From Candidatus Avelusimicrobium pullarium (lineage in GTDB: Bacteria > Elusimicrobiota > Elusimicrobia > Elusimicrobiales > Elusimicrobiaceae), in contig CALUTQ010000002.1 in NCBI GenBank assembly GCA_944323745.1, forward strand, positions 186,001 through 250,000: a stretch of DNA of 64,000 nucleotides, read 5' to 3'. Both the position numbers and the translations under genes were made by a program. Numbering within the stretch: the first letter of the stretch is position 1; every line of letters begins with the position of its first letter. Positions 1-64,000 of the stretch are shown piece after piece. The notes below the pieces were generated by a model. That model did no database searches, was not told where the DNA came from, and was given only the letters and a program-made list of their open reading frames with translations.

Positions 1-715
1 CGCGGGAGCGGTTTAAGTATTTTTCTATATTCTGCTGGCGTTTGCTTTTGGGCAGCATCGCTTGGGCAATAGCCCGTTCTATGCCGGCGGAAAAACCTTT
101 CAGCTGGGAATTCATTTTCTGTTGTTGCTGCCAAGTTTGCTGCGGGGTGTAAGAAGAAAGTATATTTTGGCGCGTTTCGTTGTCTTGCCGGTAATCGTCT
201 GCAGCGGCGGTCGTCCCTGTCAAAGCAGGGCCTGCAGGCGTATAGCCGCCCTTGCCGCCAAAAGAAGAAGAAACCGGCGCGCTGTAACGGGCCGAAGTGC
301 GCCCGCCAGCCGAAGGCGCCGTATTACGCGCGGGCGCTGTGTATCTGGCAGCCGGAAAAACGGTAGCCGGCCGGCGGCTTTGATAAGCCACAGCCGCCGC
401 CTGCGGGGCTCCCGCCGCGGCCGAAACGGGCGGAACAGCACGCGGCACGGACAACGGGGCCGCATTTGGCGCTTGCGGACGGTTTAAAATATCCGCTGCC
501 GAAGGCAAACCGGCCGCCTGCGGATGTTCCAGCATCATCATAAAGTCATCGGTAGTAACGGCCGGTTCCGTTGGCGCGGCAGAGGCAGCAGACGGTGCGG
601 CATAAGAAGCGGCCGGCGCGGCGTTTTTCCCGCGCATATTACGCAGTAAAAACGCGGCAGCCAGCAGCAACAAGATAACAATAAAGAGGAAGAAATAAAA
701 GATTTTTTTATTCAT
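1..715 (-). CDS. Membrane-anchored Ala/Pro-rich protein, partial (C-terminus outside window)
   Basis: The frame is open from the ATG at 715 to the window edge, giving at least 238 residues with no stop. Residues 4-23 form one hydrophobic segment (IFYFFLFIVILLLLAAAFLL) followed by Arg, so it is probably a signal anchor with the rest outside the cytoplasm. The body is low-complexity, rich in Ala, Pro, Ser and Arg. Near the visible end the sequence RQQNIEKYL resembles RQANIKKYL at the mature N-terminus of the neighbouring lipoprotein. There is no Shine-Dalgarno sequence. An extended -10 (TGCTACAAT) lies about 10 nt before the ATG, so the leader would be very short. The gene lies 69 bp behind the lipoprotein gene in the same direction. 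I do not recognise a family. Confidence 0.7.
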   Translation of the reverse strand, partial: MNKKIFYFFLFIVILLLLAAAFLLRNMRGKNAAPAASYAAPSAASAAPTEPAVTTDDFMMMLEHPQAAGLPSAADILNRPQAPNAAPLSVPRAVPPVSAAAGAPQAAAVAYQSRRPATVFPAARYTAPARNTAPSAGGRTSARYSAPVSSSFGGKGGYTPAGPALTGTTAAADDYRQDNETRQNILSSYTPQQTWQQQQKMNSQLKGFSAGIERAIAQAMLPKSKRQQNIEKYLNRSR

Positions 716-784
716 ACGTATTTATATTGTAGCAAAAGCGCACCGCGTTCCCAACCCTACACAAAAGGCTGCCAAAGAGGTTTT

Positions 785-1831
785 TTACAGATGAGCCGAT
801 GACAAATAGTCTAAACGGTCTGCTTGGCGCTTCACCTTTTCGTTCCAGCGTTTTTGAGAAGTTAAAATCTCCTGCCGGTAAAACCCGTTTAAACGCTCCA
901 GTTCCGCTTTTTTGCGGCTGAGGCGGTTGTTTTCCCGCAGGGCAGTTTCCATTTCGTCTAAAGTGCGGTTAAAGGCCTTTCTGGCTTGCAAGACGGCGTC
1001 TTTGCCGTAAAGAAATTCTATGCGGGCCTCCAGCTGCTGCTGGGCCAAAATACTGCCGGAACGAATTTGGGCGATAGCGTCTTCCGGCGTAATGCCGAGC
1101 GGGTCGCTGTCTTTAGCCAAAACGGCGTTGATTTGCTGTGCCGTCTGCTGCCGAATTTGCTGCAAACGCGCCGAGAGATCCTGCTCGGTCTGGGCTTGCT
1201 TCATAGCCTGCTCAAAATCCTTAAGCGCTTTGGTTAAAACAGGGCGGCTTTGTTCGGCGGCTTTGGGGCCGTAATAAAAAGCCAAACGGTCCAAAAATTC
1301 CTGATTTCTTTTTTCTATACGCCGGCGGGAATCGTCCAGCAATGTTTGCCCCGGTTTTAAGCGCGTTTGCCCGTTTTGGGCGGAAATAAATTTTTCCCAC
1401 GCTTCATTTTGCTCCTGCTGAATGCGGCGCAAACTGTCTGCCAATGCGGCAGGAGAAGACGCCTGATGCGCCGCATCTACGGCCAAAGAAAGATAATGTT
1501 TACCCAAAGAAGAAAGCTTTGCCGCGCTGTCCTGCGCGTAGGTTTGCTGCAGGCGGCGGGCTATAATTTGCCGGTTTCGCTCCAGCAGGCGGGTTAAAAA
1601 ATCAAAATCGGGCGGCACGGGCGTATTGCGCACCAGCGCCACATCCGCCAATGCCGGCACAAAAAGCGGTTTTTGCCGTTGCCGGCCCACATTACGCCAC
1701 TCTTTGGCTTTTTGAAGGTATTTTTTGATATTGGCCTGCCGCTGGAATTTGGAAGGGGTGTTATCCTGCGGGCGGACGCAGCCGGCCGCCAGCAAGGCAC
1801 AGCAAAGCAACAATAAAGCAGATTTCTTCAT
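785..1831 (-). CDS. Predicted lipoprotein with long helical body, unknown function
   Basis: The product has 348 residues. It begins with a lipoprotein signal peptide and a lipobox ending LLAAGC, so Cys18 should be lipidated; the +2 residue is Val, compatible with outer-membrane sorting. The rest is Gln-, Arg-, Lys- and Glu-rich with long heptad-like stretches and looks mostly helical or coiled coil. I see no enzyme motif. A GGGAG ribosome site lies 7 nt before the ATG. Its promoter belongs to the GGYC-array class described separately. It is probably co-transcribed with the Ala/Pro-rich gene downstream, with which it shares a short RQxNIxKYL motif. Function unknown. Confidence 0.8.
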   Translation of the reverse strand: MKKSALLLLCCALLAAGCVRPQDNTPSKFQRQANIKKYLQKAKEWRNVGRQRQKPLFVPALADVALVRNTPVPPDFDFLTRLLERNRQIIARRLQQTYAQDSAAKLSSLGKHYLSLAVDAAHQASSPAALADSLRRIQQEQNEAWEKFISAQNGQTRLKPGQTLLDDSRRRIEKRNQEFLDRLAFYYGPKAAEQSRPVLTKALKDFEQAMKQAQTEQDLSARLQQIRQQTAQQINAVLAKDSDPLGITPEDAIAQIRSGSILAQQQLEARIEFLYGKDAVLQARKAFNRTLDEMETALRENNRLSRKKAELERLNGFYRQEILTSQKRWNEKVKRQADRLDYLSSAHL

Positions 1832-1854
1832 ATATGTCTCCCGGGGTTTTTTAT

Positions 1855-1935
1855 ATTATGGCTAATACGCCCCGGTTGAGCAAGGGTATTTGGACCCGTA
1901 GCCCCGCTGCAAAAAGGCCCACGCCCCAGTAGGCC
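1855..1935 (-). promoter_or_regulatory. GGYC-array promoter of the lipoprotein gene
   Basis: Read on the minus strand: GGCC at 1935-1932, 16 bp to GGCC at 1919-1916, 23 bp to GGTCCAAATACCC at 1896-1884, immediately followed by -35 TTGCTC (1883-1878), a 17-bp spacer and -10 CATAAT (1860-1855). The same spacing recurs at four other genes for exported proteins in this window. The boxes and distances are seen; binding of a regulator is inferred. Confidence 0.65.
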
Positions 1936-2020
1936 TTGCGTCCTATACGCTTTTAAACGGCTTTATGAGCAAGCGGCGTCCGGGCAAAGGGCGCGTTTAA
2001 ACCCCTTTGCCCCAACATAA

Positions 2021-2043
2021 AAAACCCCGCCGAAGCGGGGTTT
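2021..2043 (-). terminator. Terminator of the hisS-aspS operon
   Basis: On the minus strand a CCCCGC/GCGGGG stem with a TTCG loop is followed by a run of T. It begins 5 bp after the aspS stop codon. Confidence 0.85.
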
Positions 2044-2047
2044 AAAA

Positions 2048-3796
2048 CTATTCTTTGGTTATTTCTATACCCAAGTCTTTCAGCTGCTGCGGGTCCACCG
2101 TATTGGGCGAGTCCGTCAGTAAGCAGACGGCTTGTGTGGTTTTGGGGAAGGCAATGACCTCGCGTATAGATTCTTCGCCGCACAACAGCGCGGTTACGCG
2201 GTCCAAGCCGATGCCGATCCCCCCGTGCGGAGGAGCACCGTATTGCAAGGCGTTAAGCAACATACCGAAGCGGCGGGCGGCTTCTTCCTTGGAGTGTTTC
2301 ATCAAGGCCAAAATGCGTTCCTGCACTTCGCGGCGGCAGTTGCGCACGGAGCCGGAAGCCAGCTCGTTGCCGTTAAGCACCAGGTCAAACTGATAGGAAC
2401 GCACGGAGCCGGGGTCGCTTTCCAGCTTGTCCAGGTCTTCTTCGTGCGGGGCCGTAAACGGGTTATGCGCCGCGTCCCAGCGGTCTTCTTCGGGGATATA
2501 TTCCAAAAGCGGAAAGTCGGTAATCCACGCAAAGGCCCATTCGCATTTGGGCGTTTGGTTTTTGACCATTTCTTTACGCAGGGCGCCCATAAAGCTTTGG
2601 CAGGTGCGTACGTTGGCGTCGCTGCCCAGCAAAATCAGGTCTCCTTCCTGCGCGCCCACGGCGGCTTGCAGGGCCTGCATTTCTTCGGCCGTAAAGAACT
2701 TGGCCGTCGGGCTTTCCAACTTGCCGTCTTTTACTTTCAGCCACACCAAGCCTTTGGCGCCGTTTTTCTTGGCCAAATTGGTCAGTTTGTCCAGCTGCCC
2801 GCGGGAAAGGCTGGCGCCCTTTTCGCCGCGCAGCGCATAAATGGCGCCCTTGGCAGCCAGCACATCGGCAAACACTTTAAAACCCGTTTTGGCAAAAATG
2901 TCGCTTACGTTTTTGATTTGCAGGTCATAGCGCAAGTCCGGCTTGTCGGAGCCGTACAAATTCATCGCGTCGTTATAAGGCAGTTTTTGGAACGGGGTTT
3001 TGATTTCTTTGCCCGCCGTTTTGAAAATTTCTTTCATCAGCCCTTCCACAATTTCGTGAATGTCTTCAATCGTTACGAAGGACATTTCCATATCAATTTG
3101 CGTGTGTTCGGGCTGGCGGTCGGCGCGCAAGTCTTCGTCGCGGAAGCACCGCGCCAACTGGAAATAGCGGTCAATGCCGCTGGCCATAAGCGTTTGTTTA
3201 AACATCTGCGGGCTTTGCGGCAACGCGTAAAACTGCCCGTGGTGAATGCGCGAAGGCACCAAATAGTCGCGTGCGCCTTCGGGCGTAGAGCGCGTAAGCA
3301 TAGGGGTTTCCACTTCCAAAAAGCCTTGGCCGTCCAAATAGCGGCGCGCCGCCTGAGAAATTTTGTGGCGCATCGTCAGGTTGCGCACCATCACGGGGTT
3401 GCGCAAGTCCAAGTAGCGGTATTTCATACGGGTTTCTTCGGAAGCTTCGCGCGATTTTTCCACGTCAAACGGAAGCGGCACGGACGTGTTTAACAGTTTT
3501 AAATTTTCCACCGTAATTTCAATTTCACCCGTGGGGATGTTTTTGTTCACCGCGCCCTCAATGCGGTGTTTTACCTCGCCGGTCACTTCCACCACGTATT
3601 CGTTGCGCAGGGAAGAGGCCAACTCAAAGAAAGGGCTTTCCGGTCCGACGACGATTTGCACCAAGCCGCTGCGGTCGCGTACGTCAATAAACAATACGCC
3701 CCCGTGGTTGCGGTAGCTGTTCACCCAGCCGCAAACGGTTTGTTTGGTGCCAATGTGCGAAGCGTTCAACACCCCGCAATAGTTTGTTCTTTTCAT
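2048..3796 (-). CDS. aspS: Aspartyl-tRNA synthetase
   Basis: This 582-residue class II synthetase charges tRNA-Asp. An OB-fold anticodon-binding domain occupies about residues 1-105. Motif 2 is seen in RYFQLARCFRDEDLR and motif 3 in GIGIGLDRVTALL. The length and an insertion at about residues 285-410 match the bacterial type with a GAD domain. The start overlaps the hisS stop by 4 bp, so the two are translationally coupled. Because asnS lies nearby at 6223, the AspRS may be the discriminating form, but I cannot decide that from sequence. Confidence 0.97.
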   Translation of the reverse strand: MKRTNYCGVLNASHIGTKQTVCGWVNSYRNHGGVLFIDVRDRSGLVQIVVGPESPFFELASSLRNEYVVEVTGEVKHRIEGAVNKNIPTGEIEITVENLKLLNTSVPLPFDVEKSREASEETRMKYRYLDLRNPVMVRNLTMRHKISQAARRYLDGQGFLEVETPMLTRSTPEGARDYLVPSRIHHGQFYALPQSPQMFKQTLMASGIDRYFQLARCFRDEDLRADRQPEHTQIDMEMSFVTIEDIHEIVEGLMKEIFKTAGKEIKTPFQKLPYNDAMNLYGSDKPDLRYDLQIKNVSDIFAKTGFKVFADVLAAKGAIYALRGEKGASLSRGQLDKLTNLAKKNGAKGLVWLKVKDGKLESPTAKFFTAEEMQALQAAVGAQEGDLILLGSDANVRTCQSFMGALRKEMVKNQTPKCEWAFAWITDFPLLEYIPEEDRWDAAHNPFTAPHEEDLDKLESDPGSVRSYQFDLVLNGNELASGSVRNCRREVQERILALMKHSKEEAARRFGMLLNALQYGAPPHGGIGIGLDRVTALLCGEESIREVIAFPKTTQAVCLLTDSPNTVDPQQLKDLGIEITKE

Positions 3797-5022
3797 ACGA
3801 GTTTTTTAACCTCTTGGACAATGCTTGCAAGCGGCAGCTGTTTTTGTTCGCCGCTTGTTAAATCTTTTAGCGTAATTTGGTTTTGGGCCAGTTCGTCTTC
3901 GCCCAAAATCAGCGCATAGGCCGCGCCGCAACGGTTGGCCTGCTTCATTTGGCCTTTGGCGTTTTTGTCAAAAAGCCCCCCTTCCGTGCGCACGCCGGCC
4001 TGACGCAAATCTTGCATCAAATTGAAGGCGGTTTCATTGCAGGAAGGGCCCAAAGAAGCCACAAAGACGCTCTTTTCTTTTTGCACGGGCGCTTCCCCGC
4101 GCGAAGCAATCACACGCTCCACGCCCATCGCCCAGCCCACAGCCGGGGTGGCGGGGCCGCCCATACTTTTAATCAGACCGTCATAACGGCCGCCGGCGGC
4201 AATGGCGTTTTGGGAGGTATCGCCGGCCTGAAACTCAAACACGGTGCGGCTGTAATAGTCCAGCCCGCGCACCAGCATAGGGTCTACGATAAAATCTATC
4301 TTGCCTTTCAGCAGGCGCTGCACTTCGTCAAAGTGGGCTTGGCATTCGGGGCAGAGCTTCATCGTCGGCACACGGCCGGCAAAGCGCGGACCGTCTATTT
4401 TGCAGTCCAGCACGCGCAACGGGTTTTTTTCCAGACGGGTTTTGCAATTTTCGCAAAGGGTGTCTTTTTCTTTGGACAAAAAGTCAATCAGCGTTTGGCG
4501 GTAAAGCGGGCGGCATTTGTCGCAGCCCAAGCTGTTGATTTTAACGCTGTAATTTTTGGCGCCGAAGGCGGACACAATGTCTTTAAGCATCAAAATCATT
4601 TCCGCATCGGCCGCCGGAGCGGAATTGCCGATAGACTCGGCCCCGATTTGCTCAAACTCGCGGTAGCGGCCCGCCTGCGGGCGTTCGGCACGGAACATAT
4701 TGCCGATATAATAAAACTTTTGCACCGGGGCGGCCTGCGTAAAATTGTTTTCCAAATACGCGCGCACTACGCCCGGGGTGCCCTCGGGGCGGATGGCCAA
4801 TTGGCGGTGGCCGGCGTCTTCAAAGGTGTACATTTCTTTTTGGACGATGTCGGTCGTTTCGCCGGTGGATTTAACAAAAAGTTCTTTTTGTTCTACCGTC
4901 GGCAAACGAAGCTCGCCAAACCCGTAGCGGCGCAGCACGCCGCGGGCGCAGTTTTCCAGCTCGGTAAATAAATTAGATTGGGGCTCAAAAATGTCCCGAA
5001 AGCCTCTGACTAGTTTGCTCAT
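3793..5022 (-). CDS. hisS: Histidyl-tRNA synthetase
   Basis: This 409-residue class II synthetase charges tRNA-His. Histidine-specific motifs are LVRGLDYYSRTVFEF at about residue 250 and AAGGRYDGL at about 275. A central region carries CDKC, CENC and CPEC pairs, as in many bacterial HisRS of this branch. The C-terminal anticodon-binding domain is present. It is the first gene of the hisS-aspS pair and overlaps aspS by 4 bp. Confidence 0.97.
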   Translation of the reverse strand: MSKLVRGFRDIFEPQSNLFTELENCARGVLRRYGFGELRLPTVEQKELFVKSTGETTDIVQKEMYTFEDAGHRQLAIRPEGTPGVVRAYLENNFTQAAPVQKFYYIGNMFRAERPQAGRYREFEQIGAESIGNSAPAADAEMILMLKDIVSAFGAKNYSVKINSLGCDKCRPLYRQTLIDFLSKEKDTLCENCKTRLEKNPLRVLDCKIDGPRFAGRVPTMKLCPECQAHFDEVQRLLKGKIDFIVDPMLVRGLDYYSRTVFEFQAGDTSQNAIAAGGRYDGLIKSMGGPATPAVGWAMGVERVIASRGEAPVQKEKSVFVASLGPSCNETAFNLMQDLRQAGVRTEGGLFDKNAKGQMKQANRCGAAYALILGEDELAQNQITLKDLTSGEQKQLPLASIVQEVKKLV

Positions 5023-5166
5023 ACAGAGTTATTTTAGCATTTTGAGAGAAGGATAAATAGCCGTAAACGGCAAAAAAATTACTTTTTGGTACGGATAAAC
5101 GCAGATAGAGTTTTTGAAAAGTAGGCTATGTGGCGCAATTATTTAGCGCATACAAAAACTTAGGTG

Positions 5167-5240
5167 TCGGCACCCTCGGAAGCAAGCGCCTCATTAAACA
5201 CAAAAAAACCACGCTTTGACGTGGTTTCTAAATGGTGGAC
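5167..5240. repeat. Copy 1 of a duplicated tRNA trailer/terminator unit
   Basis: These 74 bp match 5268-5339 apart from one substitution and a 2-nt length difference. On the minus strand the unit carries the last nucleotides of the tRNA including CCA, a hairpin terminator (AACCACG/CGTGGTT at 5202-5229) and about 35 bp beyond. Here no tRNA body precedes it, so it is a remnant of a tandem duplication. The remaining sequence from 5023 to 5166 shows nothing I can name. Confidence 0.75.
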
Positions 5241-5267
5241 ACAAAAAGGATCGCTCCGAGCGCCCTT

Positions 5268-5339
5268 TCGGCACCCTCGGAAGCAAGCGCCTCGTTAAAC
5301 AAAAAAACCACGCTTTGACGTGGTTTCTAAATGGTGGAC
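5268..5339. repeat. Copy 2 of the tRNA trailer/terminator unit
   Basis: This copy directly follows the intact tRNA-Ala on the minus strand. Its hairpin (5301-5328, AACCACG/CGTGGTT then T7 on the minus strand) should terminate the tRNA transcript. It lies 101 bp from copy 1. Confidence 0.75.
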
Positions 5340-5408
5340 GTGATCGGGATCGAACCGACGACCTCCTCGTTGCGAACGAGGCGCTCTCCCAAGCTGAGCT
5401 ACACGCCC
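5332..5408 (-). tRNA. tRNA-Ala(CGC)
   Basis: A complete 77-nt cloverleaf can be drawn on the minus strand: acceptor GGGCGUG/CACGUCC, D stem GCUC/GAGC, anticodon stem CCUCG/CGAGG with loop UUCGCAA (anticodon CGC, Ala codon GCG), and T arm GUCGG/CCGAU. The G3:U70 pair that marks alanine tRNAs is present. CCA is encoded. An extended -10 (TGCTATAAT, 5449-5441) lies about 33 bp upstream. Confidence 0.95.
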
Positions 5409-5491
5409 AAAAACGGTTCGCTGTTCTTGACGACTTATTTATTATAGCATATCCTAAAACAAAAAGAAAAACTCTTTCTTTATCGTGTATC

Positions 5492-6097
5492 CTACGGCAG
5501 ATAATACCAACCTGATTTGTTGACTGATTCGGTTCCGCCTAAAGACAAACATACCTTTTTGGCATAAGCCAAAGCTTCTTCAGGAACGCCGCCTGCGGCA
5601 GAAGCACGGCAATTAGGAGAAAACCCCATAACTCCTTCTCCCACTCCTTCGCGATAAGGGACTGTATAAGGCTCTACATACGTAGCACAGCCGGGAGCAT
5701 ACTTTGGACATTTTTTAACTGTGGCGATTATACCGTGATAACTTCTAGACACATCTAATCGGGCATCAGGACAATCCAAAGTATCATAGGAATAAGAAGA
5801 GTTTGCAATATATATGCATCCATTTGGGAATTGTATATCCAAATCTCTAATATCATCTGCATATTTCCCATTAGCCATATAATACACTTCTTGGGCATTA
5901 CGTATGGAATGTACCCACGAACGCACTGTATTAAAACGCGTTTTATAAACAGACATCTGATATTGCGGCAAAGCAATAGCGGCCAAAATGCCGATAATCA
6001 ACACTACTACCAAAAGTTCTATCAGCGTAAAGCCGCCAAATTTGCCCTTGGCGGGAATAATATTGAAAGAAATGTTTTTTTGATAAATTTTGCTCAT
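5492..6097 (-). CDS. Type IV pilin-like protein with palindromic start region (copy A)
   Basis: The 201-residue product carries a prepilin cleavage site GG^FTLIE preceded by an unusually long leader of 22 residues (MSKIYQKN...). The hydrophobic helix [20 protein letters not shown] follows, with Glu5 of the mature protein, then ALPQYQ. The C-terminal domain has several Cys and is unlike the other copies. The ATG at 6097 is preferred because it sits at the same place in all six copies. No Shine-Dalgarno is present; the promoter overlaps the start. The product should be processed by prepilin peptidase and assembled into pili or pseudopili. Confidence 0.9.
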   Translation of the reverse strand: MSKIYQKNISFNIIPAKGKFGGFTLIELLVVVLIIGILAAIALPQYQMSVYKTRFNTVRSWVHSIRNAQEVYYMANGKYADDIRDLDIQFPNGCIYIANSSYSYDTLDCPDARLDVSRSYHGIIATVKKCPKYAPGCATYVEPYTVPYREGVGEGVMGFSPNCRASAAGGVPEEALAYAKKVCLSLGGTESVNKSGWYYLP

Positions 6098-6131
6098 AGG
6101 CAAAATTTATCAAAAAAAAAAAACAATGCAA
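6075..6131 (-). promoter_or_regulatory. Pilin promoter A: T-tract spacer and start-codon palindrome
   Basis: On the minus strand -35 TTGCAT (6131-6126) is followed by a 16-bp spacer that includes T12, then TGA-TAAATT (-10 at 6109-6104), 6 nt and the ATG. A perfect inverted repeat with 19-bp arms (6075-6093 and 6100-6118) encloses the start codon in a 6-nt centre. The downstream arm encodes SKIYQK. Confidence 0.7.
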
Positions 6132-6222
6132 GGCCTTCCAGTGCTTGCAGCCAAACAACGTTGAAGCAAACCGGCGGAAAAGCTACAATATACATATCTC
6201 TATTTTTTAAAGAGGAAGAACT

Positions 6223-7521
6223 ATGTCCAGCAAAATAAGAGTCAGCGACGTAGGCAAATACGTCGGGCAAGAAATTACCTTAAAGGGTTGGCTCTATAAT
6301 AAGCGCTCCAGCGGCAAGCTGCACTTTTTGCAACTGCGCGACGGAAGCGGCATTATTCAATGCGTGATGTTTAAAGGCGAGGTATCGCCGGAACTTTTTG
6401 AATTGGGAGACAAACTGACCCAGGAATCTTCCATTATCGTAACGGGCACTATCCGCGAGGACAAACGCTCCCCGCTGGGTTTTGAAATGGGCGTGAAAGA
6501 CTTGCAAGTGGTGCAAATGGCCAAAGATTATCCCATTTCCCCCAAAGAACACGGCCCCGAATTTTTGATGCATAACCGTCATTTGTGGCTGCGTTCGCTT
6601 AAACAAAACGCCATTTTAAAAATTCGCGACGAAATTATTTTTGCCATTCGCGAATATTTGCACAACAACGGTTTTGTGCTGGCAGACTCCCCCATTTTAA
6701 CACCGGCCGCCTGCGAAGGTACCAGCACGCTTTTTGAAACCGATTATTTTGGCGAAAAAGCCTTTTTAACCCAAAGCGGCCAACTGTATGCGGAAGCCTC
6801 TGCTATGGCCTTGGGGCGTACGTACTGCTTCGGGCCCACCTTCCGTGCCGAAAAAAGCAAAACCCGCCGCCACCTGACGGAGTTTTGGATGGTGGAGCCG
6901 GAAGTGGCCTATAACGATTTGGACGATAATATGGACTTGGCCGAAGACTTCATTAAATACCTTGTAGGCCAAGTGCTTAAAAACCGCGCCGAAGAATTAA
7001 AAATTTTAGGCCGCGATACGACCAAACTGCAAGCTACCGTGGAAAAGAAATTCCCCCGCATAGCCTATACGGACGCCATTGAAATTTTGCATAAGAAAGG
7101 CAATAACACCCCTTGGGGCGGCGATATCGGCGGCGATGAGGAAACCCTGCTGGGCGAAGATTATGACACGCCTATTATGATTCACCGTTATCCTACAGCC
7201 ATCAAGGCTTTTTATATGAAGCAAGACCCGCAAAACCCCGATGTAGTGCTTGCGGTGGACGTTATCGGCCCCGAAGGCGCGGGTGAGATTATCGGCGGCA
7301 GCCAGAGAGAAGACGACTACGACACGATGGTGCGCCGTATGAAAGAAAGCGGGTTAGACCCTGCCGGCTACGACTGGTATTTGGACTTGCGCAAATACGG
7401 CAGCGTACCGCATTCCGGCTTTGGTATGGGCATTGAGCGTATGGTGCGCTGGGTATGCGGTTTGCAGCACGTACGCGAGACGATTCCCTTCCCGCGAATG
7501 ATGGACAAAATCAGACCGTAA
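6223..7521 (+). CDS. asnS: Asparaginyl-tRNA synthetase
   Basis: This 432-residue class II synthetase charges tRNA-Asn. The N-terminal OB domain (about 1-105) is followed by the catalytic core with motif 2 [19 protein letters not shown] and motif 3 [21 protein letters not shown] stretch near residue 360 is characteristic of AsnRS and separates it from AspRS. A ribosome site (AAGAGGAAG) lies 6 nt before the ATG. The gene stands alone. Confidence 0.96.
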
Positions 7522-7537
7522 AATCTTATCTTTCGTA

Positions 7538-7569
7538 AAAAGCCCTGCGTAGCCAGGGCTTTTTATTTT
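7538..7569 (+). terminator. asnS terminator
   Basis: An AGCCCTG/CAGGGCT stem is followed by TTTTATTTT, 17 bp after the asnS stop. Confidence 0.85.
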
Positions 7570-7741
7570 GGGAATTCACTATACTCATTTAGCACACAGA
7601 AGTTTTTTCATAGAGCAAAAAAATAAGATTTTCCGCATTTAAAATGAAACGATTTCCATAGAAACGAGATAAATTTTATTTGTATTCTTACGGCAAGTGA
7701 CACTAAAAACTCAAATATTTCTATCTTATTAGTTTAAATTA

Positions 7742-7780
7742 ACAAAAGACTCTCTTTTGCCATAAAAGAGAGTCTTTTGT
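7742..7780. terminator. Strong hairpin between asnS and the first surface paralogue
   Basis: A perfect stem of 18 bp (ACAAAAGACTCTCTTTT and its complement) closes a short loop. T-rich flanks are on both sides, so it could stop transcripts from either direction. The rest of the 289-bp intergenic stretch 7522-7810 is A+T-rich and shows no gene. Confidence 0.6.
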
Positions 7781-7810
7781 TCTGGATAGTTATAAATAAG
7801 AATATAGGTT

Positions 7811-8773
7811 TTACCAACCGTTTTTAAAAGGTTCACAAGAGCCCTGGTATTCATCTACGGTATCAAAACCAGCATCCACTATTGCACAGCGATCTCCTTC
7901 AACACAAGAGCCTTGGCAAGAGTCCATAGAAGATCCACAACCATTCCCGTAACAAGATCCTCCACCGACATATTCTATTTCCCAGTCCCAGTACCAACAA
8001 TCGGCATCAGAAGTAGAAGTATTGGGACAGCATTCACTCTTATGAGCCAGCTTATAAGTTCTGTCACTGCAACTGCAGTCATCTATACTGCAGGCACTCC
8101 AAGCACCCCATTTCCCTGTAGAAGTATCACATTTACGGGTTCTTACGCCAGCATTATTACAACCACAAGACTCTGAGCTTAGGCCAGAACAAGGAATTGT
8201 CGCTTTCTCCCCTTCGCCGCAGACTAAAAAGACGCCTTTACCGCCATTTATCGTCAATTGGCTCCATTCCATTTTGTTATTGGTCGCGTCACAGGCGGGA
8301 AAGCGGCGGCCCGAAGCGGGACTAAACAAATACAAATCTGTCATATCGGCTCGTTTGGTCGCTTCGGCAGATTGTATGGTTGCTCCCTCTATCGTATCCA
8401 CCGTCAAATCGTGTGCAAATTCCAGCACGCCCGGCGCTACTACTTGCGCTCCACCCGAACGACGGCTGAATAAAGTATCCGTGGCAATTTCCGAAGACGA
8501 TTTGGACGAATTCAACGCCAAGACGCCTCTGCTAACAATTAAATTGCCCGTATTTAACGCGCGTGAATCGGAAGACAATTTATAAACCGACAGTTTCTCC
8601 CCCGCGTCCAACGTACAATTGCCTAATAATCCCACGTCGCACGTGCCGGTTACACCTAAGTCCCCGTATGAGGCATAAGGCACCGGAAAATACGTCACCA
8701 TTTTAATATTGTCTGCCACAGCAAACGGCGCGGCAGCCATAAAACCCAAAAGGGCAAAAAGAATTTTTTTCAT
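7811..8773 (-). CDS. Secreted TYFPVPYASY-family protein, paralogue 1 (TSP1-like segment)
   Basis: The 320-residue product has a signal peptide ending AVA-DN. Residues 21 to about 190 form a conserved domain starting NIKMVTYFPVPYASYGDLGV and ending VFLVCGEG, almost identical in the two following genes. The C-terminal 130 residues are Cys-rich. They include GVRTRKC...WGAWSACSIDDC, which has the W-x-x-W and Cys spacing of thrombospondin type 1 repeats, then an unrelated Cys-rich tail. The start at 8773 has a GGAAGG ribosome site; an extension upstream would precede the signal peptide and is unlikely. Export is clear; function is unknown, perhaps surface adhesion. Confidence 0.85.
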   Translation of the reverse strand: MKKILFALLGFMAAAPFAVADNIKMVTYFPVPYASYGDLGVTGTCDVGLLGNCTLDAGEKLSVYKLSSDSRALNTGNLIVSRGVLALNSSKSSSEIATDTLFSRRSGGAQVVAPGVLEFAHDLTVDTIEGATIQSAEATKRADMTDLYLFSPASGRRFPACDATNNKMEWSQLTINGGKGVFLVCGEGEKATIPCSGLSSESCGCNNAGVRTRKCDTSTGKWGAWSACSIDDCSCSDRTYKLAHKSECCPNTSTSDADCWYWDWEIEYVGGGSCYGNGCGSSMDSCQGSCVEGDRCAIVDAGFDTVDEYQGSCEPFKNGW

Positions 8774-8982
8774 AAAATTCCTTCCTGTACAAAAAAGTTG
8801 TTTCAAATATAGTATAAATGATAAATGACAGAAAAGCAATGTATTTTTAATGATCCTTCTTGGCCCCATACACTTTTTGTGCAAGATGTTTGAATTGATT
8901 GATATTTCTTAGTTTTAGTATTTATTGATTATTGTGAAAAATTTTTCCGCCATTACTGTAGGGAAACTGATTAAATAACTAT

Positions 8983-9014
8983 AAAACCCTTCGTCTTTGA
9001 CGAAGGGTTTTATT
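8983..9014 (-). terminator. Terminator of surface paralogue 2
   Basis: An ACCCTTCGTC/GACGAAGGGT stem lies 21 bp after the stop of the 9035-10276 gene and is followed by T-rich sequence on the minus strand. The remaining 8774-8980 region holds the promoter of paralogue 1 (TATACTATA about 48 bp upstream of its start) and nothing else recognisable. Confidence 0.8.
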
Positions 9015-9034
9015 TAATTTGATTTAATTCCAGT

Positions 9035-10276
9035 TTAACCGCAGCAAGTAACTTCCCTATACTGAACGGTTTCTTGGCAGGTTCCTGGCTGATAGAAATA
9101 TTTAGTTTCGCTTTTTTCACACGAAATTTGTCTGTAAAATCCGCGCTGTATAGCCTCGCTGCAGCCTAAACTGGATATCGAACTGCCTTCTACCAGAATT
9201 ATAGTATTTATGCTTCCTGTGCCATACATAGCACAGTAGCGATCGGCCATACTATCCACACCGGTGGTTATATTCTGGTTATAAAGTACTTTTACATTGT
9301 TAACAATAACACCCGGTCTAAGAGCTTCCGGCCCATTATATTCATAACGACCGGCACCGGCAGGGCAAGACCACGTAAACGATAATTCTGCGCTGATAGA
9401 GTTATTGGAAGAAGAGGAAGATGTATCCGGATACACATCAATACACGTTTCCGCGGGGCAAACAGACGGACTGGTTGAAAATTTGGCTTCTCTGTTTCCG
9501 TCACAGGTATCTTTAACAGAACTGTCAGCCGTGTATCCTTGGCCGGAATAAGAAAACTTAGCTTGCAGCACTCTGGTAATATCCATACACGTGCCAGAAA
9601 ACCCGTTACTGCAGTTGTAAAGTGCATTTTTATTGGATACAGGACACGTTTCCGTTACATCTGAACCGTATCCTGTCCGGATAGTTCCGTAACTCGGTTG
9701 ACACGCCGAGACCCCTTCGCCGCAAACCAAAAAGACACCTTTATCGCCATTTATCGTCAATTGGCTCCATTCCATTTTGTTATTGGTCGCGTCGCAGGCG
9801 GGAAAGCGGCGGCCCGAAGCGGGACTAAACAAATACAAATCTGTCATATCGGCTCGTTTGGTCGCTTCGGCAGATTGTATGGTTGCTCCCTCTATCGTAT
9901 CCACCGTCAAATCGTGTGCAAATTCCAGCACGCCCGGCGCTACTACTTGCGCTCCACCCGAACGACGGCTGAATAAAGTATCCGTGCCAATTTCCGAAGA
10001 TGATTTGGACGAATTTAACGCCAAGACGCCTCTATTGGCAATTAAACTGCCCGTGTTTAACGCGCGTGAATCGGAAGACAATTTATAAACCGACAGTTTC
10101 TCCCCCGCGTCCAACGTACAATTGCCCAATAACCCCACGTCGCACGTGCCGGTTACACCCAAGTCCCCGTACGAGGCATAAGGCACCGGAAAATACGTCA
10201 CCATTTTAATATTGTCTGCCACAGCAAACGGCGCGGCAGCCATAAAACCCAAAAGGGCAAAAAGAATTTTTTTCAT
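9035..10276 (-). CDS. Secreted TYFPVPYASY-family protein, paralogue 2
   Basis: The 413-residue product has the same signal peptide and the same domain to VFLVCGEG at about residue 190 as its neighbours, with very few substitutions. The C-terminal 220 residues differ completely from paralogues 1 and 3. They contain about 20 Cys, a Ser-rich run (SSSSSNN) and end CCG, which suggests a disulfide-rich extracellular domain. A ribosome site (GAGGACGGGG) precedes the ATG. The promoter region, GACCTATACTATAAATAG, is shared with paralogue 3. Function unknown. Confidence 0.85.
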   Translation of the reverse strand: MKKILFALLGFMAAAPFAVADNIKMVTYFPVPYASYGDLGVTGTCDVGLLGNCTLDAGEKLSVYKLSSDSRALNTGSLIANRGVLALNSSKSSSEIGTDTLFSRRSGGAQVVAPGVLEFAHDLTVDTIEGATIQSAEATKRADMTDLYLFSPASGRRFPACDATNNKMEWSQLTINGDKGVFLVCGEGVSACQPSYGTIRTGYGSDVTETCPVSNKNALYNCSNGFSGTCMDITRVLQAKFSYSGQGYTADSSVKDTCDGNREAKFSTSPSVCPAETCIDVYPDTSSSSSNNSISAELSFTWSCPAGAGRYEYNGPEALRPGVIVNNVKVLYNQNITTGVDSMADRYCAMYGTGSINTIILVEGSSISSLGCSEAIQRGFYRQISCEKSETKYFYQPGTCQETVQYREVTCCG

Positions 10277-10366
10277 AAAATCCCCGTCCTCGTTAATAAA
10301 ACACGTCTATTTATAGTATAGGTCATAATTCTTAAGAAATCAATATAACATATAAAAACACAAAAG

Positions 10367-10396
10367 AAGAGCAATTCCTTGCGAAATTGCTCTTTC
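10367..10396 (-). terminator. Probable terminator of surface paralogue 3
   Basis: An AAGAGCAATT/AATTGCTCTT stem lies 20 bp after the stop of the 10417-11457 gene. The following minus-strand sequence is T-rich but interrupted. Confidence 0.6.
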
Positions 10397-10416
10397 TGAA
10401 TAATTTGGAAGATAAA

Positions 10417-11457
10417 TCAAAACAAAGCCTTAGCTTCACAGACCCATTCATAAGGCACCATCAGACAACTATCTCCCACACTATAATATCCGTCGCGCAA
10501 TTCATCTTGGCAAATGGAAAAAGAAGAAGATGTCTTTGCTAACGGATTAGACGAACAATCATTTTCCGTATAGTCTTCACATTTAGAAACCGTTGTTCCT
10601 GAACTTTCCCACCGAGTGGAACAATCGGAACCCCATCTGTCCCCAACACTACCTTGTCTCCAATACAGAGTCCAAGAATAACAATCCGCATCTGTATAAG
10701 GTTGGCCAATACAGCATTCACTCTTATGGGCCAGTTTATAAGTTCTGTCGCTGCAACCGCAATCATCTATACTGCAGGAGCTCCAAGCACCCCAGTTACC
10801 TGTAGAAGTATTGCACTCACGGGTTCTGACTCCCGCATTATTACAGCCGCAGGGCTCTGAACTATTGCCAGAACAAGCGAGTTCAATTTTTTCCCCTTCG
10901 CCGCAGACCAAAAAGACACCTTTACCGCCATTTATCGTCAATTGGCTCCATTCCATTTTGTTATTGGTCGCGTCGCAGGCGGGAAAGCGGCGGCCCGAAG
11001 CGGGACTAAACAAATACAAATCTGTCATATCGGCTCGTTTGGTCGCTTCGGCAGATTGTATGGTTGCTCCCTCTATCGTATCCACCGTCAAATCGTGTGC
11101 AAATTCCAGCACGCCCGGCGCTACTACTTGCGCTCCACCCGAACGACGGCTGAATAAAGTATCCGTGCCAATTTCCGAAGATGATTTGGACGAATTTAAC
11201 GCCAAGACGCCTCTATTGGCAATTAAACTGCCCGTATTTAACGCGCGTGAATCGGAAGACAATTTATAAACCGACAGCTTCTCCCCCGCGTCCAACGTAC
11301 AATTGCCTAATAATCCCACGTCGCACGTGCCGGTTACACCCAAGTCCCCATATGAGGCATAAGGCACCGGGAAATACGTCACCATTTTAATATTGTCTGC
11401 CACAGCAAACGGCGCGGCAGCCATAAAACTCAAAAGGGCAAAAAGACATTTTTTCAT
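10417..11457 (-). CDS. Secreted TYFPVPYASY-family protein, paralogue 3 (TSP1-like segment)
   Basis: The 346-residue product begins with a signal peptide (one Lys-Cys change from the others) and the shared domain of about 170 residues. The next 65 residues match paralogue 1 (CGCNNAGVRTREC, WGAWSSCSIDDC, DRTYKLAHKSECC). The last 90 residues are private and Cys-rich. So paralogues 1 and 3 share two modules while paralogue 2 shares only the first. The GAGGACGGGAAT ribosome site and TATACTATAAATAG promoter match paralogue 2. Export is clear; function unknown. Confidence 0.85.
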   Translation of the reverse strand: MKKCLFALLSFMAAAPFAVADNIKMVTYFPVPYASYGDLGVTGTCDVGLLGNCTLDAGEKLSVYKLSSDSRALNTGSLIANRGVLALNSSKSSSEIGTDTLFSRRSGGAQVVAPGVLEFAHDLTVDTIEGATIQSAEATKRADMTDLYLFSPASGRRFPACDATNNKMEWSQLTINGGKGVFLVCGEGEKIELACSGNSSEPCGCNNAGVRTRECNTSTGNWGAWSSCSIDDCGCSDRTYKLAHKSECCIGQPYTDADCYSWTLYWRQGSVGDRWGSDCSTRWESSGTTVSKCEDYTENDCSSNPLAKTSSSFSICQDELRDGYYSVGDSCLMVPYEWVCEAKALF

Positions 11458-11563
11458 AAAATTCCCGTCCTCGTTAATAAAAAACGTCTATTTATAGTAT
11501 AGGTCTTACATTTTCACAAATCAATACCTTTTCACTTTCTTTATGAAACACTTAATATACACT

Positions 11564-11595
11564 AAAAAACCCGCGTCAAACGCGGGTTTTTTAAA
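11564..11595. terminator. lon terminator
   Basis: An AAAAAACCCGCG/CGCGGGTTTTTT stem lies immediately after the lon stop codon and can act in both directions. Confidence 0.85.
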
Positions 11596-11598
11596 TTT

Positions 11599-14124
11599 TC
11601 AGCGGTGCTTGCGCCCCGTTGTTTTGCCCCGAGCGGACTTACCCTTTTTGGCAGCAGCCCGGGCCGTCTGTTTTTTGGCTGTCTTAGCCTGGGCTTTACG
11701 CACGGTTTTCATCGTCGCTTTGGCACGCGTTTTAGAAGACGTCTTTTTGGCCGCCGTCTTGGCTGTGCTTTTTCTGCCTTTCTTGGCGGCTTTGTAACCC
11801 TCCAACGCAAGCGGCAGCACTTCGTCCATATGCTTGACAGGGATAAGCGTCAGCTCTTTGCGCACTTTTTCGGGCAGTTCGGCTACGTCTTTTTCGTTGG
11901 TATGCGGAAAAAGAATGGTCTTTACCCCCTCACGGTACGCAGCAAGGAATTTTTCTTTTATTCCCCCCACCGGCAGCACACGGCCCGTAATGGTTACCTC
12001 ACCGGTCATAGCCAGTTTTTTCTTTACCGGCAAGCCGGAAAGCAGGCTGATCAAGGCTGTAGTAATAGTAATACCGGCCGACGGCCCGTCTTTGGGCACG
12101 GCACCTTCGGGGAAGTGAATATGAAAGTCCGTATGCTCAAAGTTGACGCCTTTGCCAAAGCCGCGGCTGCGCGCATACGTCAGCGCGGCACGCACGGACT
12201 CTTTCATCACATTGCCCAGCATACCCGTCAAAATCAGCTGGCCTTTGCCCGGTATTTTGGCCGCTTCAATAGACAGCGTCTCTCCGCCCACGCTGGTCCA
12301 GGCCAAACCGGTGGCAATGCCCACGCCGTTTTCTTCGGTGGCGAAATTGGAATATTTCGGCACACCCAAAAACTCGTGCAGGTTTTTGTCGGTCACGGTG
12401 ATTTTTTTGCCGCCGTTTTCCACATACATCTTGGCGGCTTTGCGGCACAAACTGCCGATTTCACGCTCCAAATTGCGCACGCCGGCCTCACGCACGTATT
12501 CGCGCATAATCAGGGCGACGGCTTCTTTGGTAATTTCCAAGGCGCCTTCTTTCAGGCCGTGCTGTTTCATCTGTTTGGGAATTAAATAGTGATCGGCTAT
12601 TTCGTGTTTTTCATAATCGGTGTAGCCGGAAAAATCAATAATTTCCAAACGGTCGCGCAGCGTATTGGGTATGCCCGAAAGCGTGTTGGCCGTGGTAATA
12701 AACATCACTTTGGACACGTCGTAAGGCACGTCCAAAAAGTGATCCACAAAGTCTTTATTCTGCTCGGGGTCTAACAGTTCCAGCAAAGCGGCTGCGGGGT
12801 CGCCGCGCCAGTCCGAACCCATTTTGTCTATTTCGTCCAGCAGAAAAACGGGGTTGGAGCTTTTGGCCTTGCTGATGCCCTGAATAATGCGCCCGGGCAT
12901 AGAACCGATATAGGTTCTGCGGTGGCCGCGAATTTCGCTTTCGTCACGCACGCCGCCCAAAGACATACGCACAAATTTGCGTCCGATTGCCCGTGCGATG
13001 GACTTGGCCAAAGACGTCTTACCCACGCCCGGAGGCCCCACAAAGCACAGCACCGGCCCGCGCAGTCCTTCGGTCAGTTTGCTCACGGCAATATATTCCA
13101 AAATACGTTCTTTGGGTTTGTCCAGGCCAAAGTGATCGTCGTCAAGCACCTTTTTGGCAGCGGCAATATCCAGCACGTCCTGTGTAGTAATGTTCCAAGG
13201 CATATTGACCAGCCAGTCCAAATACGTGCGTGACACCGTCGCCTCCGGCGAAAACGGCGCCATTTTTTGCAAACGGTCCACTTCTTTTTCGGCCGCTTCT
13301 TTGGCGGCAGGGGGCAAACCGTTTTTCTTGATTTTGGCGCGGATGGCGTCCAGCTCTTTTTGGAAATCGTCCTTTTGGCTCAGTTCCTTTTGAATGGCCT
13401 TCATTTGCTCATTGAGATAATATTCTTTTTGGTTTTTCTCAATCTGAGCGCGCACCTTGGAGTGAATTTTTTCTTCCAAACCCAAAATTTCCACTTCGCT
13501 GGTGATGAGCTTTAAGATTTTTTCCAACCGCTCTTTTACGTCGGTTGCTTCCAAAATTTTCTGGCGTTGCTCCGTTTTTACCACCATATTGGAAGCAATG
13601 GTGTCGGCCAGCTTGGACGGGTCTTCTATCTGGCGCAGGAAGGATACCCCCTCCACCGCAATACGCCGCGAAACGCGTGCATAGTGGTCAAACTCGTCAA
13701 GCACTTTGCGCATTAAGGCCTGCACCACGGGGCTGTTATCTTCTTTTTCCTCTATATAGTCCACCGTGGCAAACCAGGCGTTTGTAAGCGGGTTAAGCTC
13801 CAGTTTTTCCACCTTGGCGCGCACCAAGCCTTGCAAAAACACCTTAATAGAGCCGTCCGGCATTTTTAAAGACTGCGTAATTTCGCTCAGTACCCCGAAA
13901 TGATAGATATCGCTTTCTTTAGGGTCTTCTGTTTCAGCCACTTTTTGAGAAAGGGCCAACACATATTTACCCGGCGCTTCCAGGGCCAAATCAATGGCCA
14001 CGATAGACTTTTCCCGGTCTACCGAAAGCGGCAAAGACATCCCCGGGAACATAACCACGTCCCGTATCGCCACTGCCGGCACTACTTTTGGCAGGGAAAG
14101 AGTTCTTTTCATTGTTTCTTCCAT
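11599..14124 (-). CDS. lon: Lon protease with a long basic C-terminal tail
   Basis: This 841-residue ATP-dependent serine protease degrades misfolded and regulatory proteins. The LON substrate-binding domain covers about 1-210. The AAA+ domain carries Walker A GPPGVGKTS and Walker B PVFLLDEIDKM. The protease domain has Ser682 in KDGPSAGITI and the dyad Lys at about 725, as in family members. Beyond about residue 780 there is an extra Lys/Ala/Arg/Thr-rich tail of about 60 residues, unlike usual Lon proteins and like histone H1 or nucleoid proteins. The ATG at 14124 has GGAGAG 6 nt upstream. The promoter overlaps a CIRCE-like operator. Confidence 0.96.
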   Translation of the reverse strand: MEETMKRTLSLPKVVPAVAIRDVVMFPGMSLPLSVDREKSIVAIDLALEAPGKYVLALSQKVAETEDPKESDIYHFGVLSEITQSLKMPDGSIKVFLQGLVRAKVEKLELNPLTNAWFATVDYIEEKEDNSPVVQALMRKVLDEFDHYARVSRRIAVEGVSFLRQIEDPSKLADTIASNMVVKTEQRQKILEATDVKERLEKILKLITSEVEILGLEEKIHSKVRAQIEKNQKEYYLNEQMKAIQKELSQKDDFQKELDAIRAKIKKNGLPPAAKEAAEKEVDRLQKMAPFSPEATVSRTYLDWLVNMPWNITTQDVLDIAAAKKVLDDDHFGLDKPKERILEYIAVSKLTEGLRGPVLCFVGPPGVGKTSLAKSIARAIGRKFVRMSLGGVRDESEIRGHRRTYIGSMPGRIIQGISKAKSSNPVFLLDEIDKMGSDWRGDPAAALLELLDPEQNKDFVDHFLDVPYDVSKVMFITTANTLSGIPNTLRDRLEIIDFSGYTDYEKHEIADHYLIPKQMKQHGLKEGALEITKEAVALIMREYVREAGVRNLEREIGSLCRKAAKMYVENGGKKITVTDKNLHEFLGVPKYSNFATEENGVGIATGLAWTSVGGETLSIEAAKIPGKGQLILTGMLGNVMKESVRAALTYARSRGFGKGVNFEHTDFHIHFPEGAVPKDGPSAGITITTALISLLSGLPVKKKLAMTGEVTITGRVLPVGGIKEKFLAAYREGVKTILFPHTNEKDVAELPEKVRKELTLIPVKHMDEVLPLALEGYKAAKKGRKSTAKTAAKKTSSKTRAKATMKTVRKAQAKTAKKQTARAAAKKGKSARGKTTGRKHR

Positions 14125-14191
14125 AATACTCTCCGTTTAAAGGGGGCTGCTCTCCCGACGCAAAACAAGGCGCCTTGAGCCAGTTTAGAAA

Positions 14192-14240
14192 AGTATAACA
14201 AATTATTTTAAAATTAGCAAGTTATTTATTTGAGTGCTAA
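14192..14240 (-). promoter_or_regulatory. lon promoter with CIRCE-like HrcA operator
   Basis: TTAGCAAGT (14214-14222), 9 bp, GAGTGCTAA (14232-14240) matches the CIRCE element; the right half is perfect and the left half differs in its last three bases. On the minus strand -35 TTGCTA (14220-14215) overlaps the left half, and -10 TATACT (14197-14192) follows at 17 bp. Repression by HrcA and heat-shock induction of lon are inferred. Confidence 0.75.
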
Positions 14241-14306
14241 CTTTGAGCAGACAGACGCTCGTTTCTTCCTTGTACACTAGACGGGTTCGGCAGGTTGGAA
14301 ACATAA

Positions 14307-14388
14307 GGCCCAAAAAACAAATAGGTCTTAAAAAATAGCGCTGTTAGGCCCAAAGTCCCTTGTGAAGCCTATCAAGAAACACTAATCT
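14307..14388 (+). promoter_or_regulatory. GGYC-array promoter of the 14418 gene
   Basis: GGCC at 14307, 17 bp to GGTC at 14324, 23 bp to GGCCCAAAGTCCC at 14347-14359, then directly -35 TTGTGA (14360-14365), a 17-bp spacer and -10 TAATCT (14383-14388). Confidence 0.7.
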
Positions 14389-14417
14389 GTAAGTAAGTTA
14401 AACTTACAGGAGGATGT

Positions 14418-14957
14418 ATGAAAAAAGCCGGTTTTTTTAGTGTTGTTCTTTCTCTTTTTACCCTGATGTTCGCAGCCGTCCCGGGCGCCAATGCACTATG
14501 TTATGCCGACAGCTCGCGCGAAGCGGCTATGTATATTGACCAGCAAACCGACGTGCCGGAAGTGTCCGACGAAGAAATTTACCTGCTGCAGCAGGCGTTT
14601 GCTGCCGGTCTGCAAACCATAGACGCGCATACCTATACCAACAGCCTGACGGAACAGGACAAAGAAATTCTGCAGCTGCTCGATGTTACCATTCCCGCCA
14701 TTATCAATAAAGTAAAAACCTCCATTACCGACGTGGAAGAAGAACTGATGAAAGCCAACGAAACGCTGGCACGCAAAATAGTGGCCAACCAAAACCTTTA
14801 CCCCGCGCCGACCCGTTGGGACGTGGCCGCTATGTTTGCTTCCACTACCTCTTTAATGCACGCAATGATGAGCGGCAAAATTGACGAAGGCGTGGCGGAA
14901 ATTCTGATGAATGAAAGTATGCAAATGCTGCAGGACATGCTGCCGCAGGAAGAATAG
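14418..14957 (+). CDS. Small secreted helical protein, unknown function
   Basis: The product has 179 residues with a signal peptide probably cleaved after ANA (about residue 26). The mature part is acidic and almost wholly helical in character, with Met-rich segments (MFASTTSLMHAMM, MQMLQDMLPQEE). There is no transmembrane segment after the signal and no recognisable motif. A strong AGGAGG ribosome site precedes the ATG. It is a single gene with its own GGYC-array promoter and terminator, divergent from lon. Confidence 0.8.
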   Translation: MKKAGFFSVVLSLFTLMFAAVPGANALCYADSSREAAMYIDQQTDVPEVSDEEIYLLQQAFAAGLQTIDAHTYTNSLTEQDKEILQLLDVTIPAIINKVKTSITDVEEELMKANETLARKIVANQNLYPAPTRWDVAAMFASTTSLMHAMMSGKIDEGVAEILMNESMQMLQDMLPQEE

Positions 14958-14973
14958 TCTTTAAAAAACATAT

Positions 14974-15009
14974 AAAAACCCCGGGCTTTTTACCCGGGGT
15001 TTTCTTTTT
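14974..15009. terminator. Bidirectional terminator between the 14418 gene and clpP
   Basis: AAAAACCCCGGG/CCCGGGGTTTT forms a strong stem with a T run on each strand, between two convergent genes. Confidence 0.85.
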
Positions 15010-15019
15010 GCAAAAGACG

Positions 15020-15610
15020 TTATTTGTCGCGCAGCTGCAGCACTTCGTCAATAATGCCGTAGGCTTTGGCTTCTTCGGCAGACAGATAATAGTTGCGTTC
15101 GCTGTCCTGACGAATTTTTTCTTTGGGCTGGCCCGTATGTTTGGCCAAAATATCCAACAAATGTTCTTTATTGTCTTTCAGTTCGCGCGTTTCAATTTCA
15201 ATATCCGTCACTTGGCCGGAAATGCCGCCCCCCCAAATTAAGGGTTGGTGAATCATAATGCGCGCGTGCGGCAAAGCATAACGCCGCCCCTTGGAACCGG
15301 CTGCCAGCAATACGGCGCCAAAGCTCATCGCCTGCCCCATACAAATAGTGGTAATGGGGGCTTTAATAAACTGCATCGTGTCGTAAATGGCCAAACCCGC
15401 CGTTACCATTCCGCCCGGGGAATTGATGTAGAGGTTTATTTCCCGCTGGGAATCTTCCGCATCCAAATACAGTAGCTGCGCAATAATCATATTGGCGCTG
15501 GCGGTATCCACTTCCCCTTCCCGTCCGCCGACAAAAATAATGCGGTCTTTTAACAAACGGGAAAAAATATCGTAACCGACGTTTTTTTCAATAATGGTAG
15601 GTATAATCAT
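15020..15610 (-). CDS. clpP: ATP-dependent Clp protease proteolytic subunit with Asn in the triad
   Basis: The 196-residue product is a full-length ClpP, which forms the double-ring chamber served by Clp ATPases. The nucleophile Ser96 lies in GQAMSFGA and His121 in IMIHQP. The third triad position, Asp172 of Bacillus ClpP (in DRDNF), is Asn173 here (SERNYYLS). The codon is AAC, so this is not a reading ambiguity within the window. Between His and Asn it has three extra residues ([10 protein letters not shown]). It stands alone; clpX is not adjacent. It may be a weakly active or partner-dependent form. Confidence 0.95.
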
Positions 15611-15681
15611 ATTTGCTCCGTTTACTGATTTCTTTCATTATACGAAAATATCCCCCTCCGTGTGAAAAAAGGCCCCGAAAG

Positions 15682-15762
15682 GGCCCACAAAAAAATAGGT
15701 CCAAATTGGGCCTTGGCATAGGTCTAAAAAACCTTTTTGTTCTCGTGTATTTTTTATAGAAT
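15682..15762 (+). promoter_or_regulatory. GGYC-array promoter of the 15800 gene
   Basis: GGCC at 15682, 16 bp to GGTC at 15698, 23 bp to GGTCTAAAAAACC at 15721-15733, then -35 TTTTTG (15734-15739), a 17-bp spacer and -10 TAGAAT (15757-15762). Confidence 0.7.
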
Positions 15763-15799
15763 AAAAAAAGTATTTAAAACTACTCATAGGGAGAAAAAA

Positions 15800-16357
15800 A
15801 TGAACCTGAAGAATGCAGTACTCGGTCTGACTTGTGTATTAGCCGTTACGGTCGCCGCACAATCGGCCCAGGCGCAGTTCCTGACGCGCCACGAACGCAA
15901 GGCTATTGCTACGGCTGCTTCCGCCTGGCAAAAAGAAAAGCAGCCCAAAGAGCAAGAAGCCCAAAAAGAACAGCCCAAACAGGTGCAGGAAACAAAACAA
16001 GCCAGCACCAAGGCGGACTTCCGCATCCCCGGCCGCGAAATGAATATGGTCTATTCTTCTGACTATGCGTTGGATACGGTCTGCAAAATCGGCCAAAAAT
16101 GCTGGCAGAGCTTTTGCTCTTTTGGCAAAGGCTGCCTGAAAGCCGCCCAAACGGCTGCCACCAATGCGGCCAAGTACGGTCCCGGCGGGCGTGAAGGCGC
16201 CGCTATGCGCAGTGCAGAAGGGTTGGTTAATCTGCTTTCCAAAGATTCCAACAAAAAACTGCCGTTAAAAGAACAACTGCGCGAAAACACCGATTCTTTG
16301 GCCAAAGCGCTGGAACAGGCGGACTTAAAAGCCCGTCAGAAAAACGCAAGCAAATAA
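15800..16357 (+). CDS. Small secreted protein with KEQ-rich linker, unknown function
   Basis: The product has 185 residues. The signal peptide ends AQA-QF. A Lys/Glu/Gln/Pro-rich linker (about residues 44-70) is followed by a segment with Cys residues (VCKIGQKCWQSFCSFGKGC) and a basic helical C-terminus. The ATG at 15800 has an AGGGAG ribosome site. No family recognised. Its promoter belongs to the GGYC-array class, which is the only link to the other exported proteins in that group. Confidence 0.78.
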   Translation: MNLKNAVLGLTCVLAVTVAAQSAQAQFLTRHERKAIATAASAWQKEKQPKEQEAQKEQPKQVQETKQASTKADFRIPGREMNMVYSSDYALDTVCKIGQKCWQSFCSFGKGCLKAAQTAATNAAKYGPGGREGAAMRSAEGLVNLLSKDSNKKLPLKEQLRENTDSLAKALEQADLKARQKNASK

Positions 16358-16372
16358 TCGCATTTTGATTAC

Positions 16373-16404
16373 AAAGCCCCGCTTTTAACGCGGGGCTTTT
16401 TTTG
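16373..16404 (+). terminator. Terminator of the 15800 gene
   Basis: An AAAGCCCCGC/GCGGGGCTTT stem is followed by T, 16 bp after the stop. Confidence 0.85.
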
Positions 16405-16424
16405 TGTTAGTTTTTGTTAAAGAA

Positions 16425-16456
16425 CAAAAAACCCGCGCCTTTTTAAGGTGCGGGTT
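16425..16456 (-). terminator. Terminator of the 19508-16478 operon
   Basis: On the minus strand CCCGCACC/GGCGCGGG (one G-U type mismatch position) is followed by TTTTTTG, 22 bp after the TPR gene. Confidence 0.75.
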
Positions 16457-16477
16457 ATCCTAGTGATAAAAACATCC

Positions 16478-17542
16478 TCAGGTAAAGCTTTCCAAATACG
16501 TATGCAAGCCTTCCGCCTTAGCCTGTTTGACGCCTTCTTCATACAGGGTTTCGGCTTCTTCCACGCGGCCCAGCGCATAGAGCACCTGTCCCAAGGCCAG
16601 TTTGGTCAGAATCTGGCCGCGTATTTCGTCGGAATTGTCAAACAGTTCACGCGCGGCCTGCAAATCGGCCAACGCTTGCGGCAGTTTATTGCGGCGTTTT
16701 AAAATGTCGGCACGGCCCCATTTTACAAAGCCCAGGTCCACCTTGTCGCCAATGCCGCTGTACAAGGCATCGGCTTTATTGTAATGGCGCAGGGCTTCGT
16801 CATATTTGCCCTGCTGGCGCAGGCCGTTGGCCATACCGCAGTTGGTGTAAGCCTTGCCGAAAAGGTCTTCTGTCTTATTAAAAATTTTTTCGGCCAGTTT
16901 ATAGTTTTTTACGCAGTCGTCAATTTTGCCGGCAATGCGGCTGATGCCCGCCAAGCCGCAGTAACCGTAGGCCAAATTAATGTCATCTCCTGCTTTTTTG
17001 GCGTATTTAACAGCCAGTTTAAACTGGGCGATGCCTTCCTGCAAATGCCCCTGCAGGCGAAAAATGCCCCCCTTGGCCCAGCAAATAAAACTCATCCCCG
17101 CAAAATCTTTCTGCTGGGTATAAGCGGCCAATACGGCGTCCAGCAGGTCCAATGCTTCGTCCAGGCGGCCCCACGCGCGCAGCGCCATACCCATTTCCTG
17201 CATAGCGCGCACGAGATATTCGTCATATTCCATTTCCTGCGCCATTTTAAAAGCGTCTTCCGCCAATTCATACGCCGCCGAAGACACCCCCAGCGTGCGG
17301 TAGCACGCCGCCATCGCCAGCAAAATATCCATCCGTTCTTCCGCATTCAAGGTGCTTTTAAGCGCCTGCGCATAGGTTTCTATCGCCGGCTGAAAAGACC
17401 CGAGCAAACGGTGGGCTTCCCCCAAAAGGAACAGGGCCGAAGCGTCCAAATTCTTTTTGTTTTTTAAGGCGGCCAACACCTTGGAAGGCTTTTCGTCCAG
17501 CCAAGCTTGCAGCGTTTGGGTATTTATTTTTTTAGCGGGCAT
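16478..17542 (-). CDS. Cytoplasmic TPR-repeat protein
   Basis: The 354-residue product has no signal peptide or membrane segment. From about residue 35 on it is built of tandem tetratricopeptide repeats of 34-40 residues with the A-x-x-x-x-G...Y-x-x-A-L pattern (for example GKYDEALRHYNKADALY and GRVEEAETLYEEGVKQA). TPR arrays bind other proteins. It is the last gene of a minus-strand operon, 40 bp after a CheY-like receiver, so it may be a partner or output module of that receiver. A GGAG ribosome site precedes the ATG. Confidence 0.85.
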   Translation of the reverse strand: MPAKKINTQTLQAWLDEKPSKVLAALKNKKNLDASALFLLGEAHRLLGSFQPAIETYAQALKSTLNAEERMDILLAMAACYRTLGVSSAAYELAEDAFKMAQEMEYDEYLVRAMQEMGMALRAWGRLDEALDLLDAVLAAYTQQKDFAGMSFICWAKGGIFRLQGHLQEGIAQFKLAVKYAKKAGDDINLAYGYCGLAGISRIAGKIDDCVKNYKLAEKIFNKTEDLFGKAYTNCGMANGLRQQGKYDEALRHYNKADALYSGIGDKVDLGFVKWGRADILKRRNKLPQALADLQAARELFDNSDEIRGQILTKLALGQVLYALGRVEEAETLYEEGVKQAKAEGLHTYLESFT

Positions 17543-17582
17543 TTATTTCTCCTCTTGTACGGAAAAACCGCCCCGTAGGCGG

Positions 17583-17948
17583 CTAAATTTTTAAATATTT
17601 TTTAATTTCGGCCACGGTGGCAGCCAGGTCATAGGGCTTGCCGATAAAATAATCGGCTCCGGCTTCCTGCGCGCGCAGTTTGCTTTCGCTGTCGGTAAGC
17701 GTAGACATTATTACCACGGGAATGCGCCAGGTCGCTTCCCCTGTTTTGAGCATTTTGCACACTTCAAAACCGCTCAGTTTGGGCAGCATTAAATCTAACA
17801 GAACCAAATCCGGTTTTTCCCGACGCACCGCCGCTACGCCCTGTACGCCGTCGGCGGCCCAAACGGTTTGCAGGCCTTCCAGCTCCAGCACCCCGACAAG
17901 GGCGCCGGCCAATGTTTTGGAATCTTCTATCAAAACTACTTTTTTCAT
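17583..17948 (-). CDS. Stand-alone CheY-like response regulator receiver
   Basis: The 121-residue product is a single receiver domain without an output domain. The acidic pocket is ED at residues 8-9, the phosphoacceptor Asp52 lies in VLLDLMLPKLSG, and the conserved Thr/Ser and Lys positions are MST at about 82 and GKPY at about 104. It overlaps the preceding gamma carbonic anhydrase-like gene by 4 bp and is followed by the TPR gene. No histidine kinase is in this window. Confidence 0.93.
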   Translation of the reverse strand: MKKVVLIEDSKTLAGALVGVLELEGLQTVWAADGVQGVAAVRREKPDLVLLDLMLPKLSGFEVCKMLKTGEATWRIPVVIMSTLTDSESKLRAQEAGADYFIGKPYDLAATVAEIKKYLKI

Positions 17949-18463
17949 CCGATTTCTTCCGCCGCGTCTTTAAATTTTTTGGCCAAACGCGTATATTCGT
18001 GCGCGTTTTGCAAAATGCCGTTTATCTCGTCTTCGCTCAACTCGCGCACCACTTTGGCGGGCACACCCATTACCAAAGACCCCGCGGGAATGTTTTTCCC
18101 CGCCGTTACCACGGCCCCCGCGCCGATAAGGCAGTTGGGGCCTATTTCGCTTTCCAGCACCACGGCATTCATACCGATAAGGCAATTGTCGCCTATTTTG
18201 CTGCCGTGAATAATTGCCCCGTGCCCCACGCTGACCCCTTTGCCGATAACAGCCGGACAGTTGTAATTTACGTGCACGCAGGCATTATCCTGAATATTGC
18301 TGTTTTCGCCTACGAAGATTTCGGCAATGTCGCCGCGCAGCACCGCGCCGGGCCAAACGGACACCTTTTCCCCCAGCGTTACATTGCCGCATACCACGGC
18401 GGTTTTATGCACAAAAGAGCTCGGGGCCGTTTTGGGCACCCATTCGTCAATTCTTTCCTTCAT
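17945..18463 (-). CDS. Gamma carbonic anhydrase-like hexapeptide-repeat protein
   Basis: The 172-residue product is a left-handed beta-helix of the YrdA/PaaY/gamma carbonic anhydrase group. Hexapeptide repeats run from about residue 20 to 140 (GNVTLGEKVSVWPGAVLRGD). The three metal-ligand His are in ACVHVNYN and VGHGAIIHG. The C-terminal helix is present. It overlaps both neighbours (16 bp upstream, 4 bp downstream), so it is firmly in the operon. Substrate is uncertain; many members have no proven carbonic anhydrase activity. Confidence 0.9.
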   Translation of the reverse strand: MKERIDEWVPKTAPSSFVHKTAVVCGNVTLGEKVSVWPGAVLRGDIAEIFVGENSNIQDNACVHVNYNCPAVIGKGVSVGHGAIIHGSKIGDNCLIGMNAVVLESEIGPNCLIGAGAVVTAGKNIPAGSLVMGVPAKVVRELSEDEINGILQNAHEYTRLAKKFKDAAEEIG

Positions 18464-19508
18464 AAAAAGTGACCTCTTTTAATTTTTTGGACCGGCTGGG
18501 CGTTTCGGAAAGCTGCAGCCCCCAATAAATAAAAATACTCACGATGCCGGGCAAAATGTAATACACCACGCGGTAAATAAGCGTGGCCATCAGCGCCGCG
18601 TCCCAGTCTATACCCATTTGGGCAAACACGGCCGTCATAGCCAGCTCCATCGCGCCCAAGCCGCCCGGCAGCACCGGAATAAGCGTAGTCACCATCCCCA
18701 CGGCAAATCCCGCCACCAAACTGCCCGCCGAAATATGCACCCCCACGGCGCGGAAAGCAAAATACAGCACCAAAATGGTAAACAGCCAGTCCATACATAC
18801 ATAGACGATGGTCCAAGTCAGTTTTTTCTTTTTCTTGTGAATTAAATCAATGCCTTCGTCCAGCTGGTCCACAAAGTCGTCATAGCGGCCTTTGGGAATC
18901 AGCGCGCGGAACACGTGGAACAAAAATTTATTGAGCCAACGGAAAATTTTGCGCACCCATTTGGAGCGCCATTCGTTGTTAAACAAAAACGCCGTAATAA
19001 AAGCACATACGGCGCACATAATGATGATGAGCAAAAAGTTTTTGACAATCTGCATTGTCGTAGCCGACGAGTTAAACAGCATCAGCACCGACCCCTGCAG
19101 AATAATAATGGCCAGCACAAAATACAACAGCACGCTGATAACAATGCTGGCCGTCACGCACATACCAAAGGGCACGCGGCGACGGTTGAGCAAATGCGCG
19201 CGCAAGGCAAACCCGCTCACCCCCAACGAAGACACCACGTAATTGACCGTGGTGGACACCAGCGCTATGCCGATGGCCGCGCCTTTGTTAATGCGCCGGC
19301 CCATAATGCGCAGCACTTCGTACAGGCTCATCCCCATAGCCACATAAATCAGCACGGAGGACAAAATGGAGAGAAACAAATATTTTATTTTTACTTCCTG
19401 CCAAATTTTGACAATGCTGTCTTTACCCTGATACACCAGCAAAGCAATAATACCCACCGACAGGATAATGCCCAACGAATAGACTAAAAACTTGACGCTT
19501 TTTTTCAT
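18447..19508 (-). CDS. LPG synthase/flippase-like integral membrane protein (UPF0104 family)
   Basis: The 353-residue product has about eight hydrophobic segments. It shows the family pattern with VNYVVSSLGVSGFALRAHLL near residue 95 and IPVLPGGLGAMELAM near 275. This family holds lysylphosphatidylglycerol synthase membrane domains and YbhN-like proteins, but no catalytic LPG synthase domain is attached here. The start at 19508 begins directly before the first Lys-rich stretch and membrane helix; nine further codons upstream are possible. First gene of the operon. A lipid or polyprenyl-linked substrate is likely but not shown. Confidence 0.85.
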   Translation of the reverse strand: MKKSVKFLVYSLGIILSVGIIALLVYQGKDSIVKIWQEVKIKYLFLSILSSVLIYVAMGMSLYEVLRIMGRRINKGAAIGIALVSTTVNYVVSSLGVSGFALRAHLLNRRRVPFGMCVTASIVISVLLYFVLAIIILQGSVLMLFNSSATTMQIVKNFLLIIIMCAVCAFITAFLFNNEWRSKWVRKIFRWLNKFLFHVFRALIPKGRYDDFVDQLDEGIDLIHKKKKKLTWTIVYVCMDWLFTILVLYFAFRAVGVHISAGSLVAGFAVGMVTTLIPVLPGGLGAMELAMTAVFAQMGIDWDAALMATLIYRVVYYILPGIVSIFIYWGLQLSETPSRSKKLKEVTFYEGKN

Positions 19509-19557
19509 TTTGTTTTCCGTTGCCGCCGCTTGCAAGCGGCAGGATACGCGTTATATT

Positions 19558-19604
19558 GCAAAAGAAAAAGAAGCCCGGCCCGCAGGCAAAACGTCTTTTT
19601 CTTT
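19558..19604. terminator. Hairpin of complementary A-rich and T-rich blocks
   Basis: AAAGAAAAAGA and TCTTTTTCTTT form an 11-bp stem separated by about 22 bp, in the divergent region between the flippase-like gene and uvrA. Its role is unclear; it precedes the uvrA promoter. Confidence 0.4.
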
Positions 19605-19667
19605 CGGGGTGTGCCGCAGCGGACACCCGGCTTCCGCCCCGCACGCGTTGAAAGACGCGGCAGGTTT

Positions 19668-19687
19668 TATAAATTATATAATTTATA
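19668..19687. promoter_or_regulatory. Perfect 20-bp palindrome upstream of uvrA
   Basis: TATAAATTATATAATTTATA is a perfect palindrome 63 bp before the uvrA start and contains TATAAT-like boxes. It may be the promoter core, an operator, or both. It does not match the common LexA boxes known to me. Confidence 0.45.
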
Positions 19688-19750
19688 CAGATATTTTACA
19701 GCAAAAAACACGTTTCCGCAGGCTGCGGAGCAAAAGGAATTTTTATTTAT

Positions 19751-22672
19751 ATGAAAAGCATTAAAGTAATCGGGGCCAAAGGGCACAATCTTAAAAACGT
19801 TACGGTAGAAATACCCAAAGACAAAATGGTGGTGGTAACCGGTCTTTCCGGCAGCGGCAAAAGCTCGCTGGCGTTTGACACCATTTACGCCGAAGGGCAG
19901 CGCCGCTATGTGGAAAGTATGTCCGCCTATGCAAGACAATTTTTGGAACTGATGGAAAAACCGGACGTGGAACACATTTCCGGTTTGTCGCCGGCCATTT
20001 CCATTGAGCAGCGCAACCCGTCCAAAAACCCCCGCTCCACCGTGGCCACGGTAACGGAAATTTACGATTATCTGCGTCTGTTGTTTGCGCGCATCGGCAA
20101 ACGCCACTGCCCCCAGTGCGGGCGGCCGGTGGAAAGCTGGTCCGTACAGGGCATTACGGCCGATATTTTAAAGAAATTTGCCGACAAAAACGTGTATATT
20201 TTTTCCCCCATTGTGCGCGGCCGCGCCGGCACGTATGAAGAACTTTTCGCCAAACTGAAAAAAGAGGGTTTTGTAAAAGTGCGCGTGGACGGCACGCTGT
20301 GCTCTTTGGACACTCCCCCCGTGCTGGAACGCTACAAAAAACACACCATTGAACTGATGGCCGACGAAATTTATGTAGACGAATTTGAACGCGAACGCAT
20401 TGTGGAATCTTTGGAACTGGCGCTGAAATATTCCAAGGGGCTGGTGACCGTGCAGGAAACGGAAGGCCAAAAACCGCAGGAGTTTACCTACAGCGAAAGC
20501 AATGCCTGCGCGCACTGCGGCATCGGGTTTTCGGAACTGGAGCCGAGGCTGTTTTCTTTCAACTCCCCTTACGGGGCCTGCCCCGAATGCAACGGACTGG
20601 GCATTAAAATTCAAATTGCCGAAGATTTGGTCGTGCCCGACCCGACGCTTTCCATCAATCAGGGTGCCATCGCCGCGTGGGACAACCCCGTCACCACCCG
20701 CACCCACCGCTGGAAAACGTCTTGGAGCGGCTATTATTACGACATTTTAAAACAGGTGTGCCGCCACGCCAAAATCAATATGAACACGCCTTGGAACAAG
20801 CTTTCCAAAGCCCAGCGCGATTTGCTGCTTTACGGCTCGGGCGAGGCGCATTATACGTCGGTCATTTCCGGCACGGACCAACATTTTGAAGGCGTAATTA
20901 CCAACCTCAGACGCCGCCACGACGAAAGCGAAAGCGAGTTTGTAAAAGAGGAAGTGTACAACCGCTTTATGCGCGAAATCACCTGCCCCGTCTGCCAGGG
21001 CAAACGCTTAAAACCCGAAGCCTTGGCCGTATATGTGGGCGGCAAAAACATTGCGCAAATTTGCGCGATGCAAGTGTCGGAAGCGATGGCTTTCTTTAAC
21101 AACTTGCAGCTGGACGACAAAGAAAAAATCATCGCCAAAGACGTACTGAAAGAAATTAAAGCGCGGCTGGAATTTTTAAACAGCGTGGGACTTTCTTACC
21201 TGACGCTGGAGCGCAAAAGCCAGACGCTTTCGGGCGGGGAATCGCAGCGCATTCACTTGGCCACGCAAATAGGCTCGGGCTTGACGGGCGTGCTGTACGT
21301 GCTTGACGAGCCGACCATCGGCCTGCACTCGCGCGACAATGACCGCCTGATTGCCACGTTAAAAGAACTGCGCGATTTGGACAATACGCTTATCATCGTG
21401 GAGCACGACAAAGACACCATTTTGGCTTCCGACTGGGTGGTGGAGCTGGGCCCCGCCGCCGGCGAACACGGCGGGCAGGTTGTAGCGCAAGGGCCGACGC
21501 AAGAGTTTTTGCAAGACCCCAACTCCTTGACGGCTTCTTATTTAAACGGGCGGCGCTGCATTTTGCCCCCCGCCAAACTGCGCAAGGGCAACGGCAAATA
21601 CATAGAAATTGTCGGCGCCAAGCAATTTAACCTTAAAAACATCAACGTCAAAATTCCGCTGGGCAAAATGGTGTGCGTAACCGGCGTGTCCGGCAGCGGC
21701 AAAAGCACGCTGGTGCATCAAATTTTATATAAGGCTTTGGCCCAAAAGTTTTATCACGCTAAAGACGTGCCCGGCGAACACAAAACCATTAAAGGGCTGG
21801 AAAATATAGACAAAGTAATTATCGTGGACCAAGCCCCCATCGGCAAAACGCCGCGTTCCAACCCGGCCACGTATATTGGGCTTTTTACGCATATCCGCGA
21901 ACTGTTTGCGCAAATGCCCGAAGCCAAACGCCGCGGCTACAAAGCGGGGCGCTTTTCCTTTAACGTTAAGGGCGGCCGCTGCGAAAAATGCCAGGGGGAC
22001 GGCATACTCAAAATTCAAATGCAGTTTCTGCCCGACATTTACGTCAAGTGCGAAGAATGCAACGGCAAACGCTTTAACGAAGACACCCTGCAGGTAACCT
22101 TTAAAGGCAAAAACATTGCCGACGTGCTGGATATGAGCGTGTCCCAGGCGTTGGAATTTTTTGACAGCATCCCCAAAATAAAACGCTACCTGCAAACGCT
22201 TAACGACGTGGGGCTGGGCTACATAAAGCTGGGGCAGGCAGCCACTACCCTTTCGGGCGGGGAGGCGCAGCGCGTCAAGCTGGCTGACGAACTTTCCCGC
22301 AAGGGCACAGGCAGAACGCTGTATATTTTGGACGAGCCCACCACCGGCCTGCACTTTGCAGATATTGACAAACTGCTTAACGTCTTACACGGGCTGGCCG
22401 ACCGCGGCAACACGGTGCTGATTATTGAGCACAATTTGGACGTGATTAAAACGGCCGACTGGGTGATTGACCTGGGGCCCGAAGGCGGCGACAAGGGCGG
22501 GCAAATCGTCTGCGAAGGCACCCCGCGCGACGTGGCGGCCTGTGCGGCCTCTTACACCGGCAAATACCTAAAGCCCGAACTGGAACAGGCGGACGCCTTC
22601 CGCGCCGCGCACTCCTCTGCATCAATAAAAACAGCTCCAAAAGCGAACAAAAAACTGTCCAAAAATAATTAG
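19751..22672 (+). CDS. uvrA: Excinuclease ABC subunit A
   Basis: The 973-residue ATPase recognises DNA damage in nucleotide excision repair with UvrB. It has two ABC modules: Walker [13 protein letters not shown] near residue 31 and [12 protein letters not shown] near 645, signatures LSGGESQR and LSGGEAQR, and two DEPT Walker B segments. Zn-binding pairs CAHC...CPEC (about 253-280) and CEKC...CEEC (about 745-770) are present. The C-terminal 40 residues are Lys/Ala-rich. AAAGGAA lies 11 nt before the ATG. It is a single gene. Confidence 0.98.
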
Positions 22673-22710
22673 GTTAAACAGCCCCCTGTAATTGCCGGTA
22701 TTAACTGGTT

Positions 22711-23250
22711 TTATTGCAAAGGAATATTAAAAGCAACAACGCCCCCCACATCACTGCGGCGGGGCCAATTTAAGACATTTTCAAAAAATTCTACATCTTT
22801 CTCGTTATATACCTGACAATAGGCTGGTATATCTCTATTGCCGTAGCAGACACGGCAAGTAATCAGCCCTTTAAAGTGTTGTGTATGCCAAATACAAGGA
22901 GGGACCTGTAAATCATTCCATACGTCTTTACCAAATTTTCCCGTCAATTGCCCATTTTCAAGGAAAGATTCGCTAAAACCGACATCGGCATCAAAATCGC
23001 TGGCAACCTGCGCATAATTTCCGTTAGCCATAAGATACAATTGGGCGGCACGACGAATGCTATTAGCCTGTATTTGCGTATGCATCATACGTGATTTACG
23101 CACTGCTTTTTCATATCTCGGCAAAGCAACAGCCGCCAATATGCCAATAATTAGCACCACCACCAAAAGTTCAATGAGCGTAAAGCCGCCAAAATGGCGT
23201 TTAACGAGTTTTTTTACGTCAGAAATGTTTTTTTGATAAATTTTGCTCAT
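22711..23250 (-). CDS. Type IV pilin-like protein with palindromic start region (copy B)
   Basis: The 179-residue product has the leader MSKIYQKN...HFGG^[20 protein letters not shown] and continues ALPRYEKAVRKSR. The middle carries LYLMANGNYAQ, the counterpart of the YYMANG motif in other copies. The C-terminal domain is its own sequence with three Cys. The ATG at 23250 is in the centre of the palindrome. It lies between uvrA and ybaK, convergent with uvrA. Confidence 0.9.
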   Translation of the reverse strand: MSKIYQKNISDVKKLVKRHFGGFTLIELLVVVLIIGILAAVALPRYEKAVRKSRMMHTQIQANSIRRAAQLYLMANGNYAQVASDFDADVGFSESFLENGQLTGKFGKDVWNDLQVPPCIWHTQHFKGLITCRVCYGNRDIPAYCQVYNEKDVEFFENVLNWPRRSDVGGVVAFNIPLQ

Positions 23251-23284
23251 ACGCAAAATTTATCAAAAAAAAAAAACAATACAA
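23228..23284 (-). promoter_or_regulatory. Pilin promoter B: T-tract spacer and start-codon palindrome
   Basis: On the minus strand -35 TTGTAT (23284-23279), a 16-bp spacer with T12, TGATAAATT, 6 nt and the ATG. Arms of 19 bp (23228-23246, 23253-23271) flank the start codon. Confidence 0.7.
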
Positions 23285-23326
23285 GGCCTTTCTGAAAACA
23301 CCTTCTGAAAATCTTATAATTTATTT

Positions 23327-23809
23327 ATGAAAGACAAAATTCACAAAACCAACGCCGCGCGCCACTTGGACGAATTGGGCATTCATTATGAATTAATTTC
23401 CTACGAGGTGGACGAAGAAAACCTCAGCGCCCAGCACGTGGCCCAGTCGTTGGGACAAAATTTGCAACAGGTATACAAAACGCTGGTGCTGAAAGGAGAC
23501 AAAACCGGCTTTTTCGTCTGCGTTATTCCGGGGGCGGACGAACTGGACTTAAAGGCCGCCGCGCGCGCAAGCGGCAACAAAAGCTGTGAAATGCTGCACG
23601 TCAAAGACCTTATGCCCGTTACCGGCTACATTCGCGGCGGCTGCAGCCCGCTGGGGATGAAGAAACATTTCCCTACGTTTGTGCACGAAGACTGCATTCT
23701 GTGGGACTTTATTTATGTCAGCGCAGGCAAACGCGGCTTGCAGTTAAAAATACATCCGCAGGATCTGCTGCGCGCCGCCGGCGCCCAAACCGCCGCCTTA
23801 ACGGCGTAA
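23327..23809 (+). CDS. ybaK: YbaK/EbsC-type aminoacyl-tRNA deacylase
   Basis: The 160-residue product belongs to the YbaK family, which removes Cys mischarged onto tRNA-Pro. Family features are the KTNAARHLDELGI start, VYKTLVLKGD near residue 47, and GYIRGGCSPLG near 100. It is a single-domain protein. TATAAT lies at 23315-23320, exactly 6 nt before the ATG, and there is no Shine-Dalgarno sequence; the mRNA should be leaderless. The promoter lies back to back with pilin promoter B. Confidence 0.92.
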   Translation: MKDKIHKTNAARHLDELGIHYELISYEVDEENLSAQHVAQSLGQNLQQVYKTLVLKGDKTGFFVCVIPGADELDLKAAARASGNKSCEMLHVKDLMPVTGYIRGGCSPLGMKKHFPTFVHEDCILWDFIYVSAGKRGLQLKIHPQDLLRAAGAQTAALTA

Positions 23810-23814
23810 CAATG

Positions 23815-23879
23815 GGCCTTTTTCCTTTTAAAAAATAGGTCTAAAGGCCCTGGCGCGGCAGGCTCACTTTTTCTATATT
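23815..23879 (+). promoter_or_regulatory. GGYC-array promoter of the 23915 gene
   Basis: GGCC at 23815, 23 bp to GGTCTAAAGGCCC at 23838-23850, then -35 TGGCGC (23851-23856), a 17-bp spacer and -10 TATATT (23874-23879). A distal third site is absent at the expected place, which lies in the ybaK coding end. Confidence 0.65.
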
Positions 23880-23914
23880 AAAAGTACATTTATGCTAAAG
23901 AGGTTTATTTGTGT

Positions 23915-24595
23915 ATGAAAAATACGTTGCTTTCCGTACTGTTCCTAGCGTTGGCGGCTATGCCGGCTTTCGCCCAAGATAACGCCCAAACCCGTCAAAA
24001 AATACAGCAATTGGATCAAGCCCTAACAGCGGCCCTGCCATACGCTACGCAAGCCAGCCCCGTGCCCTACGTCAACATCGGTCTGCTTAAAAACGCGGTG
24101 GAAAATGTGCTTTTAAAACACCCTTTTGCCAAATATGAAACCCTCTACCAGCAGCTAACCCCCGCCATTAAGCCCTATTTGGCTTACCGCTTGCAGCGGG
24201 CGCCTCTTTCCGAAGAAGAAATGACCGTTTTGCTGCAATCTTTTGAAACGTTGAGCCAGCAAAACAAAAGCATTGTCAAAATGATTCTCAGTTCGCTTAA
24301 CATTCGGGCCGTCGTAGCGCAAGAAACCTGCCAGCAGCTGCAGGAATATATTGAACGGCAAAAGGCTTTACCTTATTTTTCGGATATACAGCTGGCAGAA
24401 AATATTTTCCCTGATTCTATGGTAGATTTTCTCGGCCCGCACAGAATGGAAATTTTGCTCAAACAGGTTTTTCAGGCGCGTTTGGCCCAACATCCTTTGT
24501 CGCAGGATGAAAGCGCCTTTATTGCCATTATGATGGATTTGTCCGAAGAAAACACCCGCACCATAGAAACGATTTTGCGCAATGCACACCTGTAA
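23915..24595 (+). CDS. Secreted helical protein, unknown function
   Basis: The product has 226 residues. A signal peptide ends PAFA-QD at about residue 20. The mature protein is Gln- and Leu-rich, predicted helical, with one Cys (ETCQQLQEYI) and no membrane segment. No motif is recognised. The ATG at 23915 has AAAGAGG 11 nt upstream. It is a single gene under a GGYC-array promoter; the next gene downstream has the same kind of promoter. Confidence 0.78.
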   Translation: MKNTLLSVLFLALAAMPAFAQDNAQTRQKIQQLDQALTAALPYATQASPVPYVNIGLLKNAVENVLLKHPFAKYETLYQQLTPAIKPYLAYRLQRAPLSEEEMTVLLQSFETLSQQNKSIVKMILSSLNIRAVVAQETCQQLQEYIERQKALPYFSDIQLAENIFPDSMVDFLGPHRMEILLKQVFQARLAQHPLSQDESAFIAIMMDLSEENTRTIETILRNAHL

Positions 24596-24615
24596 AACAG
24601 GGGGCATCCCTAAAA

Positions 24616-24697
24616 AGTCCTATAAACGCATAGGCCTTTTTTATGGGGCGTTGTAGGTCTAAGGACTCTTTTGTAAAAAGCAGAAATTTCTTACAGT
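24616..24697 (+). promoter_or_regulatory. GGYC-array promoter of the 24741 gene
   Basis: AGTC (imperfect) at 24616, 17 bp to GGCC at 24633, 23 bp to GGTCTAAGGACTC at 24656-24668, then -35 TTTTGT (24669-24674), a 17-bp spacer and -10 TACAGT (24692-24697). Confidence 0.65.
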
Positions 24698-24740
24698 ATA
24701 ACTGAAGGATAATTTTTCAGTTCTAAACAAGGGATATAAG

Positions 24741-25742
24741 ATGAATAAAATAAAATGGATGGTAATTGCTCTTTTAGCGGTATGTGTTTCCGCCCCGGCC
24801 TTTGCACAAACGGCCGCGCAAATTAAATTTACCAAAGCATTGGAACAACAGGCCGCCAAAGCCGCGCGCAAACACAATCAGGCCCAGGCTGCCGTATGTG
24901 CTTACTGCGGTGAAAAGATTCGCTACATCTATCAGCATTGTTCGGCCCAAGGCTCCGTAGGCCTTTGCAGTACCGAAAAAGCCGCCCCGCAAGCCGACAC
25001 CGCTTCCGCCCCGGCCGAAAACTGCCCCATTTGCGGCGAAAAACTGACCATTGACGAACGCTTCCACGGTGTAAAACACGTCTGCCCCGAAGTTAAACCG
25101 GGCCCTGGCGGCGTATGCTTCTATTGCAAGCAATCTATTGAAACCACGCATCAGCATTGCCCTGCCCAAGGCTCCGTAGGCCTTTGCAGCGAGACTGAAA
25201 TTAAAACACAGACCGAAGCCCCTGCCGCACCGGAAGAATGCTGCCCTATCTGCGGCGAAAGACTGACCGTTGACGAACGCTTCCACGGTGCAAAACACGT
25301 TTGCCCCGAAGTTAAACCGGGCCCTAATGGCGTGTGCTTCTATTGCAAGCAATCTATTGAAACCACACATCAGCATTGCCCTGCTCAAGGTTCCGTGGGG
25401 CTTTGCAGCACCGAAGAAATTAAAACGCAGGCTGATACGGCTTCCGCCCCGGCTGAAAACTGCCCCCTCTGCGGCGAAAAGCTGACCGTTGATGAACGCT
25501 TCCACGGCGTAAAACACATCTGCAAAAAGACCGAATCAAAAATCAAAAACTATTGTATCTATTGCGGTGAAAAAATTGTAAAGCAGGGTCAGCGCTGCAA
25601 CCCTTCCAAAACGGCACCTCTTTGCACGGTTTCCTGCCCGGAATGCGGCGCCAATCTGCGCGACCCCAAAAATTTGTGCAAAGACGGCGTTCACCACTGC
25701 AAATTCAAACTTCTCATTCATCCGGCCCCTATGAGAAAATAA
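24741..25742 (+). CDS. Secreted protein of tandem zinc-ribbon repeats
   Basis: The 333-residue product has a signal peptide ending PAFA-QT. The mature part is a chain of CxxC motifs: CAYCGEK, CPICGEK, CFYCKQS, CPICGER, CFYCKQS, CPLCGEK, CIYCGEK and CPECGAN, each set paired with a later Cys or His. The pattern is that of small zinc ribbons. A 73-residue unit is repeated three times (starts near 25017, 25236 and 25455) with nearly identical DNA. Zinc ribbons usually sit in the cytoplasm, so an exported chain is unusual. Metal binding or a disulfide-linked scaffold are both possible. Confidence 0.82.
   Translation: MNKIKWMVIALLAVCVSAPAFAQTAAQIKFTKALEQQAAKAARKHNQAQAAVCAYCGEKIRYIYQHCSAQGSVGLCSTEKAAPQADTASAPAENCPICGEKLTIDERFHGVKHVCPEVKPGPGGVCFYCKQSIETTHQHCPAQGSVGLCSETEIKTQTEAPAAPEECCPICGERLTVDERFHGAKHVCPEVKPGPNGVCFYCKQSIETTHQHCPAQGSVGLCSTEEIKTQADTASAPAENCPLCGEKLTVDERFHGVKHICKKTESKIKNYCIYCGEKIVKQGQRCNPSKTAPLCTVSCPECGANLRDPKNLCKDGVHHCKFKLLIHPAPMRK
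25017..25540 (+). repeat. 219-bp in-frame tandem repeats in the zinc-ribbon gene
   Basis: Units begin at 25017, 25236 and 25455, a period of 219 bp or 73 codons; the last is partial. High DNA identity suggests recent expansion and potential length change by recombination. Confidence 0.8.
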
Positions 25743-25757
25743 CAATTTCTCACATTC

Positions 25758-25787
25758 AAAAACCCTCCTTCAAGGAGGGTTTTTTTA
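25758..25787 (+). terminator. Terminator of the zinc-ribbon gene
   Basis: AAAAACCCTCCTT/AAGGAGGGTTTTT followed by T, 16 bp after the stop. Confidence 0.88.
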
Positions 25788-25897
25788 TCCGTTTGCCTGC
25801 GCTTTTTTCGGCCGCAAAACAGGGTTGTTTTTCCCCAAAACCCCCTTCGGGTGTGCTATACTGTATGTATCATTTGCCCGCAAAGGGGAGGTTTTTT

Positions 25898-26734
25898 ATG
25901 TACGTAAGCATTTGGAAACGTTTTTGGGCTTTTATGATTGATGTGGTCGTTTTTGTTGTCTTTTTTGTCATTTTGGCCCAACTGTTGGATGAGTTTACCG
26001 TATCGTTGGTGTTGTTGGTCATTATTTGGCTTTACTATGCCTTGCTGGAAAGTTCCCCCTGGCAGGCCAGCTTGGGCAAACGCTTAATGGGCCTTAAAGT
26101 GGTGGACAAACGCGGGCGGCGGCTGTCTTTTGGCAAAGCCACCAAACGCTTGCTTTCACGCGTGGTAACAAACCTTACCTTTTATTTCGGGTTTTTTACT
26201 GCCGCCTTTGACGAACACAAAGAAACCCTGCACGACAAAATGAGCAAAAGCGTCGTAATTGCCAAAGACACCGAGTTTAACCCCGACAATTACCCCGAAG
26301 AACCCGAACACCACGACTTAACGCTGGTAACGGTTGTTTCCGTCCTGTTGGCTTTGGTATTTGTGGCGGGCCTTTTGTGGCTGGTGGTGCTGCCGCAATA
26401 TCAGAAAATAGGCGATAAGGTGCTGGCCTCTGCCATTATTGACAACTTAAATTTGGCCGCAAAAAACCGCCCCGCCCGTTTAAAAGCGGCGCAAGGCGGG
26501 CCGGAAGTGTGGTTAAAAAGTTACAGCGGCTGTATCAGCGACGAAAAAGCCCCGCTTACCCTGCAATGCAACGGCTACACGATGACGCTGCAGCCCGAAG
26601 GCATTTCCGCCGTCAGCCGCTTGTCAAATTGGGAAGAATATACCCTGTTTAAATCGTATAAAACGGGGCATATATCCTGCACGGCAGAAGGCGAGAAAGC
26701 ACAGCTTTTTTGTAAAGAGTTGAACCTGCTTTAA
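25898..26734 (+). CDS. RDD-family membrane protein with a C-terminal extracytoplasmic domain
   Basis: The 278-residue product starts with an RDD domain: WKRFWAFMIDVVVFVV (the R-D pair), WQASLGKRLMGLKVVD and the later LHDKMSKSVVI. Three or four membrane helices lie between residues 10 and 165. A further helix near residue 150-170 is followed by LPQYQKIGDKVLAS, which resembles the segment after the helix of the pilins here, and an 80-residue domain with three Cys. The ATG at 25898 has AAAGGGGAG upstream; a longer frame would run back into the previous gene and is not used. Function unknown. Confidence 0.82.
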   Translation: MYVSIWKRFWAFMIDVVVFVVFFVILAQLLDEFTVSLVLLVIIWLYYALLESSPWQASLGKRLMGLKVVDKRGRRLSFGKATKRLLSRVVTNLTFYFGFFTAAFDEHKETLHDKMSKSVVIAKDTEFNPDNYPEEPEHHDLTLVTVVSVLLALVFVAGLLWLVVLPQYQKIGDKVLASAIIDNLNLAAKNRPARLKAAQGGPEVWLKSYSGCISDEKAPLTLQCNGYTMTLQPEGISAVSRLSNWEEYTLFKSYKTGHISCTAEGEKAQLFCKELNLL

Positions 26735-26752
26735 ACCAATTGCCGCTTTGTA

Positions 26753-26786
26753 AAACAGGGTCTTTACCTCGGTAAAGGCCCTGTTT
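26753..26786 (+). terminator. Hairpin after the RDD gene
   Basis: AAACAGGG/CCCTGTTT plus CTTTACC/GGTAAAG form a long stem, but no clear T run follows. It lies directly upstream of the hydG promoter and may isolate it. Confidence 0.5.
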
Positions 26787-26813
26787 GGCGTTAAAAAGTG
26801 CTATGATATAACT

Positions 26814-28196
26814 ATGATTATTGATGACGAAAAACTGCAACGAACTTTGGAAAAAGCCAAGTCCCATACGGACTCCGAAGTGACGGAAATTTTAAAAAAA
26901 GCCAAACAACTCAAAGGAATTTCGCTGGAAGAAGCAGCCGTCCTTTTAAACATTACCGACCCGAAACTGATGCAGCAGCTTTTTGACGCGGCTAAATACG
27001 TCAAAGAAGCCATTTACGGCAACCGTATTGTTTTGTTTGCCCCCCTTTATATTTCCAATATTTGCACCAACGAATGCGTGTATTGCGCCTTCCGCAAAAG
27101 CAACACAGCCCTTAAACGCCACGCCAGCACGAAAGCGGAAATTGAACAGGAAGTTACCGCCCTTTTGCAGCAGGGCCACAAACGCATTTTGATGGTGGCG
27201 GGCGAAGCTTACCCCGGCGGCGGGCTGCAATATGTGTATGACAGCATTAAAGCCATTTACGACACGCGCTGGAACGGCCAAAATATCCGCCGCGTAAACG
27301 TAAACATCGCCCCGCTGGTGCAGGAAGAGTTTGAACAGCTCAAAAAATGCGGCATCGGCACCTATCAGCTTTTTCAGGAAACCTATCATAAAGAAACCTA
27401 CGAAAAACTGCATCTGGCCGGCGCCAAAAAAGACTATCAGTTCCGTCTGGACGCTATGGACCGCGCCCTCAAAGCCGGCATTAACGACGTAGGCATCGGG
27501 CCTTTGCTGGGGCTTTACGATTATAAATACGAAATTTTGGCCACGCTGGAACATTCGTTCTATTTGGACAAAACCTACGGCGTGGGGCCGCACACCATTT
27601 CCATCCCGCGCATAGAACCGGCGGAAGGCTCCGACTTCAGCCTGCACCCGCCCTATCAGCTGACCGACGACGACTTTAAAAAAGTGGTTGCCGTTATCCG
27701 TCTGGCGGTGCCGTATACGGGCATCATTTTAAGTACGCGCGAAGCTCCCGCTATGCGCAACGCCTGTCTGGAATTGGGCGTATCGCAAATTTCCGCCGCG
27801 TCACGCGTCAACCCGGGCGGCTATTCCTACGACAAACAAAACGGCAGCCAGTTCACGCTTACCGACGAGCGCAGCCTGGCCGAAGTGATAGACGCCATCG
27901 TAGACGCCAAGCATATGCCCTCTTTCTGCACGGGCTGCTACCGCTTGGGCCGCGTCGGCAAAGACTTTATGGATATGGCCAAACCGGGCTTGATTAAAAA
28001 ACACTGTCTGCCTAACGCTATGTTTACCTTTGCCGAATATCTGGAAGACTTTGCCCCCGCCCCGCTGAAAGCCAAAGGCTACGCACTGATTGAAAGCACC
28101 ACCAAAGAGAACTTTCAAGAAGGCACGCCTATTCGCAAATTAATTGACGAAAACCTCGCTAAAATTAAAAGCGGAAAACGGGACTTGTACTTTTAA
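26814..28196 (+). CDS. hydG: [FeFe] hydrogenase maturase HydG
   Basis: The 460-residue radical-SAM enzyme cleaves tyrosine to supply CO and cyanide for the hydrogenase H-cluster. The SAM cluster motif CTNECVYC lies near residue 87, and the auxiliary-cluster motif CTGCYRLGR...CLPNA near 380-410. Length and both motifs separate it from ThiH. TATGAT preceded by TG lies exactly 6 nt before the ATG and no Shine-Dalgarno is seen, so the message should be leaderless. hydE, hydF and the hydrogenase itself are not in this window. Confidence 0.94.
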   Translation: MIIDDEKLQRTLEKAKSHTDSEVTEILKKAKQLKGISLEEAAVLLNITDPKLMQQLFDAAKYVKEAIYGNRIVLFAPLYISNICTNECVYCAFRKSNTALKRHASTKAEIEQEVTALLQQGHKRILMVAGEAYPGGGLQYVYDSIKAIYDTRWNGQNIRRVNVNIAPLVQEEFEQLKKCGIGTYQLFQETYHKETYEKLHLAGAKKDYQFRLDAMDRALKAGINDVGIGPLLGLYDYKYEILATLEHSFYLDKTYGVGPHTISIPRIEPAEGSDFSLHPPYQLTDDDFKKVVAVIRLAVPYTGIILSTREAPAMRNACLELGVSQISAASRVNPGGYSYDKQNGSQFTLTDERSLAEVIDAIVDAKHMPSFCTGCYRLGRVGKDFMDMAKPGLIKKHCLPNAMFTFAEYLEDFAPAPLKAKGYALIESTTKENFQEGTPIRKLIDENLAKIKSGKRDLYF

Positions 28197-28210
28197 CTTG
28201 CCGCAACCGG

Positions 28211-28243
28211 AAAATGCCGCGCCCTCGTGCGCGGCATTTTTTT
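28211..28243 (+). terminator. hydG terminator
   Basis: AATGCCGCGC/GCGCGGCATT stem followed by T7, 14 bp after the stop. Confidence 0.88.
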
Positions 28244-28290
28244 ATTAAAAACCGATATTTTTTTTGCGCGCATTTTTGTAAAATATATAT

Positions 28291-28410
28291 GCAGGACAGA
28301 TTTTTATTTTTGTACTTGTCGGTTTGCGCCGACCCTACAGGGCCCTATGGTATCTGCAGTGCAGAAAGCCGGGTGGTACAGAGGTAAAAACCTGTCCTTT
28401 TATTTTTTTA
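28291..28410 (+). ncRNA. Structured leader RNA upstream of the YfcC permease (candidate riboswitch or attenuator)
   Basis: A closing helix pairs 28293-28306 (AGGACAG-A-TTTTTA) with 28385-28398 (TAAAAA-C-CTGTCCT), 13 pairs with one mismatch. Inside are TGTAC/GTACA (28311-28315 with 28376-28380), hairpins GTCGG/CCGAC and CCC/GGG, and TCTGC/GCAGA. TTTTATTTTTTT follows at once, as in an intrinsic terminator, and the ribosome site AAGAGG comes after it. A possible -10 (TATATAT) lies just upstream at about 28284. The helices are read from the sequence; ligand and mechanism are unknown. Confidence 0.55.
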
Positions 28411-28433
28411 ACAAGAGGTTACCCAAACAGAAA

Positions 28434-29900
28434 ATGAAACTGAAGTGGAAAATGCCCCAACTTAACACGTTTGCCATTATTCTGGCCGTCATCGTGCTGG
28501 TAACGGTGCTGACGTGGATTGTGCCCAGCGGGGCGTATGACAGAGTGGACGTAGACGGACGCCAAATGGTGGTGGCCGGCACTTATCACGCGGTACCGGC
28601 AAACCCGCAAGGTCTTTTTGACGTGCTGACCGCACCGGTGCACGGTTTTGAAAATACGGCCCTGGTAATTGTGTTTTTGCTTATCATCGGCGGTGTGTTG
28701 GCCGTGGTGGAAAAAACAGGCGCCATTACCGCAGGCATAAAAGAAGCCAGCCGTTTTTTCGGCAGACATCCGCGTTTTAAATTCCTGTTTATTCCGCTTG
28801 GCATTATTGTGTTTTCCCTCTGCGGGGCAACCTTTGGTATGTGCGAAGAAGCACTTATTTTTATCCCCATTCTTATCCCGCTTTCGCTTTCTTTGGGCTA
28901 CGACTCTGCTTTGGGTACCGCCATTCCGTTTGTGGGTGCGGGCGTCGGTTTTGCCGCCGCGTTCACCAACCCGTTTACCGTGGGTATTGCCCAAGGTATT
29001 GCCCAGGTGCCGCTTTATTCCGGCTTGGGCTACCGCCTGATTATTTGGGCGGTGTGCACGGCGGTAGTCATTACGTTTATGATGCTCTATGCGCGCAAAA
29101 TACGCAAAGATCCCACCAAAAGCTTAACCTATCAGTTTGATTTGGAAAAACGCAAAGAACTGGGTATGGACCAAAACGCCGAAAAAATCACCCTGCGCCA
29201 AAAAGGCGTGCTGGTGGTGTTTGTGGGCGGAATTGTAATGCTGGTGGCCGGCGTGCTGAAGCCGCAGCTGTGCGACTTTATCAAAGGTTTTACCGGTTTA
29301 GATTTAATGCAGCTGCTTAATCTGGAAGCCTCCGGCTGGTACATCAGCGAAATTGCCGCCCTGTTTTTGGGCGTGGGCTTTTTGTCTGCCATTGTGGGCG
29401 GTCTGTCTATGAGCGAGTTTAACGACAGCTTTTTTGACGGCGTGCGCGGGATGGCCTCCATTGCGATGCTGTTGTGCTTTGCACAGGCCATTATTTTAAT
29501 TGCCCAGCAAGGCCAGATTTTGGACACAATGCTTAATTTTATGTCTAAGGGCATTTCCAAGCTGCACCCCATTGTGGCTTCCTGGGCGGCAATGATGCTG
29601 CAAACGATCATTGATTTCTTCATTCCCTCCGGCTCCAGCAAAGCCGTGCTGACTATGCCTATTTTGGCCCCGCTGGCAGACCTGATAGGCATTACGCGCC
29701 AGACGATGGTGCTGTCCTTCCAGCTGGGCGGCAGCTGGCTGAATATGATTTTCCCCACCGATCCGGTAACCATTGCCGCCATCGGTTTTGCCCGCATTGC
29801 CTACGGCAAATGGCTTAAATGGCTTTTGCCGCTGTTGATTGTGATGTATCTGTTGTCTTTTGCCGCATTGGTACCGCCGTACTTTATGCATTGGCAATAA
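28434..29900 (+). CDS. YfcC-family permease 1 (DcuC-like anaerobic C4-dicarboxylate/amino-acid carrier family)
   Basis: The 488-residue integral membrane protein has about 12 hydrophobic segments. Family marks are the TWIVPSGAYDRV N-terminus, the TNPFTVGIAQGIAQVPLYSG segment and the FFIPSGSSKAVLTMPI loop near the C-terminus. Relatives include YfcC and basic amino-acid or dicarboxylate carriers, so the substrate cannot be named. The ATG at 28434 follows AAGAGG by 15 nt, rather far. It lies behind the structured leader and ahead of a paralogue. Confidence 0.88.
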   Translation: MKLKWKMPQLNTFAIILAVIVLVTVLTWIVPSGAYDRVDVDGRQMVVAGTYHAVPANPQGLFDVLTAPVHGFENTALVIVFLLIIGGVLAVVEKTGAITAGIKEASRFFGRHPRFKFLFIPLGIIVFSLCGATFGMCEEALIFIPILIPLSLSLGYDSALGTAIPFVGAGVGFAAAFTNPFTVGIAQGIAQVPLYSGLGYRLIIWAVCTAVVITFMMLYARKIRKDPTKSLTYQFDLEKRKELGMDQNAEKITLRQKGVLVVFVGGIVMLVAGVLKPQLCDFIKGFTGLDLMQLLNLEASGWYISEIAALFLGVGFLSAIVGGLSMSEFNDSFFDGVRGMASIAMLLCFAQAIILIAQQGQILDTMLNFMSKGISKLHPIVASWAAMMLQTIIDFFIPSGSSKAVLTMPILAPLADLIGITRQTMVLSFQLGGSWLNMIFPTDPVTIAAIGFARIAYGKWLKWLLPLLIVMYLLSFAALVPPYFMHWQ

Positions 29901-29910
29901 TTGTTTTTGT

Positions 29911-29958
29911 CTCCCGCCGCATTTTGTTTTGTTTGAGCCGGCGGGAGGCTTTTTATTT
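29911..29958 (+). terminator. Terminator between the two YfcC permeases
   Basis: CTCCCGCCG/CGGCGGGAG stem followed by TTTTTATTTT. Confidence 0.85.
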
Positions 29959-29997
29959 TAAAAAGGCGTTTTAAACGCCGACAGAGGAAAACAAAAA

Positions 29998-31401
29998 ATG
30001 AAAAACTTCTTATCTAAATTCTGCAATACGTACTTTCTTATTTTCGTCATTATGCTTGGCGTAGCCGCGTTGACTTGGTTTGTCCCCGCCGGAGAATATG
30101 AGCGGGTGGAACAGGACGGACGCACCTACGCCGTGGCGGGCAGCTTTCACGCCGTGGCCCAAAACCCGCAAGGCATCGGCCAAGCTTTGCAGGCCCCCAT
30201 ACAAGGCTTTGCACAATGCGCCGAAATTATTGCCTTTATTTTGGTGGTAGGGGCTTTGTTCACCGTCATAGAACGCACGGGAGCAGTAAACACGCTGATT
30301 AAAAAAGTAAGCTTCTTTTTTGCGCGGCGGCCCAAATACCGCATATTTTTTATCCCCGTGTGTATGTTTCTGTTTTCGCTGTGCGGCGCTTTGTTTGGTA
30401 TGGAGGAAGAAACCCTCATCTTTATCCCCATTTTTATTCCGCTGGCACTGTCTTTGGGCTATGATACGCTGATAGGAATGGCTATTCCGTTCATCGGGGC
30501 GTTTACGGGGTTTTCTTCCGCCTTTGTAAACCCTTTTACCGTGGGTATTGCCCAAAGCATAGCCCAGCTGCCTATGTATTCGGGCTGGCAATACCGTGTG
30601 GCGGTGTGGTTTATTTTTACGTCCGTGGTGGCGGCCTTTTTTACGTGGTATGGCGAAAAAGTGCGCAAGCACCCCAGCAAAAGTATGACCGCCAAAATGG
30701 ACGTGGTAAGACGGGCGGAACTCAATATTGTAAACGACGTGGTGGTGGACGAAACTTTCCGCTTAACCCGTGCGCACAAACTGGTGTTTTTGTCTTTTGC
30801 GGCCGGAATGGGGCTTTTGTTTTACGGCATTATCAAATACCAATGGTATATGACGGAAATTGCCGCCGTCTTTTTGGGGGTTACCATTGCGGCGGCCTTT
30901 TTCGGCAAAATGAAATTAAACGAAGCGACCGACGCCATTTTGGCCGGCGCCCAAAGTATGATCGGCGTCTGCGTGCTGATGGCGCTGGCGCGTTCCATTG
31001 TTATTGTAGCCGGCAACGGACACATTTTGGACACCTTCCTGCACAGTATGACCAACAGCCTGCAGGGGCTGCACCCTATTGTGGCTTCTCAGGCGATGTT
31101 CGGCGTGCAAACGGTGCTCAACTTTTTTATCGCGTCCGGCTCGGGCCAGGCGGTGCTGACAATGCCGATTATGATTCCGCTGGGCGATTTGGTAAACGTT
31201 TCCCGCCAGACGGTTATTTTGGCTTATCAGTTTGGCGAAGGCTGGGGCAACCCCATTATTCCCACGGCACCCGTTACGATGGGGGCGCTGGCCCTGGCCG
31301 GCATCAGCTACACCTCTTGGGTAAAATGGTTTGCCAAGCTGGAGGTTATTTTAATCGGGCTTTCGCTGTTGCTGCTGATACCGGCTTATTATATTTGGTA
31401 A
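29998..31401 (+). CDS. YfcC-family permease 2
   Basis: The 467-residue paralogue of the preceding gene keeps the same marks: TWFVPAGEYERV, VNPFTVGIAQSIAQLPMYSG and NFFIASGSGQAVLTMPI. It has about 12 membrane segments. It lacks the segment between helices that gives permease 1 its extra 20 residues. AGAGGA precedes the ATG. A terminator separates it from permease 1, so it probably has its own promoter, and it lacks the structured leader. Confidence 0.88.
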   Translation: MKNFLSKFCNTYFLIFVIMLGVAALTWFVPAGEYERVEQDGRTYAVAGSFHAVAQNPQGIGQALQAPIQGFAQCAEIIAFILVVGALFTVIERTGAVNTLIKKVSFFFARRPKYRIFFIPVCMFLFSLCGALFGMEEETLIFIPIFIPLALSLGYDTLIGMAIPFIGAFTGFSSAFVNPFTVGIAQSIAQLPMYSGWQYRVAVWFIFTSVVAAFFTWYGEKVRKHPSKSMTAKMDVVRRAELNIVNDVVVDETFRLTRAHKLVFLSFAAGMGLLFYGIIKYQWYMTEIAAVFLGVTIAAAFFGKMKLNEATDAILAGAQSMIGVCVLMALARSIVIVAGNGHILDTFLHSMTNSLQGLHPIVASQAMFGVQTVLNFFIASGSGQAVLTMPIMIPLGDLVNVSRQTVILAYQFGEGWGNPIIPTAPVTMGALALAGISYTSWVKWFAKLEVILIGLSLLLLIPAYYIW

Positions 31402-31433
31402 ACCCACGCAGAACGCCCATATTTTGTAGAATA

Positions 31434-31462
31434 AAAGGGCCCCCGTAAGGGGCCTTTTTATT
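31434..31462 (+). terminator. Terminator of YfcC permease 2
   Basis: AAGGGCCCC/GGGGCCTTT stem followed by TTATT. Confidence 0.8.
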
Positions 31463-31512
31463 CGTTTGCCGCCCGCGCGCAAAGCCCGCCGGCAAAGAAC
31501 GGACTGGCCAAA

Positions 31513-32928
31513 ATGCTTGCAAAACTTAAAATTGTTTCTTATCTTTCCGCCGCCGACTGGTGGGTGTTCGGCCTGGTGCTGGCGCTGACGTTTGCCGCAG
31601 CCGTATACGGCCATTACCGCAAAAAACGCCCCAAAAACAAAGCGCTGGACTATTTGCTTATGGGCCGCCAGCTCACGCTGCCGCTGTTTGTAGCCACGTT
31701 GGTAGCCACGTGGTACGGCGGCATTTTCGGCGTCAATGAAATTACGTTTAATTACGGCATATACAATTTTGTTACGCAGGGGCTTTTTTGGTATGCGGCT
31801 TATTTGATTTTTGCTTTTTTTATTGCCGAAAAAGTGGCCAAATACCACTCCGTCACCCTGCCCGATTTGGCCGGCAGTATGTTCGGCCCCAAAGCGGCCA
31901 AAGTGGCGGCGGTATTTACGTTTTTTTACATTACGCCGGTGGCTTATGTGCTCAGTTTGGGGCTGTTTTTAAATATGGCCTTCGGCATCAGCGTTTTGCA
32001 GGGGATGGTGCTGGGCACGCTGTTTGTGTGCCTTTATACGGCGTGGGGCGGTTTTAAATCGGTGGTATTTTCCGATCTGGTGCAATTTTTTGTAATGTGT
32101 TCGGCCGTGCTTTTGGTGGTGTTATTTTCGGTGCACAGTTTTGGCGGACTGGGGTTTTTAAAAGCCAATTTGCCAGCGTCCCACTTCAGCCTTACCGGCG
32201 GAAACGGCGTGCTCAATACGCTTATTTGGGGGTTTATTGCACTGGCTACGCTTATTGACCCCAGCTTTTACCAGCGCTGTTTTGCGGCCAGAAGCCCGCA
32301 GGTGGTCAAAAAGGGCGTGCTGATTTCCACCCTTATCTGGTTTTGTTTTGACATCTGCACCACGGCTGGTTCTTTGTACGCGCGCGCCCTGTTGCCGCAG
32401 GCCCAGCCGGCGGAGGCATATTTCTTTTACGCCGTGCAGCTGCTGCCAAACGGTTTGAAAGGGTTTTTTATTGCGGGGATACTGGCCATTATTCTTTCCA
32501 CGCTTAATTCGTTTTTGTTTATTGCGGCCAATACCTTGAGTTTTGACTTGCTGCGCAACCGCTTTAAAAATGTTATTCTTACTAACCGCATCGCTATGTT
32601 TGCCGTCGGCGCGCTGGCTATAGCAATGTCTTATGTGCTGCACGGCAGTTTTAAAGAAATTTGGCTTACGCTGGGTTCTTATTTTTCGGCCTGTTTGCTG
32701 GTGCCCATTCTGCTGGGCTACCTTTACCCCCGCCGCATAAGCGACAATCTGTTTGTGGCCAGCGCACTGGGCAGTGCTTTGACGATGACGCTGTGGAAAT
32801 TCCTGCCGCTAAAAGGCTTATGGGCACAAATAGACGCTTTTTACATCGGGGTACTGACGGGCTGCATCATTTTACTGCTTAATTTGGGCAAGAGGAAAGG
32901 CTATGTCAAAGGCATTACTGATTTGTAA
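31513..32928 (+). CDS. Sodium:solute symporter (SSS) family transporter
   Basis: The 471-residue protein has about 13 hydrophobic segments. SSS-family signs are the ADWWVFGLVLAL start, LLMGRQLTLPLFVATLVATWYGG (the region of the first sodium site), and YTAWGGFKSVVFSDLVQ. Its 3' end overlaps the thiamine pyrophosphokinase gene by 26 bp, so the two are co-translated. That makes thiamine or a precursor a reasonable substrate guess, but I see no TPP riboswitch in the leader. Substrate therefore unproven. Confidence 0.88.
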   Translation: MLAKLKIVSYLSAADWWVFGLVLALTFAAAVYGHYRKKRPKNKALDYLLMGRQLTLPLFVATLVATWYGGIFGVNEITFNYGIYNFVTQGLFWYAAYLIFAFFIAEKVAKYHSVTLPDLAGSMFGPKAAKVAAVFTFFYITPVAYVLSLGLFLNMAFGISVLQGMVLGTLFVCLYTAWGGFKSVVFSDLVQFFVMCSAVLLVVLFSVHSFGGLGFLKANLPASHFSLTGGNGVLNTLIWGFIALATLIDPSFYQRCFAARSPQVVKKGVLISTLIWFCFDICTTAGSLYARALLPQAQPAEAYFFYAVQLLPNGLKGFFIAGILAIILSTLNSFLFIAANTLSFDLLRNRFKNVILTNRIAMFAVGALAIAMSYVLHGSFKEIWLTLGSYFSACLLVPILLGYLYPRRISDNLFVASALGSALTMTLWKFLPLKGLWAQIDAFYIGVLTGCIILLLNLGKRKGYVKGITDL

Positions 32929-33520
32929 CGGGCAAAACAGCCCCGCTTTGCTTACACGTTTGGCAAAAGAATGTGATTTTATTTTAGCCGCCGACGCCGG
33001 TGCCGACGCCGCGTTGAAGGCCGGCCTGACGCCAGACGCCGTCATCGGGGATTTGGACTCCGCCTCCCCCCGCGCCCGCAAACGGCTTAAAAACGTGCCT
33101 TTTATTCACATTGCCAGACAGGATAATACCGATTTTGACAAAGCCCTGCATTGGCTCTGCAAACAAAAATTTACCGCCTGTCTGGTGGCCGGCGCCGCCG
33201 GCAAACGGATGGACTTTACCGTAGGCAATCTGCTGGCGGCCTTTGCTTACGCAAAACGTCTGGAAATAGCGTTTAAAGGGGAAGGCTGGACCATATGGCC
33301 TTTAACCAAGCCCCAGCGTTTTACCGCCCGAAAAGGCGCCCGCGTGAGCCTTATCCCGCTGACGGCCTGCCGCGGCGTAAGCTTAAAAGGACTGAAATAT
33401 CCGCTTCAAAACGCCCGTCTGAAAGCAGGGAGCACGATGACCACGTCCAATATGGCGTTGGCAGAAAATTGCGAAGTGTCTTTTACCGGCGGCAAACTGC
33501 TTTTGTATGTGGAAGATTAG
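32903..33520 (+). CDS. thiN: Thiamine pyrophosphokinase
   Basis: The 205-residue enzyme transfers pyrophosphate from ATP to thiamine. Family motifs are AADAGADAALKAGLTPDAVIGDLDS near residues 29-53, QDNTDFDKAL near 72 and GAAGKRMDFTVGN near 96. The C-terminal beta domain is present. The start lies inside the symporter gene, preceded by AAGAGGAAAGG as ribosome site. It converges on a pilin gene with only 9 bp between the stop codons. Confidence 0.93.
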   Translation: MSKALLICNGQNSPALLTRLAKECDFILAADAGADAALKAGLTPDAVIGDLDSASPRARKRLKNVPFIHIARQDNTDFDKALHWLCKQKFTACLVAGAAGKRMDFTVGNLLAAFAYAKRLEIAFKGEGWTIWPLTKPQRFTARKGARVSLIPLTACRGVSLKGLKYPLQNARLKAGSTMTTSNMALAENCEVSFTGGKLLLYVED

Positions 33521-33529
33521 CGGCGTATA

Positions 33530-34081
33530 TTACCACAATTTATACACATTGGCGGTATTGGTGCGGCTGCTGGGTGCGCTAAGTCCGCTTAAGTTTTTGC
33601 ATACGCGGTTGGCAAATTCCTCATCATTTCCGTCTTCGGCATAACAACGGGCAGAGTTTTTCCCGCCAACCCAATAAAAATAATACAAGCCCACGCCGTG
33701 CACTCTGTCATCGCCCCCCACAATATATTGTCCCTCATCCAAGTGGGCGCGGGCGGTCCCTTGTTTATCAAAATAACACCAGTTTTGATGAGCGCCCGTT
33801 CCGTAGGCGGAGCAGGAAACGTCCAAATCGTGAATGTCTGTGGCAAACTCGCCGTTAGCCATATAATATCTTTCCTGTGCCTGCTGCAGGCTGCGCATCA
33901 TCGGTATTAAGGCACTCAGCCGCGCCTTGGCTACCGCCATTTCGTATTGCGGCAGAGCGATGGCGGCCAGTATGCCGATAATCAGCACCACGACCAAAAG
34001 TTCAATAAGCGTAAAGCCGCCTAATTTACCTTTAGCGGCGTTTTTACGACGGGAAAATGATTTTTGATAAATTTTGTTCAT
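33530..34081 (-). CDS. Type IV pilin-like protein with palindromic start region (copy C)
   Basis: The 183-residue product starts [14 protein letters not shown], has KLGG^[20 protein letters not shown] and ALPQYEMAVAKARL, then RYYMANGEF. Its first 62 or so codons are virtually identical in DNA to copy D next door, after which the two diverge completely (only a final KNLSG/ASLTG-type Cys segment is reminiscent). No Shine-Dalgarno. The T tract in its promoter is the longest of the six (14). Confidence 0.9.
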   Translation of the reverse strand: MNKIYQKSFSRRKNAAKGKLGGFTLIELLVVVLIIGILAAIALPQYEMAVAKARLSALIPMMRSLQQAQERYYMANGEFATDIHDLDVSCSAYGTGAHQNWCYFDKQGTARAHLDEGQYIVGGDDRVHGVGLYYFYWVGGKNSARCYAEDGNDEEFANRVCKNLSGLSAPSSRTNTANVYKLW

Positions 34082-34117
34082 AGTCAAAATTTATCAAAAA
34101 AAAAAAAAATGAGTCAA
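34061..34117 (-). promoter_or_regulatory. Pilin promoter C: T14 spacer and start-codon palindrome
   Basis: On the minus strand -35 TTGACT (34117-34112), an 18-bp spacer with T14, TGATAAATT, 6 nt and the ATG. Arms of 16 bp (34061-34076, 34085-34100) flank an 8-nt centre with the start codon. Confidence 0.7.
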
Positions 34118-34154
34118 GCCTTATAAAATACCGATCCTGCTTGTCCGAATCAGA

Positions 34155-34685
34155 TTATTTCCACAAAATATATCCCCAATTGGAAGCATTGCGAGAAGGG
34201 TTTACATCTCCCGTCAAACTGGCGCATACCCGACGGGCAAATTCTTCGTTTTCACCGTCATAAGCATAACAAGCGGCAAAAGATAGATCTGTAAAATAAA
34301 AAATCAATAAGACGCCCGGTATCCGATCATCATTACCTTGCACGTATGTCGTGGATAATTGTAGTCTTTGATGTTCTTGTACTATACAACGGTTTGGACT
34401 TGCCAAATTAACACGACAAGCGGCATCCAAATCTCTCAAATCATTCGTGTACTCGCCGTTAGCCATATAATATCTTTTCTGCGCCTGCTGCAGGCTGCGC
34501 ATCATCGGTATTAAGGCACTCAGCCGCGCCTTGGCTACCGCCATTTCGTATTGCGGCAGAGCGATGGCGGCCAGTATGCCGATAATCAGCACCACGACCA
34601 AAAGTTCAATAAGCGTAAAGCCGCCTAATTTACCTTTAGCGGCGTTTTTACGACGGGAAAATGATTTTTGATAAATTTTGTTCAT
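34155..34685 (-). CDS. Type IV pilin-like protein with palindromic start region (copy D)
   Basis: The 176-residue product is identical to copy C through [14 protein letters not shown], the cleavage site GG^FTLIE, the helix and ALIPMMRSLQQAQ, then differs from KRYYMANGEYTNDL on. It has four Cys in the variable part. It lies 73 bp upstream of copy C in the same direction; no terminator separates them, and each has its own promoter palindrome. Confidence 0.9.
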   Translation of the reverse strand: MNKIYQKSFSRRKNAAKGKLGGFTLIELLVVVLIIGILAAIALPQYEMAVAKARLSALIPMMRSLQQAQKRYYMANGEYTNDLRDLDAACRVNLASPNRCIVQEHQRLQLSTTYVQGNDDRIPGVLLIFYFTDLSFAACYAYDGENEEFARRVCASLTGDVNPSRNASNWGYILWK

Positions 34686-34719
34686 AGTCAAAATTTATCA
34701 AAAAAAAAAAATGAGTCAA
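34665..34719 (-). promoter_or_regulatory. Pilin promoter D: T12 spacer and start-codon palindrome
   Basis: On the minus strand -35 TTGACT (34719-34714), a 16-bp spacer with T12, TGATAAATT, 6 nt and the ATG. Arms of 16 bp (34665-34680, 34689-34704). Confidence 0.7.
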
Positions 34720-34734
34720 GCCTCTTTACCCTAC

Positions 34735-34767
34735 AAAAAACCCCGGACACTCACGTACCCGGGGTTT
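34735..34767 (-). terminator. Terminator of the dapF-dapL-pilin operon
   Basis: On the minus strand AACCCCGGG/CCGGGGTT with a short loop is followed by TTTT, 17 bp after the stop of the 34784 gene. Confidence 0.85.
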
Positions 34768-34783
34768 GCGGTATGAAAAACAA

Positions 34784-35257
34784 TTACGGCTGGGATGTGG
34801 TATAAATATTCATTGATTTACAAATGCCGATAGCGGCATTATTGTCGCCGTTGCAGGCGAGCGTACGTTTGCCGTTTACCGCCGAGCCGTAGGGGTTCCA
34901 AATACGGTAAACGTCTCCGCCCAAACGTTCGGCTACCACGCCGGGGCAGCCCGTACCGGGCACTTGTGCGTGGGTAGCGCCCTTTAATTTATATCTAAAA
35001 TACTTACTTTGCACTTCCGTATCGGATATTTTGGTACCGGGAAGTTCTACCAATAATTTGGAAAAAGCCGGCGGGCAGGACGCTCTTTCCGCCGCGTATG
35101 CATAAATGGCGTCGTTTATGGCTTTGACCATATTCATCGCTTCCGTTGCACGCGATTTTTCAATACTGCGCATATAATTAGGCAAAGCAATAGACGACAA
35201 AATGCCTATAATAATCACCACAATCAGCATTTCCACCAACGTAAAACCTTTTTTCAT
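34784..35257 (-). CDS. Type IV pilin-like protein, canonical short leader
   Basis: The 157-residue product has the ordinary short leader MKKG^FTLVEMLIVVIIIGILSSIA and Glu5. The C-terminal domain has Cys and ends YTTSQP. Unlike the palindrome-type copies it has a clear ribosome site (AAAGGAG, 8 nt before the ATG) and no palindrome. The start is 11 bp after the dapL stop, so it is read as the last gene of the dapF-dapL operon. Pairing a pilin with lysine/murein precursor genes has no obvious reason. Confidence 0.9.
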   Translation of the reverse strand: MKKGFTLVEMLIVVIIIGILSSIALPNYMRSIEKSRATEAMNMVKAINDAIYAYAAERASCPPAFSKLLVELPGTKISDTEVQSKYFRYKLKGATHAQVPGTGCPGVVAERLGGDVYRIWNPYGSAVNGKRTLACNGDNNAAIGICKSMNIYTTSQP

Positions 35258-35268
35258 AATACGCTCCT

Positions 35269-36498
35269 TTAAAATTTAAATGCGGCTATCCGTTCCGCCG
35301 CCTGCTTTGTGTTTTGCAGCGTGTTGAACGCCGTCAGACGGAAAAACCCTTCCCCCGCCTGACCAAAACCGCTGCCCGGCGTACCGACGATTTGCAGCTT
35401 CTCTAACATTAAATCAAAAAATTCCCAAGAAGTCATCCCGCCAGGCGTCTTAAGCCACACATACGGGGCATTTTTGCCGCCGTAAGCCGTAAAACCGGCC
35501 CGTGCCAAGGCGTCAAGCATTACGCGGGCATTGGCCAAATAACCGTCTATTATCTGCCGTGTCTGCTGCAGCCCCTGCGGGGTAAACACCGCTTCGGCCC
35601 CGCGCTGAACAATATAAGGCACCCCGTTAAACTTGGTGCTTTGGCGGCGCAGCCACAAGGCGTTTAGGCTGTGATCGTTGCCGTCCTCGTCTTCGGCTTT
35701 CAGTTCTTTGGGCACCACGCAGTAAGCGCAGCGCGTGCCGGTAAAGCCCGCCGTTTTGGAAAAAGAACGGAATTCCACCGCACACGTCTTGGCTCCCGGT
35801 ATTTCAAAAATACTGTGCGGAAGGCTTTCGTCACGTATAAACGCTTCGTAGGCCGAGTCGTACAAAATGACGGCTTTGTGTTCATTGGCCCAGTCCACCC
35901 ACGTCTGCAGCTGGGCTTTGGTCATTGCCGTCCCTGTCGGGTTATTGGGGGAGCACAAATATACCAAGTCCGCGTGTTCGTTGGGCGTTTGCGGCGCAAA
36001 ACGGTTTGCTTCGGTGCAGGGCAGATAAATAATGCGTTCAAACCGCCCTCCCTTGCAGGCACCGCTGCGGCCGGCCATTACGTTGGTATCCAAATAAACG
36101 GGATAAACGGGATCCTGCAACGCTACGCGCGCTTTGGAAGAAAACAACTCCTGAAAGTTGGCCACGTCGCTTTTGGCGCCGTCACTGACAAAAATTTCAT
36201 CGGCGCCGATGTCTATCTGTCGGGCCTGATAGTCGTGCGCGGCTATGGCTTTACGCAAAAAGTCATACCCTTCATACGGGCCGTAACCGCGGAAAGTTTC
36301 CGCCTTTCCCATTTCCAAGCTGGCCTTTTGCAGTGCGTCCACCACGGCCGGCACCAGCGGGCGGCTGACGTCGCCGATACCCAAACTGATGACTTCCTGC
36401 CCGGCGTGGGCGGCCTTATAGGCGGCCGTGCGGCGGGCCACTTCGGCAAAAAGGTAACTACCTTGCAAATTTAAATAATTTTCGTTAATCAGCGTCAT
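35269..36498 (-). CDS. dapL: LL-diaminopimelate aminotransferase
   Basis: The 409-residue PLP enzyme converts tetrahydrodipicolinate directly to LL-diaminopimelate, a short route to murein and lysine. Family features are the NENYLNLQGSYLFAEVARR start, SLGIGDVSRPL, YLCSPNNPTGTAM and the PLP lysine in FRSFSKTAGFTGTR. It overlaps dapF by 4 bp, which supports the pathway call: DapF uses its product. The dapL route is typical of several deep bacterial lineages. Confidence 0.95.
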   Translation of the reverse strand: MTLINENYLNLQGSYLFAEVARRTAAYKAAHAGQEVISLGIGDVSRPLVPAVVDALQKASLEMGKAETFRGYGPYEGYDFLRKAIAAHDYQARQIDIGADEIFVSDGAKSDVANFQELFSSKARVALQDPVYPVYLDTNVMAGRSGACKGGRFERIIYLPCTEANRFAPQTPNEHADLVYLCSPNNPTGTAMTKAQLQTWVDWANEHKAVILYDSAYEAFIRDESLPHSIFEIPGAKTCAVEFRSFSKTAGFTGTRCAYCVVPKELKAEDEDGNDHSLNALWLRRQSTKFNGVPYIVQRGAEAVFTPQGLQQTRQIIDGYLANARVMLDALARAGFTAYGGKNAPYVWLKTPGGMTSWEFFDLMLEKLQIVGTPGSGFGQAGEGFFRLTAFNTLQNTKQAAERIAAFKF

Positions 36499-37325
36499 AA
36501 AGCAAGCACATACTCTCCCGTAAAAACTTTTTGGGCGGGGCCCGTCATAAACAAGTGTCCGTTATCGGCCAAACGCACGGTTAATTCCCCTCCGTCCAGC
36601 ACGATGCGCGCTTCGTTGCCGGTGCGGCCCGTTTGGACGGCCGCCGCCAGCGTGGCGCACGAACCCGTGCCGCACGCTTTGGTAATGCCGGCGCCGCGTT
36701 CCCACACGCGCATACGCAAAAGCCCTTTGCTCAACACCTGCACAAATTCCACATTCGTTTTTTTAGGGAAGGCCGGATGGGTTTCCAACTGTGGGCCGAC
36801 AACGGCTAAATCAATTTGATTGATATCGGGCACAAAAATAACAAAATGCGGGTTGCCCATAGACACGGCCGTCCCCGTCCAGCTTTGGCCGGCGGCCTCC
36901 AGCGGTACTTCCACCGCTTGTTCATCCGGGCTGCCCTGCATAGGGATATCCGCCCGCCGCCAGCGCGGGGCGCCCATATCCACACAAACTAAATTTTTCT
37001 GTTCGTCCGTAATTTGAGTAATTACGGGCCCTGCGGCGGTGTAAAGCGTCAGCCGGTCTCCTTTCAGCCAGCCGCGTTCGCGCGCAAAAAGCGGCACACA
37101 GCGCGAGGCGTTGCCGCACATTTCGGCTTCGCTTCCGTCGCTGTTAAAAATGCGCATTTGCACGCCGTCCTGCCGGCGGCGCAAAAGCACCAGCCCGTCG
37201 GCACCGATGCCAAAGCGGCGGTCGCATACGGCACGCGCGGCGGCGGCAAAATCGGCTATGGTTTCCTGCTCGGCATTGACAAACACAAAGTCGTTGCCCA
37301 AGCCCTGATATTTATCAAAATGCAT
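36495..37325 (-). CDS. dapF: Diaminopimelate epimerase
   Basis: The 276-residue enzyme interconverts LL- and meso-diaminopimelate. Both catalytic Cys are seen: Cys in NSDGSEAEMCGNASR and in KACGTGSCAT near residue 215. The start at 37325 begins at the usual family N-terminus (MHFDKYQGLGNDF); eleven further codons upstream are less likely. TACAAT lies 6 nt before the ATG and no Shine-Dalgarno is seen, so the mRNA may be leaderless. It is divergent from uppS across 74 bp. Confidence 0.94.
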   Translation of the reverse strand: MHFDKYQGLGNDFVFVNAEQETIADFAAAARAVCDRRFGIGADGLVLLRRRQDGVQMRIFNSDGSEAEMCGNASRCVPLFARERGWLKGDRLTLYTAAGPVITQITDEQKNLVCVDMGAPRWRRADIPMQGSPDEQAVEVPLEAAGQSWTGTAVSMGNPHFVIFVPDINQIDLAVVGPQLETHPAFPKKTNVEFVQVLSKGLLRMRVWERGAGITKACGTGSCATLAAAVQTGRTGNEARIVLDGGELTVRLADNGHLFMTGPAQKVFTGEYVLAL

Positions 37326-37387
37326 ATGTTTATTGTATAAAAACAGACGCTTTTGCACCAGTTTATTTAGGCAAGCGCAAAATTAGG

Positions 37388-37399
37388 TAAAATAAATTG
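37388..37399 (+). promoter_or_regulatory. uppS leaderless promoter -10
   Basis: TAAAAT at 37388-37393 is followed by 6 nt and the ATG at 37400. No Shine-Dalgarno sequence is present between them. Confidence 0.55.
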
Positions 37400-38095
37400 A
37401 TGACACAACAAGCCAACCCTTTGCCCAAACACATCGCCATCATTATGGACGGCAACGGCCGCTGGGCCGCCAGCCGCGCACTGCCGCGTTCGGCCGGCCA
37501 CCGCGAAGGGGCCAAAGCCGTGCAGCGCACCATAGAAGCGGCCGAAAAAATGGGCCTTAAATATCTTACGCTTTATGCCTTTTCTACGGAAAACTGGTCC
37601 CGTCCGCAAGACGAAATTGACACCCTGATGAATTTGCTGGAAAAAACGCTGGACGAATACCAAAAATCGGCCCGCAAAAAAGATTTGCGCATTTTAATCA
37701 GCGGCGAACGGGAACATTTGCGCGCCGACATTTTGGCCAAAATGGATGCCTTGGTGGCAGACACGGCGCAAAACAAGGGTTTAAGCGTCAATTTGGCTTT
37801 AAACTACGGTGCCCGACAGGAAATCGCCCACGCCGTCAACCGCCTGCTGGCGCAGGGCGTTAAAACCGTTACCCCGCAAGATATTTCGCTAAACTTATAC
37901 CAGCCCGAAATGCCCGACCCCGAACTGATTATCCGCACGTCGGGCGAAGAACGCCTTTCCAACTTTTTGCTTTGGCAGGCCGCTTACAGCGAGTTTTATT
38001 TTACCCCCGTGCTGTGGCCCGATTTTAACGAAGAAGAACTGCAAAAAGCCGTAGACAACTACCGCGCGCGCAAACGGCGCTTTGGCGGCATTTAA
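37400..38095 (+). CDS. uppS: Undecaprenyl diphosphate synthase (isoprenyl transferase)
   Basis: The 231-residue cis-prenyltransferase makes the C55 lipid carrier for murein and O-antigen. Motifs are HIAIIMDGNGRWA (catalytic Asp), AGHREGAKAV, LTLYAFSTENWSRP and the C-terminal RTSGEERLSNFLLWQ...SEFYF. The ATG at 37400 is used; a TTG directly before it is in frame. The 3' end and terminator are copied a second time at 38815-38915 on the far side of a pilin gene. Confidence 0.96.
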   Translation: MTQQANPLPKHIAIIMDGNGRWAASRALPRSAGHREGAKAVQRTIEAAEKMGLKYLTLYAFSTENWSRPQDEIDTLMNLLEKTLDEYQKSARKKDLRILISGEREHLRADILAKMDALVADTAQNKGLSVNLALNYGARQEIAHAVNRLLAQGVKTVTPQDISLNLYQPEMPDPELIIRTSGEERLSNFLLWQAAYSEFYFTPVLWPDFNEEELQKAVDNYRARKRRFGGI

Positions 38096-38165
38096 ACGAG
38101 GCGGCACTTAGCCCCGCCTTTTGCCTGCCCTTTTTAGACATAAAAAACCCCGCCTTTAAGCGGGG
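38065..38165. repeat. 101-bp direct repeat, copy 1 (uppS 3' end and terminator)
   Basis: This segment holds the last codons of uppS, its stop and the terminator stem. It is identical base for base to 38815-38915. The two copies flank 649 bp that contain pilin copy E. Confidence 0.95.
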
Positions 38166-38168
38166 GTT
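38142..38168 (+). terminator. uppS terminator
   Basis: AACCCCGC/GCGGGGGTT stem, 47 bp after the uppS stop; the T run after it is broken here by the pilin insertion junction (GGTTAT), whereas copy 2 at 38892 keeps T6. Confidence 0.75.
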
Positions 38169-38180
38169 ATAAAGAATAAA

Positions 38181-38750
38181 TTATTGGAACTCACAACCGA
38201 AATTGCCGCTTCCCCATACCTGCGTTAATACAGATACGCCGCAAAGACTCTTGCAAACTCGGGAAGCCAAATCATTTCCGTCTGATTTATTTTGTGTAGA
38301 ACATATTACCCCTCTTTTTTTCCATTCTGTGGGGCCCCCTCCATTTTTCAAGACTTTAGAGATAGTATAAACATTCTTACCGTTCTGCTTTTTTACCACT
38401 ATGATTTGAACATCTCTATATCTATAATAAGAAAAATCATCTACAGTAGGCATAGAAATATCTAACACAGAAAAATCAATTGGTTTATACTCATCAGAGG
38501 TACTGTCCAAACCATAATTCCCGTTAGCCATATAATAGCGTTCATAAGCGTCAGCAATGGCTTTAACCGCTATTACCCCTTGCATAGCACGGCTCTTTTC
38601 TGCCGCCAGTTGATACTGCGGCAAAGCCACCGCCGCCAATATACCGATAATTAAAACGACGACTAAAAGTTCAATAAGCGTAAAGCCGCCAAATTTGCTT
38701 TTAGCGGCATTTTTACAACAAGAGAATGATTTTTGATAAATTTTGTTCAT
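38181..38750 (-). CDS. Type IV pilin-like protein with palindromic start region (copy E), inside direct repeats
   Basis: The 189-residue product starts [14 protein letters not shown] with SKFGG^[35 protein letters not shown] and [11 protein letters not shown]. Its C-terminal domain is unlike the other copies, with two Cys. The gene and its promoter lie between two perfect 101-bp repeats of the uppS end, the best evidence here that a pilin gene arrived as a unit. The TTTATAACCCC junction begins 10-15 bp past its stop. Confidence 0.92.
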
Positions 38751-38784
38751 AGCCAAAATTTATCAAAAAAAAAAAATGAGTCAA
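38730..38784 (-). promoter_or_regulatory. Pilin promoter E: T12 spacer and start-codon palindrome
   Basis: On the minus strand -35 TTGACT (38784-38779), a 16-bp spacer with T12, TGATAAATT, 6 nt and the ATG. Arms of 16 bp (38730-38745, 38754-38769). Confidence 0.7.
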
Positions 38785-38814
38785 GGCCTTCCGTTTTACT
38801 CCGAAGAATGCCCT

Positions 38815-38915
38815 CGCGCGCAAACGGCGCTTTGGCGGCATTTAAACGAGGCGGCACTTAGCCCCGCCTTTTGCCTGCCCTTTTTAGACATAAAAAACCC
38901 CGCCTTTAAGCGGGG
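38815..38915. repeat. 101-bp direct repeat, copy 2
   Basis: This is identical to 38065-38165. Here the uppS codons have no gene in front of them. It starts 30 bp beyond the pilin E -35 box and ends in the terminator shared with lpxK. Confidence 0.95.
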
Positions 38916-38921
38916 TTTTTT
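38892..38921. terminator. Terminator downstream of lpxK
   Basis: AAAAAACCCCGC/GCGGGGTTTTTT, 12 bp from the lpxK stop, with T runs on both strands. It is probably the original uppS/lpxK convergent terminator before the pilin insertion. Confidence 0.85.
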
Positions 38922-38932
38922 ACGGCAACGTT

Positions 38933-40033
38933 TTATCTTTTCATTTGGGAAAACTTGGGGTAAAGCACGTTGGTAAACTTGTTGAACTCCTCCTCGCCGC
39001 CGCGTATTTTAAGGTTGACTGACAGCACATATACGCCGCCGGTTAAAATATCGCGCCAGTTATCGGGGAATTTTACAAAGTCTTTAAACGTGGTGATAAG
39101 CGGCAGAGCGCCGCGGGTTTGCTCAAAGGTGCGCAGATTGTCTTCGGTATAATGTTCGTGGTCGGGGAAGCGCCAAATTTGCTTTAGCGTCAGTCCAAGG
39201 CCTTTGAGAGTTTCTTCAAACGTTTCGGGGTGGCCCAACGCGCTAAAACAGGCCACGGAACCCTGCACGTCTTTTAAACCCACTTTTTCGCCTTTGCAAA
39301 TATCAAAGAAATACTCGGGTTTATGCTCGCTTTCCAAAATTTCCACCAAGTCGTTATATTCGCGAATTTTATCTTTGACGTTTTCCAGCTCCCGTTCGCT
39401 TACCTGATTGCAATGCGTCAGCACCACCAAAGAAGCCCGCTGCAAAGCCGTCAGCGGTTCGCGCAAATTGCCCAGCGGCAGCAGGTGTCCGCCGCCAAAG
39501 GGGTTTTTGGCGTCAATCAAAACGATGTTGGCGTCGCGTTTTAAGCGGTGGTGCTGCAGGCCGTCATCCAGCAGAATAATCTGGCTTTTAAAACGCCGCA
39601 AGGCTTCCGTCGCGGCGGCGGCGCGGTCGCGCCCGATAACAATGGGCACTTTATATTGGTTGAGCACGCGGCTCATCATATACGGCTCGTCGCCGGCGCT
39701 GCGCCAGTCTGCGTCGGGGTTGTCAAACAAAACGACCACTTCGTCTTTACGCTGCTGGCGTTTGTATCCGCGCGAGACAATGGCCACGCGGATGCCTTCT
39801 TTAGCCAGCGCCGTGGCAGCCAAAAGCACGGCCGTAGTCTTGCCGGTGCCGCCGGCGGTAATATTGCCGATGCACACCACACGGGAGTTAACGGTTTTGA
39901 CGGTTTTCCAGCCGTTTTCGTAGCAGGCGCGGTCAAACCAAGCCCCCAGACCGTAAATTTTGCTGGCCGCCAGCAAAAGCACACGTCCCAGCCAGTTTTG
40001 TTTTAATTTTTCCCGTAAAGATAAAGCGTCCAT
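38933..40033 (-). CDS. lpxK: Tetraacyldisaccharide 4'-kinase
   Basis: The 366-residue inner-membrane kinase phosphorylates the lipid A precursor at the 4' position. Family features are NITAGGTGKTTAVLL (P-loop), SRGYKR, and LLDDGLQHHRLKRDANIVLIDA. The start at 40033 has AAGAGG 8 nt upstream. It is divergent from the lpxL-kdsB run, which completes the lipid A/core pathway. Confidence 0.95.
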   Translation of the reverse strand: MDALSLREKLKQNWLGRVLLLAASKIYGLGAWFDRACYENGWKTVKTVNSRVVCIGNITAGGTGKTTAVLLAATALAKEGIRVAIVSRGYKRQQRKDEVVVLFDNPDADWRSAGDEPYMMSRVLNQYKVPIVIGRDRAAAATEALRRFKSQIILLDDGLQHHRLKRDANIVLIDAKNPFGGGHLLPLGNLREPLTALQRASLVVLTHCNQVSERELENVKDKIREYNDLVEILESEHKPEYFFDICKGEKVGLKDVQGSVACFSALGHPETFEETLKGLGLTLKQIWRFPDHEHYTEDNLRTFEQTRGALPLITTFKDFVKFPDNWRDILTGGVYVLSVNLKIRGGEEEFNKFTNVLYPKFSQMKR

Positions 40034-40173
40034 ATTCAAAACCTCTTAAAATATTTTGATATATTTTACCATTTCTTCCTTTTTGTTTGTGCGTTTGGCC
40101 CCGTTTTAAAAGCCCGCCCGAAGGCACTGCGCGCAGGGCTGATTTCGCGTACGGTGAAAAAGAAGAAAATTGC

Positions 40174-40184
40174 TATAATAAAGT
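40174..40184 (+). promoter_or_regulatory. Leaderless extended -10 promoter of lpxL
   Basis: TGCTATAAT (-10 TATAAT 40174-40179) ends 5 nt before the ATG at 40185, with no Shine-Dalgarno sequence. Confidence 0.65.
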
Positions 40185-41123
40185 ATGCGTTTTCAAAAGT
40201 CGCCTTCTTATTTTATGCAATACGTCGGCTTAAAAGCCGTATGCTGGACTTTGCGCCTGCTGCCCTATCGCACCGCGCGCGCTTTAGGCCGCACCTGCAC
40301 GGGGCTGGCGGCGCACCTGATGCGCAAGCGCTTTAAACGCAATCTAAACGACATCGCGCGCGTATTTCCCGAAAAGTCCCCCCAAGAGGTGTATGAAATT
40401 GCCATCAACTCCTGGCGCAATATGGGGCAAATACTGGCCGAATTTGTAAAACTTTCCTCTTATTCCCCCGAACAATTTAAAAAACACGTAGTTATGCGCG
40501 GCATTGAAAAAATGCAAAAAGCCGAAAAAGACAAAACCGGCGGTATTATTCACATCGGGCATTTTACCAACTGGGAAGCCTTTGGCCTGGCCGTATCGGT
40601 TTGGGGCATAGACAAAGCCGTGCTGGCCCAGCGCGTGGATAACCCTTATGTAGACGAGGAAACCAACCGCCTGCGCAACATTTTTGGCGGACGCACCTTT
40701 TACAGCAATCACGACGCCAACCCGTTTTTTGCCTGTGCACGCTGGCTAAAACGCGGCAAGCTCATTGGCATTTTAACCGACCAAAACGTAGTGGCGAGCG
40801 AAATTTTTATGCACTTTTTGGGCCGCCCCGCGGCCATTTCCCCCATCACCGCCTTGCTGGCCATCCGCCTGCAGGTGCCGGTGTTTCCGGTGGTGGTCAC
40901 GCGCGAGCACGACAAACTGGTCTGCACCGTGCAAGACCCCATTTTTCCGCCCAAGGAATACAGCCAAGAACATATCCGCCAGTTTGTGCGTCAGCTGACA
41001 GACATTTACGAAGGCTGGATACGCCAAAACCCCGAAAACTGGCTCTGGGCGCATAACCGCTGGAAAAGAGAAGAAGAAGGCAAACGTTGGTTTGCGGAGC
41101 ACCCCGAATGCAAAATAAAATAA
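40185..41123 (+). CDS. lpxL: Lipid A biosynthesis lauroyl/myristoyl-type acyltransferase
   Basis: The 312-residue LpxL/HtrB-family enzyme adds a secondary acyl chain to Kdo-lipid A. The catalytic HxxxxE is IGHFTNWE near residue 124, followed by VLAQRVDNPYVD and LIGILTDQNV. An N-terminal amphipathic or membrane segment is present. It heads a tightly packed run (overlaps of 4-16 bp) with gmhB, a lipoprotein, rfaE1 and kdsB. Which acyl chain is added cannot be told. Confidence 0.9.
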   Translation: MRFQKSPSYFMQYVGLKAVCWTLRLLPYRTARALGRTCTGLAAHLMRKRFKRNLNDIARVFPEKSPQEVYEIAINSWRNMGQILAEFVKLSSYSPEQFKKHVVMRGIEKMQKAEKDKTGGIIHIGHFTNWEAFGLAVSVWGIDKAVLAQRVDNPYVDEETNRLRNIFGGRTFYSNHDANPFFACARWLKRGKLIGILTDQNVVASEIFMHFLGRPAAISPITALLAIRLQVPVFPVVVTREHDKLVCTVQDPIFPPKEYSQEHIRQFVRQLTDIYEGWIRQNPENWLWAHNRWKREEEGKRWFAEHPECKIK

Positions 41124-41665
41124 AAGCCGTATTTTTTGACAGAGACGGCACCCTGATTCACGAAAAACCGGGCACCTATTTAAGCGACCCCGACAAAGTA
41201 AAACTTTACGCCCCCGTACCTGCCGCGCTGGAAAAATTGTACCAGGCGGGGTTTGTGTTTTTTATCGTATCCAACCAGTCGGGCATCGGCCGTGGGTATT
41301 TTACGGAAAAAGAAGTAAATGCCGTACACGCACGCCTGCAAGAATTGCTGCCCGTGCCGGTGAAAGAAATTGTTTTCTGCCCGCACAGCCCCGACCAAAA
41401 ATGCGCCTGCCGCAAACCCGGCACCCTGCTGGGGGAGCGCTTGATTAAAAAATACAACATAGACACGGCCCGCTCTTTTATGGTGGGCGACAAAAAGGCC
41501 GACGTGCTGTTTGGCCACGGCCTGGGGTTAAAAAGCATATTGATGACTACCGCCAACGGCAAAAACCACCTTAAAAAATATCCCGATTTAAAGCCGGACT
41601 TTGTGGCCGCCAATATGCGCTGCGCCGCAGGCTACATTCTGCAAGAGGACAAGAAAAATGCGTAA
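41108..41665 (+). CDS. gmhB: D,D-heptose 1,7-bisphosphate phosphatase
   Basis: The 185-residue HAD-superfamily enzyme removes the 7-phosphate in ADP-heptose synthesis. Motif I is FFDRDGTLI, motif II VSNQSGIGRG, and the zinc loop is CPHSPDQKCACRKP. The late Asp pair is MVGDKKAD. The start at 41108 overlaps lpxL by 16 bp with GGAG upstream. Its partner kinase rfaE1 is two genes on. Confidence 0.93.
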   Translation: MQNKIKAVFFDRDGTLIHEKPGTYLSDPDKVKLYAPVPAALEKLYQAGFVFFIVSNQSGIGRGYFTEKEVNAVHARLQELLPVPVKEIVFCPHSPDQKCACRKPGTLLGERLIKKYNIDTARSFMVGDKKADVLFGHGLGLKSILMTTANGKNHLKKYPDLKPDFVAANMRCAAGYILQEDKKNA

Positions 41666-42857
41666 AACGGCCCTGTTACTGCTAAGCAGTTTGTTTTTGG
41701 CCGCTTGTTACACAAACACCAAGCAGGGGAACTTTCCCGAGCAACAGTTAATTGCTCCGCAGGGGGCCGCACCCGCCACAGACGTTAAAACCACGGCTGC
41801 CGACGTATTGGCTAAAGAACAAAACCGTCCAAACGCACAAGCCAAGACCGATACTCCGGCACCTTCCGTGCCGGCCGCCGCCTTACCGTCGGCGACCCAA
41901 ACCACTCAAGAAACCGCCGCTGCAGCTGCCAGCGCTTTACAGCCTCTTGCCAAAACTCCGGCCGAAAACAATAAGCAAACGGCTACGCCGTCTGCCACGG
42001 CTGCCGGCCCCGCTCCGGCTGCAAAAGCACCGGCGCAAGCCGTGTTTACCCCCGCACCGGACAAAGCCGTCTTTGAAGGGGAGGAGCTGATTGACTTGCA
42101 AGGCCGCCGTCTGCATCCTTACGCCGCCCTGGTGCCGGACGAAAGCCTGAAACAAACTGCTCCTTGGGCCGGCGAACAGCTAAAATACGGCATTTATTAC
42201 ACCTTTATTAAAGCCGGCACCGCCTATATTCGCAACCGCGGACTGGTCAGCATTGACGGGCGGCCCGCTTATCTGCTGCAAACCTCCGCCTTTTCCGCCC
42301 CCGTTATAGACGCCTTCTTTAAAGTGCGCGATATTAACTTTTCCTGGTTGGACGCGCAGGACTTTTATTCCCGCGGCTACGGCCAAAGCGTGCGCGAAGG
42401 CGGTTACAAACGCGACGAATGGGTAACCTTTGATTATAAAAATAAAAAATACACCGGCGAAATTCAAAAGAAAGAAGCCCCCCGCCCCATTAACGGCCCG
42501 CTGAACATAAAAGTGCTGGATATGCTGACCTCGCTTTATTATGTGCGCGCACAGCAGTTAACCCCGGGCAAAGATATTGTCTTTGACATCATCAACCGCG
42601 AAAAACAATACCCCCTTGTGGTCAACGTGCTTGGCAAAGAAACCGTAAAGACCGACGCCGGCACCTTTGACTGTATTGTGGTGGAGCCGCAAATACGCGG
42701 GGAAGGAATTTTTGTTTCCAAGGGAAAAAGTCTCAAAGTCTGGCTGACCGATGACCAATACAAAATGCCCGTTAAAATGCAGGTGGAAGTGTTTATCGGC
42801 TCCGTTTCGGCCAAACTGCTGGACTATAAAAGACAAGCAAGCCCAAATATTTTATAA
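41658..42857 (+). CDS. Lipoprotein with Ala/Pro-rich linker and DUF3108-like domain
   Basis: The 399-residue product has a lipobox LFLAAC. About 130 residues of Ala/Pro/Thr-rich linker follow, then from about 170 a beta-rich domain starting WAGEQLKYGIYYTFIKAGTAYI, which matches what I know of DUF3108 periplasmic proteins. The linker would let the domain span part of the periplasm. It overlaps gmhB by 8 bp within the LPS gene run, so a role in envelope assembly is likely but unproven. Confidence 0.8.
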   Translation: MRKTALLLLSSLFLAACYTNTKQGNFPEQQLIAPQGAAPATDVKTTAADVLAKEQNRPNAQAKTDTPAPSVPAAALPSATQTTQETAAAAASALQPLAKTPAENNKQTATPSATAAGPAPAAKAPAQAVFTPAPDKAVFEGEELIDLQGRRLHPYAALVPDESLKQTAPWAGEQLKYGIYYTFIKAGTAYIRNRGLVSIDGRPAYLLQTSAFSAPVIDAFFKVRDINFSWLDAQDFYSRGYGQSVREGGYKRDEWVTFDYKNKKYTGEIQKKEAPRPINGPLNIKVLDMLTSLYYVRAQQLTPGKDIVFDIINREKQYPLVVNVLGKETVKTDAGTFDCIVVEPQIRGEGIFVSKGKSLKVWLTDDQYKMPVKMQVEVFIGSVSAKLLDYKRQASPNIL

Positions 42858-42879
42858 TGAAACAGTATAAGAGGTTCCT

Positions 42880-43869
42880 ATGCAAACCGTAACTACTAAA
42901 AGACTGAAAGAAATTTTACGTTCCTTTAAAGGCAAAGAAATGATTGTGGTGGGCGACGTGATGCTTGACCACTTTATCAAAGGCGATGTATCGCGCATTT
43001 CGCCGGAAGCCCCCGTGCCGGTGGTGGCGGTAAATAAAGAATTTTTTGTGGCCGGCGGCGCCGGCAACGTGGCCGTCAATTTGGCGGCCTTGGGTGCCAA
43101 ACCCACGCTTATTTCCGTCGTCGGGCGCGACGCAGGCGGCGAACTGCTCAAAGATTTTCTGCGCAAGCAAAATGTGGACATCAGCGGCATTACCGAAGAT
43201 TACGACCGCCCCACCACGCAAAAAGTGCGCGTAATGGCCGAACAGCAGCAAATTGTGCGCTTTGACCGCGAAAGCAAACAGACCATTTCCCGCGAAGTGT
43301 CAGTAGAATGTATGAAAAATTTTAATGCGGCTATGACCAAGGCCAAAGGCGTTATTTTGTCCGACTACGGCAAAGGGATGCTTAGCGACAACAACATCAA
43401 AACCCTTATTTCCGCTTGCCGCAAACACAAAATTCCCGTATGCGTAGACCCCAAAATTGACAATTTCCGCAAATACAAAAACATTACCTGTATGACCCCC
43501 AACACCAAAGAAGCTTGGGAAGGGGCCGGCCTGAGCCCCAAAAGCGGCGAAGAAGCCATTGAAAATTTGGGCAATAAAATTTTGAAAATGCTCAATGCAG
43601 ACTCTATTTTAATCACCCGCAGTGCAGACGGTATGAGCCTGTTTGAAAAAGGCAAAAAGAAGCCCATTACCGTCAAATCCGTCGCGCGGGAAGTGTTTGA
43701 TGTTACCGGCGCAGGCGACACGGTTATTTCCGTCTTTACGCTGGCGCTGGCGTGCGGAGCCAAACTGCACGAAGCGGCGGTGCTTTCCAACTATGCCGCC
43801 GGCATTGTGGTAGGCAAGAGCGGCACGGCCACCGTCACCCCGCAGGAAGTGGAGGAGGTGCTGCCGTGA
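42880..43869 (+). CDS. rfaE1: D-glycero-beta-D-manno-heptose-7-phosphate kinase
   Basis: The 329-residue PfkB-family sugar kinase makes heptose 1,7-bisphosphate. Signs are VVGDVMLDHFIKGDVSRISPEAPVPV, the GGAGNVAVNLAALGA loop and the C-terminal DVTGAGDTVISVF with the catalytic Asp. It covers only the kinase half of HldE, so the cytidylyltransferase-like half must be a separate gene elsewhere. AAGAGG precedes the ATG, and it overlaps kdsB by 4 bp. Confidence 0.93.
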   Translation: MQTVTTKRLKEILRSFKGKEMIVVGDVMLDHFIKGDVSRISPEAPVPVVAVNKEFFVAGGAGNVAVNLAALGAKPTLISVVGRDAGGELLKDFLRKQNVDISGITEDYDRPTTQKVRVMAEQQQIVRFDRESKQTISREVSVECMKNFNAAMTKAKGVILSDYGKGMLSDNNIKTLISACRKHKIPVCVDPKIDNFRKYKNITCMTPNTKEAWEGAGLSPKSGEEAIENLGNKILKMLNADSILITRSADGMSLFEKGKKKPITVKSVAREVFDVTGAGDTVISVFTLALACGAKLHEAAVLSNYAAGIVVGKSGTATVTPQEVEEVLP

Positions 43870-44603
43870 AGGACGTTTTAATCGTTATTCCGGCCCGTTA
43901 CGGTTCCACCCGTTTGCCGGGCAAAGCATTAAAGCTGCTGGCGGGCAAACCCGTTGTGCAGCACGTGTGGGAAGCCTGCGTAAAAGCAAACGTGGGCGAG
44001 GTGCTTATCGCCACGGAAAACCAAATTGTGGTGGACGCCGTAGCTAAGTTTGGCGCCAAAGGCGTGCTGACCAGCGACGCCTGCCAAAGCGGCACCGACC
44101 GCGTGTATGAAGCGGCCAAAAACCGCCCCGAGCAAATTGTCATTAACGTACAGGGCGACGAGCCGTTTATCGCCCCGACCACCGTGCAAAAAATTGCGCG
44201 CCTTCTGCAGGCCCAGCCGGAATGCGATATTGCCTCCGCCGTGGCCCCGACGCTGGACGAAAACAAAATCAACGACCCCAACTGCGTCAAAGCCGTTTTG
44301 AACAAAGAAGGCAAAGCCCTTTATTTTTCCCGTTCGCGCGTGCCGTATAAACGCGAACTGACCGAAGAAAACAAAAAAGTGCCTTATTGGCAGCATTGCG
44401 GCATTTACGGCTATCAGCGCAAAGCGTTGCAGCGTTTTGTCAGCCTGCCGCCCAGCCCGCTGGAACAGCTGGAAAAGCTGGAGCAGCTGCGCGCGCTGGA
44501 AGACGGAATGACCCTTAAATGCGTGGTCATAGACTCGGCCGGCCCGGCCATAGACACGGCCCACGACCTGCAAGCCGCCGAAGAATATTTTAAATCGCAC
44601 TAA
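43866..44603 (+). CDS. kdsB: 3-deoxy-manno-octulosonate cytidylyltransferase (CMP-Kdo synthetase)
   Basis: The 245-residue enzyme activates Kdo with CTP. Motifs are IPARYGSTRLPGKAL, SGTDRVYEAA, INVQGDEPFI and WQHCGIYGYQRKAL. The start is GTG at 43866, which overlaps the rfaE1 stop (GTGA), preceded by a GGAGGAGG ribosome site. pyrG, which makes its CTP substrate, is next. Confidence 0.95.
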   Translation: MKDVLIVIPARYGSTRLPGKALKLLAGKPVVQHVWEACVKANVGEVLIATENQIVVDAVAKFGAKGVLTSDACQSGTDRVYEAAKNRPEQIVINVQGDEPFIAPTTVQKIARLLQAQPECDIASAVAPTLDENKINDPNCVKAVLNKEGKALYFSRSRVPYKRELTEENKKVPYWQHCGIYGYQRKALQRFVSLPPSPLEQLEKLEQLRALEDGMTLKCVVIDSAGPAIDTAHDLQAAEEYFKSH

Positions 44604-44609
44604 GCGCGA

Positions 44610-44641
44610 AGAACTCCCGCCCCGGCGGGAGTTCCTCTTTT
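44610..44641 (+). terminator. kdsB terminator
   Basis: GAACTCCCGCC/GGCGGGAGTTC stem, then TCTTTT, 7 bp after the stop. Confidence 0.85.
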
Positions 44642-44708
44642 GGGCAACCCAGTCCGTTTAAAAACGGCCCGATTTGTTTATTTTTATTTTTCCAAGGAGC
44701 GTACATAT

Positions 44709-46301
44709 ATGAGCAAGTTTATCATCATCACCGGCGGCGTGGTCAGCTCGCTGGGCAAAGGCATATCCGGCGCCAGCATCGGCAAGCTGCTGCAGCTGCA
44801 CGGCTTAAAGGTCAATATGATTAAATGTGACCCCTATATTAACGTAGACCCCGGCACGATGAGCCCTTACCAGCACGGGGAAGTGTTTGTAACCGTAGAC
44901 GGCGCCGAAGCCGACCTTGATTTGGGCCACTATGAACGCTTTTTGGACGTCAATATGACCAAAGCCAACACCAACACCGCCGGCAGCATTTATCAAACGG
45001 TAATTGACAAAGAACGCCGCGGCGAATATTTGGGCGCGACGGTGCAGGTTATTCCGCACATTACCAACGAAATCAAAAAACGCTTCTGCGCGTTTGAAAA
45101 AGATTACGATGTGTCCATTATTGAAATAGGCGGCACGGTGGGCGATATTGAGTCCTTGCCGTTTTTGGAAGCGGCCCGCCAGCTGCGCCTGGAAAAGGGC
45201 GCCAAAAACGTCATCTGCGTGCACGTAACGCTGGTGCCCTATATTGCCGTGGCGCAGGAGCTTAAAACCAAACCCACGCAGCATTCCGTAAATAAACTGC
45301 GCGAAGTGGGCATAGAACCCAGTATGCTCATCTGCCGCACGGAAAAGCCGCTTACCGAAGGCATTAAGAACAAACTCTCCCTGTTCTGCAGCGTGCCGGC
45401 CAAAGCCGTCATTGAATGTGCAGACGCCAAGTCCATTTATGAAGTGCCCTTGAATTTCTATAAACAAAAAGTGGATGAACAGGTGCTGGAACTGTTGGAC
45501 CTGAAACCCAAACACGCCGTGGACAAAAACTGGTTTAAATTTTTTGAAAAAGCCCTTAACCCCACCAAGACCGTCAAAATCGGCGTAGCGGGCAAATATT
45601 CCGAACTGCAGGACGCCTATAAATCGGTTACCGAAGCTTTGCGCCACGCCGGTATGAATAACGACGCCAAAGTGGAAATTGTGTTTATCAATACGGAAAA
45701 AGACGACGTCGTTAAAAAGCTAAAAGACGTGGACGGCATTTTAATACCGGGCGGCTTCGGCACGCGCGGCATTGAAGGCAAAATTGAAACCGTACGCTAC
45801 GCGCGCGAAAACAAAGTGCCCTTTTTGGGTATTTGCGTGGGGATGCAATGCGCCGTTATTGAAGCGGCACGCAATCTGTGCGGCTTAACCGACGCCAACT
45901 CTACCGAGTTTAACCCCCAAACCAAAGACCCGGTGGTGGACCTGACCCCGCAGCAGAAAAACGTGGTCTATAAAGGCGGCACGATGCGTTTGGGCAATTA
46001 TACGGCCGATTTGGAAAAGGGCTCTTTGGCGCACAAACTTTACGGCAAAGACCAGATTTTGGAACGCCACCGCCACCGCTACGAGCTTAACCCCGCCTAT
46101 GTTAAACAATTGCGCGAAGCGGGCTTAAAAGTGACTGGCTGGCACGAAGGCGTACTGCCCGAAATTGTGGAGCGCGAAGACCACCCGTATTTTATCGCGG
46201 GCCAGTTCCATCCGGAGTTCGGCTCCCGCCCGCAGCGCCCGCACCCGCTGTTTGACGGGCTGATTAAAGCCAGTTTAAAAAGAAAAGAAGGCAAAAAATA
46301 A
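44709..46301 (+). CDS. pyrG: CTP synthase
   Basis: The 530-residue enzyme aminates UTP to CTP. The N-terminal synthetase domain begins KFIIITGGVVSSLGKG with KCDPYINVDPGTMSPYQHGE. The C-terminal glutaminase has GGFGTRG, the nucleophile Cys in FLGICVGMQCAV and the His-Glu pair in FHPEFGSRP. The start at 44709 has AAGGAG 9 nt upstream. Confidence 0.98.
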   Translation: MSKFIIITGGVVSSLGKGISGASIGKLLQLHGLKVNMIKCDPYINVDPGTMSPYQHGEVFVTVDGAEADLDLGHYERFLDVNMTKANTNTAGSIYQTVIDKERRGEYLGATVQVIPHITNEIKKRFCAFEKDYDVSIIEIGGTVGDIESLPFLEAARQLRLEKGAKNVICVHVTLVPYIAVAQELKTKPTQHSVNKLREVGIEPSMLICRTEKPLTEGIKNKLSLFCSVPAKAVIECADAKSIYEVPLNFYKQKVDEQVLELLDLKPKHAVDKNWFKFFEKALNPTKTVKIGVAGKYSELQDAYKSVTEALRHAGMNNDAKVEIVFINTEKDDVVKKLKDVDGILIPGGFGTRGIEGKIETVRYARENKVPFLGICVGMQCAVIEAARNLCGLTDANSTEFNPQTKDPVVDLTPQQKNVVYKGGTMRLGNYTADLEKGSLAHKLYGKDQILERHRHRYELNPAYVKQLREAGLKVTGWHEGVLPEIVEREDHPYFIAGQFHPEFGSRPQRPHPLFDGLIKASLKRKEGKK

Positions 46302-46303
46302 AT

Positions 46304-46335
46304 AAAAAGCCCCGCAGCAAGCGGGGCTTTTTTAT
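46304..46335 (+). terminator. pyrG terminator
   Basis: AAAAAGCCCCGC/GCGGGGCTTTTTT stem directly after the stop. Confidence 0.88.
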
Positions 46336-46372
46336 GTGTAAAGGGTGAGAATTTCAGCTCACGTACTTACAC

Positions 46373-46891
46373 TTACCAATAGGTGGCATAATCTACCCAC
46401 GGATAGGTTGTATCCGTACTGTAACTTAAACAAATTTGTTTGTATAAATCGGAGCCGTAGCCGTTGCAAACAAACTTTCCGCGGGCCACTTCCGGGCAGG
46501 TATTGTCTTCCGCTCCATTGGCAAACTGATAACAGCGATTTATATCGGGGCCGGCACCGCCATAACTCACTTTATTAGCCCAAAGAGTAAAACTGCTATG
46601 GGGTTCCAGTCCTTGCGTTTCCCAGTCAATATCCAAATCGTCTTTATTGGTCGTATAATGTCCGTTTGCCATATAAAAGCGCTCCTGGGCTTCTTGTATG
46701 GCTTTAAGCTGTGGCAATACGCGGCCGATACGCGCTTTAATGACCGCTTTTTGATACTGCGGCAAAGCTACCGCCGCCAATATGCCGATAATTAAAACGA
46801 CAACCAAAAGTTCAATCAGCGTAAACCCGTTAAATTTGCGTTTTGCAGGGTTTTTTACGTCGGGAATGTTTTTTTGATAAATTTTGCTCAT
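46373..46891 (-). CDS. Type IV pilin-like protein with palindromic start region (copy F)
   Basis: The 172-residue product starts MSKIYQKNIPDVKN with KFNG^[35 protein letters not shown], then RFYMANGHYTTN and a variable domain with four Cys ending VDYATYW. It lies between pyrG (convergent) and pbpC. No Shine-Dalgarno. The AAT-Gly cleavage context (N-G^F) differs from the GG^F of other copies. Confidence 0.9.
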   Translation of the reverse strand: MSKIYQKNIPDVKNPAKRKFNGFTLIELLVVVLIIGILAAVALPQYQKAVIKARIGRVLPQLKAIQEAQERFYMANGHYTTNKDDLDIDWETQGLEPHSSFTLWANKVSYGGAGPDINRCYQFANGAEDNTCPEVARGKFVCNGYGSDLYKQICLSYSTDTTYPWVDYATYW

Positions 46892-46926
46892 AAGCAAAAT
46901 TTATCAAAAAAAAAAAAACAATGCAA
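46869..46926 (-). promoter_or_regulatory. Pilin promoter F: T13 spacer and start-codon palindrome
   Basis: On the minus strand -35 TTGCAT (46926-46921), a 17-bp spacer with T13, TGATAAATT, 6 nt and the ATG. Arms of 19 bp (46869-46887, 46894-46912). Confidence 0.7.
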
Positions 46927-46969
46927 GACCTTCAGAAAAGCTGTGCCTTTATACGCATCATATATCCGC

Positions 46970-49099
46970 TCACAATACGTTAAAATAGCTTTGTGCACTT
47001 TGCCCGCCGCAGGTAACCGTCAGGTCAAACTTTCCTTTTTGCAAAGGCCACCAAACGTCGGCGCCCGAAAAGGGCAAGGTTTCTTGGTTCACCTGCCATT
47101 GGCAGGGCGCTTGTGCCCCCGCCGTTGCAAAATGCAGCTGCTGGGCAGAAGCCGGCAAAGCGGGGTCATATTTAAACACGTCCCCCCGTACCGGAAACAC
47201 AATGCGCAGGTTACCGTCCGCCTCGGTGTGGGAGCCATCGCAGGTTTGCGTCGGCAAATTCTGCTCCGTAAACACTTCTTCGCGCGTGCGCAGGCATAAA
47301 GGGCCTGCCAGCAGGCCGCTTTGTTCGCACACGGTGGCGCGGCGTACGCCGTAAGGCACTTCAAACGGGCCGGACGGATACTTGCCGTTAGCGTACAAAA
47401 GCACATCGTGCATAATGGGCGCCGCGCCGGAAATGCCGGATACCTTTTGCATAGACGACGCGTCAAAATTCCCCGCCCATACCGCCACGGTTAAACGCGG
47501 AGTGTAGCCGATGGCAAAATTATCGCGGTAATCTTTGCTGGTGCCCGTTTTGGCCGCGGCGGGAAAAGTAAAATGCAAAGGGGAGTTTAAACCAAAGGCG
47601 TCTGCACGGGCGGCATTGTCGGCAAGGATATCCGTTATCACGTAACTTACGTCTGCAGGCAAAGCTTGTTTGCGCTCCACGCGTTTTATTAAATAAGGTT
47701 CCGTGGCAAACACCACGGGGCGCACCGTACCGCCGCGGGCCAGCGCCGCATAAGCGTTTGCCAGTTCCAAGAGCGTTACTTCCCCCCCGCCCAAGGCCAA
47801 CCCCAGACCGTAAAACTCAGGCGCTTTATTCAAAGAGACAAAGCCCAAATCGTGCAATAAATTTAACATACGGGCCGCTCCCAGCGGCTCGGCCGCTTTG
47901 ACGACGGGAATGTTATACGAGCAAGCCAAAGCCCGCCGCACCGATACGCCGCCGTGAAAAGTTTCGTCGTAATTGCGCGGGCGGAAGCCCCCTTCAAAAA
48001 AGGTGTCTTCGTCCTGCAAAATACTGGCCGCGCTTAACCCGTTTTGCAAAGCCAGTGCATACACAAACGGCTTTAGCGAAGACCCCGGCTGGCGCAAAGC
48101 CGTTACGCCGTCCACCTGCCCGCTGTGCCGCTCATCATAAAAATCGGCAGAGCCTACATACGCCAGTATGCCGCCCGTTTGATTGTCCAGCACTACCACG
48201 GCGGCGTTGGTAACGTTGTTGTCGGTCAGTTTGGCTAAATGGTTTTGTACCGCTTTTTCGGCATAGAGTTGCAAATCTTTGTCCAGCGTAGTGTACACAA
48301 AAGACGCCTGCGGGGCCATTTCGTACACTTTGCGCGCAAAGTGCGGCGCCGAAAACGGACGTTCCCCCGTCCGCAGGCCCAGTGCTTCGCGCATAGCCAA
48401 ATCGTATTGTTCCGCGGTAATGGCACCGGTAGAACGCATTGCCTGCAATACCCGCCCGCGGCGCGCAAGAGCCCCTTTGGGGTTTTTAAGCGGGTTTAAG
48501 CGCGACGGGGACTGTATCAGCCCCGCCAGCAAAGCCGCCTGCGCCAAAGACACGTCGGAAGCCGGCAGGCCGAAATAAAATTGGGCCGCCGCCTCTACGC
48601 CCTGCGTCATATTGCCCAGTTCCAGCGAATTAAAATATTCCTGCAAAATTTCTTCTTTGCTTTTTTGGCGTTCCAGTTTAACGGCGTCCCACGCTTCCAA
48701 AATTTTACCCCACAGGTTTTTGCTGCGCGGCGTGTGCAAACGCGCCAGCTGCTGGGTAATGGTGGACGCGCCGGACACCACCCCGCCGCGCGTTACGTTC
48801 TGATAAACGGCCCGCAGTACGGCGCGCCAGTCCACGCCGAAGTGGCTGTAAAAACGGCGGTCCTCCGCCGCTACCACGGCCAGCACCAGCCAAGGGGACA
48901 CCTCGGAAAGCGTTACGGGTTTGCTATAGGTTTCCCGCTCCGACAAAAAAGAACGCAAAGGCCGGCCCTGGCGGTCCACCAACTGCACGGACACCGCCGC
49001 CGAAGGAACCGACGCATCGGGCACGGAAAGCGCTTCCCCGTCCAACGGACGGGGAAGCAGAAATGACAACAGGCAAAGGCAAAGAAACGTTTTTTTCAT
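46970..49099 (-). CDS. pbpC: Penicillin-binding protein 1C
   Basis: The 709-residue bifunctional murein synthase has a signal-like N-terminus, then a GT51 glycosyltransferase domain (about 60-225, catalytic Glu in AAEDRRFYSHFG and GGVVSGASTITQQLAR). The transpeptidase domain follows (about 290-560, Ser in PGSSLKPF, SYN, KTGTS). A C-terminal BiPBP_C-type domain is present. Its start overlaps the A2M stop by one base. The A2M-pbpC pair is a known bacterial arrangement in which the macroglobulin is thought to guard the periplasm. Confidence 0.95.
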   Translation of the reverse strand: MKKTFLCLCLLSFLLPRPLDGEALSVPDASVPSAAVSVQLVDRQGRPLRSFLSERETYSKPVTLSEVSPWLVLAVVAAEDRRFYSHFGVDWRAVLRAVYQNVTRGGVVSGASTITQQLARLHTPRSKNLWGKILEAWDAVKLERQKSKEEILQEYFNSLELGNMTQGVEAAAQFYFGLPASDVSLAQAALLAGLIQSPSRLNPLKNPKGALARRGRVLQAMRSTGAITAEQYDLAMREALGLRTGERPFSAPHFARKVYEMAPQASFVYTTLDKDLQLYAEKAVQNHLAKLTDNNVTNAAVVVLDNQTGGILAYVGSADFYDERHSGQVDGVTALRQPGSSLKPFVYALALQNGLSAASILQDEDTFFEGGFRPRNYDETFHGGVSVRRALACSYNIPVVKAAEPLGAARMLNLLHDLGFVSLNKAPEFYGLGLALGGGEVTLLELANAYAALARGGTVRPVVFATEPYLIKRVERKQALPADVSYVITDILADNAARADAFGLNSPLHFTFPAAAKTGTSKDYRDNFAIGYTPRLTVAVWAGNFDASSMQKVSGISGAAPIMHDVLLYANGKYPSGPFEVPYGVRRATVCEQSGLLAGPLCLRTREEVFTEQNLPTQTCDGSHTEADGNLRIVFPVRGDVFKYDPALPASAQQLHFATAGAQAPCQWQVNQETLPFSGADVWWPLQKGKFDLTVTCGGQSAQSYFNVL

Positions 49100-52000
49100 T
49101 ACGGCTTAATGACCGCACGCGTGGTGGCGTTACGCCCAAAGAAGGCGGGGTCATACATTTGGCTGGCCCACAGGCTGGGGTAAGAAAACTCCCCTTCCAC
49201 GCTGGCCTGCACCAAATAAGAATATTCGTGCTCGCCGGCGGACAGATAGTCGGCAAATACGGCGATGCGGTCGTCATATTTTTCGTCGCGCGTAAAACCG
49301 CCCCAAAAATCGTTCTTCAGCGCAGCAGCCTGCGAACGGCTTTCGGTAGCCAAAGACGTATTGACGATTTCAAAACCGGCCGGAATAAAATCTTCCAGCA
49401 CGACAAACGAGGCCGCGGCCGTGCTGCGGACGGTAAGCGTTACTTTATAGCGCCCGCCTTCCTTAAATTCCGTCACGGCTTTGCCTTGCAAGTCCGTAAT
49501 TTTACGGGAAACGTCAAAACCGGCGTTGACCGTGTCGGTATAAGCGGCGGGGGCATAGGTCTGCCAGAGCGTATAATAAAGCGTACCGACGCCGTTTTTG
49601 CTAAAGCGTGCACGGGCCTGTGTTCCGTTCTGATACACTTGCGCAAACGGCCAAGAACCGCGCTGCGTCTTTAAGAAACGGCCTTTAAACTGCGCATCCA
49701 TTACCGTTTTGCCGTCCAGCAATACGCCGGCCGTAAAATCGGGCTCCACGGACTCTTTAAGCGTATAATAGGCGTTCAGTGCAGACATCACCGCGGCATT
49801 GGCGCTGGTGTTGATCCAGTAGCCTTCCTCGCCCAGCTGGTCCGTCAACCATTTGACGGCTTGATACGGGCGGGGCAGATAGTCGCCCACCACCAGCAGC
49901 GCTTCCATAGACAAGGCCGTCACTTTCACGTCGGTCATATGCAGCCAGGGCTGATTGCCTCCGGCGGAAAAATGCACCGTTTGTGTGCCGTATTGGGCAC
50001 GGTTGAGCAATTCCTGCGCCAGCTTCATTTTAACGTCGGCCCCTTTATTTAACTGGTTGGAGGCCAGCAGCAAATAGGCCTGCGCCGGCGCGCTTAAACT
50101 GTTGCGCTTGGCATAGAGGTTATTAAACTGCCCGTCCATCTTCTGCCCGTATAAAGACAGCACCAGCACCGCATAGGCGCGTACGGTTTCGTCTTCCGAG
50201 GCGGAATAGGGATAGGCGCGGCGTTGGGTTTTTTGCCCGAACACGCCCAGCAGCCAAGAAACGGCTTTTTGCAAGGCGCCGTCATTGACTTTGTATCCTT
50301 CCTGCTTGGCACGGTAAGCCGTTTCCAAGGCGTAGGCGGTTACATACGGGTCGGGCAAGGCACCCGGCCAATAGGCAAATCCGCCGTCATCGCTTTGATA
50401 CAAAGTCATTTCATCCAAAATCTGCTGGGTCTGTTTTTTATACTCCGTCAAATCGCCCAGGCCGAAATCTTCTATCATTTTGGCGCCTTCAATGACGGGG
50501 CGTATTTTGGACATTTTTTGTTCCAAACAATCGTAAGGATACGTCAGCAAATACACCATACCGCCGCGCAAATTAATCAGCGCCGTAGAGGCCAGCGTCG
50601 CCGCTACGCGCGCGGGCACTTTTTCGTTGACGGAGGCCGGTTTTTCAAGCAGTTGTTCTTCGGCCGCGTCCGTGGCGGAATAGAGGGCCAGCGTTTGCTG
50701 TTTTTCCACATCTTCCACCTGCAATTTGCTGACGACGCCGTCGCTTATTTTGCCTGCCTGCGCCGCAAAAGAAATTTCCGCTTCGCCGTTTTCCACAGCT
50801 TGGCAGTCCCACGTTACCAGCTTAGCTGCCCCTTTGGCCACGTTCACTTTTTGTGAGCCGCCGCTTAAGCGCACGGCCCCCTGGGCACGGGCGGTAAGGG
50901 TAAGGGCACCTTTTTCGTCTTCATAATTATAGACGACGGCACCGCATTTAAATTTATCGCCCACGCGGGCAAAGCGCGGCATTTTGGGCGTAACCATTAA
51001 CGGCTTGGATACTTTTACATTTGTTTCCCCTCCGCCAAACTCTTTGACGGTGGCCGCCACGGCCATAATGCGGAAGGTGGTTAAATTGTCGGGCAGGGTA
51101 AACTGCACGCTGGCGCGGCCCTTGCCGTCGGTGCGGACGGAAGCGTTGAAATAGGGCGTAAATTCAAAATGGCTGCGCAAATCGGCCCCGCCCAGTTTGT
51201 CGGAAGATCCGCCCCCGCCGCCGCGGTTTTCGCCTTTTTCGCCAAAGTTGCGCTGGCCGATGATAAACACGCGGTTATCGGCCGTAGAAACCGACAGCTG
51301 CGCCGGTGAATAGAACACGTCCATCAAATCGGGCCGTTTATAGCCGGTTAAAGAGAGCACCCCTTCGTCCACCACCATCAGCGTTACGTCGGCCGGTACG
51401 GGTTTGCCTTCCACTGCCGTATTTAAAGATACCGTTACCGTTTCGCCGGGGCGGTAAAGCGTTTTGGCGGTAGAAACTTGAGTGTCTATTTCCCGTTCCT
51501 TTTGGGAAACAGTCAAATTGACATAGCCCGTTTTGCCCTGCGGCTTGGCCAGATCCAGTCCTTCCTTATCATATTCGGGCTGGGCCGCGCGGCCGCGCAC
51601 CAGGGTAACCCCCACAAACACATTGGGCAAATAAGCGTTTTTAATAGGCACTTCCACATAGTCCGCACCCGAGGCTACCGGCACCGTCCACGCGTCTAAA
51701 ATGCCTTCGCGCTCCACAGTAACCAAAGCCAGGGCGCTTTCGTAGGGGCTTTTGACCAAAATGCGCGCCGTATCGCCGGGGTTATATTCCTTTTTATCTT
51801 GTTCCAGCTGCAAAATGTCATCGTCGGTTTGCTGCCAGTAGGCTTCCCCTTTGCCATACACCGTAAAACCGAAGCCGCCCTGCACTTCCCGCCCTTGTGC
51901 GTCTTTGGCGCTCAGCGTAACCTGATAAGACCCGGGCTCCGAAGCCACATAAGAGAAGTCGTACCCTTTGTCCGTGACGGTAAAGTTTTGGGACGGGAAA

Positions 52001-54741
52001 TCTTTTACGCGGCGCTCGCTGACCCATTCCAAACGGCCGGATAAGCCGTTTTTGCGCACGCTGAAATATTCTTCTTTCTGAATTTTAGCCTGCACTTTTA
52101 TCCCGTCCACGCTTTTCCCCTGCGGCGTAACGGCCACAATGTGGGCTTGGGCGGGCTGGCCTTCTTCCACGCTGTAATTTTCCATTTTGGAGCCCAAGGT
52201 AAAGTCGGCCGGGTTAAGCACAAAATCGGTGCGGGCAAACAACTGCTGGCCCGAAGGGGCCTGCACCCCCGCTTCGGCATACACCTGCTGCGGCACGGTT
52301 ACTTTAGGCAGCTGCACGCTAAAGTTGATTTTGCCCTGCGCGTCCAACTCGCCGGACGACTGGGTAAGCAGATGGTCCTTTAAATCGCGCTCCACAAAAT
52401 AGGGCACGAAAGTATAGTCCTCATACCCTTCGGGGGAATAATTGGAAAATACGTGGCGCACATTCCAGTTTACTTTCCCGCCGGAAACAGGCGCCCCGAA
52501 CAGATAATCGGCCGAGGCGGTAAACTGCGCCGTCTGGCCCCCTATATAAAAAGGTTCCAGCGTGCGCAGGTTGACGTTAAAGTCGGCCTGTTTTACCGCT
52601 TCCACCTGAAAGGAATAATAAGCCTCGCCATATCCGTCGGAAGGTTTAAACTGCAAAGACCAAGAACCCGTAACGGCCGTTTGCGGCAAATCAAACTGCC
52701 AATCAAACGCGCCGCTTTGCGTATCATAAAAAAGGGTTTGCTTAAAGGCTTCTTCCCCGCGGGAGTTATAGACCGTCAAGTTGCCTTTGACGACGGAAGG
52801 CAAAGCCCACTGGCCGTTTTTCATTTGACGGACCAACCCCTTGACGTAAACTTTCTCGCCGGGGCGGTAGATGCCGCGGTCGGTGAACAGAGCGGTTTTA
52901 ACGGGGGCTTTGTCGGTGTTGTAATTGTAGCTGATGTTAAAACGCCACGGCTCCAGTCCGTCGTTCCAGCTGCTGGCCAGCACGGCGTCCCCGCCGGGGC
53001 TGGTGACAAACGCATACACCGTCGGCGCGCTCCAGCGGCTGCCTCCCTGCGGTTTTAATTCCACCAAACCGGGCGCCAAAGCCAAGCCGTTTTCGTCGGT
53101 GCTGCCTGTCCACAGGGTGCGGTTGCTTTCGTCTTTCAGTTCCACATTTAAATTGCCCTGAGCTTCCCCCGTTTGCAGCGAGGTTACCCACACCAAGGTA
53201 TCGGTCGGAGAGGTTTTAAGCGTAACGCCCAAGTCGGTAATATTATCCGTCGCGCCCACCCAGCAGAAGCCGTCTTCGCGGTTTTTGCTCGGCACGCGCA
53301 CCTGCGAATAAATAATGCTGTTTTGCCCCGTGGGGTTAAACTTTGTTAAGTCTAAATACGTCTTTTGCGTTTTGTCGGGCACTTCGTCAAAAGAATAGTC
53401 GCCATCAAACTGCAGGTTAGCTTTGGCAATTTCTGCCTTGCTGCAATAATACACCCGTTTTTGATTAAACGGAATAAAATCGGCCTTACTGAAACGGCCG
53501 GCAGAAACTTCCAGCTCCGGCACATTGAGCACATCAATAGGGTGGCGCTGCGGCAGGTAGCTTTCCAGCACGCCCTGCCCTCCTTTAAACGTGGCTGCGG
53601 GGCAGTACCCTTCGTTAGTGACGGTAACAGATTGGGCCATACCCAAGCGGTTGCCGTAAATGTCGGTCAAGTCTTTGTCTATCGTTACGGTAACGGTTTG
53701 GCGCGGCTCAATTTTAAGGAAGGACAAGGGCATTTCAAACCAGCCTTCCCCGGCTTCTTCTCCGTAGCGCTGGCGGCCCAGCGTTTGGGCTTCCTGCTCC
53801 GTTACAGGCTGCAGGGCCGAAGCGGGCGACACCTGAATATGCTTTAGCAAATCATTCAAGCGCACCGGAGAGGAAAAAGACACGTATGCGTCAAACGGCA
53901 AGCAGCCGGTATAATTGCCGCCCGTAATTTTTAACTGTGGATAGGTGTAAAAAGAAGATGTGTAAGGCTCCTGCAGGCCCAAAATGCCTTCTTTGCCGCG
54001 CAGATTTTCCGAAAGGGTAAGCGTTACTTTGCTGTCGGCAGGCAAATCTTTTTGCGGAACAAGCACAAAAATGCGGTCTCTGTCCATATACGAAAAATCT
54101 TTTTCATATTCTTCGTCGGTAAGCGCACGCACCTGCAAGGGGACGGAAACTTCCACCGGATCTGTTTTGTCCGGCGTGATATTAAAGAAAGATTTAATTT
54201 TGTCCAGCCAGTCCATTTCGCGGCCCATATACGTCAAACGGGCCGCACCCGACACGGAAGCCATATCCACCGGTTGGGAAAGGGTAACGTAAATGAGCGG
54301 GCGGGAGGATATCCACATTTCATTATTATAAGGGGCGACGTTTTGCACCCGGGGACGGGAGGTGGTAAACGTCCAGCTGTAATCTTCGGCCAGCGTTTTG
54401 CCGGAAACGGCAGATTTAAACCCTGCCGGCAATTTAACACGGTAACTGGTGGCGTTTTGCCAATTTTCTTTGGGCTCAAAGACTAACGTTTGCGTGCCGG
54501 AATAGCGGCAGGTGCCTTCTACCGCGGGCAACACTTTAAGCGGGCATTCGCCGGAGGCAAAGGCACTGTTTTCGGAAAGTGCCGCCACCGGCATATTGAA
54601 GTTTACGTTGATGGCCGTGCGTGTGCCGGCGGCATTTTCGCCTTTGGGCGAGGCAGACACTACCTGCAATTCCTGCCCGTATGCAACAGAAAATAAAAGG
54701 GCCAGCCCCAGCGCCGCGCCCAGCTTTTTTAGTCCCGTCAT
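49099..54741 (-). CDS. Bacterial alpha-2-macroglobulin family protein
   Basis: The 1880-residue product is a large protease trap. The signal peptide ends VAYG-QE without a lipobox Cys, so it should be free in the periplasm, whereas the well-known E. coli YfhM form is a lipoprotein. MG-type beta domains fill the N-terminal 1100 residues. The thioester motif CLEQ starts at Cys1405 (YDCLEQKM), inside the alpha-helical thioester domain. A GGGGSSDK loop near residue 1170 may be part of the bait region. It is co-transcribed with pbpC. Confidence 0.95.
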   Translation of the reverse strand: MTGLKKLGAALGLALLFSVAYGQELQVVSASPKGENAAGTRTAINVNFNMPVAALSENSAFASGECPLKVLPAVEGTCRYSGTQTLVFEPKENWQNATSYRVKLPAGFKSAVSGKTLAEDYSWTFTTSRPRVQNVAPYNNEMWISSRPLIYVTLSQPVDMASVSGAARLTYMGREMDWLDKIKSFFNITPDKTDPVEVSVPLQVRALTDEEYEKDFSYMDRDRIFVLVPQKDLPADSKVTLTLSENLRGKEGILGLQEPYTSSFYTYPQLKITGGNYTGCLPFDAYVSFSSPVRLNDLLKHIQVSPASALQPVTEQEAQTLGRQRYGEEAGEGWFEMPLSFLKIEPRQTVTVTIDKDLTDIYGNRLGMAQSVTVTNEGYCPAATFKGGQGVLESYLPQRHPIDVLNVPELEVSAGRFSKADFIPFNQKRVYYCSKAEIAKANLQFDGDYSFDEVPDKTQKTYLDLTKFNPTGQNSIIYSQVRVPSKNREDGFCWVGATDNITDLGVTLKTSPTDTLVWVTSLQTGEAQGNLNVELKDESNRTLWTGSTDENGLALAPGLVELKPQGGSRWSAPTVYAFVTSPGGDAVLASSWNDGLEPWRFNISYNYNTDKAPVKTALFTDRGIYRPGEKVYVKGLVRQMKNGQWALPSVVKGNLTVYNSRGEEAFKQTLFYDTQSGAFDWQFDLPQTAVTGSWSLQFKPSDGYGEAYYSFQVEAVKQADFNVNLRTLEPFYIGGQTAQFTASADYLFGAPVSGGKVNWNVRHVFSNYSPEGYEDYTFVPYFVERDLKDHLLTQSSGELDAQGKINFSVQLPKVTVPQQVYAEAGVQAPSGQQLFARTDFVLNPADFTLGSKMENYSVEEGQPAQAHIVAVTPQGKSVDGIKVQAKIQKEEYFSVRKNGLSGRLEWVSERRVKDFPSQNFTVTDKGYDFSYVASEPGSYQVTLSAKDAQGREVQGGFGFTVYGKGEAYWQQTDDDILQLEQDKKEYNPGDTARILVKSPYESALALVTVEREGILDAWTVPVASGADYVEVPIKNAYLPNVFVGVTLVRGRAAQPEYDKEGLDLAKPQGKTGYVNLTVSQKEREIDTQVSTAKTLYRPGETVTVSLNTAVEGKPVPADVTLMVVDEGVLSLTGYKRPDLMDVFYSPAQLSVSTADNRVFIIGQRNFGEKGENRGGGGGSSDKLGGADLRSHFEFTPYFNASVRTDGKGRASVQFTLPDNLTTFRIMAVAATVKEFGGGETNVKVSKPLMVTPKMPRFARVGDKFKCGAVVYNYEDEKGALTLTARAQGAVRLSGGSQKVNVAKGAAKLVTWDCQAVENGEAEISFAAQAGKISDGVVSKLQVEDVEKQQTLALYSATDAAEEQLLEKPASVNEKVPARVAATLASTALINLRGGMVYLLTYPYDCLEQKMSKIRPVIEGAKMIEDFGLGDLTEYKKQTQQILDEMTLYQSDDGGFAYWPGALPDPYVTAYALETAYRAKQEGYKVNDGALQKAVSWLLGVFGQKTQRRAYPYSASEDETVRAYAVLVLSLYGQKMDGQFNNLYAKRNSLSAPAQAYLLLASNQLNKGADVKMKLAQELLNRAQYGTQTVHFSAGGNQPWLHMTDVKVTALSMEALLVVGDYLPRPYQAVKWLTDQLGEEGYWINTSANAAVMSALNAYYTLKESVEPDFTAGVLLDGKTVMDAQFKGRFLKTQRGSWPFAQVYQNGTQARARFSKNGVGTLYYTLWQTYAPAAYTDTVNAGFDVSRKITDLQGKAVTEFKEGGRYKVTLTVRSTAAASFVVLEDFIPAGFEIVNTSLATESRSQAAALKNDFWGGFTRDEKYDDRIAVFADYLSAGEHEYSYLVQASVEGEFSYPSLWASQMYDPAFFGRNATTRAVIKP

Positions 54742-54937
54742 TGTACGTCCCCCTTATAAGGTAATAACATATCTTTTATTGTATCTATTTTATCTATAGA
54801 AAGAAACCCCCAACCCCCCTATCATTTGCCTTTTAGGCCACGGGTTGGCGGGGCGTGCAAACGGCGTTTTTTAAGGCAAGCTTTTTAATGCGCGCGCCGG
54901 ACGGCCAAAACAGAGATGGATACTTTTGTCGGACAAA

Positions 54938-54966
54938 CAAAAAACCCCGCCCGAAGGCGGGGTTTT
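54938..54966 (-). terminator. Terminator of the outer-membrane protein gene
   Basis: On the minus strand AACCCCGCC/GGCGGGGTT with a TTCG loop is followed by T6. The other sequence between 54742 and 54938 shows no gene. Confidence 0.85.
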
Positions 54967-54983
54967 ATCTGCGTTAAAACAGA

Positions 54984-56150
54984 TTAGAACTTCACGTTCA
55001 AACCAGCCTGATACACGGTGGCATCCTGCTGATCAAAGTCATCATAATCGCCGCCCAATTTGGCATAGCCGATGCCGGCGAAAAGGTTGACGTTTTCGTT
55101 ATGCTGGTAGGTGGCGGTCAAGTCCGCTTCCCACGTAGCTTCGTGCTGGGCCGTTCTGTCCTGGAAGGCAAAGCCGTCAACAGAGAAGGTCCATTTGTTC
55201 CACGCATAGTCCAAACCGACATTGAACATACGGGTTTCTTCCAAAGCCAAGGCAGGGTATTCGCCAAAACCGGTTTTACCCCACACCAAGCCAGGAGCAT
55301 AAGCACCATATTCAGAGACTAAACCTTTCTGATAGACAAAGGCCGCTCTGGGCGTAAAGGCATCCATATTCAAAGCACCGTCCACTTTAACCAAGTAGGG
55401 GTTATCGTGGCTTTCTTTGATTAAGCGGTTGCCGTCGTGGCTGCGGGCATATTCTACGCTCAGCAAGCCGGCTTCCGGCGTCAAGGACACTTTAGCACCA
55501 TAGAAACCTTGGAATTCTTCGCTGGCCCAGTCCGTATTTTTGTAGGTATAGCCATACACTTGGGCTTTGACCATATCGGTCAAGTTCAAGCGGATGTCGG
55601 CACCATAGAAGTCCGCGTCTTCTTCAGTGACAGCAGCACCAAAGCGAACTTTCTGGGTCTGACCGGCGATTAAAGTTACAGCTTTAAAATCATCGGAATA
55701 GGTCAGTTTGGCAGCGTCCAAAGAAGTTACCGGAGAAGCCAAAGCGGCCATATAACCGTGGCGAGGGCCAAAATACAACAAGGCGCTGTCTTCTTCGCCG
55801 TAGAATTGGCGGCCGACCGTCAATTCAAAGCAATCAAACAAATTAGACAATGCGATATTGGCTTCCGCCAAATAGATTTCATCCTGATACTGATTCAGGT
55901 TTTTGCCCTGAGCAGCACCGTTCCAAGGCGTATTGTAAACGAACTGGATGTTAGCCGTTACGTCTTCGGTCAATTCGGCAGACAGACCGGCCATCACACG
56001 AGAAGAGGCCCCCGTGTATTCATCCATATTTACATTGTTGTTAGCGCCAATGGCTTCAATTTCGCCAATGACGTCCACATTATCCAACACAGCTGCGTTC
56101 ATAGGCAAAGCCAAGGCAGTAACCAAGAGCAAGCCCAGTAGTTTCTTCAT
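54984..56150 (-). CDS. Outer-membrane beta-barrel protein (porin-like)
   Basis: The 388-residue product has a signal peptide ending MNA-AV. The mature protein alternates short strands such as LTANIQFVYNTP and KAQVYGYTYKNT, and ends AGLNVKF; a terminal Phe is the outer-membrane insertion signal. It has a near-perfect ribosome site (AAGGAGGAG) and a good promoter, so it is likely abundant. Loop residues are acidic. It resembles general porins of uncertain selectivity. Confidence 0.85.
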   Translation of the reverse strand: MKKLLGLLLVTALALPMNAAVLDNVDVIGEIEAIGANNNVNMDEYTGASSRVMAGLSAELTEDVTANIQFVYNTPWNGAAQGKNLNQYQDEIYLAEANIALSNLFDCFELTVGRQFYGEEDSALLYFGPRHGYMAALASPVTSLDAAKLTYSDDFKAVTLIAGQTQKVRFGAAVTEEDADFYGADIRLNLTDMVKAQVYGYTYKNTDWASEEFQGFYGAKVSLTPEAGLLSVEYARSHDGNRLIKESHDNPYLVKVDGALNMDAFTPRAAFVYQKGLVSEYGAYAPGLVWGKTGFGEYPALALEETRMFNVGLDYAWNKWTFSVDGFAFQDRTAQHEATWEADLTATYQHNENVNLFAGIGYAKLGGDYDDFDQQDATVYQAGLNVKF

Positions 56151-56191
56151 GCAGTACTCCTCCTTAATAATTTAAACTACCCTACCCCCAA

Positions 56192-56220
56192 ACTTTACTT
56201 AATTGCAAAAAATTTTGCAA
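56192..56220 (-). promoter_or_regulatory. Promoter of the outer-membrane protein gene
   Basis: On the minus strand -35 TTGCAA (56220-56215), a 17-bp spacer and -10 TAAAGT (56197-56192), about 40 bp upstream of the ATG. Confidence 0.6.
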
Positions 56221-56239
56221 GCACGTTTTTAATCTACTC

Positions 56240-56352
56240 TTGACAAGCAACGCAAAAGACTGCTATCCTGTTTGCCCTTTTACAGCCCCGAATAAAAATA
56301 AGAGAGAAATCTTCTTTTTTACGACGAGGCCTGCCTCTTATTTTTATTTTTG
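56240..56352 (+). ncRNA. Candidate small RNA with own promoter and terminator
   Basis: -35 TTGACA (56240-56245) is perfect; after 18 bp comes extended -10 TGCTATCCT (56264-56269 for TATCCT). A perfect 14-bp stem (56291-56304 with 56335-56348) followed by TTTG lies about 15-70 nt into the transcript. No open frame of note is between them. A transcript of about 75 nt from near 56276 is inferred. The rest of 56151-56474 holds the two flanking promoters. Confidence 0.45.
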
Positions 56353-56417
56353 TTCTAGTTCTTCTGCAACCCAAACAGCCGTTTGCGAGCGCTAAATTTT
56401 TTATCTCCGGCTGCTTG

Positions 56418-56446
56418 CAACATAAAAAAGAAAACACTATACTTTA
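56418..56446 (+). promoter_or_regulatory. Promoter of the 56475 pilin gene
   Basis: -35 TTGCAA, a 17-bp spacer and -10 TATACT end about 30 bp before the start codon; the leader carries a normal AAGGAG ribosome site. Confidence 0.6.
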
Positions 56447-56474
56447 AATATATACATATGTATAAGGAGAAAAA

Positions 56475-56939
56475 ATGAATAAAGGTTTTACTCTTTTGGA
56501 ACTTTTGGTTGTGGTAATGATTATGGGTTTGCTTACCTCCTTTGCCATTCCGCAGTACACCCGCAGCGTGCGCAGAGCCGAAATGCTGGAAGGAATGAGC
56601 CAAGGCAAAACGATTTTTGATTCTGCCCTGCGCTATAAATCGGCCAACGGGTCTATGCCTTCTTATTTTAATGAACTGGACATCGGTTTTGCCGGTCTCA
56701 ATACGGCCAGCAGCTCTATGACCGAAGGCAACTTTACCTATCAGCTGCTGACCGACGGGGTAAAAATCGTCAGCAATGTGGGCGGATATTACCTTAAAAT
56801 GCAAATTCCCACCGTCTCAAACAGCGGGGTCTCGGTACCGGTTTACTGCTGCCCCACCAACGGGGACAAAAACGGAACCTGGCTCTGCAAAAGTGTAAGC
56901 GGGGGCGTGCTGGGCGGCGGATGTTACGAAATTAAATAA
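56475..56939 (+). CDS. Type IV pilin-like protein, canonical short leader
   Basis: The 154-residue product has leader MNKG^FTLLELLVVVMIMGLLTSFA with Glu5 and the following IPQYTRSVRRAE. The C-terminal domain holds a CC pair and two more Cys. It has a conventional promoter, a 5' leader and an AAGGAG site, unlike the palindrome-type pilins. It is the only pilin gene of the window on the plus strand. Confidence 0.92.
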   Translation: MNKGFTLLELLVVVMIMGLLTSFAIPQYTRSVRRAEMLEGMSQGKTIFDSALRYKSANGSMPSYFNELDIGFAGLNTASSSMTEGNFTYQLLTDGVKIVSNVGGYYLKMQIPTVSNSGVSVPVYCCPTNGDKNGTWLCKSVSGGVLGGGCYEIK

Positions 56940-56970
56940 AAAAAACCCCGCGTAAAAGCGGGGTTTTTTA
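56938..56970 (+). terminator. Terminator of the 56475 pilin gene
   Basis: AAAAACCCCGC/GCGGGGTTTTTT stem directly after the stop. The sequence from 56971 to 57124 shows no gene. Confidence 0.88.
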
Positions 56971-57124
56971 TGGACAAAAATAATCGGCGTTGCCGCAAAA
57001 CCAAGCGGCATTCGTCCGCGTATTTTGTAAAAAAATGCTTGCTGTGTGCCGACGGAGCTGCCGGATGTAAGACATTTTGACGGCAGTCTGCCCGAATAAA
57101 TTTTTAACTCGCCTGAAAAGAAAG

Positions 57125-58711
57125 CTAACGTTTTTTGCGCTTAAAAATTTTTCCGCCCCGTCTGTTACTTTGGCCGCGCAAACCGCGGCTTTTGTTTGAC
57201 GAACGCGGAGAGTGCGGCGCCGCGTGCGGGCGGTCTTTCTTTTTGCCCCCTACGCGCACTACATTAAAACCGCTGTTTGTCCAAAAAGAGTTTCCTTGTT
57301 TTTCTTCCAGCACGGCGGCGCTGTCTATAGCTTTGTGAAAAGTATGAATGTGGCCTTTTTTGTTTTTAACGGAAGCACTCTGCCCCGGTTCAGGCGCCCG
57401 TTTTTTGTTTTCAGCCTCTGACGGTTTCCCCTTCAAAGAACGGGAAGCAAGCGTTTGTTCGGGCGCGCCGGAGACGGGACGGGACGAAAGCCCTCCTTTC
57501 GGCTGTTTTTCTTTTTCGCCGCGCACAAGAGAAGCGGTTTTGGCCAAAGCGGAATGTGCTTTTTTCTTTTTAGCCGTTTCCGGCAAAAACTTGGGCGCCG
57601 GCAAAGGCTGGCCGGTTTTGGTCAGCTCGGTCAGTTTGCCCAAGCGGCAAACGCGGCAAATGTCGGCCCATTTATCCGTATCTTCCGCCACAAAAGACAA
57701 GGCCGTCCCCACACTGCCCGCGCGGCCCGTGCGCCCAATGCGGTGGATGTAATCTTCGGGGCATTGGGGCAGGTCGTAATTGATGACGCAGGACACACCG
57801 TCCACATCTATGCCGCGGGCGGCCACGTCGGTAGCTACCAGGGCGGGCACATCGCCCAGACGAAACTGCTCCATCACCTGCCGGCGGCGGCTTTGGCGCA
57901 AATCGCCGTGCAGGGCGGCCGCTTTGCAGCCGTATATTTTCAGTTGTTTGGCCAAGCGTTCGGCCCCGTGACGGCTTTTGACAAAAATCAATATCAGCCC
58001 TTTGCGCGTGTTAAGCTCGTGCACCAGCTGGGGCAGTTTTTCGCGCGTGGTCAAACGCACAAACTGCTGCAGCACCAAATCTATCGGACGGGTAACCGAG
58101 CCGATTTGCACCCGCACGGGGTTTTGCAAAAACCCGTCGGCCAGTTGTTCAATTTCTTTAGGAAGCGTAGCCGAAAATAAAAGCGTCTGCCGCGGCCCCG
58201 GCACGGCGGCACAAATGCGTTTTACGTCGGGCATAAAGCCCATATCCAGCATACGGTCGGCTTCGTCCAGCACCAAAAAACCGATGTTTTTTAAGTTCAG
58301 GCTTTTGCGCCCGATATGGTCTATCACCCGCCCCGGGGTGCCGATGATCAGGCGCGGCTTGCGCCGCAGGTCGGCATATTGTTTATGGATATTGTCCCCG
58401 CCGATAATCAGCGCGCTGGGCATATCGGCCGGCTCTGCCAAAAGGGATAGTAACGCGTCCTGTGTTTGCTGGGCCAGCTCCCGCGTGGGTGACAAAATGA
58501 GCGCATTCTTATCCGCCTGTTCCCGCAAACGCACCAGCAGCGGCAACAAAAAAGCAAACGTTTTACCCGTGCCCGTCTGCGCGGTGGCCAAGATATCGCG
58601 CCCTTTTAAAGCAGGCGGCAAGGCGGCCTGCTGAACGGGTGTGGGTTCCGTAATACCCAAACGCAAAAGCGCTTGGCACAAGTCTTGCGGCAACGCGTCA
58701 AAAGCGCTCAT
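57125..58711 (-). CDS. DEAD-box RNA helicase (RhlE-like)
   Basis: The 528-residue ATP-dependent RNA helicase has the Q motif (ITEPTPVQQAALP), Walker A ATAQTGTGKTFAF, DEAD in LVLDEADRMLDMGF, SAT in LLFSATLPKE and the C-terminal HRIGRTGRAG. After about residue 375 there is a long basic Ser/Lys/Arg-rich tail ending KIFKRKKR, as in RhlE-type proteins, likely for RNA binding. It overlaps the ABC-F gene by 4 bp, suggesting joint work in ribosome or RNA maintenance. Confidence 0.94.
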   Translation of the reverse strand: MSAFDALPQDLCQALLRLGITEPTPVQQAALPPALKGRDILATAQTGTGKTFAFLLPLLVRLREQADKNALILSPTRELAQQTQDALLSLLAEPADMPSALIIGGDNIHKQYADLRRKPRLIIGTPGRVIDHIGRKSLNLKNIGFLVLDEADRMLDMGFMPDVKRICAAVPGPRQTLLFSATLPKEIEQLADGFLQNPVRVQIGSVTRPIDLVLQQFVRLTTREKLPQLVHELNTRKGLILIFVKSRHGAERLAKQLKIYGCKAAALHGDLRQSRRRQVMEQFRLGDVPALVATDVAARGIDVDGVSCVINYDLPQCPEDYIHRIGRTGRAGSVGTALSFVAEDTDKWADICRVCRLGKLTELTKTGQPLPAPKFLPETAKKKKAHSALAKTASLVRGEKEKQPKGGLSSRPVSGAPEQTLASRSLKGKPSEAENKKRAPEPGQSASVKNKKGHIHTFHKAIDSAAVLEEKQGNSFWTNSGFNVVRVGGKKKDRPHAAPHSPRSSNKSRGLRGQSNRRGGKIFKRKKR

Positions 58712-60570
58712 ACTTCTTCCTCTTTGCCGGACATAATTTCTTCACACTGCTGGCTTAAAAAAAGCCAGCGTTCTTCGGCGTTTGAAATTTGATCCCCCAG
58801 CAAGGCCAGTTCTATGCTGTTGTCTGCGTCGTAGCGCACCAGCAGGGCGTTTTCCAGCTCTTGTTTGCGCTTATGCAGTTTTTCCAGTTTCTTATCCAAT
58901 TCGCGTATTTCTTTTTTAAGCGGGGCCAGTTCGGCACGGCGCTGGGCGGCGGTGCGGCGGCGGGCTTCGGCCGAGCCTTCTTTGTCGCTGGCCGGAGAGC
59001 CTTTGTCATTGTGTTTTAAAAGGCTGGCTTTATAATCTTCCAAATCGCCGCGGTAAATTTGGCACGTGCCCCCTTTGACAAGCCACAGCGTATCGCACGC
59101 CATTTCTATCACGTGCAAATCGTGCGTAATAAGCACTACGGCGCCTTCATAGGCGTTGAGCGCCTCCAACAGCGCCTGACGGGAAAGAATGTCCAAATGG
59201 TTGGTCGGCTCGTCCAAAATCAGCAGGTGCGGGGCGTCGCGCGTAATCAAAGCCAGCAACAGGCGGGACTTTTCCCCTCCCGACAGTTTGCCTATTACCG
59301 TGTCGGACTTAGCCTTATTTAACCCAAACGCCCCCAGCTGGGCGCGAATTTGCGTCTCGGTGCTGTTGGGCATCAATTCGGAAAGTTGCTCATACGGGGT
59401 TTTTTCCACGTCCAGTTCTTCGGTTTGATGCTGGGAAAAATAGGCCACCTTTATTTTTTTGGCCATCGTCATACGTCCGCTCATCAAAAGCAACCGGTGC
59501 GAAAGCACTTTGGCCAGCGTAGATTTGCCGTTTCCGTTGGCGCCCAAAAGGGCAATGCGGTCATCGGGTTCAATACGCAAGGTTAAATGCTGCAAAACGG
59601 GTTTGTCGTCATAGCCGGCTACGCCGTCTTCTATGGTTACCAGCGCTTGGGTTAAACGGGCAGGGGACGGGAATTGAAAGTGCACTTCCGGATCTTTAAT
59701 TACGGCAGGCGGATCACCCATTTTTTCAATCATTTTAATGCGGCTTTGTGCCTGTTTGGCTTTGGTGGCTTTATAGCGGAAGCGGTCCACAAAAGACTGT
59801 AAATGCGCCACCACGCGCTCGTGCTTGGCCGCGGCCAAACGCGCGCCTTCCTGTTCGGCTTCGCGCGTACGTTCATAGGTATCGTAATTGCCGTTATACA
59901 TTTTAAGCTGGCCTTGCTCCACGTGCACAATTTTGTCGCAAAGGCGGTTTAAAATGTGGCGGTCGTGGCTGATAAGCAAAACGGTTTTGTCGGTTTTGGC
60001 CAAATAGTTTTCCAGCCAGGTGGAGGTTTCCAGATCCAGATGGTTAGTCGGCTCGTCCAACAGCAGGCAATTGCTGGGAGCATAAAGCGTGGCGGCCAAA
60101 TTGGCACGCACCTGCCACCCGCCCGAAAATTCTTTGAGCGGTCTTTCAAAATCGGCATTTTCAAACCCCAGCCCGCTTAATATGGCGCTGGCGCGCGCCG
60201 TGGCGGCGTGGGCGCCCAGCGTGTCCAAGCGGTCATAAATTTCGGCCATACGCTCGCCGGTGATGTCGGGGCGGGTCAGCTCGCGGTTGAGGCGGGTGAT
60301 TTCTTTGTCGGCTTCCAGCACAAATTCCAACAGTTTTTTGGAAGGATCTTTTATGTCCTGCGCTACGGACGCAATTTGCGTATTGCGCGAGATTTCTATT
60401 TTCCCTCCGTCAGGGAACAATTCCCCCGTTATCAGCTTAAAAAGCGTAGATTTCCCGCACCCGTTAAGGCCCACCACCCCCACCTTTAAACCGTCCGGCA
60501 GGAGCATATTGGCGTCTTCAAACAGGGTGCGAAGACCGAAATGGAAGGATAAATTTTTAATCTCTATCAT
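58708..60570 (-). CDS. ABC-F family ATPase (ribosome-associated)
   Basis: The 620-residue protein has two ABC domains without membrane segments: Walker A GLNGCGKSTLF and GANGNGKSTLAK, signatures FSGGWQVR and LSGGEKSR, and Walker B LLLDEPTNHLD and LILDEPTNHLD. The linker between them contains basic helices, and the C-terminus is a coiled coil (about 555-620). The start at 60570 (MIEIKNLSFHFG) is the family N-terminus. TATAAT lies 9 nt before it and no ribosome site is seen. Uup/YheS-type; subgroup not decided. Confidence 0.92.
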   Translation of the reverse strand: MIEIKNLSFHFGLRTLFEDANMLLPDGLKVGVVGLNGCGKSTLFKLITGELFPDGGKIEISRNTQIASVAQDIKDPSKKLLEFVLEADKEITRLNRELTRPDITGERMAEIYDRLDTLGAHAATARASAILSGLGFENADFERPLKEFSGGWQVRANLAATLYAPSNCLLLDEPTNHLDLETSTWLENYLAKTDKTVLLISHDRHILNRLCDKIVHVEQGQLKMYNGNYDTYERTREAEQEGARLAAAKHERVVAHLQSFVDRFRYKATKAKQAQSRIKMIEKMGDPPAVIKDPEVHFQFPSPARLTQALVTIEDGVAGYDDKPVLQHLTLRIEPDDRIALLGANGNGKSTLAKVLSHRLLLMSGRMTMAKKIKVAYFSQHQTEELDVEKTPYEQLSELMPNSTETQIRAQLGAFGLNKAKSDTVIGKLSGGEKSRLLLALITRDAPHLLILDEPTNHLDILSRQALLEALNAYEGAVVLITHDLHVIEMACDTLWLVKGGTCQIYRGDLEDYKASLLKHNDKGSPASDKEGSAEARRRTAAQRRAELAPLKKEIRELDKKLEKLHKRKQELENALLVRYDADNSIELALLGDQISNAEERWLFLSQQCEEIMSGKEEEV

Positions 60571-60662
60571 TACAGATATATTATAGAAAATTTTTGCTGT
60601 TCTCCGTCGTAAAAAATGGCTTTTCAGACGGGCCCCCAACGGCGGCGTGCGCCAGGCAAATT

Positions 60663-60677
60663 TGATAAAATAGTGCT
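60663..60677 (+). promoter_or_regulatory. Leaderless extended -10 promoter of the FtsA-like gene
   Basis: TGATAAAAT (-10 TAAAAT 60666-60671) is followed by 6 nt and the ATG. No Shine-Dalgarno sequence is seen. Confidence 0.6.
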
Positions 60678-61832
60678 ATGAGTCAAAACTATATAGCCTT
60701 GGATTTTGGCAGCGGCAAAATTTCTGCCGTGCTGAGCGTCTATGACGAAAACACGGGCACCTGCCGCGTGCGCCACGCCGCGGCCGAAACTTGCCCCAGC
60801 GTCAGCGCCTGCTATATTTTAGATTTTGACAAAACCGTACGCGCCCTCAACCGCCTTTTTGCGCGCCTGAACGAATATGTTTCCTTTACGCCTACGGTGG
60901 TGGTCGGCCTGCGCGGAGATTTTTTAAGCTTTCGCCGCTCGGGCGGTTTTCAGCCCATTGCCGGCAAAGACCGTATTATTACCGAGCAAGACGTCCGCGC
61001 CGCGCTGGACAATTCCGTTCCGGCTAATTTAGACGAAAATCTGGACGTGGTGGACCTCTTGCCGCAAAGCTTTACCGTAGACGGCAAAACCGGCGTGCAA
61101 AACCCCGTCGGGCTGGCGGCCAACTGTCTGGATGCGGAAACCTTTATTTCTATGGGGCTTAAAACCCATTTAACCAATTTAAACCGCGTGCTGGCCGCGG
61201 CCGGCTGCGAAGATTTTGAAGCCGTACCCACCGTGCTGGCATTATGCGACACGCTGTTAAAACCCGAAGAAAAACAAAACAACGTTATTCTGTTGGATAT
61301 CGGCGCGGCCAATTCGTCGGCGGCGCTGTACCACAAAGGCCTGCTGGAAGGCGCCTGGGAGCTGCCTTTTGGGGCCGACATTATTGTGCAGGAAGTAGCC
61401 GATGTGCTGCAAAACGACTTGCCTTCCACCCGCAGTCTGCTTAAAGAGTACGCCTACGGAGACGACGAAATTATGGACGACGTGCTTGATGACGCCGCCG
61501 TCAAACTGCTAAAAGCAATAAAAAAAGAACTGTTGCAGACGCTTTGTTTTATTAAATATCCCCCTTCCCAAGCCGTGCTTTGCGGCGGCGGGGCGGACAT
61601 TAACGTTAAAAACGCCGCCAAAAACATATTAAACCTGCGCCGCGCGCGCCTGGCCGCGCACGACGACCTGATTGCCGACAGCGAAGACCTGCTCTCCCCC
61701 GGCTACACTTCGGCCCTTTCGCTGGTATTATATTCCCAAAAACACGGCAGCACGTACGAGCAGCAGCCTTCCTTAAAAGGCAAAGCGGCCGGTTTTTTTG
61801 ACCGCGTGCTTTCCAAACTGGGGCTCAATTAA
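60678..61832 (+). CDS. FtsA-like actin-fold protein
   Basis: The 384-residue protein follows the FtsA layout: phosphate-1 loop YIALDFGSGKISAVLSV, the SHS2-like region with PTVVVGLRGDFLSF, then LLPQSFTVDGKTGVQNPVGL, a hallmark of FtsA. The phosphate-2 loop, usually DIGGGTTD, reads DIGAANSSAALY, so the nucleotide site is altered. A C-terminal GFFDRVLSKLGL could be the amphipathic membrane helix. ftsZ is not adjacent. It may be the division protein of this lineage or a diverged paralogue. Confidence 0.78.
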   Translation: MSQNYIALDFGSGKISAVLSVYDENTGTCRVRHAAAETCPSVSACYILDFDKTVRALNRLFARLNEYVSFTPTVVVGLRGDFLSFRRSGGFQPIAGKDRIITEQDVRAALDNSVPANLDENLDVVDLLPQSFTVDGKTGVQNPVGLAANCLDAETFISMGLKTHLTNLNRVLAAAGCEDFEAVPTVLALCDTLLKPEEKQNNVILLDIGAANSSAALYHKGLLEGAWELPFGADIIVQEVADVLQNDLPSTRSLLKEYAYGDDEIMDDVLDDAAVKLLKAIKKELLQTLCFIKYPPSQAVLCGGGADINVKNAAKNILNLRRARLAAHDDLIADSEDLLSPGYTSALSLVLYSQKHGSTYEQQPSLKGKAAGFFDRVLSKLGLN

Positions 61833-62024
61833 TTGCCCTTTCCGGTCGGCCTCTTTCCCAACGGTTCTTTGCCGCCAAACAAATATGCCATTCACAAGCT
61901 TCGCCGTATGGCCCCCTGTTCTTGGCTGCGCACGCAAACGCCGCTATAAAACCTGTATTTAGTCTTGCACCGCATAACTGTTTTTTCCGGCGGCGGCCAC
62001 CGCCGTTGCCTTCCGTTTACGCCA

Positions 62025-62055
62025 TAAAAAACCCCGCCTTTGTCAGGCGGGGTTT
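62025..62055 (-). terminator. etf operon terminator
   Basis: On the minus strand AACCCCGCCT/AGGCGGGGTT is followed by T6, 15 bp after the etfA stop. The region 61833-62024 shows nothing recognisable. Confidence 0.85.
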
Positions 62056-62070
62056 TGGCTGCAAAACAAA

Positions 62071-63057
62071 TTAATTTAGCGCTTCCAGCATAGCGGGCAC
62101 TATATCATACAGGTCACCCTGCACGGCGTAGTGGGCCAGCTTCATAATGGGGGCTTCGGGGTCTTTGTTAATGGCCACAATCACGTCCGCACCCGAGCAA
62201 CCCGCCATATGCTGTATCTGCCCCGAAATGCCGCAGGCAATATACAGTTTGGGCTTTACTGTGCGGCCCGTAAGACCGATTTGGCGGCGATATTCTATCC
62301 AGCCGCTGTCCACCGGTGCGCGCGAAGCCGCCACCGTGCCGCCCAAGCGTTTGGCCAGTTTTTCCAAAAGGGCAAAGCCTTCGGGCTTGCCTAACCCACG
62401 CCCGCCGGCCACGATTACTTCCGCTTCCGACAGGTCCAGCCCTTCGCCTTCGCTTTTGATAAATTTCAAAAACTTGGCCAAAGAGGTAAACTCTTTGTCG
62501 TTAAAGGCAAATTCCACCACTTCGCCTTTTCTGCCTTCCGTGCGCGGCGCCTTGGCATAGGCCATCGGCCGCAGGGAGCACATTTCCGGCCGGGTATGCG
62601 CACAGGTAATGGTGGCCATCAGGTTACCGCCAAAGGTCGGGCGTGTGGCGTGCAGCTGGCCGTCTTCTTTGTTAATGACCACTTCCGTGGCGTCTGCCGT
62701 CAGACCGGTACCGGCAAAAATAGCCGTCTTGGCCGAAAGCGAACGACCCATATTGGTAGCGGGAAGCAAAAATTTGTTGGGCTTGTAGGCTTTAATCATT
62801 GCCGAAAGCGTTTTGGCGTACACGTCATCTAGGTAATTTTCCAGCTGCGGTGCGTCGCACACGTACACCAAGTCGGCACCGTGTTCAAACAAATCGGCGG
62901 CGAACTTTTTGACGTCTTTACCCAAAAGCACGGCGCAAAGTTTTTCGCCCAGAGCATCGGCCAAACCGCGGCCGGCATTTAACAGTTCATAGGCCGTAGG
63001 GCTTAACTTACCGCGGGATACTTCTGCAAAAATCCATACATTTTTCCAATCTTTCAT
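62071..63057 (-). CDS. etfA: Electron transfer flavoprotein alpha subunit
   Basis: The 328-residue subunit binds FAD. The C-terminal FAD domain shows VAGGRGLGKPEGF, GTVAASRAPVDSGWI, GLTGRTVKPKLYIACGISGQIQHMAG and AINKDPEAPIMKLAHYAVQGD. The N-terminal Rossmann-like domain covers about 1-190. It follows etfB by 12 bp. With the acyl-CoA dehydrogenase it can form an electron-transfer or bifurcating complex. Confidence 0.96.
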   Translation of the reverse strand: MKDWKNVWIFAEVSRGKLSPTAYELLNAGRGLADALGEKLCAVLLGKDVKKFAADLFEHGADLVYVCDAPQLENYLDDVYAKTLSAMIKAYKPNKFLLPATNMGRSLSAKTAIFAGTGLTADATEVVINKEDGQLHATRPTFGGNLMATITCAHTRPEMCSLRPMAYAKAPRTEGRKGEVVEFAFNDKEFTSLAKFLKFIKSEGEGLDLSEAEVIVAGGRGLGKPEGFALLEKLAKRLGGTVAASRAPVDSGWIEYRRQIGLTGRTVKPKLYIACGISGQIQHMAGCSGADVIVAINKDPEAPIMKLAHYAVQGDLYDIVPAMLEALN

Positions 63058-63069
63058 AAATTTGCTCGC

Positions 63070-63867
63070 TTAAATATATTTATTTTCTTTTAACAGTTCC
63101 ACCAGTTTGGCGGCTTTTTCTTTGCCGTTGGCGCCTTCCACCACCACGGCGTTGGCGTCGCGCTTGGGAGCAAACGATTTGACCACGCGCGTGGGGCAGT
63201 TTTTCACGCCCAGTTTGGTTTTGTCGGCACCGATGTCGTCGGCCGTCCATTTGGTTACCTCGGCGCGTTTGGCCGCCATACGGCCTTTTACGCTGCGCAC
63301 GCGGGGGTTGCTGATTTCTTTAACCACGCTGATTACGCACGGGTAAGGCAGCTCCAGCACTTCGGTACCGTCTTCGGTCAGGCGTTCTACGACAATGCTT
63401 TTATCGCCCGCCTGCACCACGCGGCGCACAAAAGCGGCGTTGGGAATGCCCAGCCAGGCGGAAATTTGCGGGCCGATGTGGCCGGTGTCGCTGTCGTTGG
63501 TTTGCTTGCCGCAAATGATTAAATCCACTTTTTCCAGCGAGTTGATTTTTTCCACCCCTTTGGACAAAGCATAACTGGTGGACCAGGTATCCGAACCGGC
63601 AAAAGCCATATCGCCCAATTGATACACTTTGTCTGCCCCGCGGGCAATACTGTCGCGCAGGACGTTTTCGGCCGCCGGAGGGCCCATCGTAATGACCGAC
63701 ACCGTACCGCCCAGCTGTTCTTTCAGCGTGACGGCTTCTTCCAAAGCGTATTCGTCAAAAGGGTTCATCGCGCTTTCGGCGCCGGAGCGAATTAAGCAGC
63801 CGGTGGCCGGGTCAATTTTGACGTTGTCGGACTTAGGGGTTTGTTTGACGCAGGCTAAAATGTGCAT
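63070..63867 (-). CDS. etfB: Electron transfer flavoprotein beta subunit
   Basis: The 265-residue partner of EtfA begins MHILACVKQTPKSDNVKID and shows NPFDEYALEEAVTLKE, DLIICGKQTNDSDTGHIGPQ and VKEISNPRVRSVKGRMAAKR. A GGAG ribosome site lies in the end of the acyl-CoA dehydrogenase gene, and only 2 bp separate that stop from the ATG. Whether the pair bifurcates electrons cannot be decided from sequence by eye. Confidence 0.96.
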   Translation of the reverse strand: MHILACVKQTPKSDNVKIDPATGCLIRSGAESAMNPFDEYALEEAVTLKEQLGGTVSVITMGPPAAENVLRDSIARGADKVYQLGDMAFAGSDTWSTSYALSKGVEKINSLEKVDLIICGKQTNDSDTGHIGPQISAWLGIPNAAFVRRVVQAGDKSIVVERLTEDGTEVLELPYPCVISVVKEISNPRVRSVKGRMAAKRAEVTKWTADDIGADKTKLGVKNCPTRVVKSFAPKRDANAVVVEGANGKEKAAKLVELLKENKYI

Positions 63868-63869
63868 AC

Positions 63870-64000
63870 TTATTCTCCTTTGGCGGCATATTCTTTGGTT
63901 AAAGCCGAGATAATTTCATTTTTTTGGATATGTACGGTGCCTTCGTAAATTTGCGTAATTTTGGCATCGCGCATATATTTTTCAAGCGGAAAATCGCGCA
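63870..64000 (-). CDS. Acyl-CoA dehydrogenase, C-terminal end (partial)
   Basis: The visible 42 residues read [20 protein letters not shown] followed by [12 protein letters not shown], which is the conserved C-terminal helix of acyl-CoA dehydrogenases (the [17 protein letters not shown] pattern). The gene runs off the right edge. Together with etfB-etfA this is the arrangement of butyryl-CoA dehydrogenase/Etf operons, though the substrate chain length is unknown. Confidence 0.85.

What the first reader, a model, noticed from the sequence alone, without database searches (positions are those of the whole stretch)
7811..11457. Three tandem exported proteins: constant N-terminal domain, exchangeable Cys-rich C-termini
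About 190 residues (from TYFPVPYASY to VFLVCGEG) are nearly identical, also in DNA, while the ends differ. Paralogues 1 and 3 share an additional module of about 65 residues with a thrombospondin-type W-x-x-W/Cys pattern, paralogue 2 does not. The constant part may be a secretion or anchoring domain new to annotation, and the variable parts may face hosts or other microbes.
Basis: partly seen in the sequence, partly recalled or inferred. Interest (0 to 1): 0.72.

Follow-up and report, generated by a model that had tools for sequence, protein, structure and literature searches.

The report
Exported proteins with swapped cysteine-rich tails
A gut bacterium carries three neighbouring genes for exported proteins that share an almost identical front half but have different cysteine-rich tails, and relatives show the fronts being kept alike inside each genome while the tails are replaced, a pattern known from surface proteins that face a changing environment but here in an undescribed protein family.

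Summary
Three minus-strand genes between lon and asnS encode Sec-exported proteins whose first 186-188 residues are 97-98% identical in DNA. Identity stops at the VCGEG codons; the tails differ. No Pfam, NCBIfam, PHROGs or PDB-sequence match was found. The constant domain is a family present in 65 of 66 genomes of the genus (E <= 0.01), in 18 of 24 others of its family, and, mostly as its N-terminal Y[FY]PxPY motif alone, in 15 of 250 further phylum genomes.

In one pair of species two tails are orthologous across species, while the constant domains group by genome (100% and 94.5% identical within, 64% between; both quartets 100% bootstrap). At conserved chromosomal slots whose flanking genes are mostly 80-96% identical, 53 of 57 tail pairs show no detectable similarity. 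Tails are built from recurring small Cys modules; 51 of 56 tails in the genus have an even Cys number.

Best reading: secreted or surface display proteins with a common export/assembly part, kept uniform by gene conversion, and exchangeable binding tails. The evolutionary pattern is well supported; the function is inferred. The thrombospondin label is not supported. AlphaFold monomers were too poor to use.

The parts
7811..8773 (-). gene c1, 320 aa, constant domain + Cys-rich tail ending FKNGW
9035..10276 (-). gene c2, 413 aa, constant domain + unrelated Cys-rich tail
10417..11457 (-). gene c3, 346 aa, constant domain + Cys-rich tail
8210..8773 (-). constant domain of c1 (residues 1-188, signal peptide about 1-20 included)
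   Evidence: signal peptide judged by eye from sequence
9713..10276 (-). constant domain of c2
10894..11457 (-). constant domain of c3
8027..8209 (-). module shared with c3 (Cys/WxxW part, then the start of the SECC part), 150 of 183 bases identical
10711..10893 (-). module shared with c1
7994..8071 (-). SECC module of c1 tail (YKLAHKSECC...), also in tails of other species
10678..10755 (-). SECC module of c3 tail
7814..8209 (-). variable tail of c1, 16 Cys (counted from residue 187)
9038..9712 (-). variable tail of c2, 14 Cys (counted from residue 187), two TCDGN modules
10420..10893 (-). variable tail of c3, 16 Cys (counted from residue 187)
11496..11524 (-). promoter-like site upstream of c3 (same upstream block of about 55 bases as c2)
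   Evidence: consensus match only
10315..10343 (-). promoter-like site upstream of c2
   Evidence: consensus match only
10367..10394 (-). terminator-like hairpin after c3
   Evidence: number found does not exceed shuffles
8981..9013 (-). terminator-like hairpin after c2
   Evidence: number found does not exceed shuffles

Best explanation
The three genes are local members of a modular family of Sec-exported, disulfide-rich proteins of Elusimicrobiota. The common N-terminal domain is a shared export, assembly or attachment part; the C-terminal tail is an exchangeable binding or protective head built from small Cys modules. Shown by sequence comparison: homologous recombination (gene conversion) between paralogues keeps the N-domain uniform within a genome, and its tracts end at the domain boundary; tails are retained, rearranged or replaced independently of the N-domain and of the chromosomal slot. 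Inferred: the uniform domain lets several different tails be presented by one common apparatus or on one common structure, and the tails contact changing partners in the gut (substrate, mucus, competitors, phages or host).
For: Constant part 97-98% identical in DNA, tails 29-58% in forced protein alignment; synonymous divergence 0.06-0.11 in the N-domain against 0.79 in the module that c1 and c3 share just past the boundary. Two species, G035 and G091: tail A 73% and tail B 56% identical between species, N-domains 64% in DNA between species but 100% (528/528) and 94.5% within; quartet trees conflict, each with 100% bootstrap. The genome of 1,643,562 bases (G102) has five copies, in four or fewer regions by my grouping of the coordinates, N-domains 91-98% identical in DNA, tails 21-32%. 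Same-slot comparison: 53 of 57 tailed pairs without detectable tail similarity, flanking genes mostly 80-96% identical. Six of nine strong cross-species tail matches of the genus lie in different slots (my reading). Recurrent tail modules SECC 14, GQTG 9, TCDGN 9 of 72 tails. Even Cys number in 51 of 56 tails of the genus. Eight tail-less members among 98 non-redundant family ORFs show that the N-domain can stand alone. Tails have lower third-position GC than the N-domain in 38 of 44 genes.
Against: No member has a known function, and surface location was not tested; the proteins could stay in the periplasm or be released. Even Cys numbers do not hold outside the genus (5 of 12). Concerted evolution is incomplete between distant copies (G035 copies in different slots 66-77% in DNA; G092 62%; G001 59%; G097 54%). 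In the own genome alone, recent triplication cannot be fully separated from conversion. AlphaFold monomers were poor (pLDDT 58.7 and 52.8).
Confidence: 0.6

Rival explanations
1. Ordinary recent tandem triplication followed by very fast divergence of the tails; no gene conversion.
For: The three copies are tandem and the same slot holds a single copy in a relative with lon and asnS on its two sides (L069).
Against: The c1/c3 shared module has synonymous divergence 0.79 against 0.09 next to it in the N-domain, so the tails split long before the N-domains. In G035/G091 both tail types predate the species split while the N-domains are younger. Copies on different contigs or far apart are also homogenised (G091, G102).
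Confidence: 0.12
2. Polymorphic toxin system: constant delivery part, variable toxic C-terminus.
For: Constant N-terminus, variable C-terminus, exchange at a fixed boundary, one downstream orphan tail end of 37 residues in a relative (L084 7541-7651).
Against: No immunity-like small gene follows: the next ORFs are the next copy or housekeeping genes of the slot (by eye). Tails are Cys-rich with mostly even Cys numbers. No toxin domain in Pfam or NCBIfam for the three proteins, and none in Pfam for the members of A3. The PADLOC library was not searched.
Confidence: 0.05
3. Variation by a dedicated device: shufflon-type inversion or a diversity-generating retroelement.
For: The own genome encodes one reverse transcriptase with a nearby integrase-like ORF.
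Against: No inverted repeats of 30 bases or more at the locus; tails differ by whole modules, not by point changes; each gene is complete with its own start region. The reverse transcriptase looks retron-like by eye (recalled motif) and lies on the other contig.
Confidence: 0.03
4. The proteins are pilin-associated or pilus-tip components: exported by the Sec route and handled by the type IV pilus/type II secretion machinery.
For: In genome G103, tails of two family members carry type IV pilin-like domains (Pilin_GH, E 2.4e-6 and 2.9e-4, both below the curated cut-off); the window's own pilin-like protein matches the same model (E 2.7e-4). Pilin-like genes lie near many members (by eye).
Against: No N-methylation motif in the family itself; pilin genes are numerous in the genus, so vicinity is weak; no pilin domain in the three window proteins.
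Confidence: 0.2

Closest known systems
Helicobacter pylori BabA/BabB/BabC outer membrane adhesins (passages of PMC4552749; that paper cites Pride and Blaser 2002 on concerted evolution, not read)
   Same: Paralogues with homologous ends and a divergent region, recombining within the genome, while the divergent part is held to carry the binding function.
   Different: Bab has constant parts at both ends and a variable middle; here only the N-terminus is constant. Here there is no match to a described family, the tails are modular and Cys-rich, and tail-less members exist.
Long-lasting concerted evolution in prokaryotes (abstract and outline of PMC6053082)
   Same: Paralogues more alike within a genome than between species.
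   Different: The abstract speaks of genes of important pathways; here only one domain is homogenised, with a sharp boundary.
Shufflon PilV proteins (recalled)
   Same: Constant N-terminus with alternative C-termini.
   Different: No inversion cassette seen; every tail sits in a complete gene.
CDI/Rhs polymorphic toxins (recalled)
   Same: Fixed junction between a constant N-terminal and a variable C-terminal part.
   Different: No immunity gene, Cys-rich tails, small N-domain.
Elusimicrobiota proteins with the Y[FY]PxPY motif followed by VGIGT-type repeats
   Same: Export signal followed at once by the same motif.
   Different: The rest of the N-domain and the tails are not alignable with confidence; the likeness of VGIGT repeats to trimeric tail fibres is recalled, and a phage search with one of them found nothing.

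Membership tests
Constant/variable surface-protein families with concerted evolution (Bab type) | Constant region more alike within a genome than between orthologues | tested here: met
   G035/G091 quartet
Constant/variable surface-protein families with concerted evolution (Bab type) | Exported; signal sequence | tested here: inconclusive
   Signal peptide judged by eye from the sequence; no predictor was run
Constant/variable surface-protein families with concerted evolution (Bab type) | Located on the cell surface, binds a ligand | not testable with these tools
   needs a cultured strain
Thrombospondin type 1 repeat | Match to a thrombospondin-type profile | tested here: not met
   No Pfam family up to E = 10, no PDB sequence up to E = 10
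Polymorphic toxins (CDI/Rhs) | Immunity gene directly downstream | tested here: not met
   (by eye)
Polymorphic toxins (CDI/Rhs) | Known toxin domain in tail | tested here: not met
Type IV pilins | N-terminal methylation motif | tested here: not met
   the neighbour at 5492-6103 has it
Diversity-generating retroelement target | Template/variable repeat pair with adenine-directed changes | not tested
   Only a reverse transcriptase was sought
Trimeric tail-fibre-like proteins | Fold match | tested here: inconclusive
   AlphaFold monomers poor; fold searches without a hit at E <= 0.001

The most novel reading that the evidence does not exclude
The constant domain is the building block of an undescribed extracellular fibre or coat of Elusimicrobiota: tail-less members are the bulk subunit, tailed members carry different Cys-rich heads, and gene conversion keeps the building block uniform within a genome because the subunits must fit each other, while the heads are exchanged freely.
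Probability: 0.2. Interest if true: 0.82.

Novelty: new variant of a known kind. Interest (0 to 1): 0.6.

Why it matters
It gives a defined, testable, variable secreted protein family to a phylum whose cell surface is little known. The evolutionary test (domain-bounded homogenisation with exchange of tails across chromosomal slots) is strong and suggests selection for a uniform common part. If genome G102 is Elusimicrobium minutum, as its size suggests to me, the family can be studied in a cultured species.

Tried and rejected
Thrombospondin repeat: no profile or PDB sequence match. Phage origin: no match of c2, or of one distant family member, in 50,697 phage records, and no PHROGs family for c1-c3. 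Structure: two AlphaFold jobs gave mean pLDDT 58.7 and 52.8; in the c3 model only the tail module next to the boundary was well predicted (blocks of pLDDT 80-90); fold searches gave no hit at E <= 0.001. T4 gp34 tail fibre appears in the PDB list at E 3.7, which I treat as noise. DNA pattern TAYTWYCCNNNNCCNTAY in the own genome found only the three genes plus four places that do not look like members. Tail remnants: one clear orphan tail end, in a relative; none outside the genes in window 5001-14500. A DNA motif for exchange was not found. Papers: the E. minutum genome paper is not held; the library searches (seen as listings with titles and starts of abstracts) listed no paper that describes this family. 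I claim no more than that.
Full report
WHAT IS THERE. Three minus-strand genes lie between lon (11599-14124) and asnS (6223-7521), whose Pfam domains fit these names: c1 7811-8773, c2 9035-10276, c3 10417-11457. Each starts with a signal-peptide-like stretch without a lipobox (by eye) and continues with the motif IKMVTYFPVPYASY. The first 186 codons are 540/558, 540/558 and 546/558 identical between the copies. c2 and c3 also share about 55 bases before the start codon; c1 shares mainly the ribosome-binding site region. All three part ways directly after GGCGAAGGGG, the codons of CGEG. c1 and c3 then share 61 codons at 150/183 bases before diverging too. Promoter-like sites precede c2 and c3, and hairpin terminators follow c2 and c3, but the number of such hairpins in the region is no higher than in shuffles.

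NO KNOWN FAMILY. The three proteins match no Pfam or NCBIfam model up to E = 1 and no PHROGs family; a profile of the domain matches no PDB sequence up to E = 10. Thirty aligned members gave only five single Pfam hits of E 0.019-0.048.

WHO HAS IT. A profile of 24 members searched against 340 genomes of the phylum matched 98 at E <= 0.01. Counting the printed rows myself: 65 of 66 genomes of the window's genus (the miss is 66% complete; some hits are partial and a few weak), 18 of 24 others of its family, 15 of the remaining 250, the last mostly over the N-terminal motif only. The named loci are all either Elusimicrobiota or labelled 'uncultured bacterium', among them Candidatus Avelusimicrobium. 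Genome G102 has 1,643,562 bases in one contig, which I recall as the size of Elusimicrobium minutum Pei191; this was not confirmed. In more distant members of the phylum the export signal is followed by TTYYPAPYG.Y and, in several proteins that I saw, VGIGT-like repeats.

THE CONSTANT DOMAIN EVOLVES IN CONCERT. Within genomes the domain is often nearly uniform while tails are not: own genome 97-98% DNA; G035 tandem pair 528/528; G091, three copies on three contigs, 93-95%; G102, five copies, 91-98%; G072, seven copies compared, 80-93%. Between genomes it was 56-65% in DNA in all pairs but one (80%). Not every genome fits: in G035 copies in other slots differ (66-77%), and the G092, G001 and G097 pairs are 54-62%. 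The critical test is G035 against G091. Tail A is 73% and tail B 56% identical in protein between the species, so both tails predate the species split; the N-domains are 64% identical in DNA between species and 100% and 94.5% within. The N-domain tree groups by species, the tail tree by tail type, each with 100% bootstrap of 200. Synonymous divergence of the N-domain is 0 and 0.21 within these genomes and too high to estimate between them. Among the own copies the N-domain has dS 0.06-0.11 and dN/dS about 0.11-0.19, so it is under purifying selection, while the adjacent module shared by c1 and c3 has dS 0.79. Gene conversion that ends at the domain boundary explains this best.

TAILS COME AND GO. 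Family genes sit in recurrent chromosomal slots. I grouped loci by neighbours, adding the window, L067, L069 and L073 to the lon/asnS slot and L123 to another. L069 has both lon and asnS; L066 and L073 have lon, L067 has asnS. Here lon is 94-96% and asnS 95-97% identical in protein to the window's. Over nine slot groups, 86 pairs from different loci were compared: 29 include a tail-less or nearly tail-less member and were set aside; of the other 57, 53 show no tail similarity at E <= 1e-3, one is partial and three are homologous (one of these weak, E 9e-6). Pairs are not independent, and the slot groups include some distant species. Conversely, of nine cross-species tail pairs of the genus with E < 1e-30 (pairs of the other genus and the own-genome pair left out), six lie in different slots and three in the same (my reading). 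One relative (G035) keeps an orphan 37-residue end of tail type B downstream of the gene with tail A (L084 7541-7651). Two species share a 95% identical tail end of 208 residues (L127 and L027); by eye one of them has an extra copy of a module.

TAIL ANATOMY. Three small Cys modules recur: SECC in 14, GQTG in 9 and TCDGN in 9 of 72 tails; 41 have none of the three (models were built from tails in the same set, so counts are descriptive). c1 and c3 carry SECC, c2 carries TCDGN, which also occurs in the G102 proteins. Ten of 56 tails of the genus end in GW, mostly KNGW, eight of them with SECC; c1 is one. 51 of 56 tails in the genus have an even Cys number (binomial p 1.2e-10, related sequences not independent); outside the genus only 5 of 12. 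This points to disulfides in the genus, hence to an oxidising place outside the cytoplasm. In genome G103 two tails contain pilin-like domains just below the Pfam cut-off. One G092 protein has an SECC-type tail on a very different N-part. Third-position GC is lower in the tail than in the N-domain in 38 of 44 genes; in the window 32-40% against 52-53%.

THE DOMAIN CAN STAND ALONE. Eight of 98 non-redundant family ORFs end within four residues after the domain and are not cut by contig ends (L007, L010, L015, L027, L029, L072, L106 and the second gene of L127). Thus the N-domain probably has a use of its own.

STRUCTURE. AlphaFold monomers from 43 and 30 sequences were poor. In the c3 model the module after the boundary reached pLDDT 80-90, the rest mostly below 70. 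Fold searches gave nothing significant. A poor monomer would fit an obligate oligomer, but a shallow alignment explains it equally well.

MECHANISM. Shown: homogenised N-domain, independent tails, sharp boundary, shared modules. Inferred: export through Sec, disulfide-bonded tails outside the cytoplasm, common assembly or attachment through the N-domain, tails as exchangeable binding heads. Rivals (simple duplication, polymorphic toxin, shufflon or retroelement, pilus component) are weighed in their sections; only the pilus link keeps real weight.

VERDICT. The closest known kind is the constant/variable adhesin family of the Bab type (passages of PMC4552749), with which it shares the evolutionary behaviour but, as far as the searched libraries show, no sequence family. 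New variant of a known kind; the protein family itself looks undescribed in the libraries searched.

Noticed in passing
window 5492-6103 (-): Type IV pilin-like protein (N_methyl, E 2.1e-7) next to asnS; its globular part weakly matches Pilin_GH, the same model that matches tails of two family members in genome G103.
   Followed up: partly
window 49099-54741 (-) and 46970-49099 (-): Bacterial alpha-2-macroglobulin (1880 aa) followed by a penicillin-binding protein with a BiPBP_C domain, a pair I recall as usual.
   Followed up: partly
G000:C1:812671-813213 (L153 1234-2205): Reverse transcriptase with YVDD motif (323 aa) near a tyrosine-recombinase-like ORF (by eye); looks retron-like, not tied to the finding.
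   Followed up: partly
L154 1807-2925 (genome G092): Protein with an SECC-type tail ending CKNGW on a very different N-terminal part (MQFVTILSSPVGTFSQLD), next to an ordinary family member.
   Followed up: no
L070, L101, L018/L108: Frame breaks inside the constant domain (two loci) or tail (one); pseudogenes, variation or assembly errors cannot be told apart.
   Followed up: no
contigs of genome G072 (for example C50, C4, C34, C83): Several contigs start inside or just before the constant domain, as expected where near-identical repeats break short-read assemblies; copy numbers in draft genomes are therefore probably too low.
   Followed up: no

What the first reader, a model, noticed from the sequence alone, without database searches (positions are those of the whole stretch)
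14307..14388. A phased GGYC-site array with fixed geometry precedes five genes for unrelated exported proteins
At 1935-1855 (minus), 14307-14388, 15682-15762, 23815-23879 and 24616-24697 the same plan occurs: a distal GGCC-like site (four of five), 16 or 17 bp, a middle GGCC/GGTC, exactly 23 bp, a proximal GGYCYAAA-type site of 13 bp whose end touches the -35 box, then a 17-bp spacer and -10. All -35 boxes are poor (TTGCTC, TTGTGA, TTTTTG, TGGCGC, TTTTGT), as expected for activator-dependent promoters. All five products carry signal peptides, have no known family and do not resemble each other. I infer one regulon of envelope proteins under an undescribed activator.
Basis: partly seen in the sequence, partly recalled or inferred. 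Interest (0 to 1): 0.92.

Follow-up and report, generated by a model that had tools for sequence, protein, structure and literature searches.

The report
Two-component secretome regulon of Elusimicrobia
The five promoters carry tandem binding sites that recur before genes for exported proteins across much of the bacterial class Elusimicrobia, and the sites occur almost only where one particular response regulator gene, encoded beside pilus-type genes, is present, which makes it the likely switch for a large set of secreted proteins.

Summary
The true unit is a 16-bp dyad, TRGGYC-YAAA-GRCCYA. Its proximal copy abuts a weak -35 (TTGT), followed by a 17-bp spacer and a TATAAT-like -10. One or two further dyads or half-sites lie 22-24 bp apart upstream. 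In seven other species 40 of 44 sites precede signal-peptide genes, as do 15 of 16 in a species of another family and most arrays inspected in a genome that is, by its length, Elusimicrobium minutum. About a quarter of start codons fall on the predicted +1 (leaderless), which supports the promoter call. Dyad enrichment across 150 genomes tracks one NarL/FixJ-type response regulator (59 of 66 genomes with it, 1 of 84 without). Its recognition helix has the Lys-Lys-Asn pattern that DosR uses on a similar box. It is encoded with a Cache-domain sensor kinase and a receiver-kinase beside TadE-like genes. I conclude: a response-regulator-activated secretome regulon, mechanistically like BvgA or DosR, not described before as far as I could find. 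Binding, activation and signal are untested.

The parts
1883..1898 (-). proximal dyad CGGGTCCAAATACCCT, site 1; -35 TTGCTC at 1883-1878, -10 CATAAT at 1860-1855
   Evidence: 19.4 bits with the relatives-only matrix
1916..1935 (-). upstream half-sites of site 1: GGCC at 1919-1916 (middle) and GGCC at 1935-1932 (distal)
   Evidence: positional peaks at -22 and -38
785..1831 (-). exported protein of 348 aa, lipobox-like LLAAGC; no Pfam family; homologue in G047 also lies behind a site
14307..14327 (+). upstream half-sites of site 2: GGCC at 14307 (distal), GGTC at 14324 (middle)
14345..14360 (+). proximal dyad TAGGCCCAAAGTCCCT, site 2; -35 TTGTGA 14360-14365, -10 TAATCT 14383-14388
   Evidence: 21.6 bits
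14418..14957 (+). exported protein of 179 aa, no family above cut-off; homologues in G036 and G145 also lie behind sites
15682..15713 (+). upstream elements of site 3: GGCC at 15682 (distal); middle TAGGTCCAAATTGGGCC at 15696-15712
15719..15734 (+). proximal dyad TAGGTCTAAAAAACCT, site 3; -10 TAGAAT 15757-15762
   Evidence: 19.5 bits
15800..16357 (+). exported protein of 185 aa, no Pfam family
23815..23818 (+). middle GGCC half-site of site 4 (no distal site)
23836..23851 (+). proximal dyad TAGGTCTAAAGGCCCT, site 4; -35 TGGCGC 23851-23856, -10 TATATT 23874-23879
   Evidence: 29.8 bits
23915..24595 (+). exported protein of 226 aa, no Pfam family
24617..24636 (+). upstream half-sites of site 5: GTCC at 24617 (distal), GGCC at 24633 (middle)
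24654..24669 (+). proximal dyad TAGGTCTAAGGACTCT, site 5; -35 TTTTGT 24669-24674, -10 TACAGT 24692-24697
   Evidence: 16.4 bits
24741..25742 (+). exported zinc-ribbon protein of 333 aa; homologues behind sites in G036 and G145 (44% and 36%)

Best explanation
The array is the operator of a regulon of exported proteins. Dimers of a phosphorylated NarL/FixJ-type response regulator bind two or three head-to-head dyads (TRGGYCYAAAGRCCYA) stacked about 23-24 bp apart on one face of the DNA. The proximal dimer is centred near -42.5, touching a poor -35, and recruits sigma70-type RNA polymerase, so the genes are on only when the regulator is active. The regulator is most likely the 227-aa protein encoded at G000:C2:499821-500501 (minus strand), fed by the neighbouring dCache-HAMP sensor kinase and receiver-histidine-kinase in a locus with TadE-like genes. 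Shown by computation: the array, its phasing, its spread, the export signals, the predicted +1, and the co-occurrence with this regulator. Inferred: binding, phosphorylation, direction of control (activation) and the sensed signal.
For: Phasing and promoter. In G097 full dyads lie at -22/-23/-24 and -46/-47 from the proximal dyad, about 0.003 expected per position; in the Elusimicrobium minutum-sized genome about eight dyad pairs lie exactly 24 bp apart. Targets: 40/44 and 15/16 sites precede export signals; three of the four exceptions are operons with an exported second gene; many arrays in G034 precede exported proteins. Regulator: genomes with an orthologue of this regulator hold 1013 dyads against 120 controls (66 genomes), those without hold 20 against 86 (84 genomes), Fisher 1e-32; at genus level within the class 15 of 19 against 0 of 4, P = 0.008. 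It is one of only two GerE-domain response regulators in the genome; the other is found as a close orthologue only in family f1, so it cannot serve f2, f7, f8. Its helix KTIKNH aligns with KTVKNY of DosR, whose Lys179, Lys182, Asn183 contact the DNA bases (PMC4082495); the DosR box TTSGGGACTWWAGTCCCSAA (PMC2275270) differs from this dyad mainly at one symmetric position. G127, with no dyads, has Asn in place of the first Lys; G190, also with none, has the most diverged copy seen in its genus (59%).
Against: No binding, expression or start-site data. The co-occurrence is partly inherited (related genomes counted many times). G189 has 17 dyads but no orthologue in its assembly (90% complete); G194 has the orthologue but no dyad (64% complete); G129 and G133 have an intact helix but only weak enrichment (9 v 5, 8 v 6); G107 none. 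No dyad was found at the regulator's own gene. The Lys-Lys-Asn helix is common in this family, so it permits rather than proves the match. Signal peptides were called by a home-made rule that also passes membrane proteins.
Confidence: 0.8

Rival explanations
1. The regulon is real, but another transcription factor, not this response regulator, binds the dyads.
For: Only GerE-domain proteins were surveyed in the genome; no autoregulation of the candidate was seen; G189 and G194 break the correlation.
Against: Co-occurrence over 150 genomes including absences inside the class, the DosR-like helix and box, and the two dyad-free genomes with altered regulators.
Confidence: 0.15
2. The regulator is the second NarL-type response regulator (G000:C1:506055-506699), next to a HisKA_3 sensor kinase.
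For: It is a GerE-domain response regulator in the same genome.
Against: Close orthologues only in family f1, while the same dyads occur in f2, f5, f7 and f8; its helix reads NTIHVH, without the Lys-Lys-Asn pattern.
Confidence: 0.03
3. The motif is the -35 side of an alternative sigma factor's promoter rather than an activator site.
For: Fixed distance to the -10.
Against: The elements are palindromic, repeat two or three times upstream at 23-24 bp, and the -10 is a sigma70-type TAtAAT with a 17-bp spacer from TTGT.
Confidence: 0.03
4. Chance or a dispersed intergenic repeat with no regulatory role.
For: Short degenerate motif; about half of the loose pattern matches in the own genome are in coding sequence.
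Against: 5 against 0.08 expected in the window, no shared sequence between or around sites, fixed phase to -10 and start codon, conserved site-gene pairs between species.
Confidence: 0.01

Closest known systems
BvgA-activated promoters of Bordetella (Pfha, Pptx)
   Same: NarL-family response regulator; head-to-head dimers at regular spacing (22 bp), the most promoter-proximal abutting the -35, weak secondary sites tolerated (PMC7250471); controls a set of secreted or surface proteins.
   Different: Other sequence (BvgA inverted heptad TAAGAAATTTCCTA), 22 bp rather than 23-24 bp, other phylum, other type of kinase.
DosR/DevR regulon of Mycobacterium tuberculosis
   Same: NarL-family regulator with the same Lys-Lys-Asn helix pattern, box of the form RGGnCY-WW-RGnCCY, two or more closely packed sites, proximal one overlapping the -35 (PMC3029386, PMC2275270, PMC4082495).
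   Different: Targets are hypoxia and dormancy genes, not exported proteins; the base at position 4 of the 14-bp core is A in DosR, Y here; sensors are haem kinases.
VraR/LiaR-type cell-envelope response regulators
   Same: Closest solved structures by sequence (VraR, E 3e-38).
   Different: Helix reads KTVKTH; target sites and operon partners differ.

Membership tests
NarL/FixJ (LuxR-type) response regulators | receiver domain plus GerE helix-turn-helix | tested here: met
   Response_reg 5.9e-30 and GerE 1.3e-17 in the candidate
NarL/FixJ (LuxR-type) response regulators | binds an inverted-repeat site as a dimer | not testable with these tools
   the site is an inverted repeat; binding not measured
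BvgA-like tandem-dimer activation | several dimers at regular two-turn spacing, proximal one abutting -35 | tested here: met
   dyads 22-24 bp apart, proximal dyad ends on TTGT; geometry only
BvgA-like tandem-dimer activation | orthologue of BvgA/BvgS | not tested
   no direct comparison made; BvgA is not among the structures listed
DosR regulon | box TTSGGGACTWWAGTCCCSAA | tested here: not met
   same outline, but Y/R instead of A/T at the fourth and eleventh positions of the 14-bp core
DosR regulon | hypoxia/dormancy target genes | tested here: not met
   targets are exported proteins
Regulon (co-regulated set) | sites recur upstream of a functionally coherent set beyond chance and across species | tested here: met
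Regulon (co-regulated set) | genes change together when the regulator is removed | not testable with these tools
   no expression data

The most novel reading that the evidence does not exclude
A class-wide switch dedicated to the secretome: one phosphorelay encoded in a Tad-type pilus or secretion locus turns on a fast-changing collection of exported proteins (peptidases, ankyrin and zinc-ribbon proteins, mostly unknown) that share nothing but a signal peptide and this promoter, so the promoter is conserved while the cargo turns over, perhaps as substrates or partners of the Tad apparatus.
Probability: 0.3. Interest if true: 0.8.

Novelty: new member of a known kind. Interest (0 to 1): 0.64.

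Why it matters
Almost nothing is known about gene control in Elusimicrobiota, a widespread phylum with very few cultured members. This gives a promoter code, a candidate regulator with its kinases, and a list of secreted proteins of unknown function that are probably made together. The promoter can be used to find the inducible secretome in any genome of the class. One genome with the arrays has the exact chromosome length of cultured E. minutum, so the idea can be tested. It also offers a natural series for the evolution of a response regulator and its operators, including lineages where both seem to be decaying together.

Tried and rejected
Rfam: only a tRNA in the window, so the element is not a known RNA. 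The second NarL-type regulator was profiled and set aside. The third GerE match (C1:780179) lies in a sigma-70-like 165-aa protein. Autoregulation of the candidate was looked for and not found. One hit of the strict pattern in an Omnitrophota record (L079) has no promoter features and looks like chance. The 17-mer pattern in G083 fell mostly on coding sequence, although that genome is rich in the dyad (47 v 4). I searched for a published regulon or binding motif in Elusimicrobia and found none in the held library. The GerE consensus of Bacillus came to mind as similar to TRGGY; I could not find it in the held papers and do not rely on it.

Full report
OBSERVATION. A matrix made from 44 sites of seven other species (own genome excluded) finds exactly these five in the 64-kb window, 16.4 to 29.8 bits, with the next position at 6.7; first-order Markov simulations of the window give 0.08 positions of 15 bits or more.

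WHAT THE UNIT IS. The sequence is an inverted repeat, TRGGYC-YAAA-GRCCYA. Upstream half-sites, which were not used to pick the sites, pile up at -22 (left type, 21 of 64 against 0.4 expected), -16/-15 (right type) and -38. This resolves when full dyads are scored: in G097, of another family, they lie at -22 to -24 and -46/-47 from the proximal dyad, and in G034 many pairs are exactly 24 bp apart, e.g. 553658/553682, 905666/905690, 1079785/1079809.

TARGETS. In the own genome the 17-mer occurs 49 times against 4 for the reversed control. About half of the matches are promoter-like, and nearly all of those precede genes with an N-terminal export signal. In seven other species of the family 40 of 44 unselected sites do so; three of the four exceptions are operons in which a conserved short first gene is followed by an exported HEAT-like protein. 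In G097 it is 15 of 16. Against a permissive base rate of 22 of 53 window genes the probabilities are 9e-12 and 2e-5. The products are varied: a matrixin-like metallopeptidase (just under the cut-off), an M20 peptidase, ankyrin repeats, zinc ribbons, a 2164-aa protein ending in a weak receiver-domain match, and mostly nothing known. Few are shared between species, yet some site-gene pairs are conserved, among them three of the five in the window. Other exported proteins of the window, such as those at 46970-54741, have no site, so this is a subset of the secretome.

PROMOTER POSITION. Of 80 sites with an export-signal start, 22 have the start codon at +49 to +52, all without a Shine-Dalgarno match; one lies at +55; from +59 on most have one. 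Offset 49-50 is where transcription should start given the -10. This pile-up (P about 5e-11) is indirect evidence for the predicted start and suggests that about a quarter of these mRNAs are leaderless.

SPREAD AND REGULATOR. The dyad is enriched over the reversed control in families f1, f2, f5, f7 and f8 of the class and not in f3, f4, f6, f9 or any other class. The response regulator at G000:C2:499821-500501 has the same spread. With an orthologue: 66 genomes, 1013 dyads, 120 controls. Without: 84 genomes, 20 dyads, 86 controls. By genome Fisher P = 1e-32, by genus within the class P = 0.008; the second figure is the fairer one because relatives are not independent. The other NarL-type regulator has close orthologues only in f1. 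Two family members without dyads are telling: G127 reads SINTVKNH where motif-bearing genomes read SVKT[IV]KNH, and G190 has the most diverged copy seen in its genus. Exceptions are G189, G194, G129, G133 and G107; the first two are incomplete assemblies.

MECHANISM. The candidate has receiver and GerE domains. Its helix aligns with that of DosR at Lys179, Lys182 and Asn183, the residues that contact the bases (PMC4082495). The DosR box TTSGGGACTWWAGTCCCSAA (PMC2275270) matches the dyad except at the fourth position of the core and its mirror. The layout matches BvgA, whose dimers sit every 22 bp on one face with the proximal one abutting the -35 (PMC7250471), and DevR, whose proximal site overlaps the -35 (PMC3029386). 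Upstream of the gene lie a receiver-HisKA-HATPase protein and a dCache-HAMP-HisKA-HATPase kinase, and downstream TadE-like genes; similar neighbourhoods appear in f1, f2, f5 and one f7 copy (by simple sequence tags). A relay from an outside sensor is likely but inferred. Activation rather than repression is inferred from the poor -35 and the class-II position.

NOVELTY. I found no description of this regulon, motif or regulator in the held papers, but most subscription papers are not held. The kind of system is known; the regulon, operator and regulator assignment are new as far as I can see. G034 has one contig of 1,643,562 bases, the published length of E. minutum CP001055 (PMC2613244), so a cultured host for tests exists.

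Noticed in passing
sites in L083, L085, L108, L111, L112, L114, L116 and own C1:43480, C1:289126, C2:266576, C2:134564, C2:176570: Start codon exactly at the predicted transcription start, without Shine-Dalgarno: a large leaderless class within the regulon.
   Followed up: partly
L061:4872-11366 (minus): Exported 2164-aa protein with two peptidase-like His/Cys regions (read by eye, no family match) and a weak C-terminal receiver-domain match (2.3e-4, below cut-off), behind a divergent double dyad whose other side faces a macro-domain-like gene.
   Followed up: no
L060:9524-11995 and 12066-14531 (minus): Two adjacent exported paralogues of about 820 aa (32% identical), each with its own dyad promoter.
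   Followed up: no
L063:260-421, L084, L089, L097: Conserved two-gene operon behind the array: a short non-exported ORF (about 55 aa, core LRFLLALGNTKIVVLK) followed by an exported HEAT-like protein.
   Followed up: partly
window 7811-11457 (minus): Three consecutive exported paralogues with nearly identical signal peptides (MKKILFALLGFMAAAPFAVADNIKMVTY) and no dyad promoter.
   Followed up: no
L230 (G000:C2:492000-508000): TadE-like genes beside the regulator and two kinases; similar order in f1, f2, f5 and one f7 copy, while the second f7 copy of the regulator stands alone (e.g. L241, near apparent NADH dehydrogenase genes).
   Followed up: partly
G034 (1,643,562-bp contig): Dyads there often carry the AT core as TTTW instead of AAAG (TAGGTCTTTTGACCC), so the centre orientation differs between genera.
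   Followed up: no

What the first reader, a model, noticed from the sequence alone, without database searches (positions are those of the whole stretch)
23315..23329. Many genes have the -10 box 5-6 nt before the ATG and no ribosome site: leaderless transcription
ybaK (TATAAT-N6-ATG), hydG (TGcTATGAT-N6), uppS (TAAAAT-N6), dapF (TACAAT-N6), lpxL (TGcTATAAT-N5), the FtsA-like gene (TGaTAAAAT-N6) and the six pilins (TGaTAAATT-N6) share this layout. Transcription would begin at or within a base or two of the start codon. Other genes here have clear Shine-Dalgarno sites and normal leaders, so two initiation classes coexist, and the leaderless class tends to use extended -10 promoters without good -35 boxes.
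Basis: partly seen in the sequence, partly recalled or inferred. Interest (0 to 1): 0.65.

Follow-up and report, generated by a model that had tools for sequence, protein, structure and literature searches.

The report
Leaderless genes and a translated promoter
In a gut bacterium of the Elusimicrobiaceae, roughly one gene in ten appears to begin its messenger RNA exactly at the start codon, and dozens of pilin genes share one mirror-symmetric cassette that seems to be promoter, start site and first codons at once.

Summary
In 464 kb of this genome, TANNNT ends exactly 6 nt before the start codon in 36 of 346 non-pilin genes, against about 9 at other spacings; 928 genes of other phyla show no such excess (10, background 21.8). 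In the pooled family set, genes with the box rarely have Shine-Dalgarno sites (6/108 versus 662/990) and often a TG-extended -10 (43/108 versus 54/990). In whole genomes, the 6-nt spacing outnumbers an 8-nt one in 26/26 Elusimicrobiaceae but 1/43 genomes outside the class. This adds a lineage to a known kind (Zheng 2011). The surprise is the pilins: all six start inside a dyad centred on the presumed start site, its left arm the -10 box, its right arm codons 2-8. The promoter pattern occurs 61 times in this genome. Codons 3-7 are synonymously frozen, the arms covary beyond shuffles, and several sister species carry the same promoter and dyad as an untranslated leader with a Shine-Dalgarno site. 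My reading is an operator that has become coding sequence; its regulator is unknown.

The parts
23315..23329 (+). ybaK: TATAAT, 6 nt, ATG (presumed start site = A of ATG)
   Evidence: gene identity
26799..26816 (+). hydG: TGcTATGAT, 6 nt, ATG
   Evidence: N6 box also in L110-L112
37323..37337 (-). dapF: TACAAT, 6 nt, ATG; divergent from uppS
   Evidence: N6 in 12 of 17 genus dapF starts, 0 of 10 outside the genus
37388..37402 (+). uppS: TAAAAT, 6 nt, ATG
   Evidence: N6 in L108-L112
40171..40187 (+). lpxL: TGcTATAAT, 5 nt, ATG
   Evidence: N5 not enriched genome-wide, homologue in L109 has N6
60663..60680 (+). FtsA-like gene: TGaTAAAAT, 6 nt, ATG
6075..6118 (-). pilin cassette 1: dyad over -10, presumed start site and codons 2-8 (ATG at 6097)
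23228..23271 (-). pilin cassette 2 (ATG at 23250; -35 TTGTAT at 23279-23284)
34061..34100 (-). pilin cassette 3 (ATG at 34081)
34665..34704 (-). pilin cassette 4 (ATG at 34685)
38730..38769 (-). pilin cassette 5 (ATG at 38750)
46869..46912 (-). pilin cassette 6 (ATG at 46891; arms 20 bp)
34784..35257 (-). contrast: pilin-like gene with Shine-Dalgarno (aaaggag), without cassette
56475..56939 (+). contrast: pilin-like gene with Shine-Dalgarno (aaggag), without cassette

Best explanation
Two initiation classes coexist. In about 8% of non-pilin genes here beyond chance (4-11% across the family sets), plus dozens of pilins, a sigma-70-type -10 box (often TG-extended) ends exactly 6 nt before ATG, so RNA polymerase starts at the A of AUG and the mRNA has no leader; 70S ribosomes with initiator tRNA then take up the 5'-terminal AUG (this translation step is inferred from known biology). 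In the pilin family the same layout (TTG, about 16 nt holding a T tract, TGATAAATT-N6-ATG) is overlaid by a dyad whose axis lies between the A and T of ATG. The left arm is the -10 box; the right arm is the first codons. I infer that the dyad is an operator for a dimeric regulator that gates the pilin genes together, and that the start codon came to lie on the start site, so the operator half is translated as an extended prepilin leader. Shown here: spacing, Shine-Dalgarno loss, dyad, covariation, synonymous freeze, leadered sister forms. Inferred: the start site, operator function, the regulator, the direction of the change. The confidence given is for leaderless transcription; for the operator I would give about 0.45.
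For: N6 peak of 36/346 non-pilin genes against about 9 expected, and 10/928 with a background of 21.8 in other phyla. SD 6/108 versus 662/990; T at -1 98/108 versus 559/990; TG 43/108 versus 54/990. Whole-genome pattern counts: N6 exceeds N8 in 26/26 Elusimicrobiaceae, 1/43 outside the class. dapF N6 in 12/17 genus starts. Pilins: 61 matches of the promoter-ATG pattern in this genome, none in the reversed control; all 41 that lie in held stretches open into pilins (40 by motif, the last by reading). -35 spacing 16 in 69/94. Of 106 T-tract promoters in held sequence, 27 do not have ATG at N6; 11 of these have a dyad arm of 8 or more, of which 8 (from 7 genomes) are leadered forms and 3 are near-leaderless. 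Dyad axis 6.5 nt after the -10 in 76 of 79 with ATG at N6. Codons 3-7: synonymous identity 0.95-1.00 in 45 own paralogues, against 0.28-0.79 in the GFTLIEL region of the same genes, one all-TTT codon apart. Double changes that keep the pair: 31 cells versus shuffle mean 13.7, maximum 23 (67 rows); 25 versus 10.4, maximum 17, after dropping 5 rows without GAT in the left arm, and 10 versus 1.2, maximum 7, outside the one commonest pair (500 shuffles each). One pilin (L025) has a leader shifted by one base yet keeps the arm's DNA.
Against: No 5' end has been measured. Starts come from my own caller, with a prior favouring ATG. In the genus stretches the N6 excess is smaller (38/615, ratio 2.4), and in the genus of G104 it is weak (6/41, P 0.02). 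T at -1 is also common beside chance boxes at other spacings. For the operator: no regulator or autoregulated gene was found; the family's dyads that I could examine lie at pilin starts. Some pilin-like genes keep a -10 at N6 without the dyad (L068, one each in L019 and L021), and L067 has the box at N5 without the dyad. G066 holds two matched arm versions, which a single regulator would not predict. Of the 31 covarying cells 16 are at one pair (-3/+4), several come from rows without a dyad, and rows share descent.
Confidence: 0.88

Rival explanations
1. Leaderless transcription is right, but the pilin dyad has no protein partner: the -10 box alone is selected, and template-switch (quasi-palindrome) correction copies the left arm into the right one.
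For: Right-only deviations (106) outnumber left-only (22), so the left arm is the constrained one; two matched arm versions in one genome, G066. The correction mechanism itself is recalled, not looked up.
Against: Leadered dyads of other sequence persist at the same axis in several genomes, and codons 3-7 are frozen across 45 paralogues, which a sporadic correction process would have to achieve repeatedly. Rates of such correction here are unknown.
Confidence: 0.25
2. The dyad acts as RNA: transcription starts further upstream and both arms are in the mRNA, a stem with AUG in its loop (or before the Shine-Dalgarno site in leadered forms).
For: Perfect arms of 16-20 bp with AUG in the loop; covariation.
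Against: The left arm is itself a TG-extended -10 at 16 nt from a -35; some sister species carry the same promoter about 70-75 nt upstream of the ATG; some members keep TANNNT-N6-ATG without the dyad.
Confidence: 0.08
3. Symmetric promoter: the mirrored -10 in the right arm drives a convergent antisense transcript that tunes the pilin.
For: The right arm read backwards is also TGATAAATT after a T run.
Against: No mirrored -35 was seen; variants with a broken right arm are common (right-only deviations 106).
Confidence: 0.08
4. The -10-like boxes near ATG are chance in AT-rich upstream regions and the genes use other promoters.
For: TANNNT is short; about 9 of the 36 N6 cases in this genome are expected by chance.
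Against: Sharp single-spacing peak, loss of SD, no excess in 928 genes of other phyla.
Confidence: 0.04

Closest known systems
Leaderless (TA-led) genes of Actinobacteria, Deinococcus-Thermus, Lactococcus and others (Zheng 2011, PMC3160421; passages and section 7 read)
   Same: TANNNT about 12 bp upstream of the start, no SD, TG before the box in several low-GC genomes
   Different: Elusimicrobiota are not among the groups named there (one genome is called unclassified); here one exact spacing and about 4-11% of non-pilin genes beyond chance
GeneMarkS-2 class of bacteria with leaderless transcription (as described in PMC9581028, passages read)
   Same: SD and leaderless genes in one genome; 21.6% of bacterial species predicted so
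   Different: the term elusimicrobi does not occur in that paper's main text; the original GeneMarkS-2 paper was not read
Operators overlapping the -10 and start site (general knowledge, recalled)
   Same: dyad across -10 to about +20
   Different: half of it is coding sequence and it recurs at dozens of dispersed genes; no regulator known
Homopolymer-tract phase-variable promoters (recalled)
   Same: T tract in the -35/-10 spacer
   Different: the tract is exactly 12 T in 68 of 94 cases and the spacing is 16 in 69 of 94

Membership tests
Leaderless bacterial genes | -10 box placed so that the start site falls on the start codon | tested here: met
   36/346 non-pilin at N6 versus about 9 background; 12/17 genus dapF
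Leaderless bacterial genes | no Shine-Dalgarno site | tested here: met
   6/108 versus 662/990
Leaderless bacterial genes | AUG start | tested here: met
   108/108 versus 990/1094; my caller's prior favours ATG
Leaderless bacterial genes | mapped 5' end at the start codon | not testable with these tools
   no RNA data
Transcription-factor operator | conserved dyad at a fixed place relative to the promoter | tested here: met
   axis at 6.5 nt after the -10 in 76 of 79 with ATG at N6, 6.0-7.0 in the 11 others with a dyad
Transcription-factor operator | cognate regulator binds it | not tested
   no candidate found
Phase-variable homopolymer promoter | tract length varies between copies or cells | tested here: inconclusive
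   T12 in 68 of 94 pilins, other lengths in the rest; no population data
Tyrosine-recombinase (dif-like) site | two arms around a conserved 6-nt core | tested here: not met
   6-nt core often present but its sequence varies around ATG
5' mRNA hairpin | both arms transcribed | tested here: inconclusive
   left arm reads as the -10 box; no 5' ends

The most novel reading that the evidence does not exclude
A pilin family spread through a genus is run by one cassette of about 60 bp in which a start-site-centred operator doubles as coding sequence: placing the start codon on the start site turned a regulatory 5' leader into an extended prepilin leader, so the first seven or so amino acids are dictated by regulatory DNA. 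The 61 matches in one 1.6-Mb genome would answer to a single regulator.
Probability: 0.4. Interest if true: 0.7.

Novelty: new variant of a known kind. Interest (0 to 1): 0.5.

Why it matters
It adds Elusimicrobiaceae to the bacteria with a sizeable leaderless class and shows where in the phylum it is seen (the family and, less strongly, one further family of its order; not in the families sampled outside the class), which affects gene-start annotation. The pilin family gives leadered and leaderless forms of one promoter in sister species, so the change between the two can be studied directly, and it looks like a case of regulatory DNA fixing protein sequence.

Tried and rejected
Tyrosine-recombinase site: the 6-nt core varies, so rejected. 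Phase variation by the T tract: length is too uniform to claim. Search for a regulator by looking for dyads away from pilins: 98 dyads, 6 without a motif match within 400 nt. Of the six, L012 and L207 open into pilins with a variant motif and L022 into a broken pilin start; L063 is a pilin locus; L018 and L226 look by eye like chance AAATTT palindromes without T tract. Ribosomal protein S1: a short homologue below the family cut-off; no conclusion.

Papers: 9 searches counted. Leaderless + Elusimicrobi gave 2 papers: of PMC10783764 I read passages (anti-SD types; nothing on leaderless genes of this phylum in what I saw); PMC7448276 in the listing only. Elusimicrobi + transcription start site gave 4, Elusimicrobi + pilin 14, Avelusimicrobium 2, Elusimicrobium minutum + genome 78 (12 listed), leaderless + pilin 40 (15 listed): listings with the starts of abstracts only, nothing describing this cassette seen there. 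Most subscription papers are not held, so absence in print is not shown.

Limits of the counts. The 20 own-genome stretches were chosen because they hold dyad sites; pilin-like genes were removed before gene counts, but the sample is not random. One search counts 37 of 345 and one search counts 36 of 346: the pilin filter differs, and one pilin counted as non-pilin is left out. Orthologues recur among the pooled 108, so they are not independent. In one search, 27 of 30 dapF loci could be parsed. In one search, three of the 27 called leadered are near-leaderless (CTG at N6 in G007; ATG at N7 and N5 in G066), and L070 was missed by the pattern although one search shows its dyad. In one search the printed line 'f1 39' wrongly includes f10-f19; the per-family lines give 26 of 26 for f1. 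The script printed nothing and was replaced; one search found only the window because the loci were stored in one file.

Full report
What was checked. The other named genes have the layouts described, and the names hold: YbaK, HydG, DapF and UppS score over NCBIfam cut-offs; the acyltransferase and the FtsA-like gene pass only Pfam models. The window lies in a 1,615,768-base genome in two contigs. The best matches to its DapF in the named collection are uncultured Elusimicrobiales and Elusimicrobiaceae genomes, several with gut sources in their titles; records of the genome itself may be left out there.

Is it more than chance? I called genes with a codon-usage script that does not look upstream, over the window and 20 stretches (464 kb). 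Counting TANNNT by its distance to the chosen start gives one sharp peak at 6 nt: 36 of 346 non-pilin genes, against 6 at N5, 8 at N7 and a mean of 9.0 at N12-55. The peak recurs in genus stretches (38/615, background 15.6), named family loci (34/241, 6.9), one other genus of the family (10/68, 2.6) and an order-level family (9/101, 2.4), and weakly in a third genus (6/41, 2.1, P 0.02). It is not seen in 928 genes of other phyla (10, background 21.8), in f8 (1/81), f9 (1/64) or f12-f19 (3/117); class-level relatives are inconclusive (2/71) (all).

Independent of any gene caller, the pattern TGNTANNNT-N6-ATG was counted in 79 whole genomes of the phylum and compared with N8. N6 exceeds N8 in 26 of 26 Elusimicrobiaceae (141 versus 41 in this genome, pilins included) and in 1 of 43 genomes of families f8 to f19. 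Families f2 to f7 are mixed (f2 ratio 0.93-1.97).

Features of the class. In the pooled Elusimicrobiaceae set (1,098 non-pilin ATG genes, 108 with the N6 box): SD of 4 or more bases in 6/108 versus 662/990; T at -1 in 98/108 versus 559/990, as expected for a pyrimidine-purine start site; TG before the box in 43/108 versus 54/990. T at -1 is also frequent beside chance boxes at other spacings, so it is weaker evidence than the SD loss. About 9 of the 36 boxes in this genome are expected by chance, so single genes are not certain. Orthologues share the state: dapF has the N6 box in 12 of 17 genus starts and 0 of 10 outside the genus (27 of 30 loci parsed); uppS has it in L108-L112 and hydG in L110-L112.

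The pilins. All six window pilins start inside an inverted repeat of 16-20-bp perfect arms with ATG in its 4-8-nt loop. The left arm holds TGATAAATT; a TTG lies 16 nt before the box in 69 of 94 pilins of this class. The exact dyad core occurs 30 times in this genome and in 6 of 41 genomes searched, this one included, with no match to the reversed control. The promoter pattern with ATG at N6 matches 61 times in this genome; 41 of these lie in held stretches and all open into pilins, 40 by motif and one by reading. The T-tract promoter pattern has at least one match in 42 of 61 genus genomes and the leaderless pattern in 35 of 61; G076 has 94 of the first and 2 of the second.

What the dyad is under. 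In 45 own paralogues, codons 3-7 (KIYQK) show synonymous identity 0.95-1.00, while the equally conserved GFTLIEL stretch of the same genes varies (0.28-0.79, one all-TTT phenylalanine codon apart). Across 67 distinct sequences, 31 cells keep the pair through changes on both sides, against a shuffle mean of 13.7 and maximum of 23; pairing is 83.5% against 79.7%. Sixteen of the 31 are at one pair and several come from rows without a dyad. After dropping 5 rows without GAT in the left arm the count is 25 against 10.4 (maximum 17), and outside the commonest pair 10 against 1.2 (maximum 7). Clear cases are TACATTTTG/CAAAATGTA in G066 and TAGATTTTA/TAAAATCTA in G072. Related rows are not independent.

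Leadered sisters. Of 106 T-tract promoters in held sequence, 27 do not have ATG at N6. Eleven of these have a dyad arm of 8 or more at the same axis: three are near-leaderless (G007 with CTG, two in G066 with ATG at N7 or N5) and eight, from seven genomes, are leadered, in most with an SD-like site before an ATG further down (G016, G067, G063, G023, G049, G048, L114 twice). Others (L108-L110, G060) have no such dyad and a leader of about 70-75 nt. So the same promoter serves leadered and leaderless pilins. This supports reading the left arm as the -10 box and hence a start site at ATG in the leaderless form.

Mechanism. Leaderless transcription is the best reading (0.88). For the dyad I favour an operator over the start site (about 0.45); rivals are quasi-palindrome correction, an RNA stem and a symmetric promoter. 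No regulator was found, and a decayed pilin copy (L022) still holds an intact dyad.

Comparison. Zheng 2011 (PMC3160421, passages and section 7 read) describes TANNNT about 12 bp upstream as the mark of leaderless bacterial genes and lists groups without this phylum. PMC9581028 (passages) reports leaderless transcription predicted in 21.6% of bacterial species. The housekeeping class is therefore a new member of a known kind; the translated dyad is the variant.

Noticed in passing
G000 whole genome; window pilins of this class all on - strand: Pilins of this class are all oriented the same way within a replichore: 45 of 45 in held stretches versus 182 of 346 other genes (Fisher 3e-12); the switch was set from the pilins themselves, but GC skew changes sign with it in 21 of 21 stretches. 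The 61 pattern matches agree. Cause unknown.
   Followed up: partly
G000, G011, G076: Very large pilin families: 91 scored matches in this genome (91 is the most scored in any genome) from 109 first-look candidates; up to 250 candidates in one relative of 1.7 Mb.
   Followed up: no
L031 about 8304-8333 (G007): A pilin cassette with CTG in place of ATG at the presumed start site and the frame open into GFTLIEL.
   Followed up: no
L025, pilin at 14545 (- strand): The leader reads MEKFIKK instead of MSKIYQK, shifted by one base, yet the DNA AAATTTATCAAAAAAA of the arm is kept.
   Followed up: partly
L022 about 9267 (G000:C2:471265): An intact dyad at a pilin start whose frame soon ends, apparently a decayed pilin copy.
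   Followed up: partly
window 9035-10276 and 10417-11457: Two neighbouring genes with nearly identical upstream regions and first codons, apparently a tandem duplication.
   Followed up: no
window 7741-7781: Perfect 18-bp inverted repeat with a 5-nt loop; terminator not tested.
   Followed up: no
G000:C1:736440-737441: Ribosomal protein S1 homologue is short (399-aa open frame, 204 bits, below the rpsA cut-off; 12 of the 14 control genomes are also below it).
   Followed up: no
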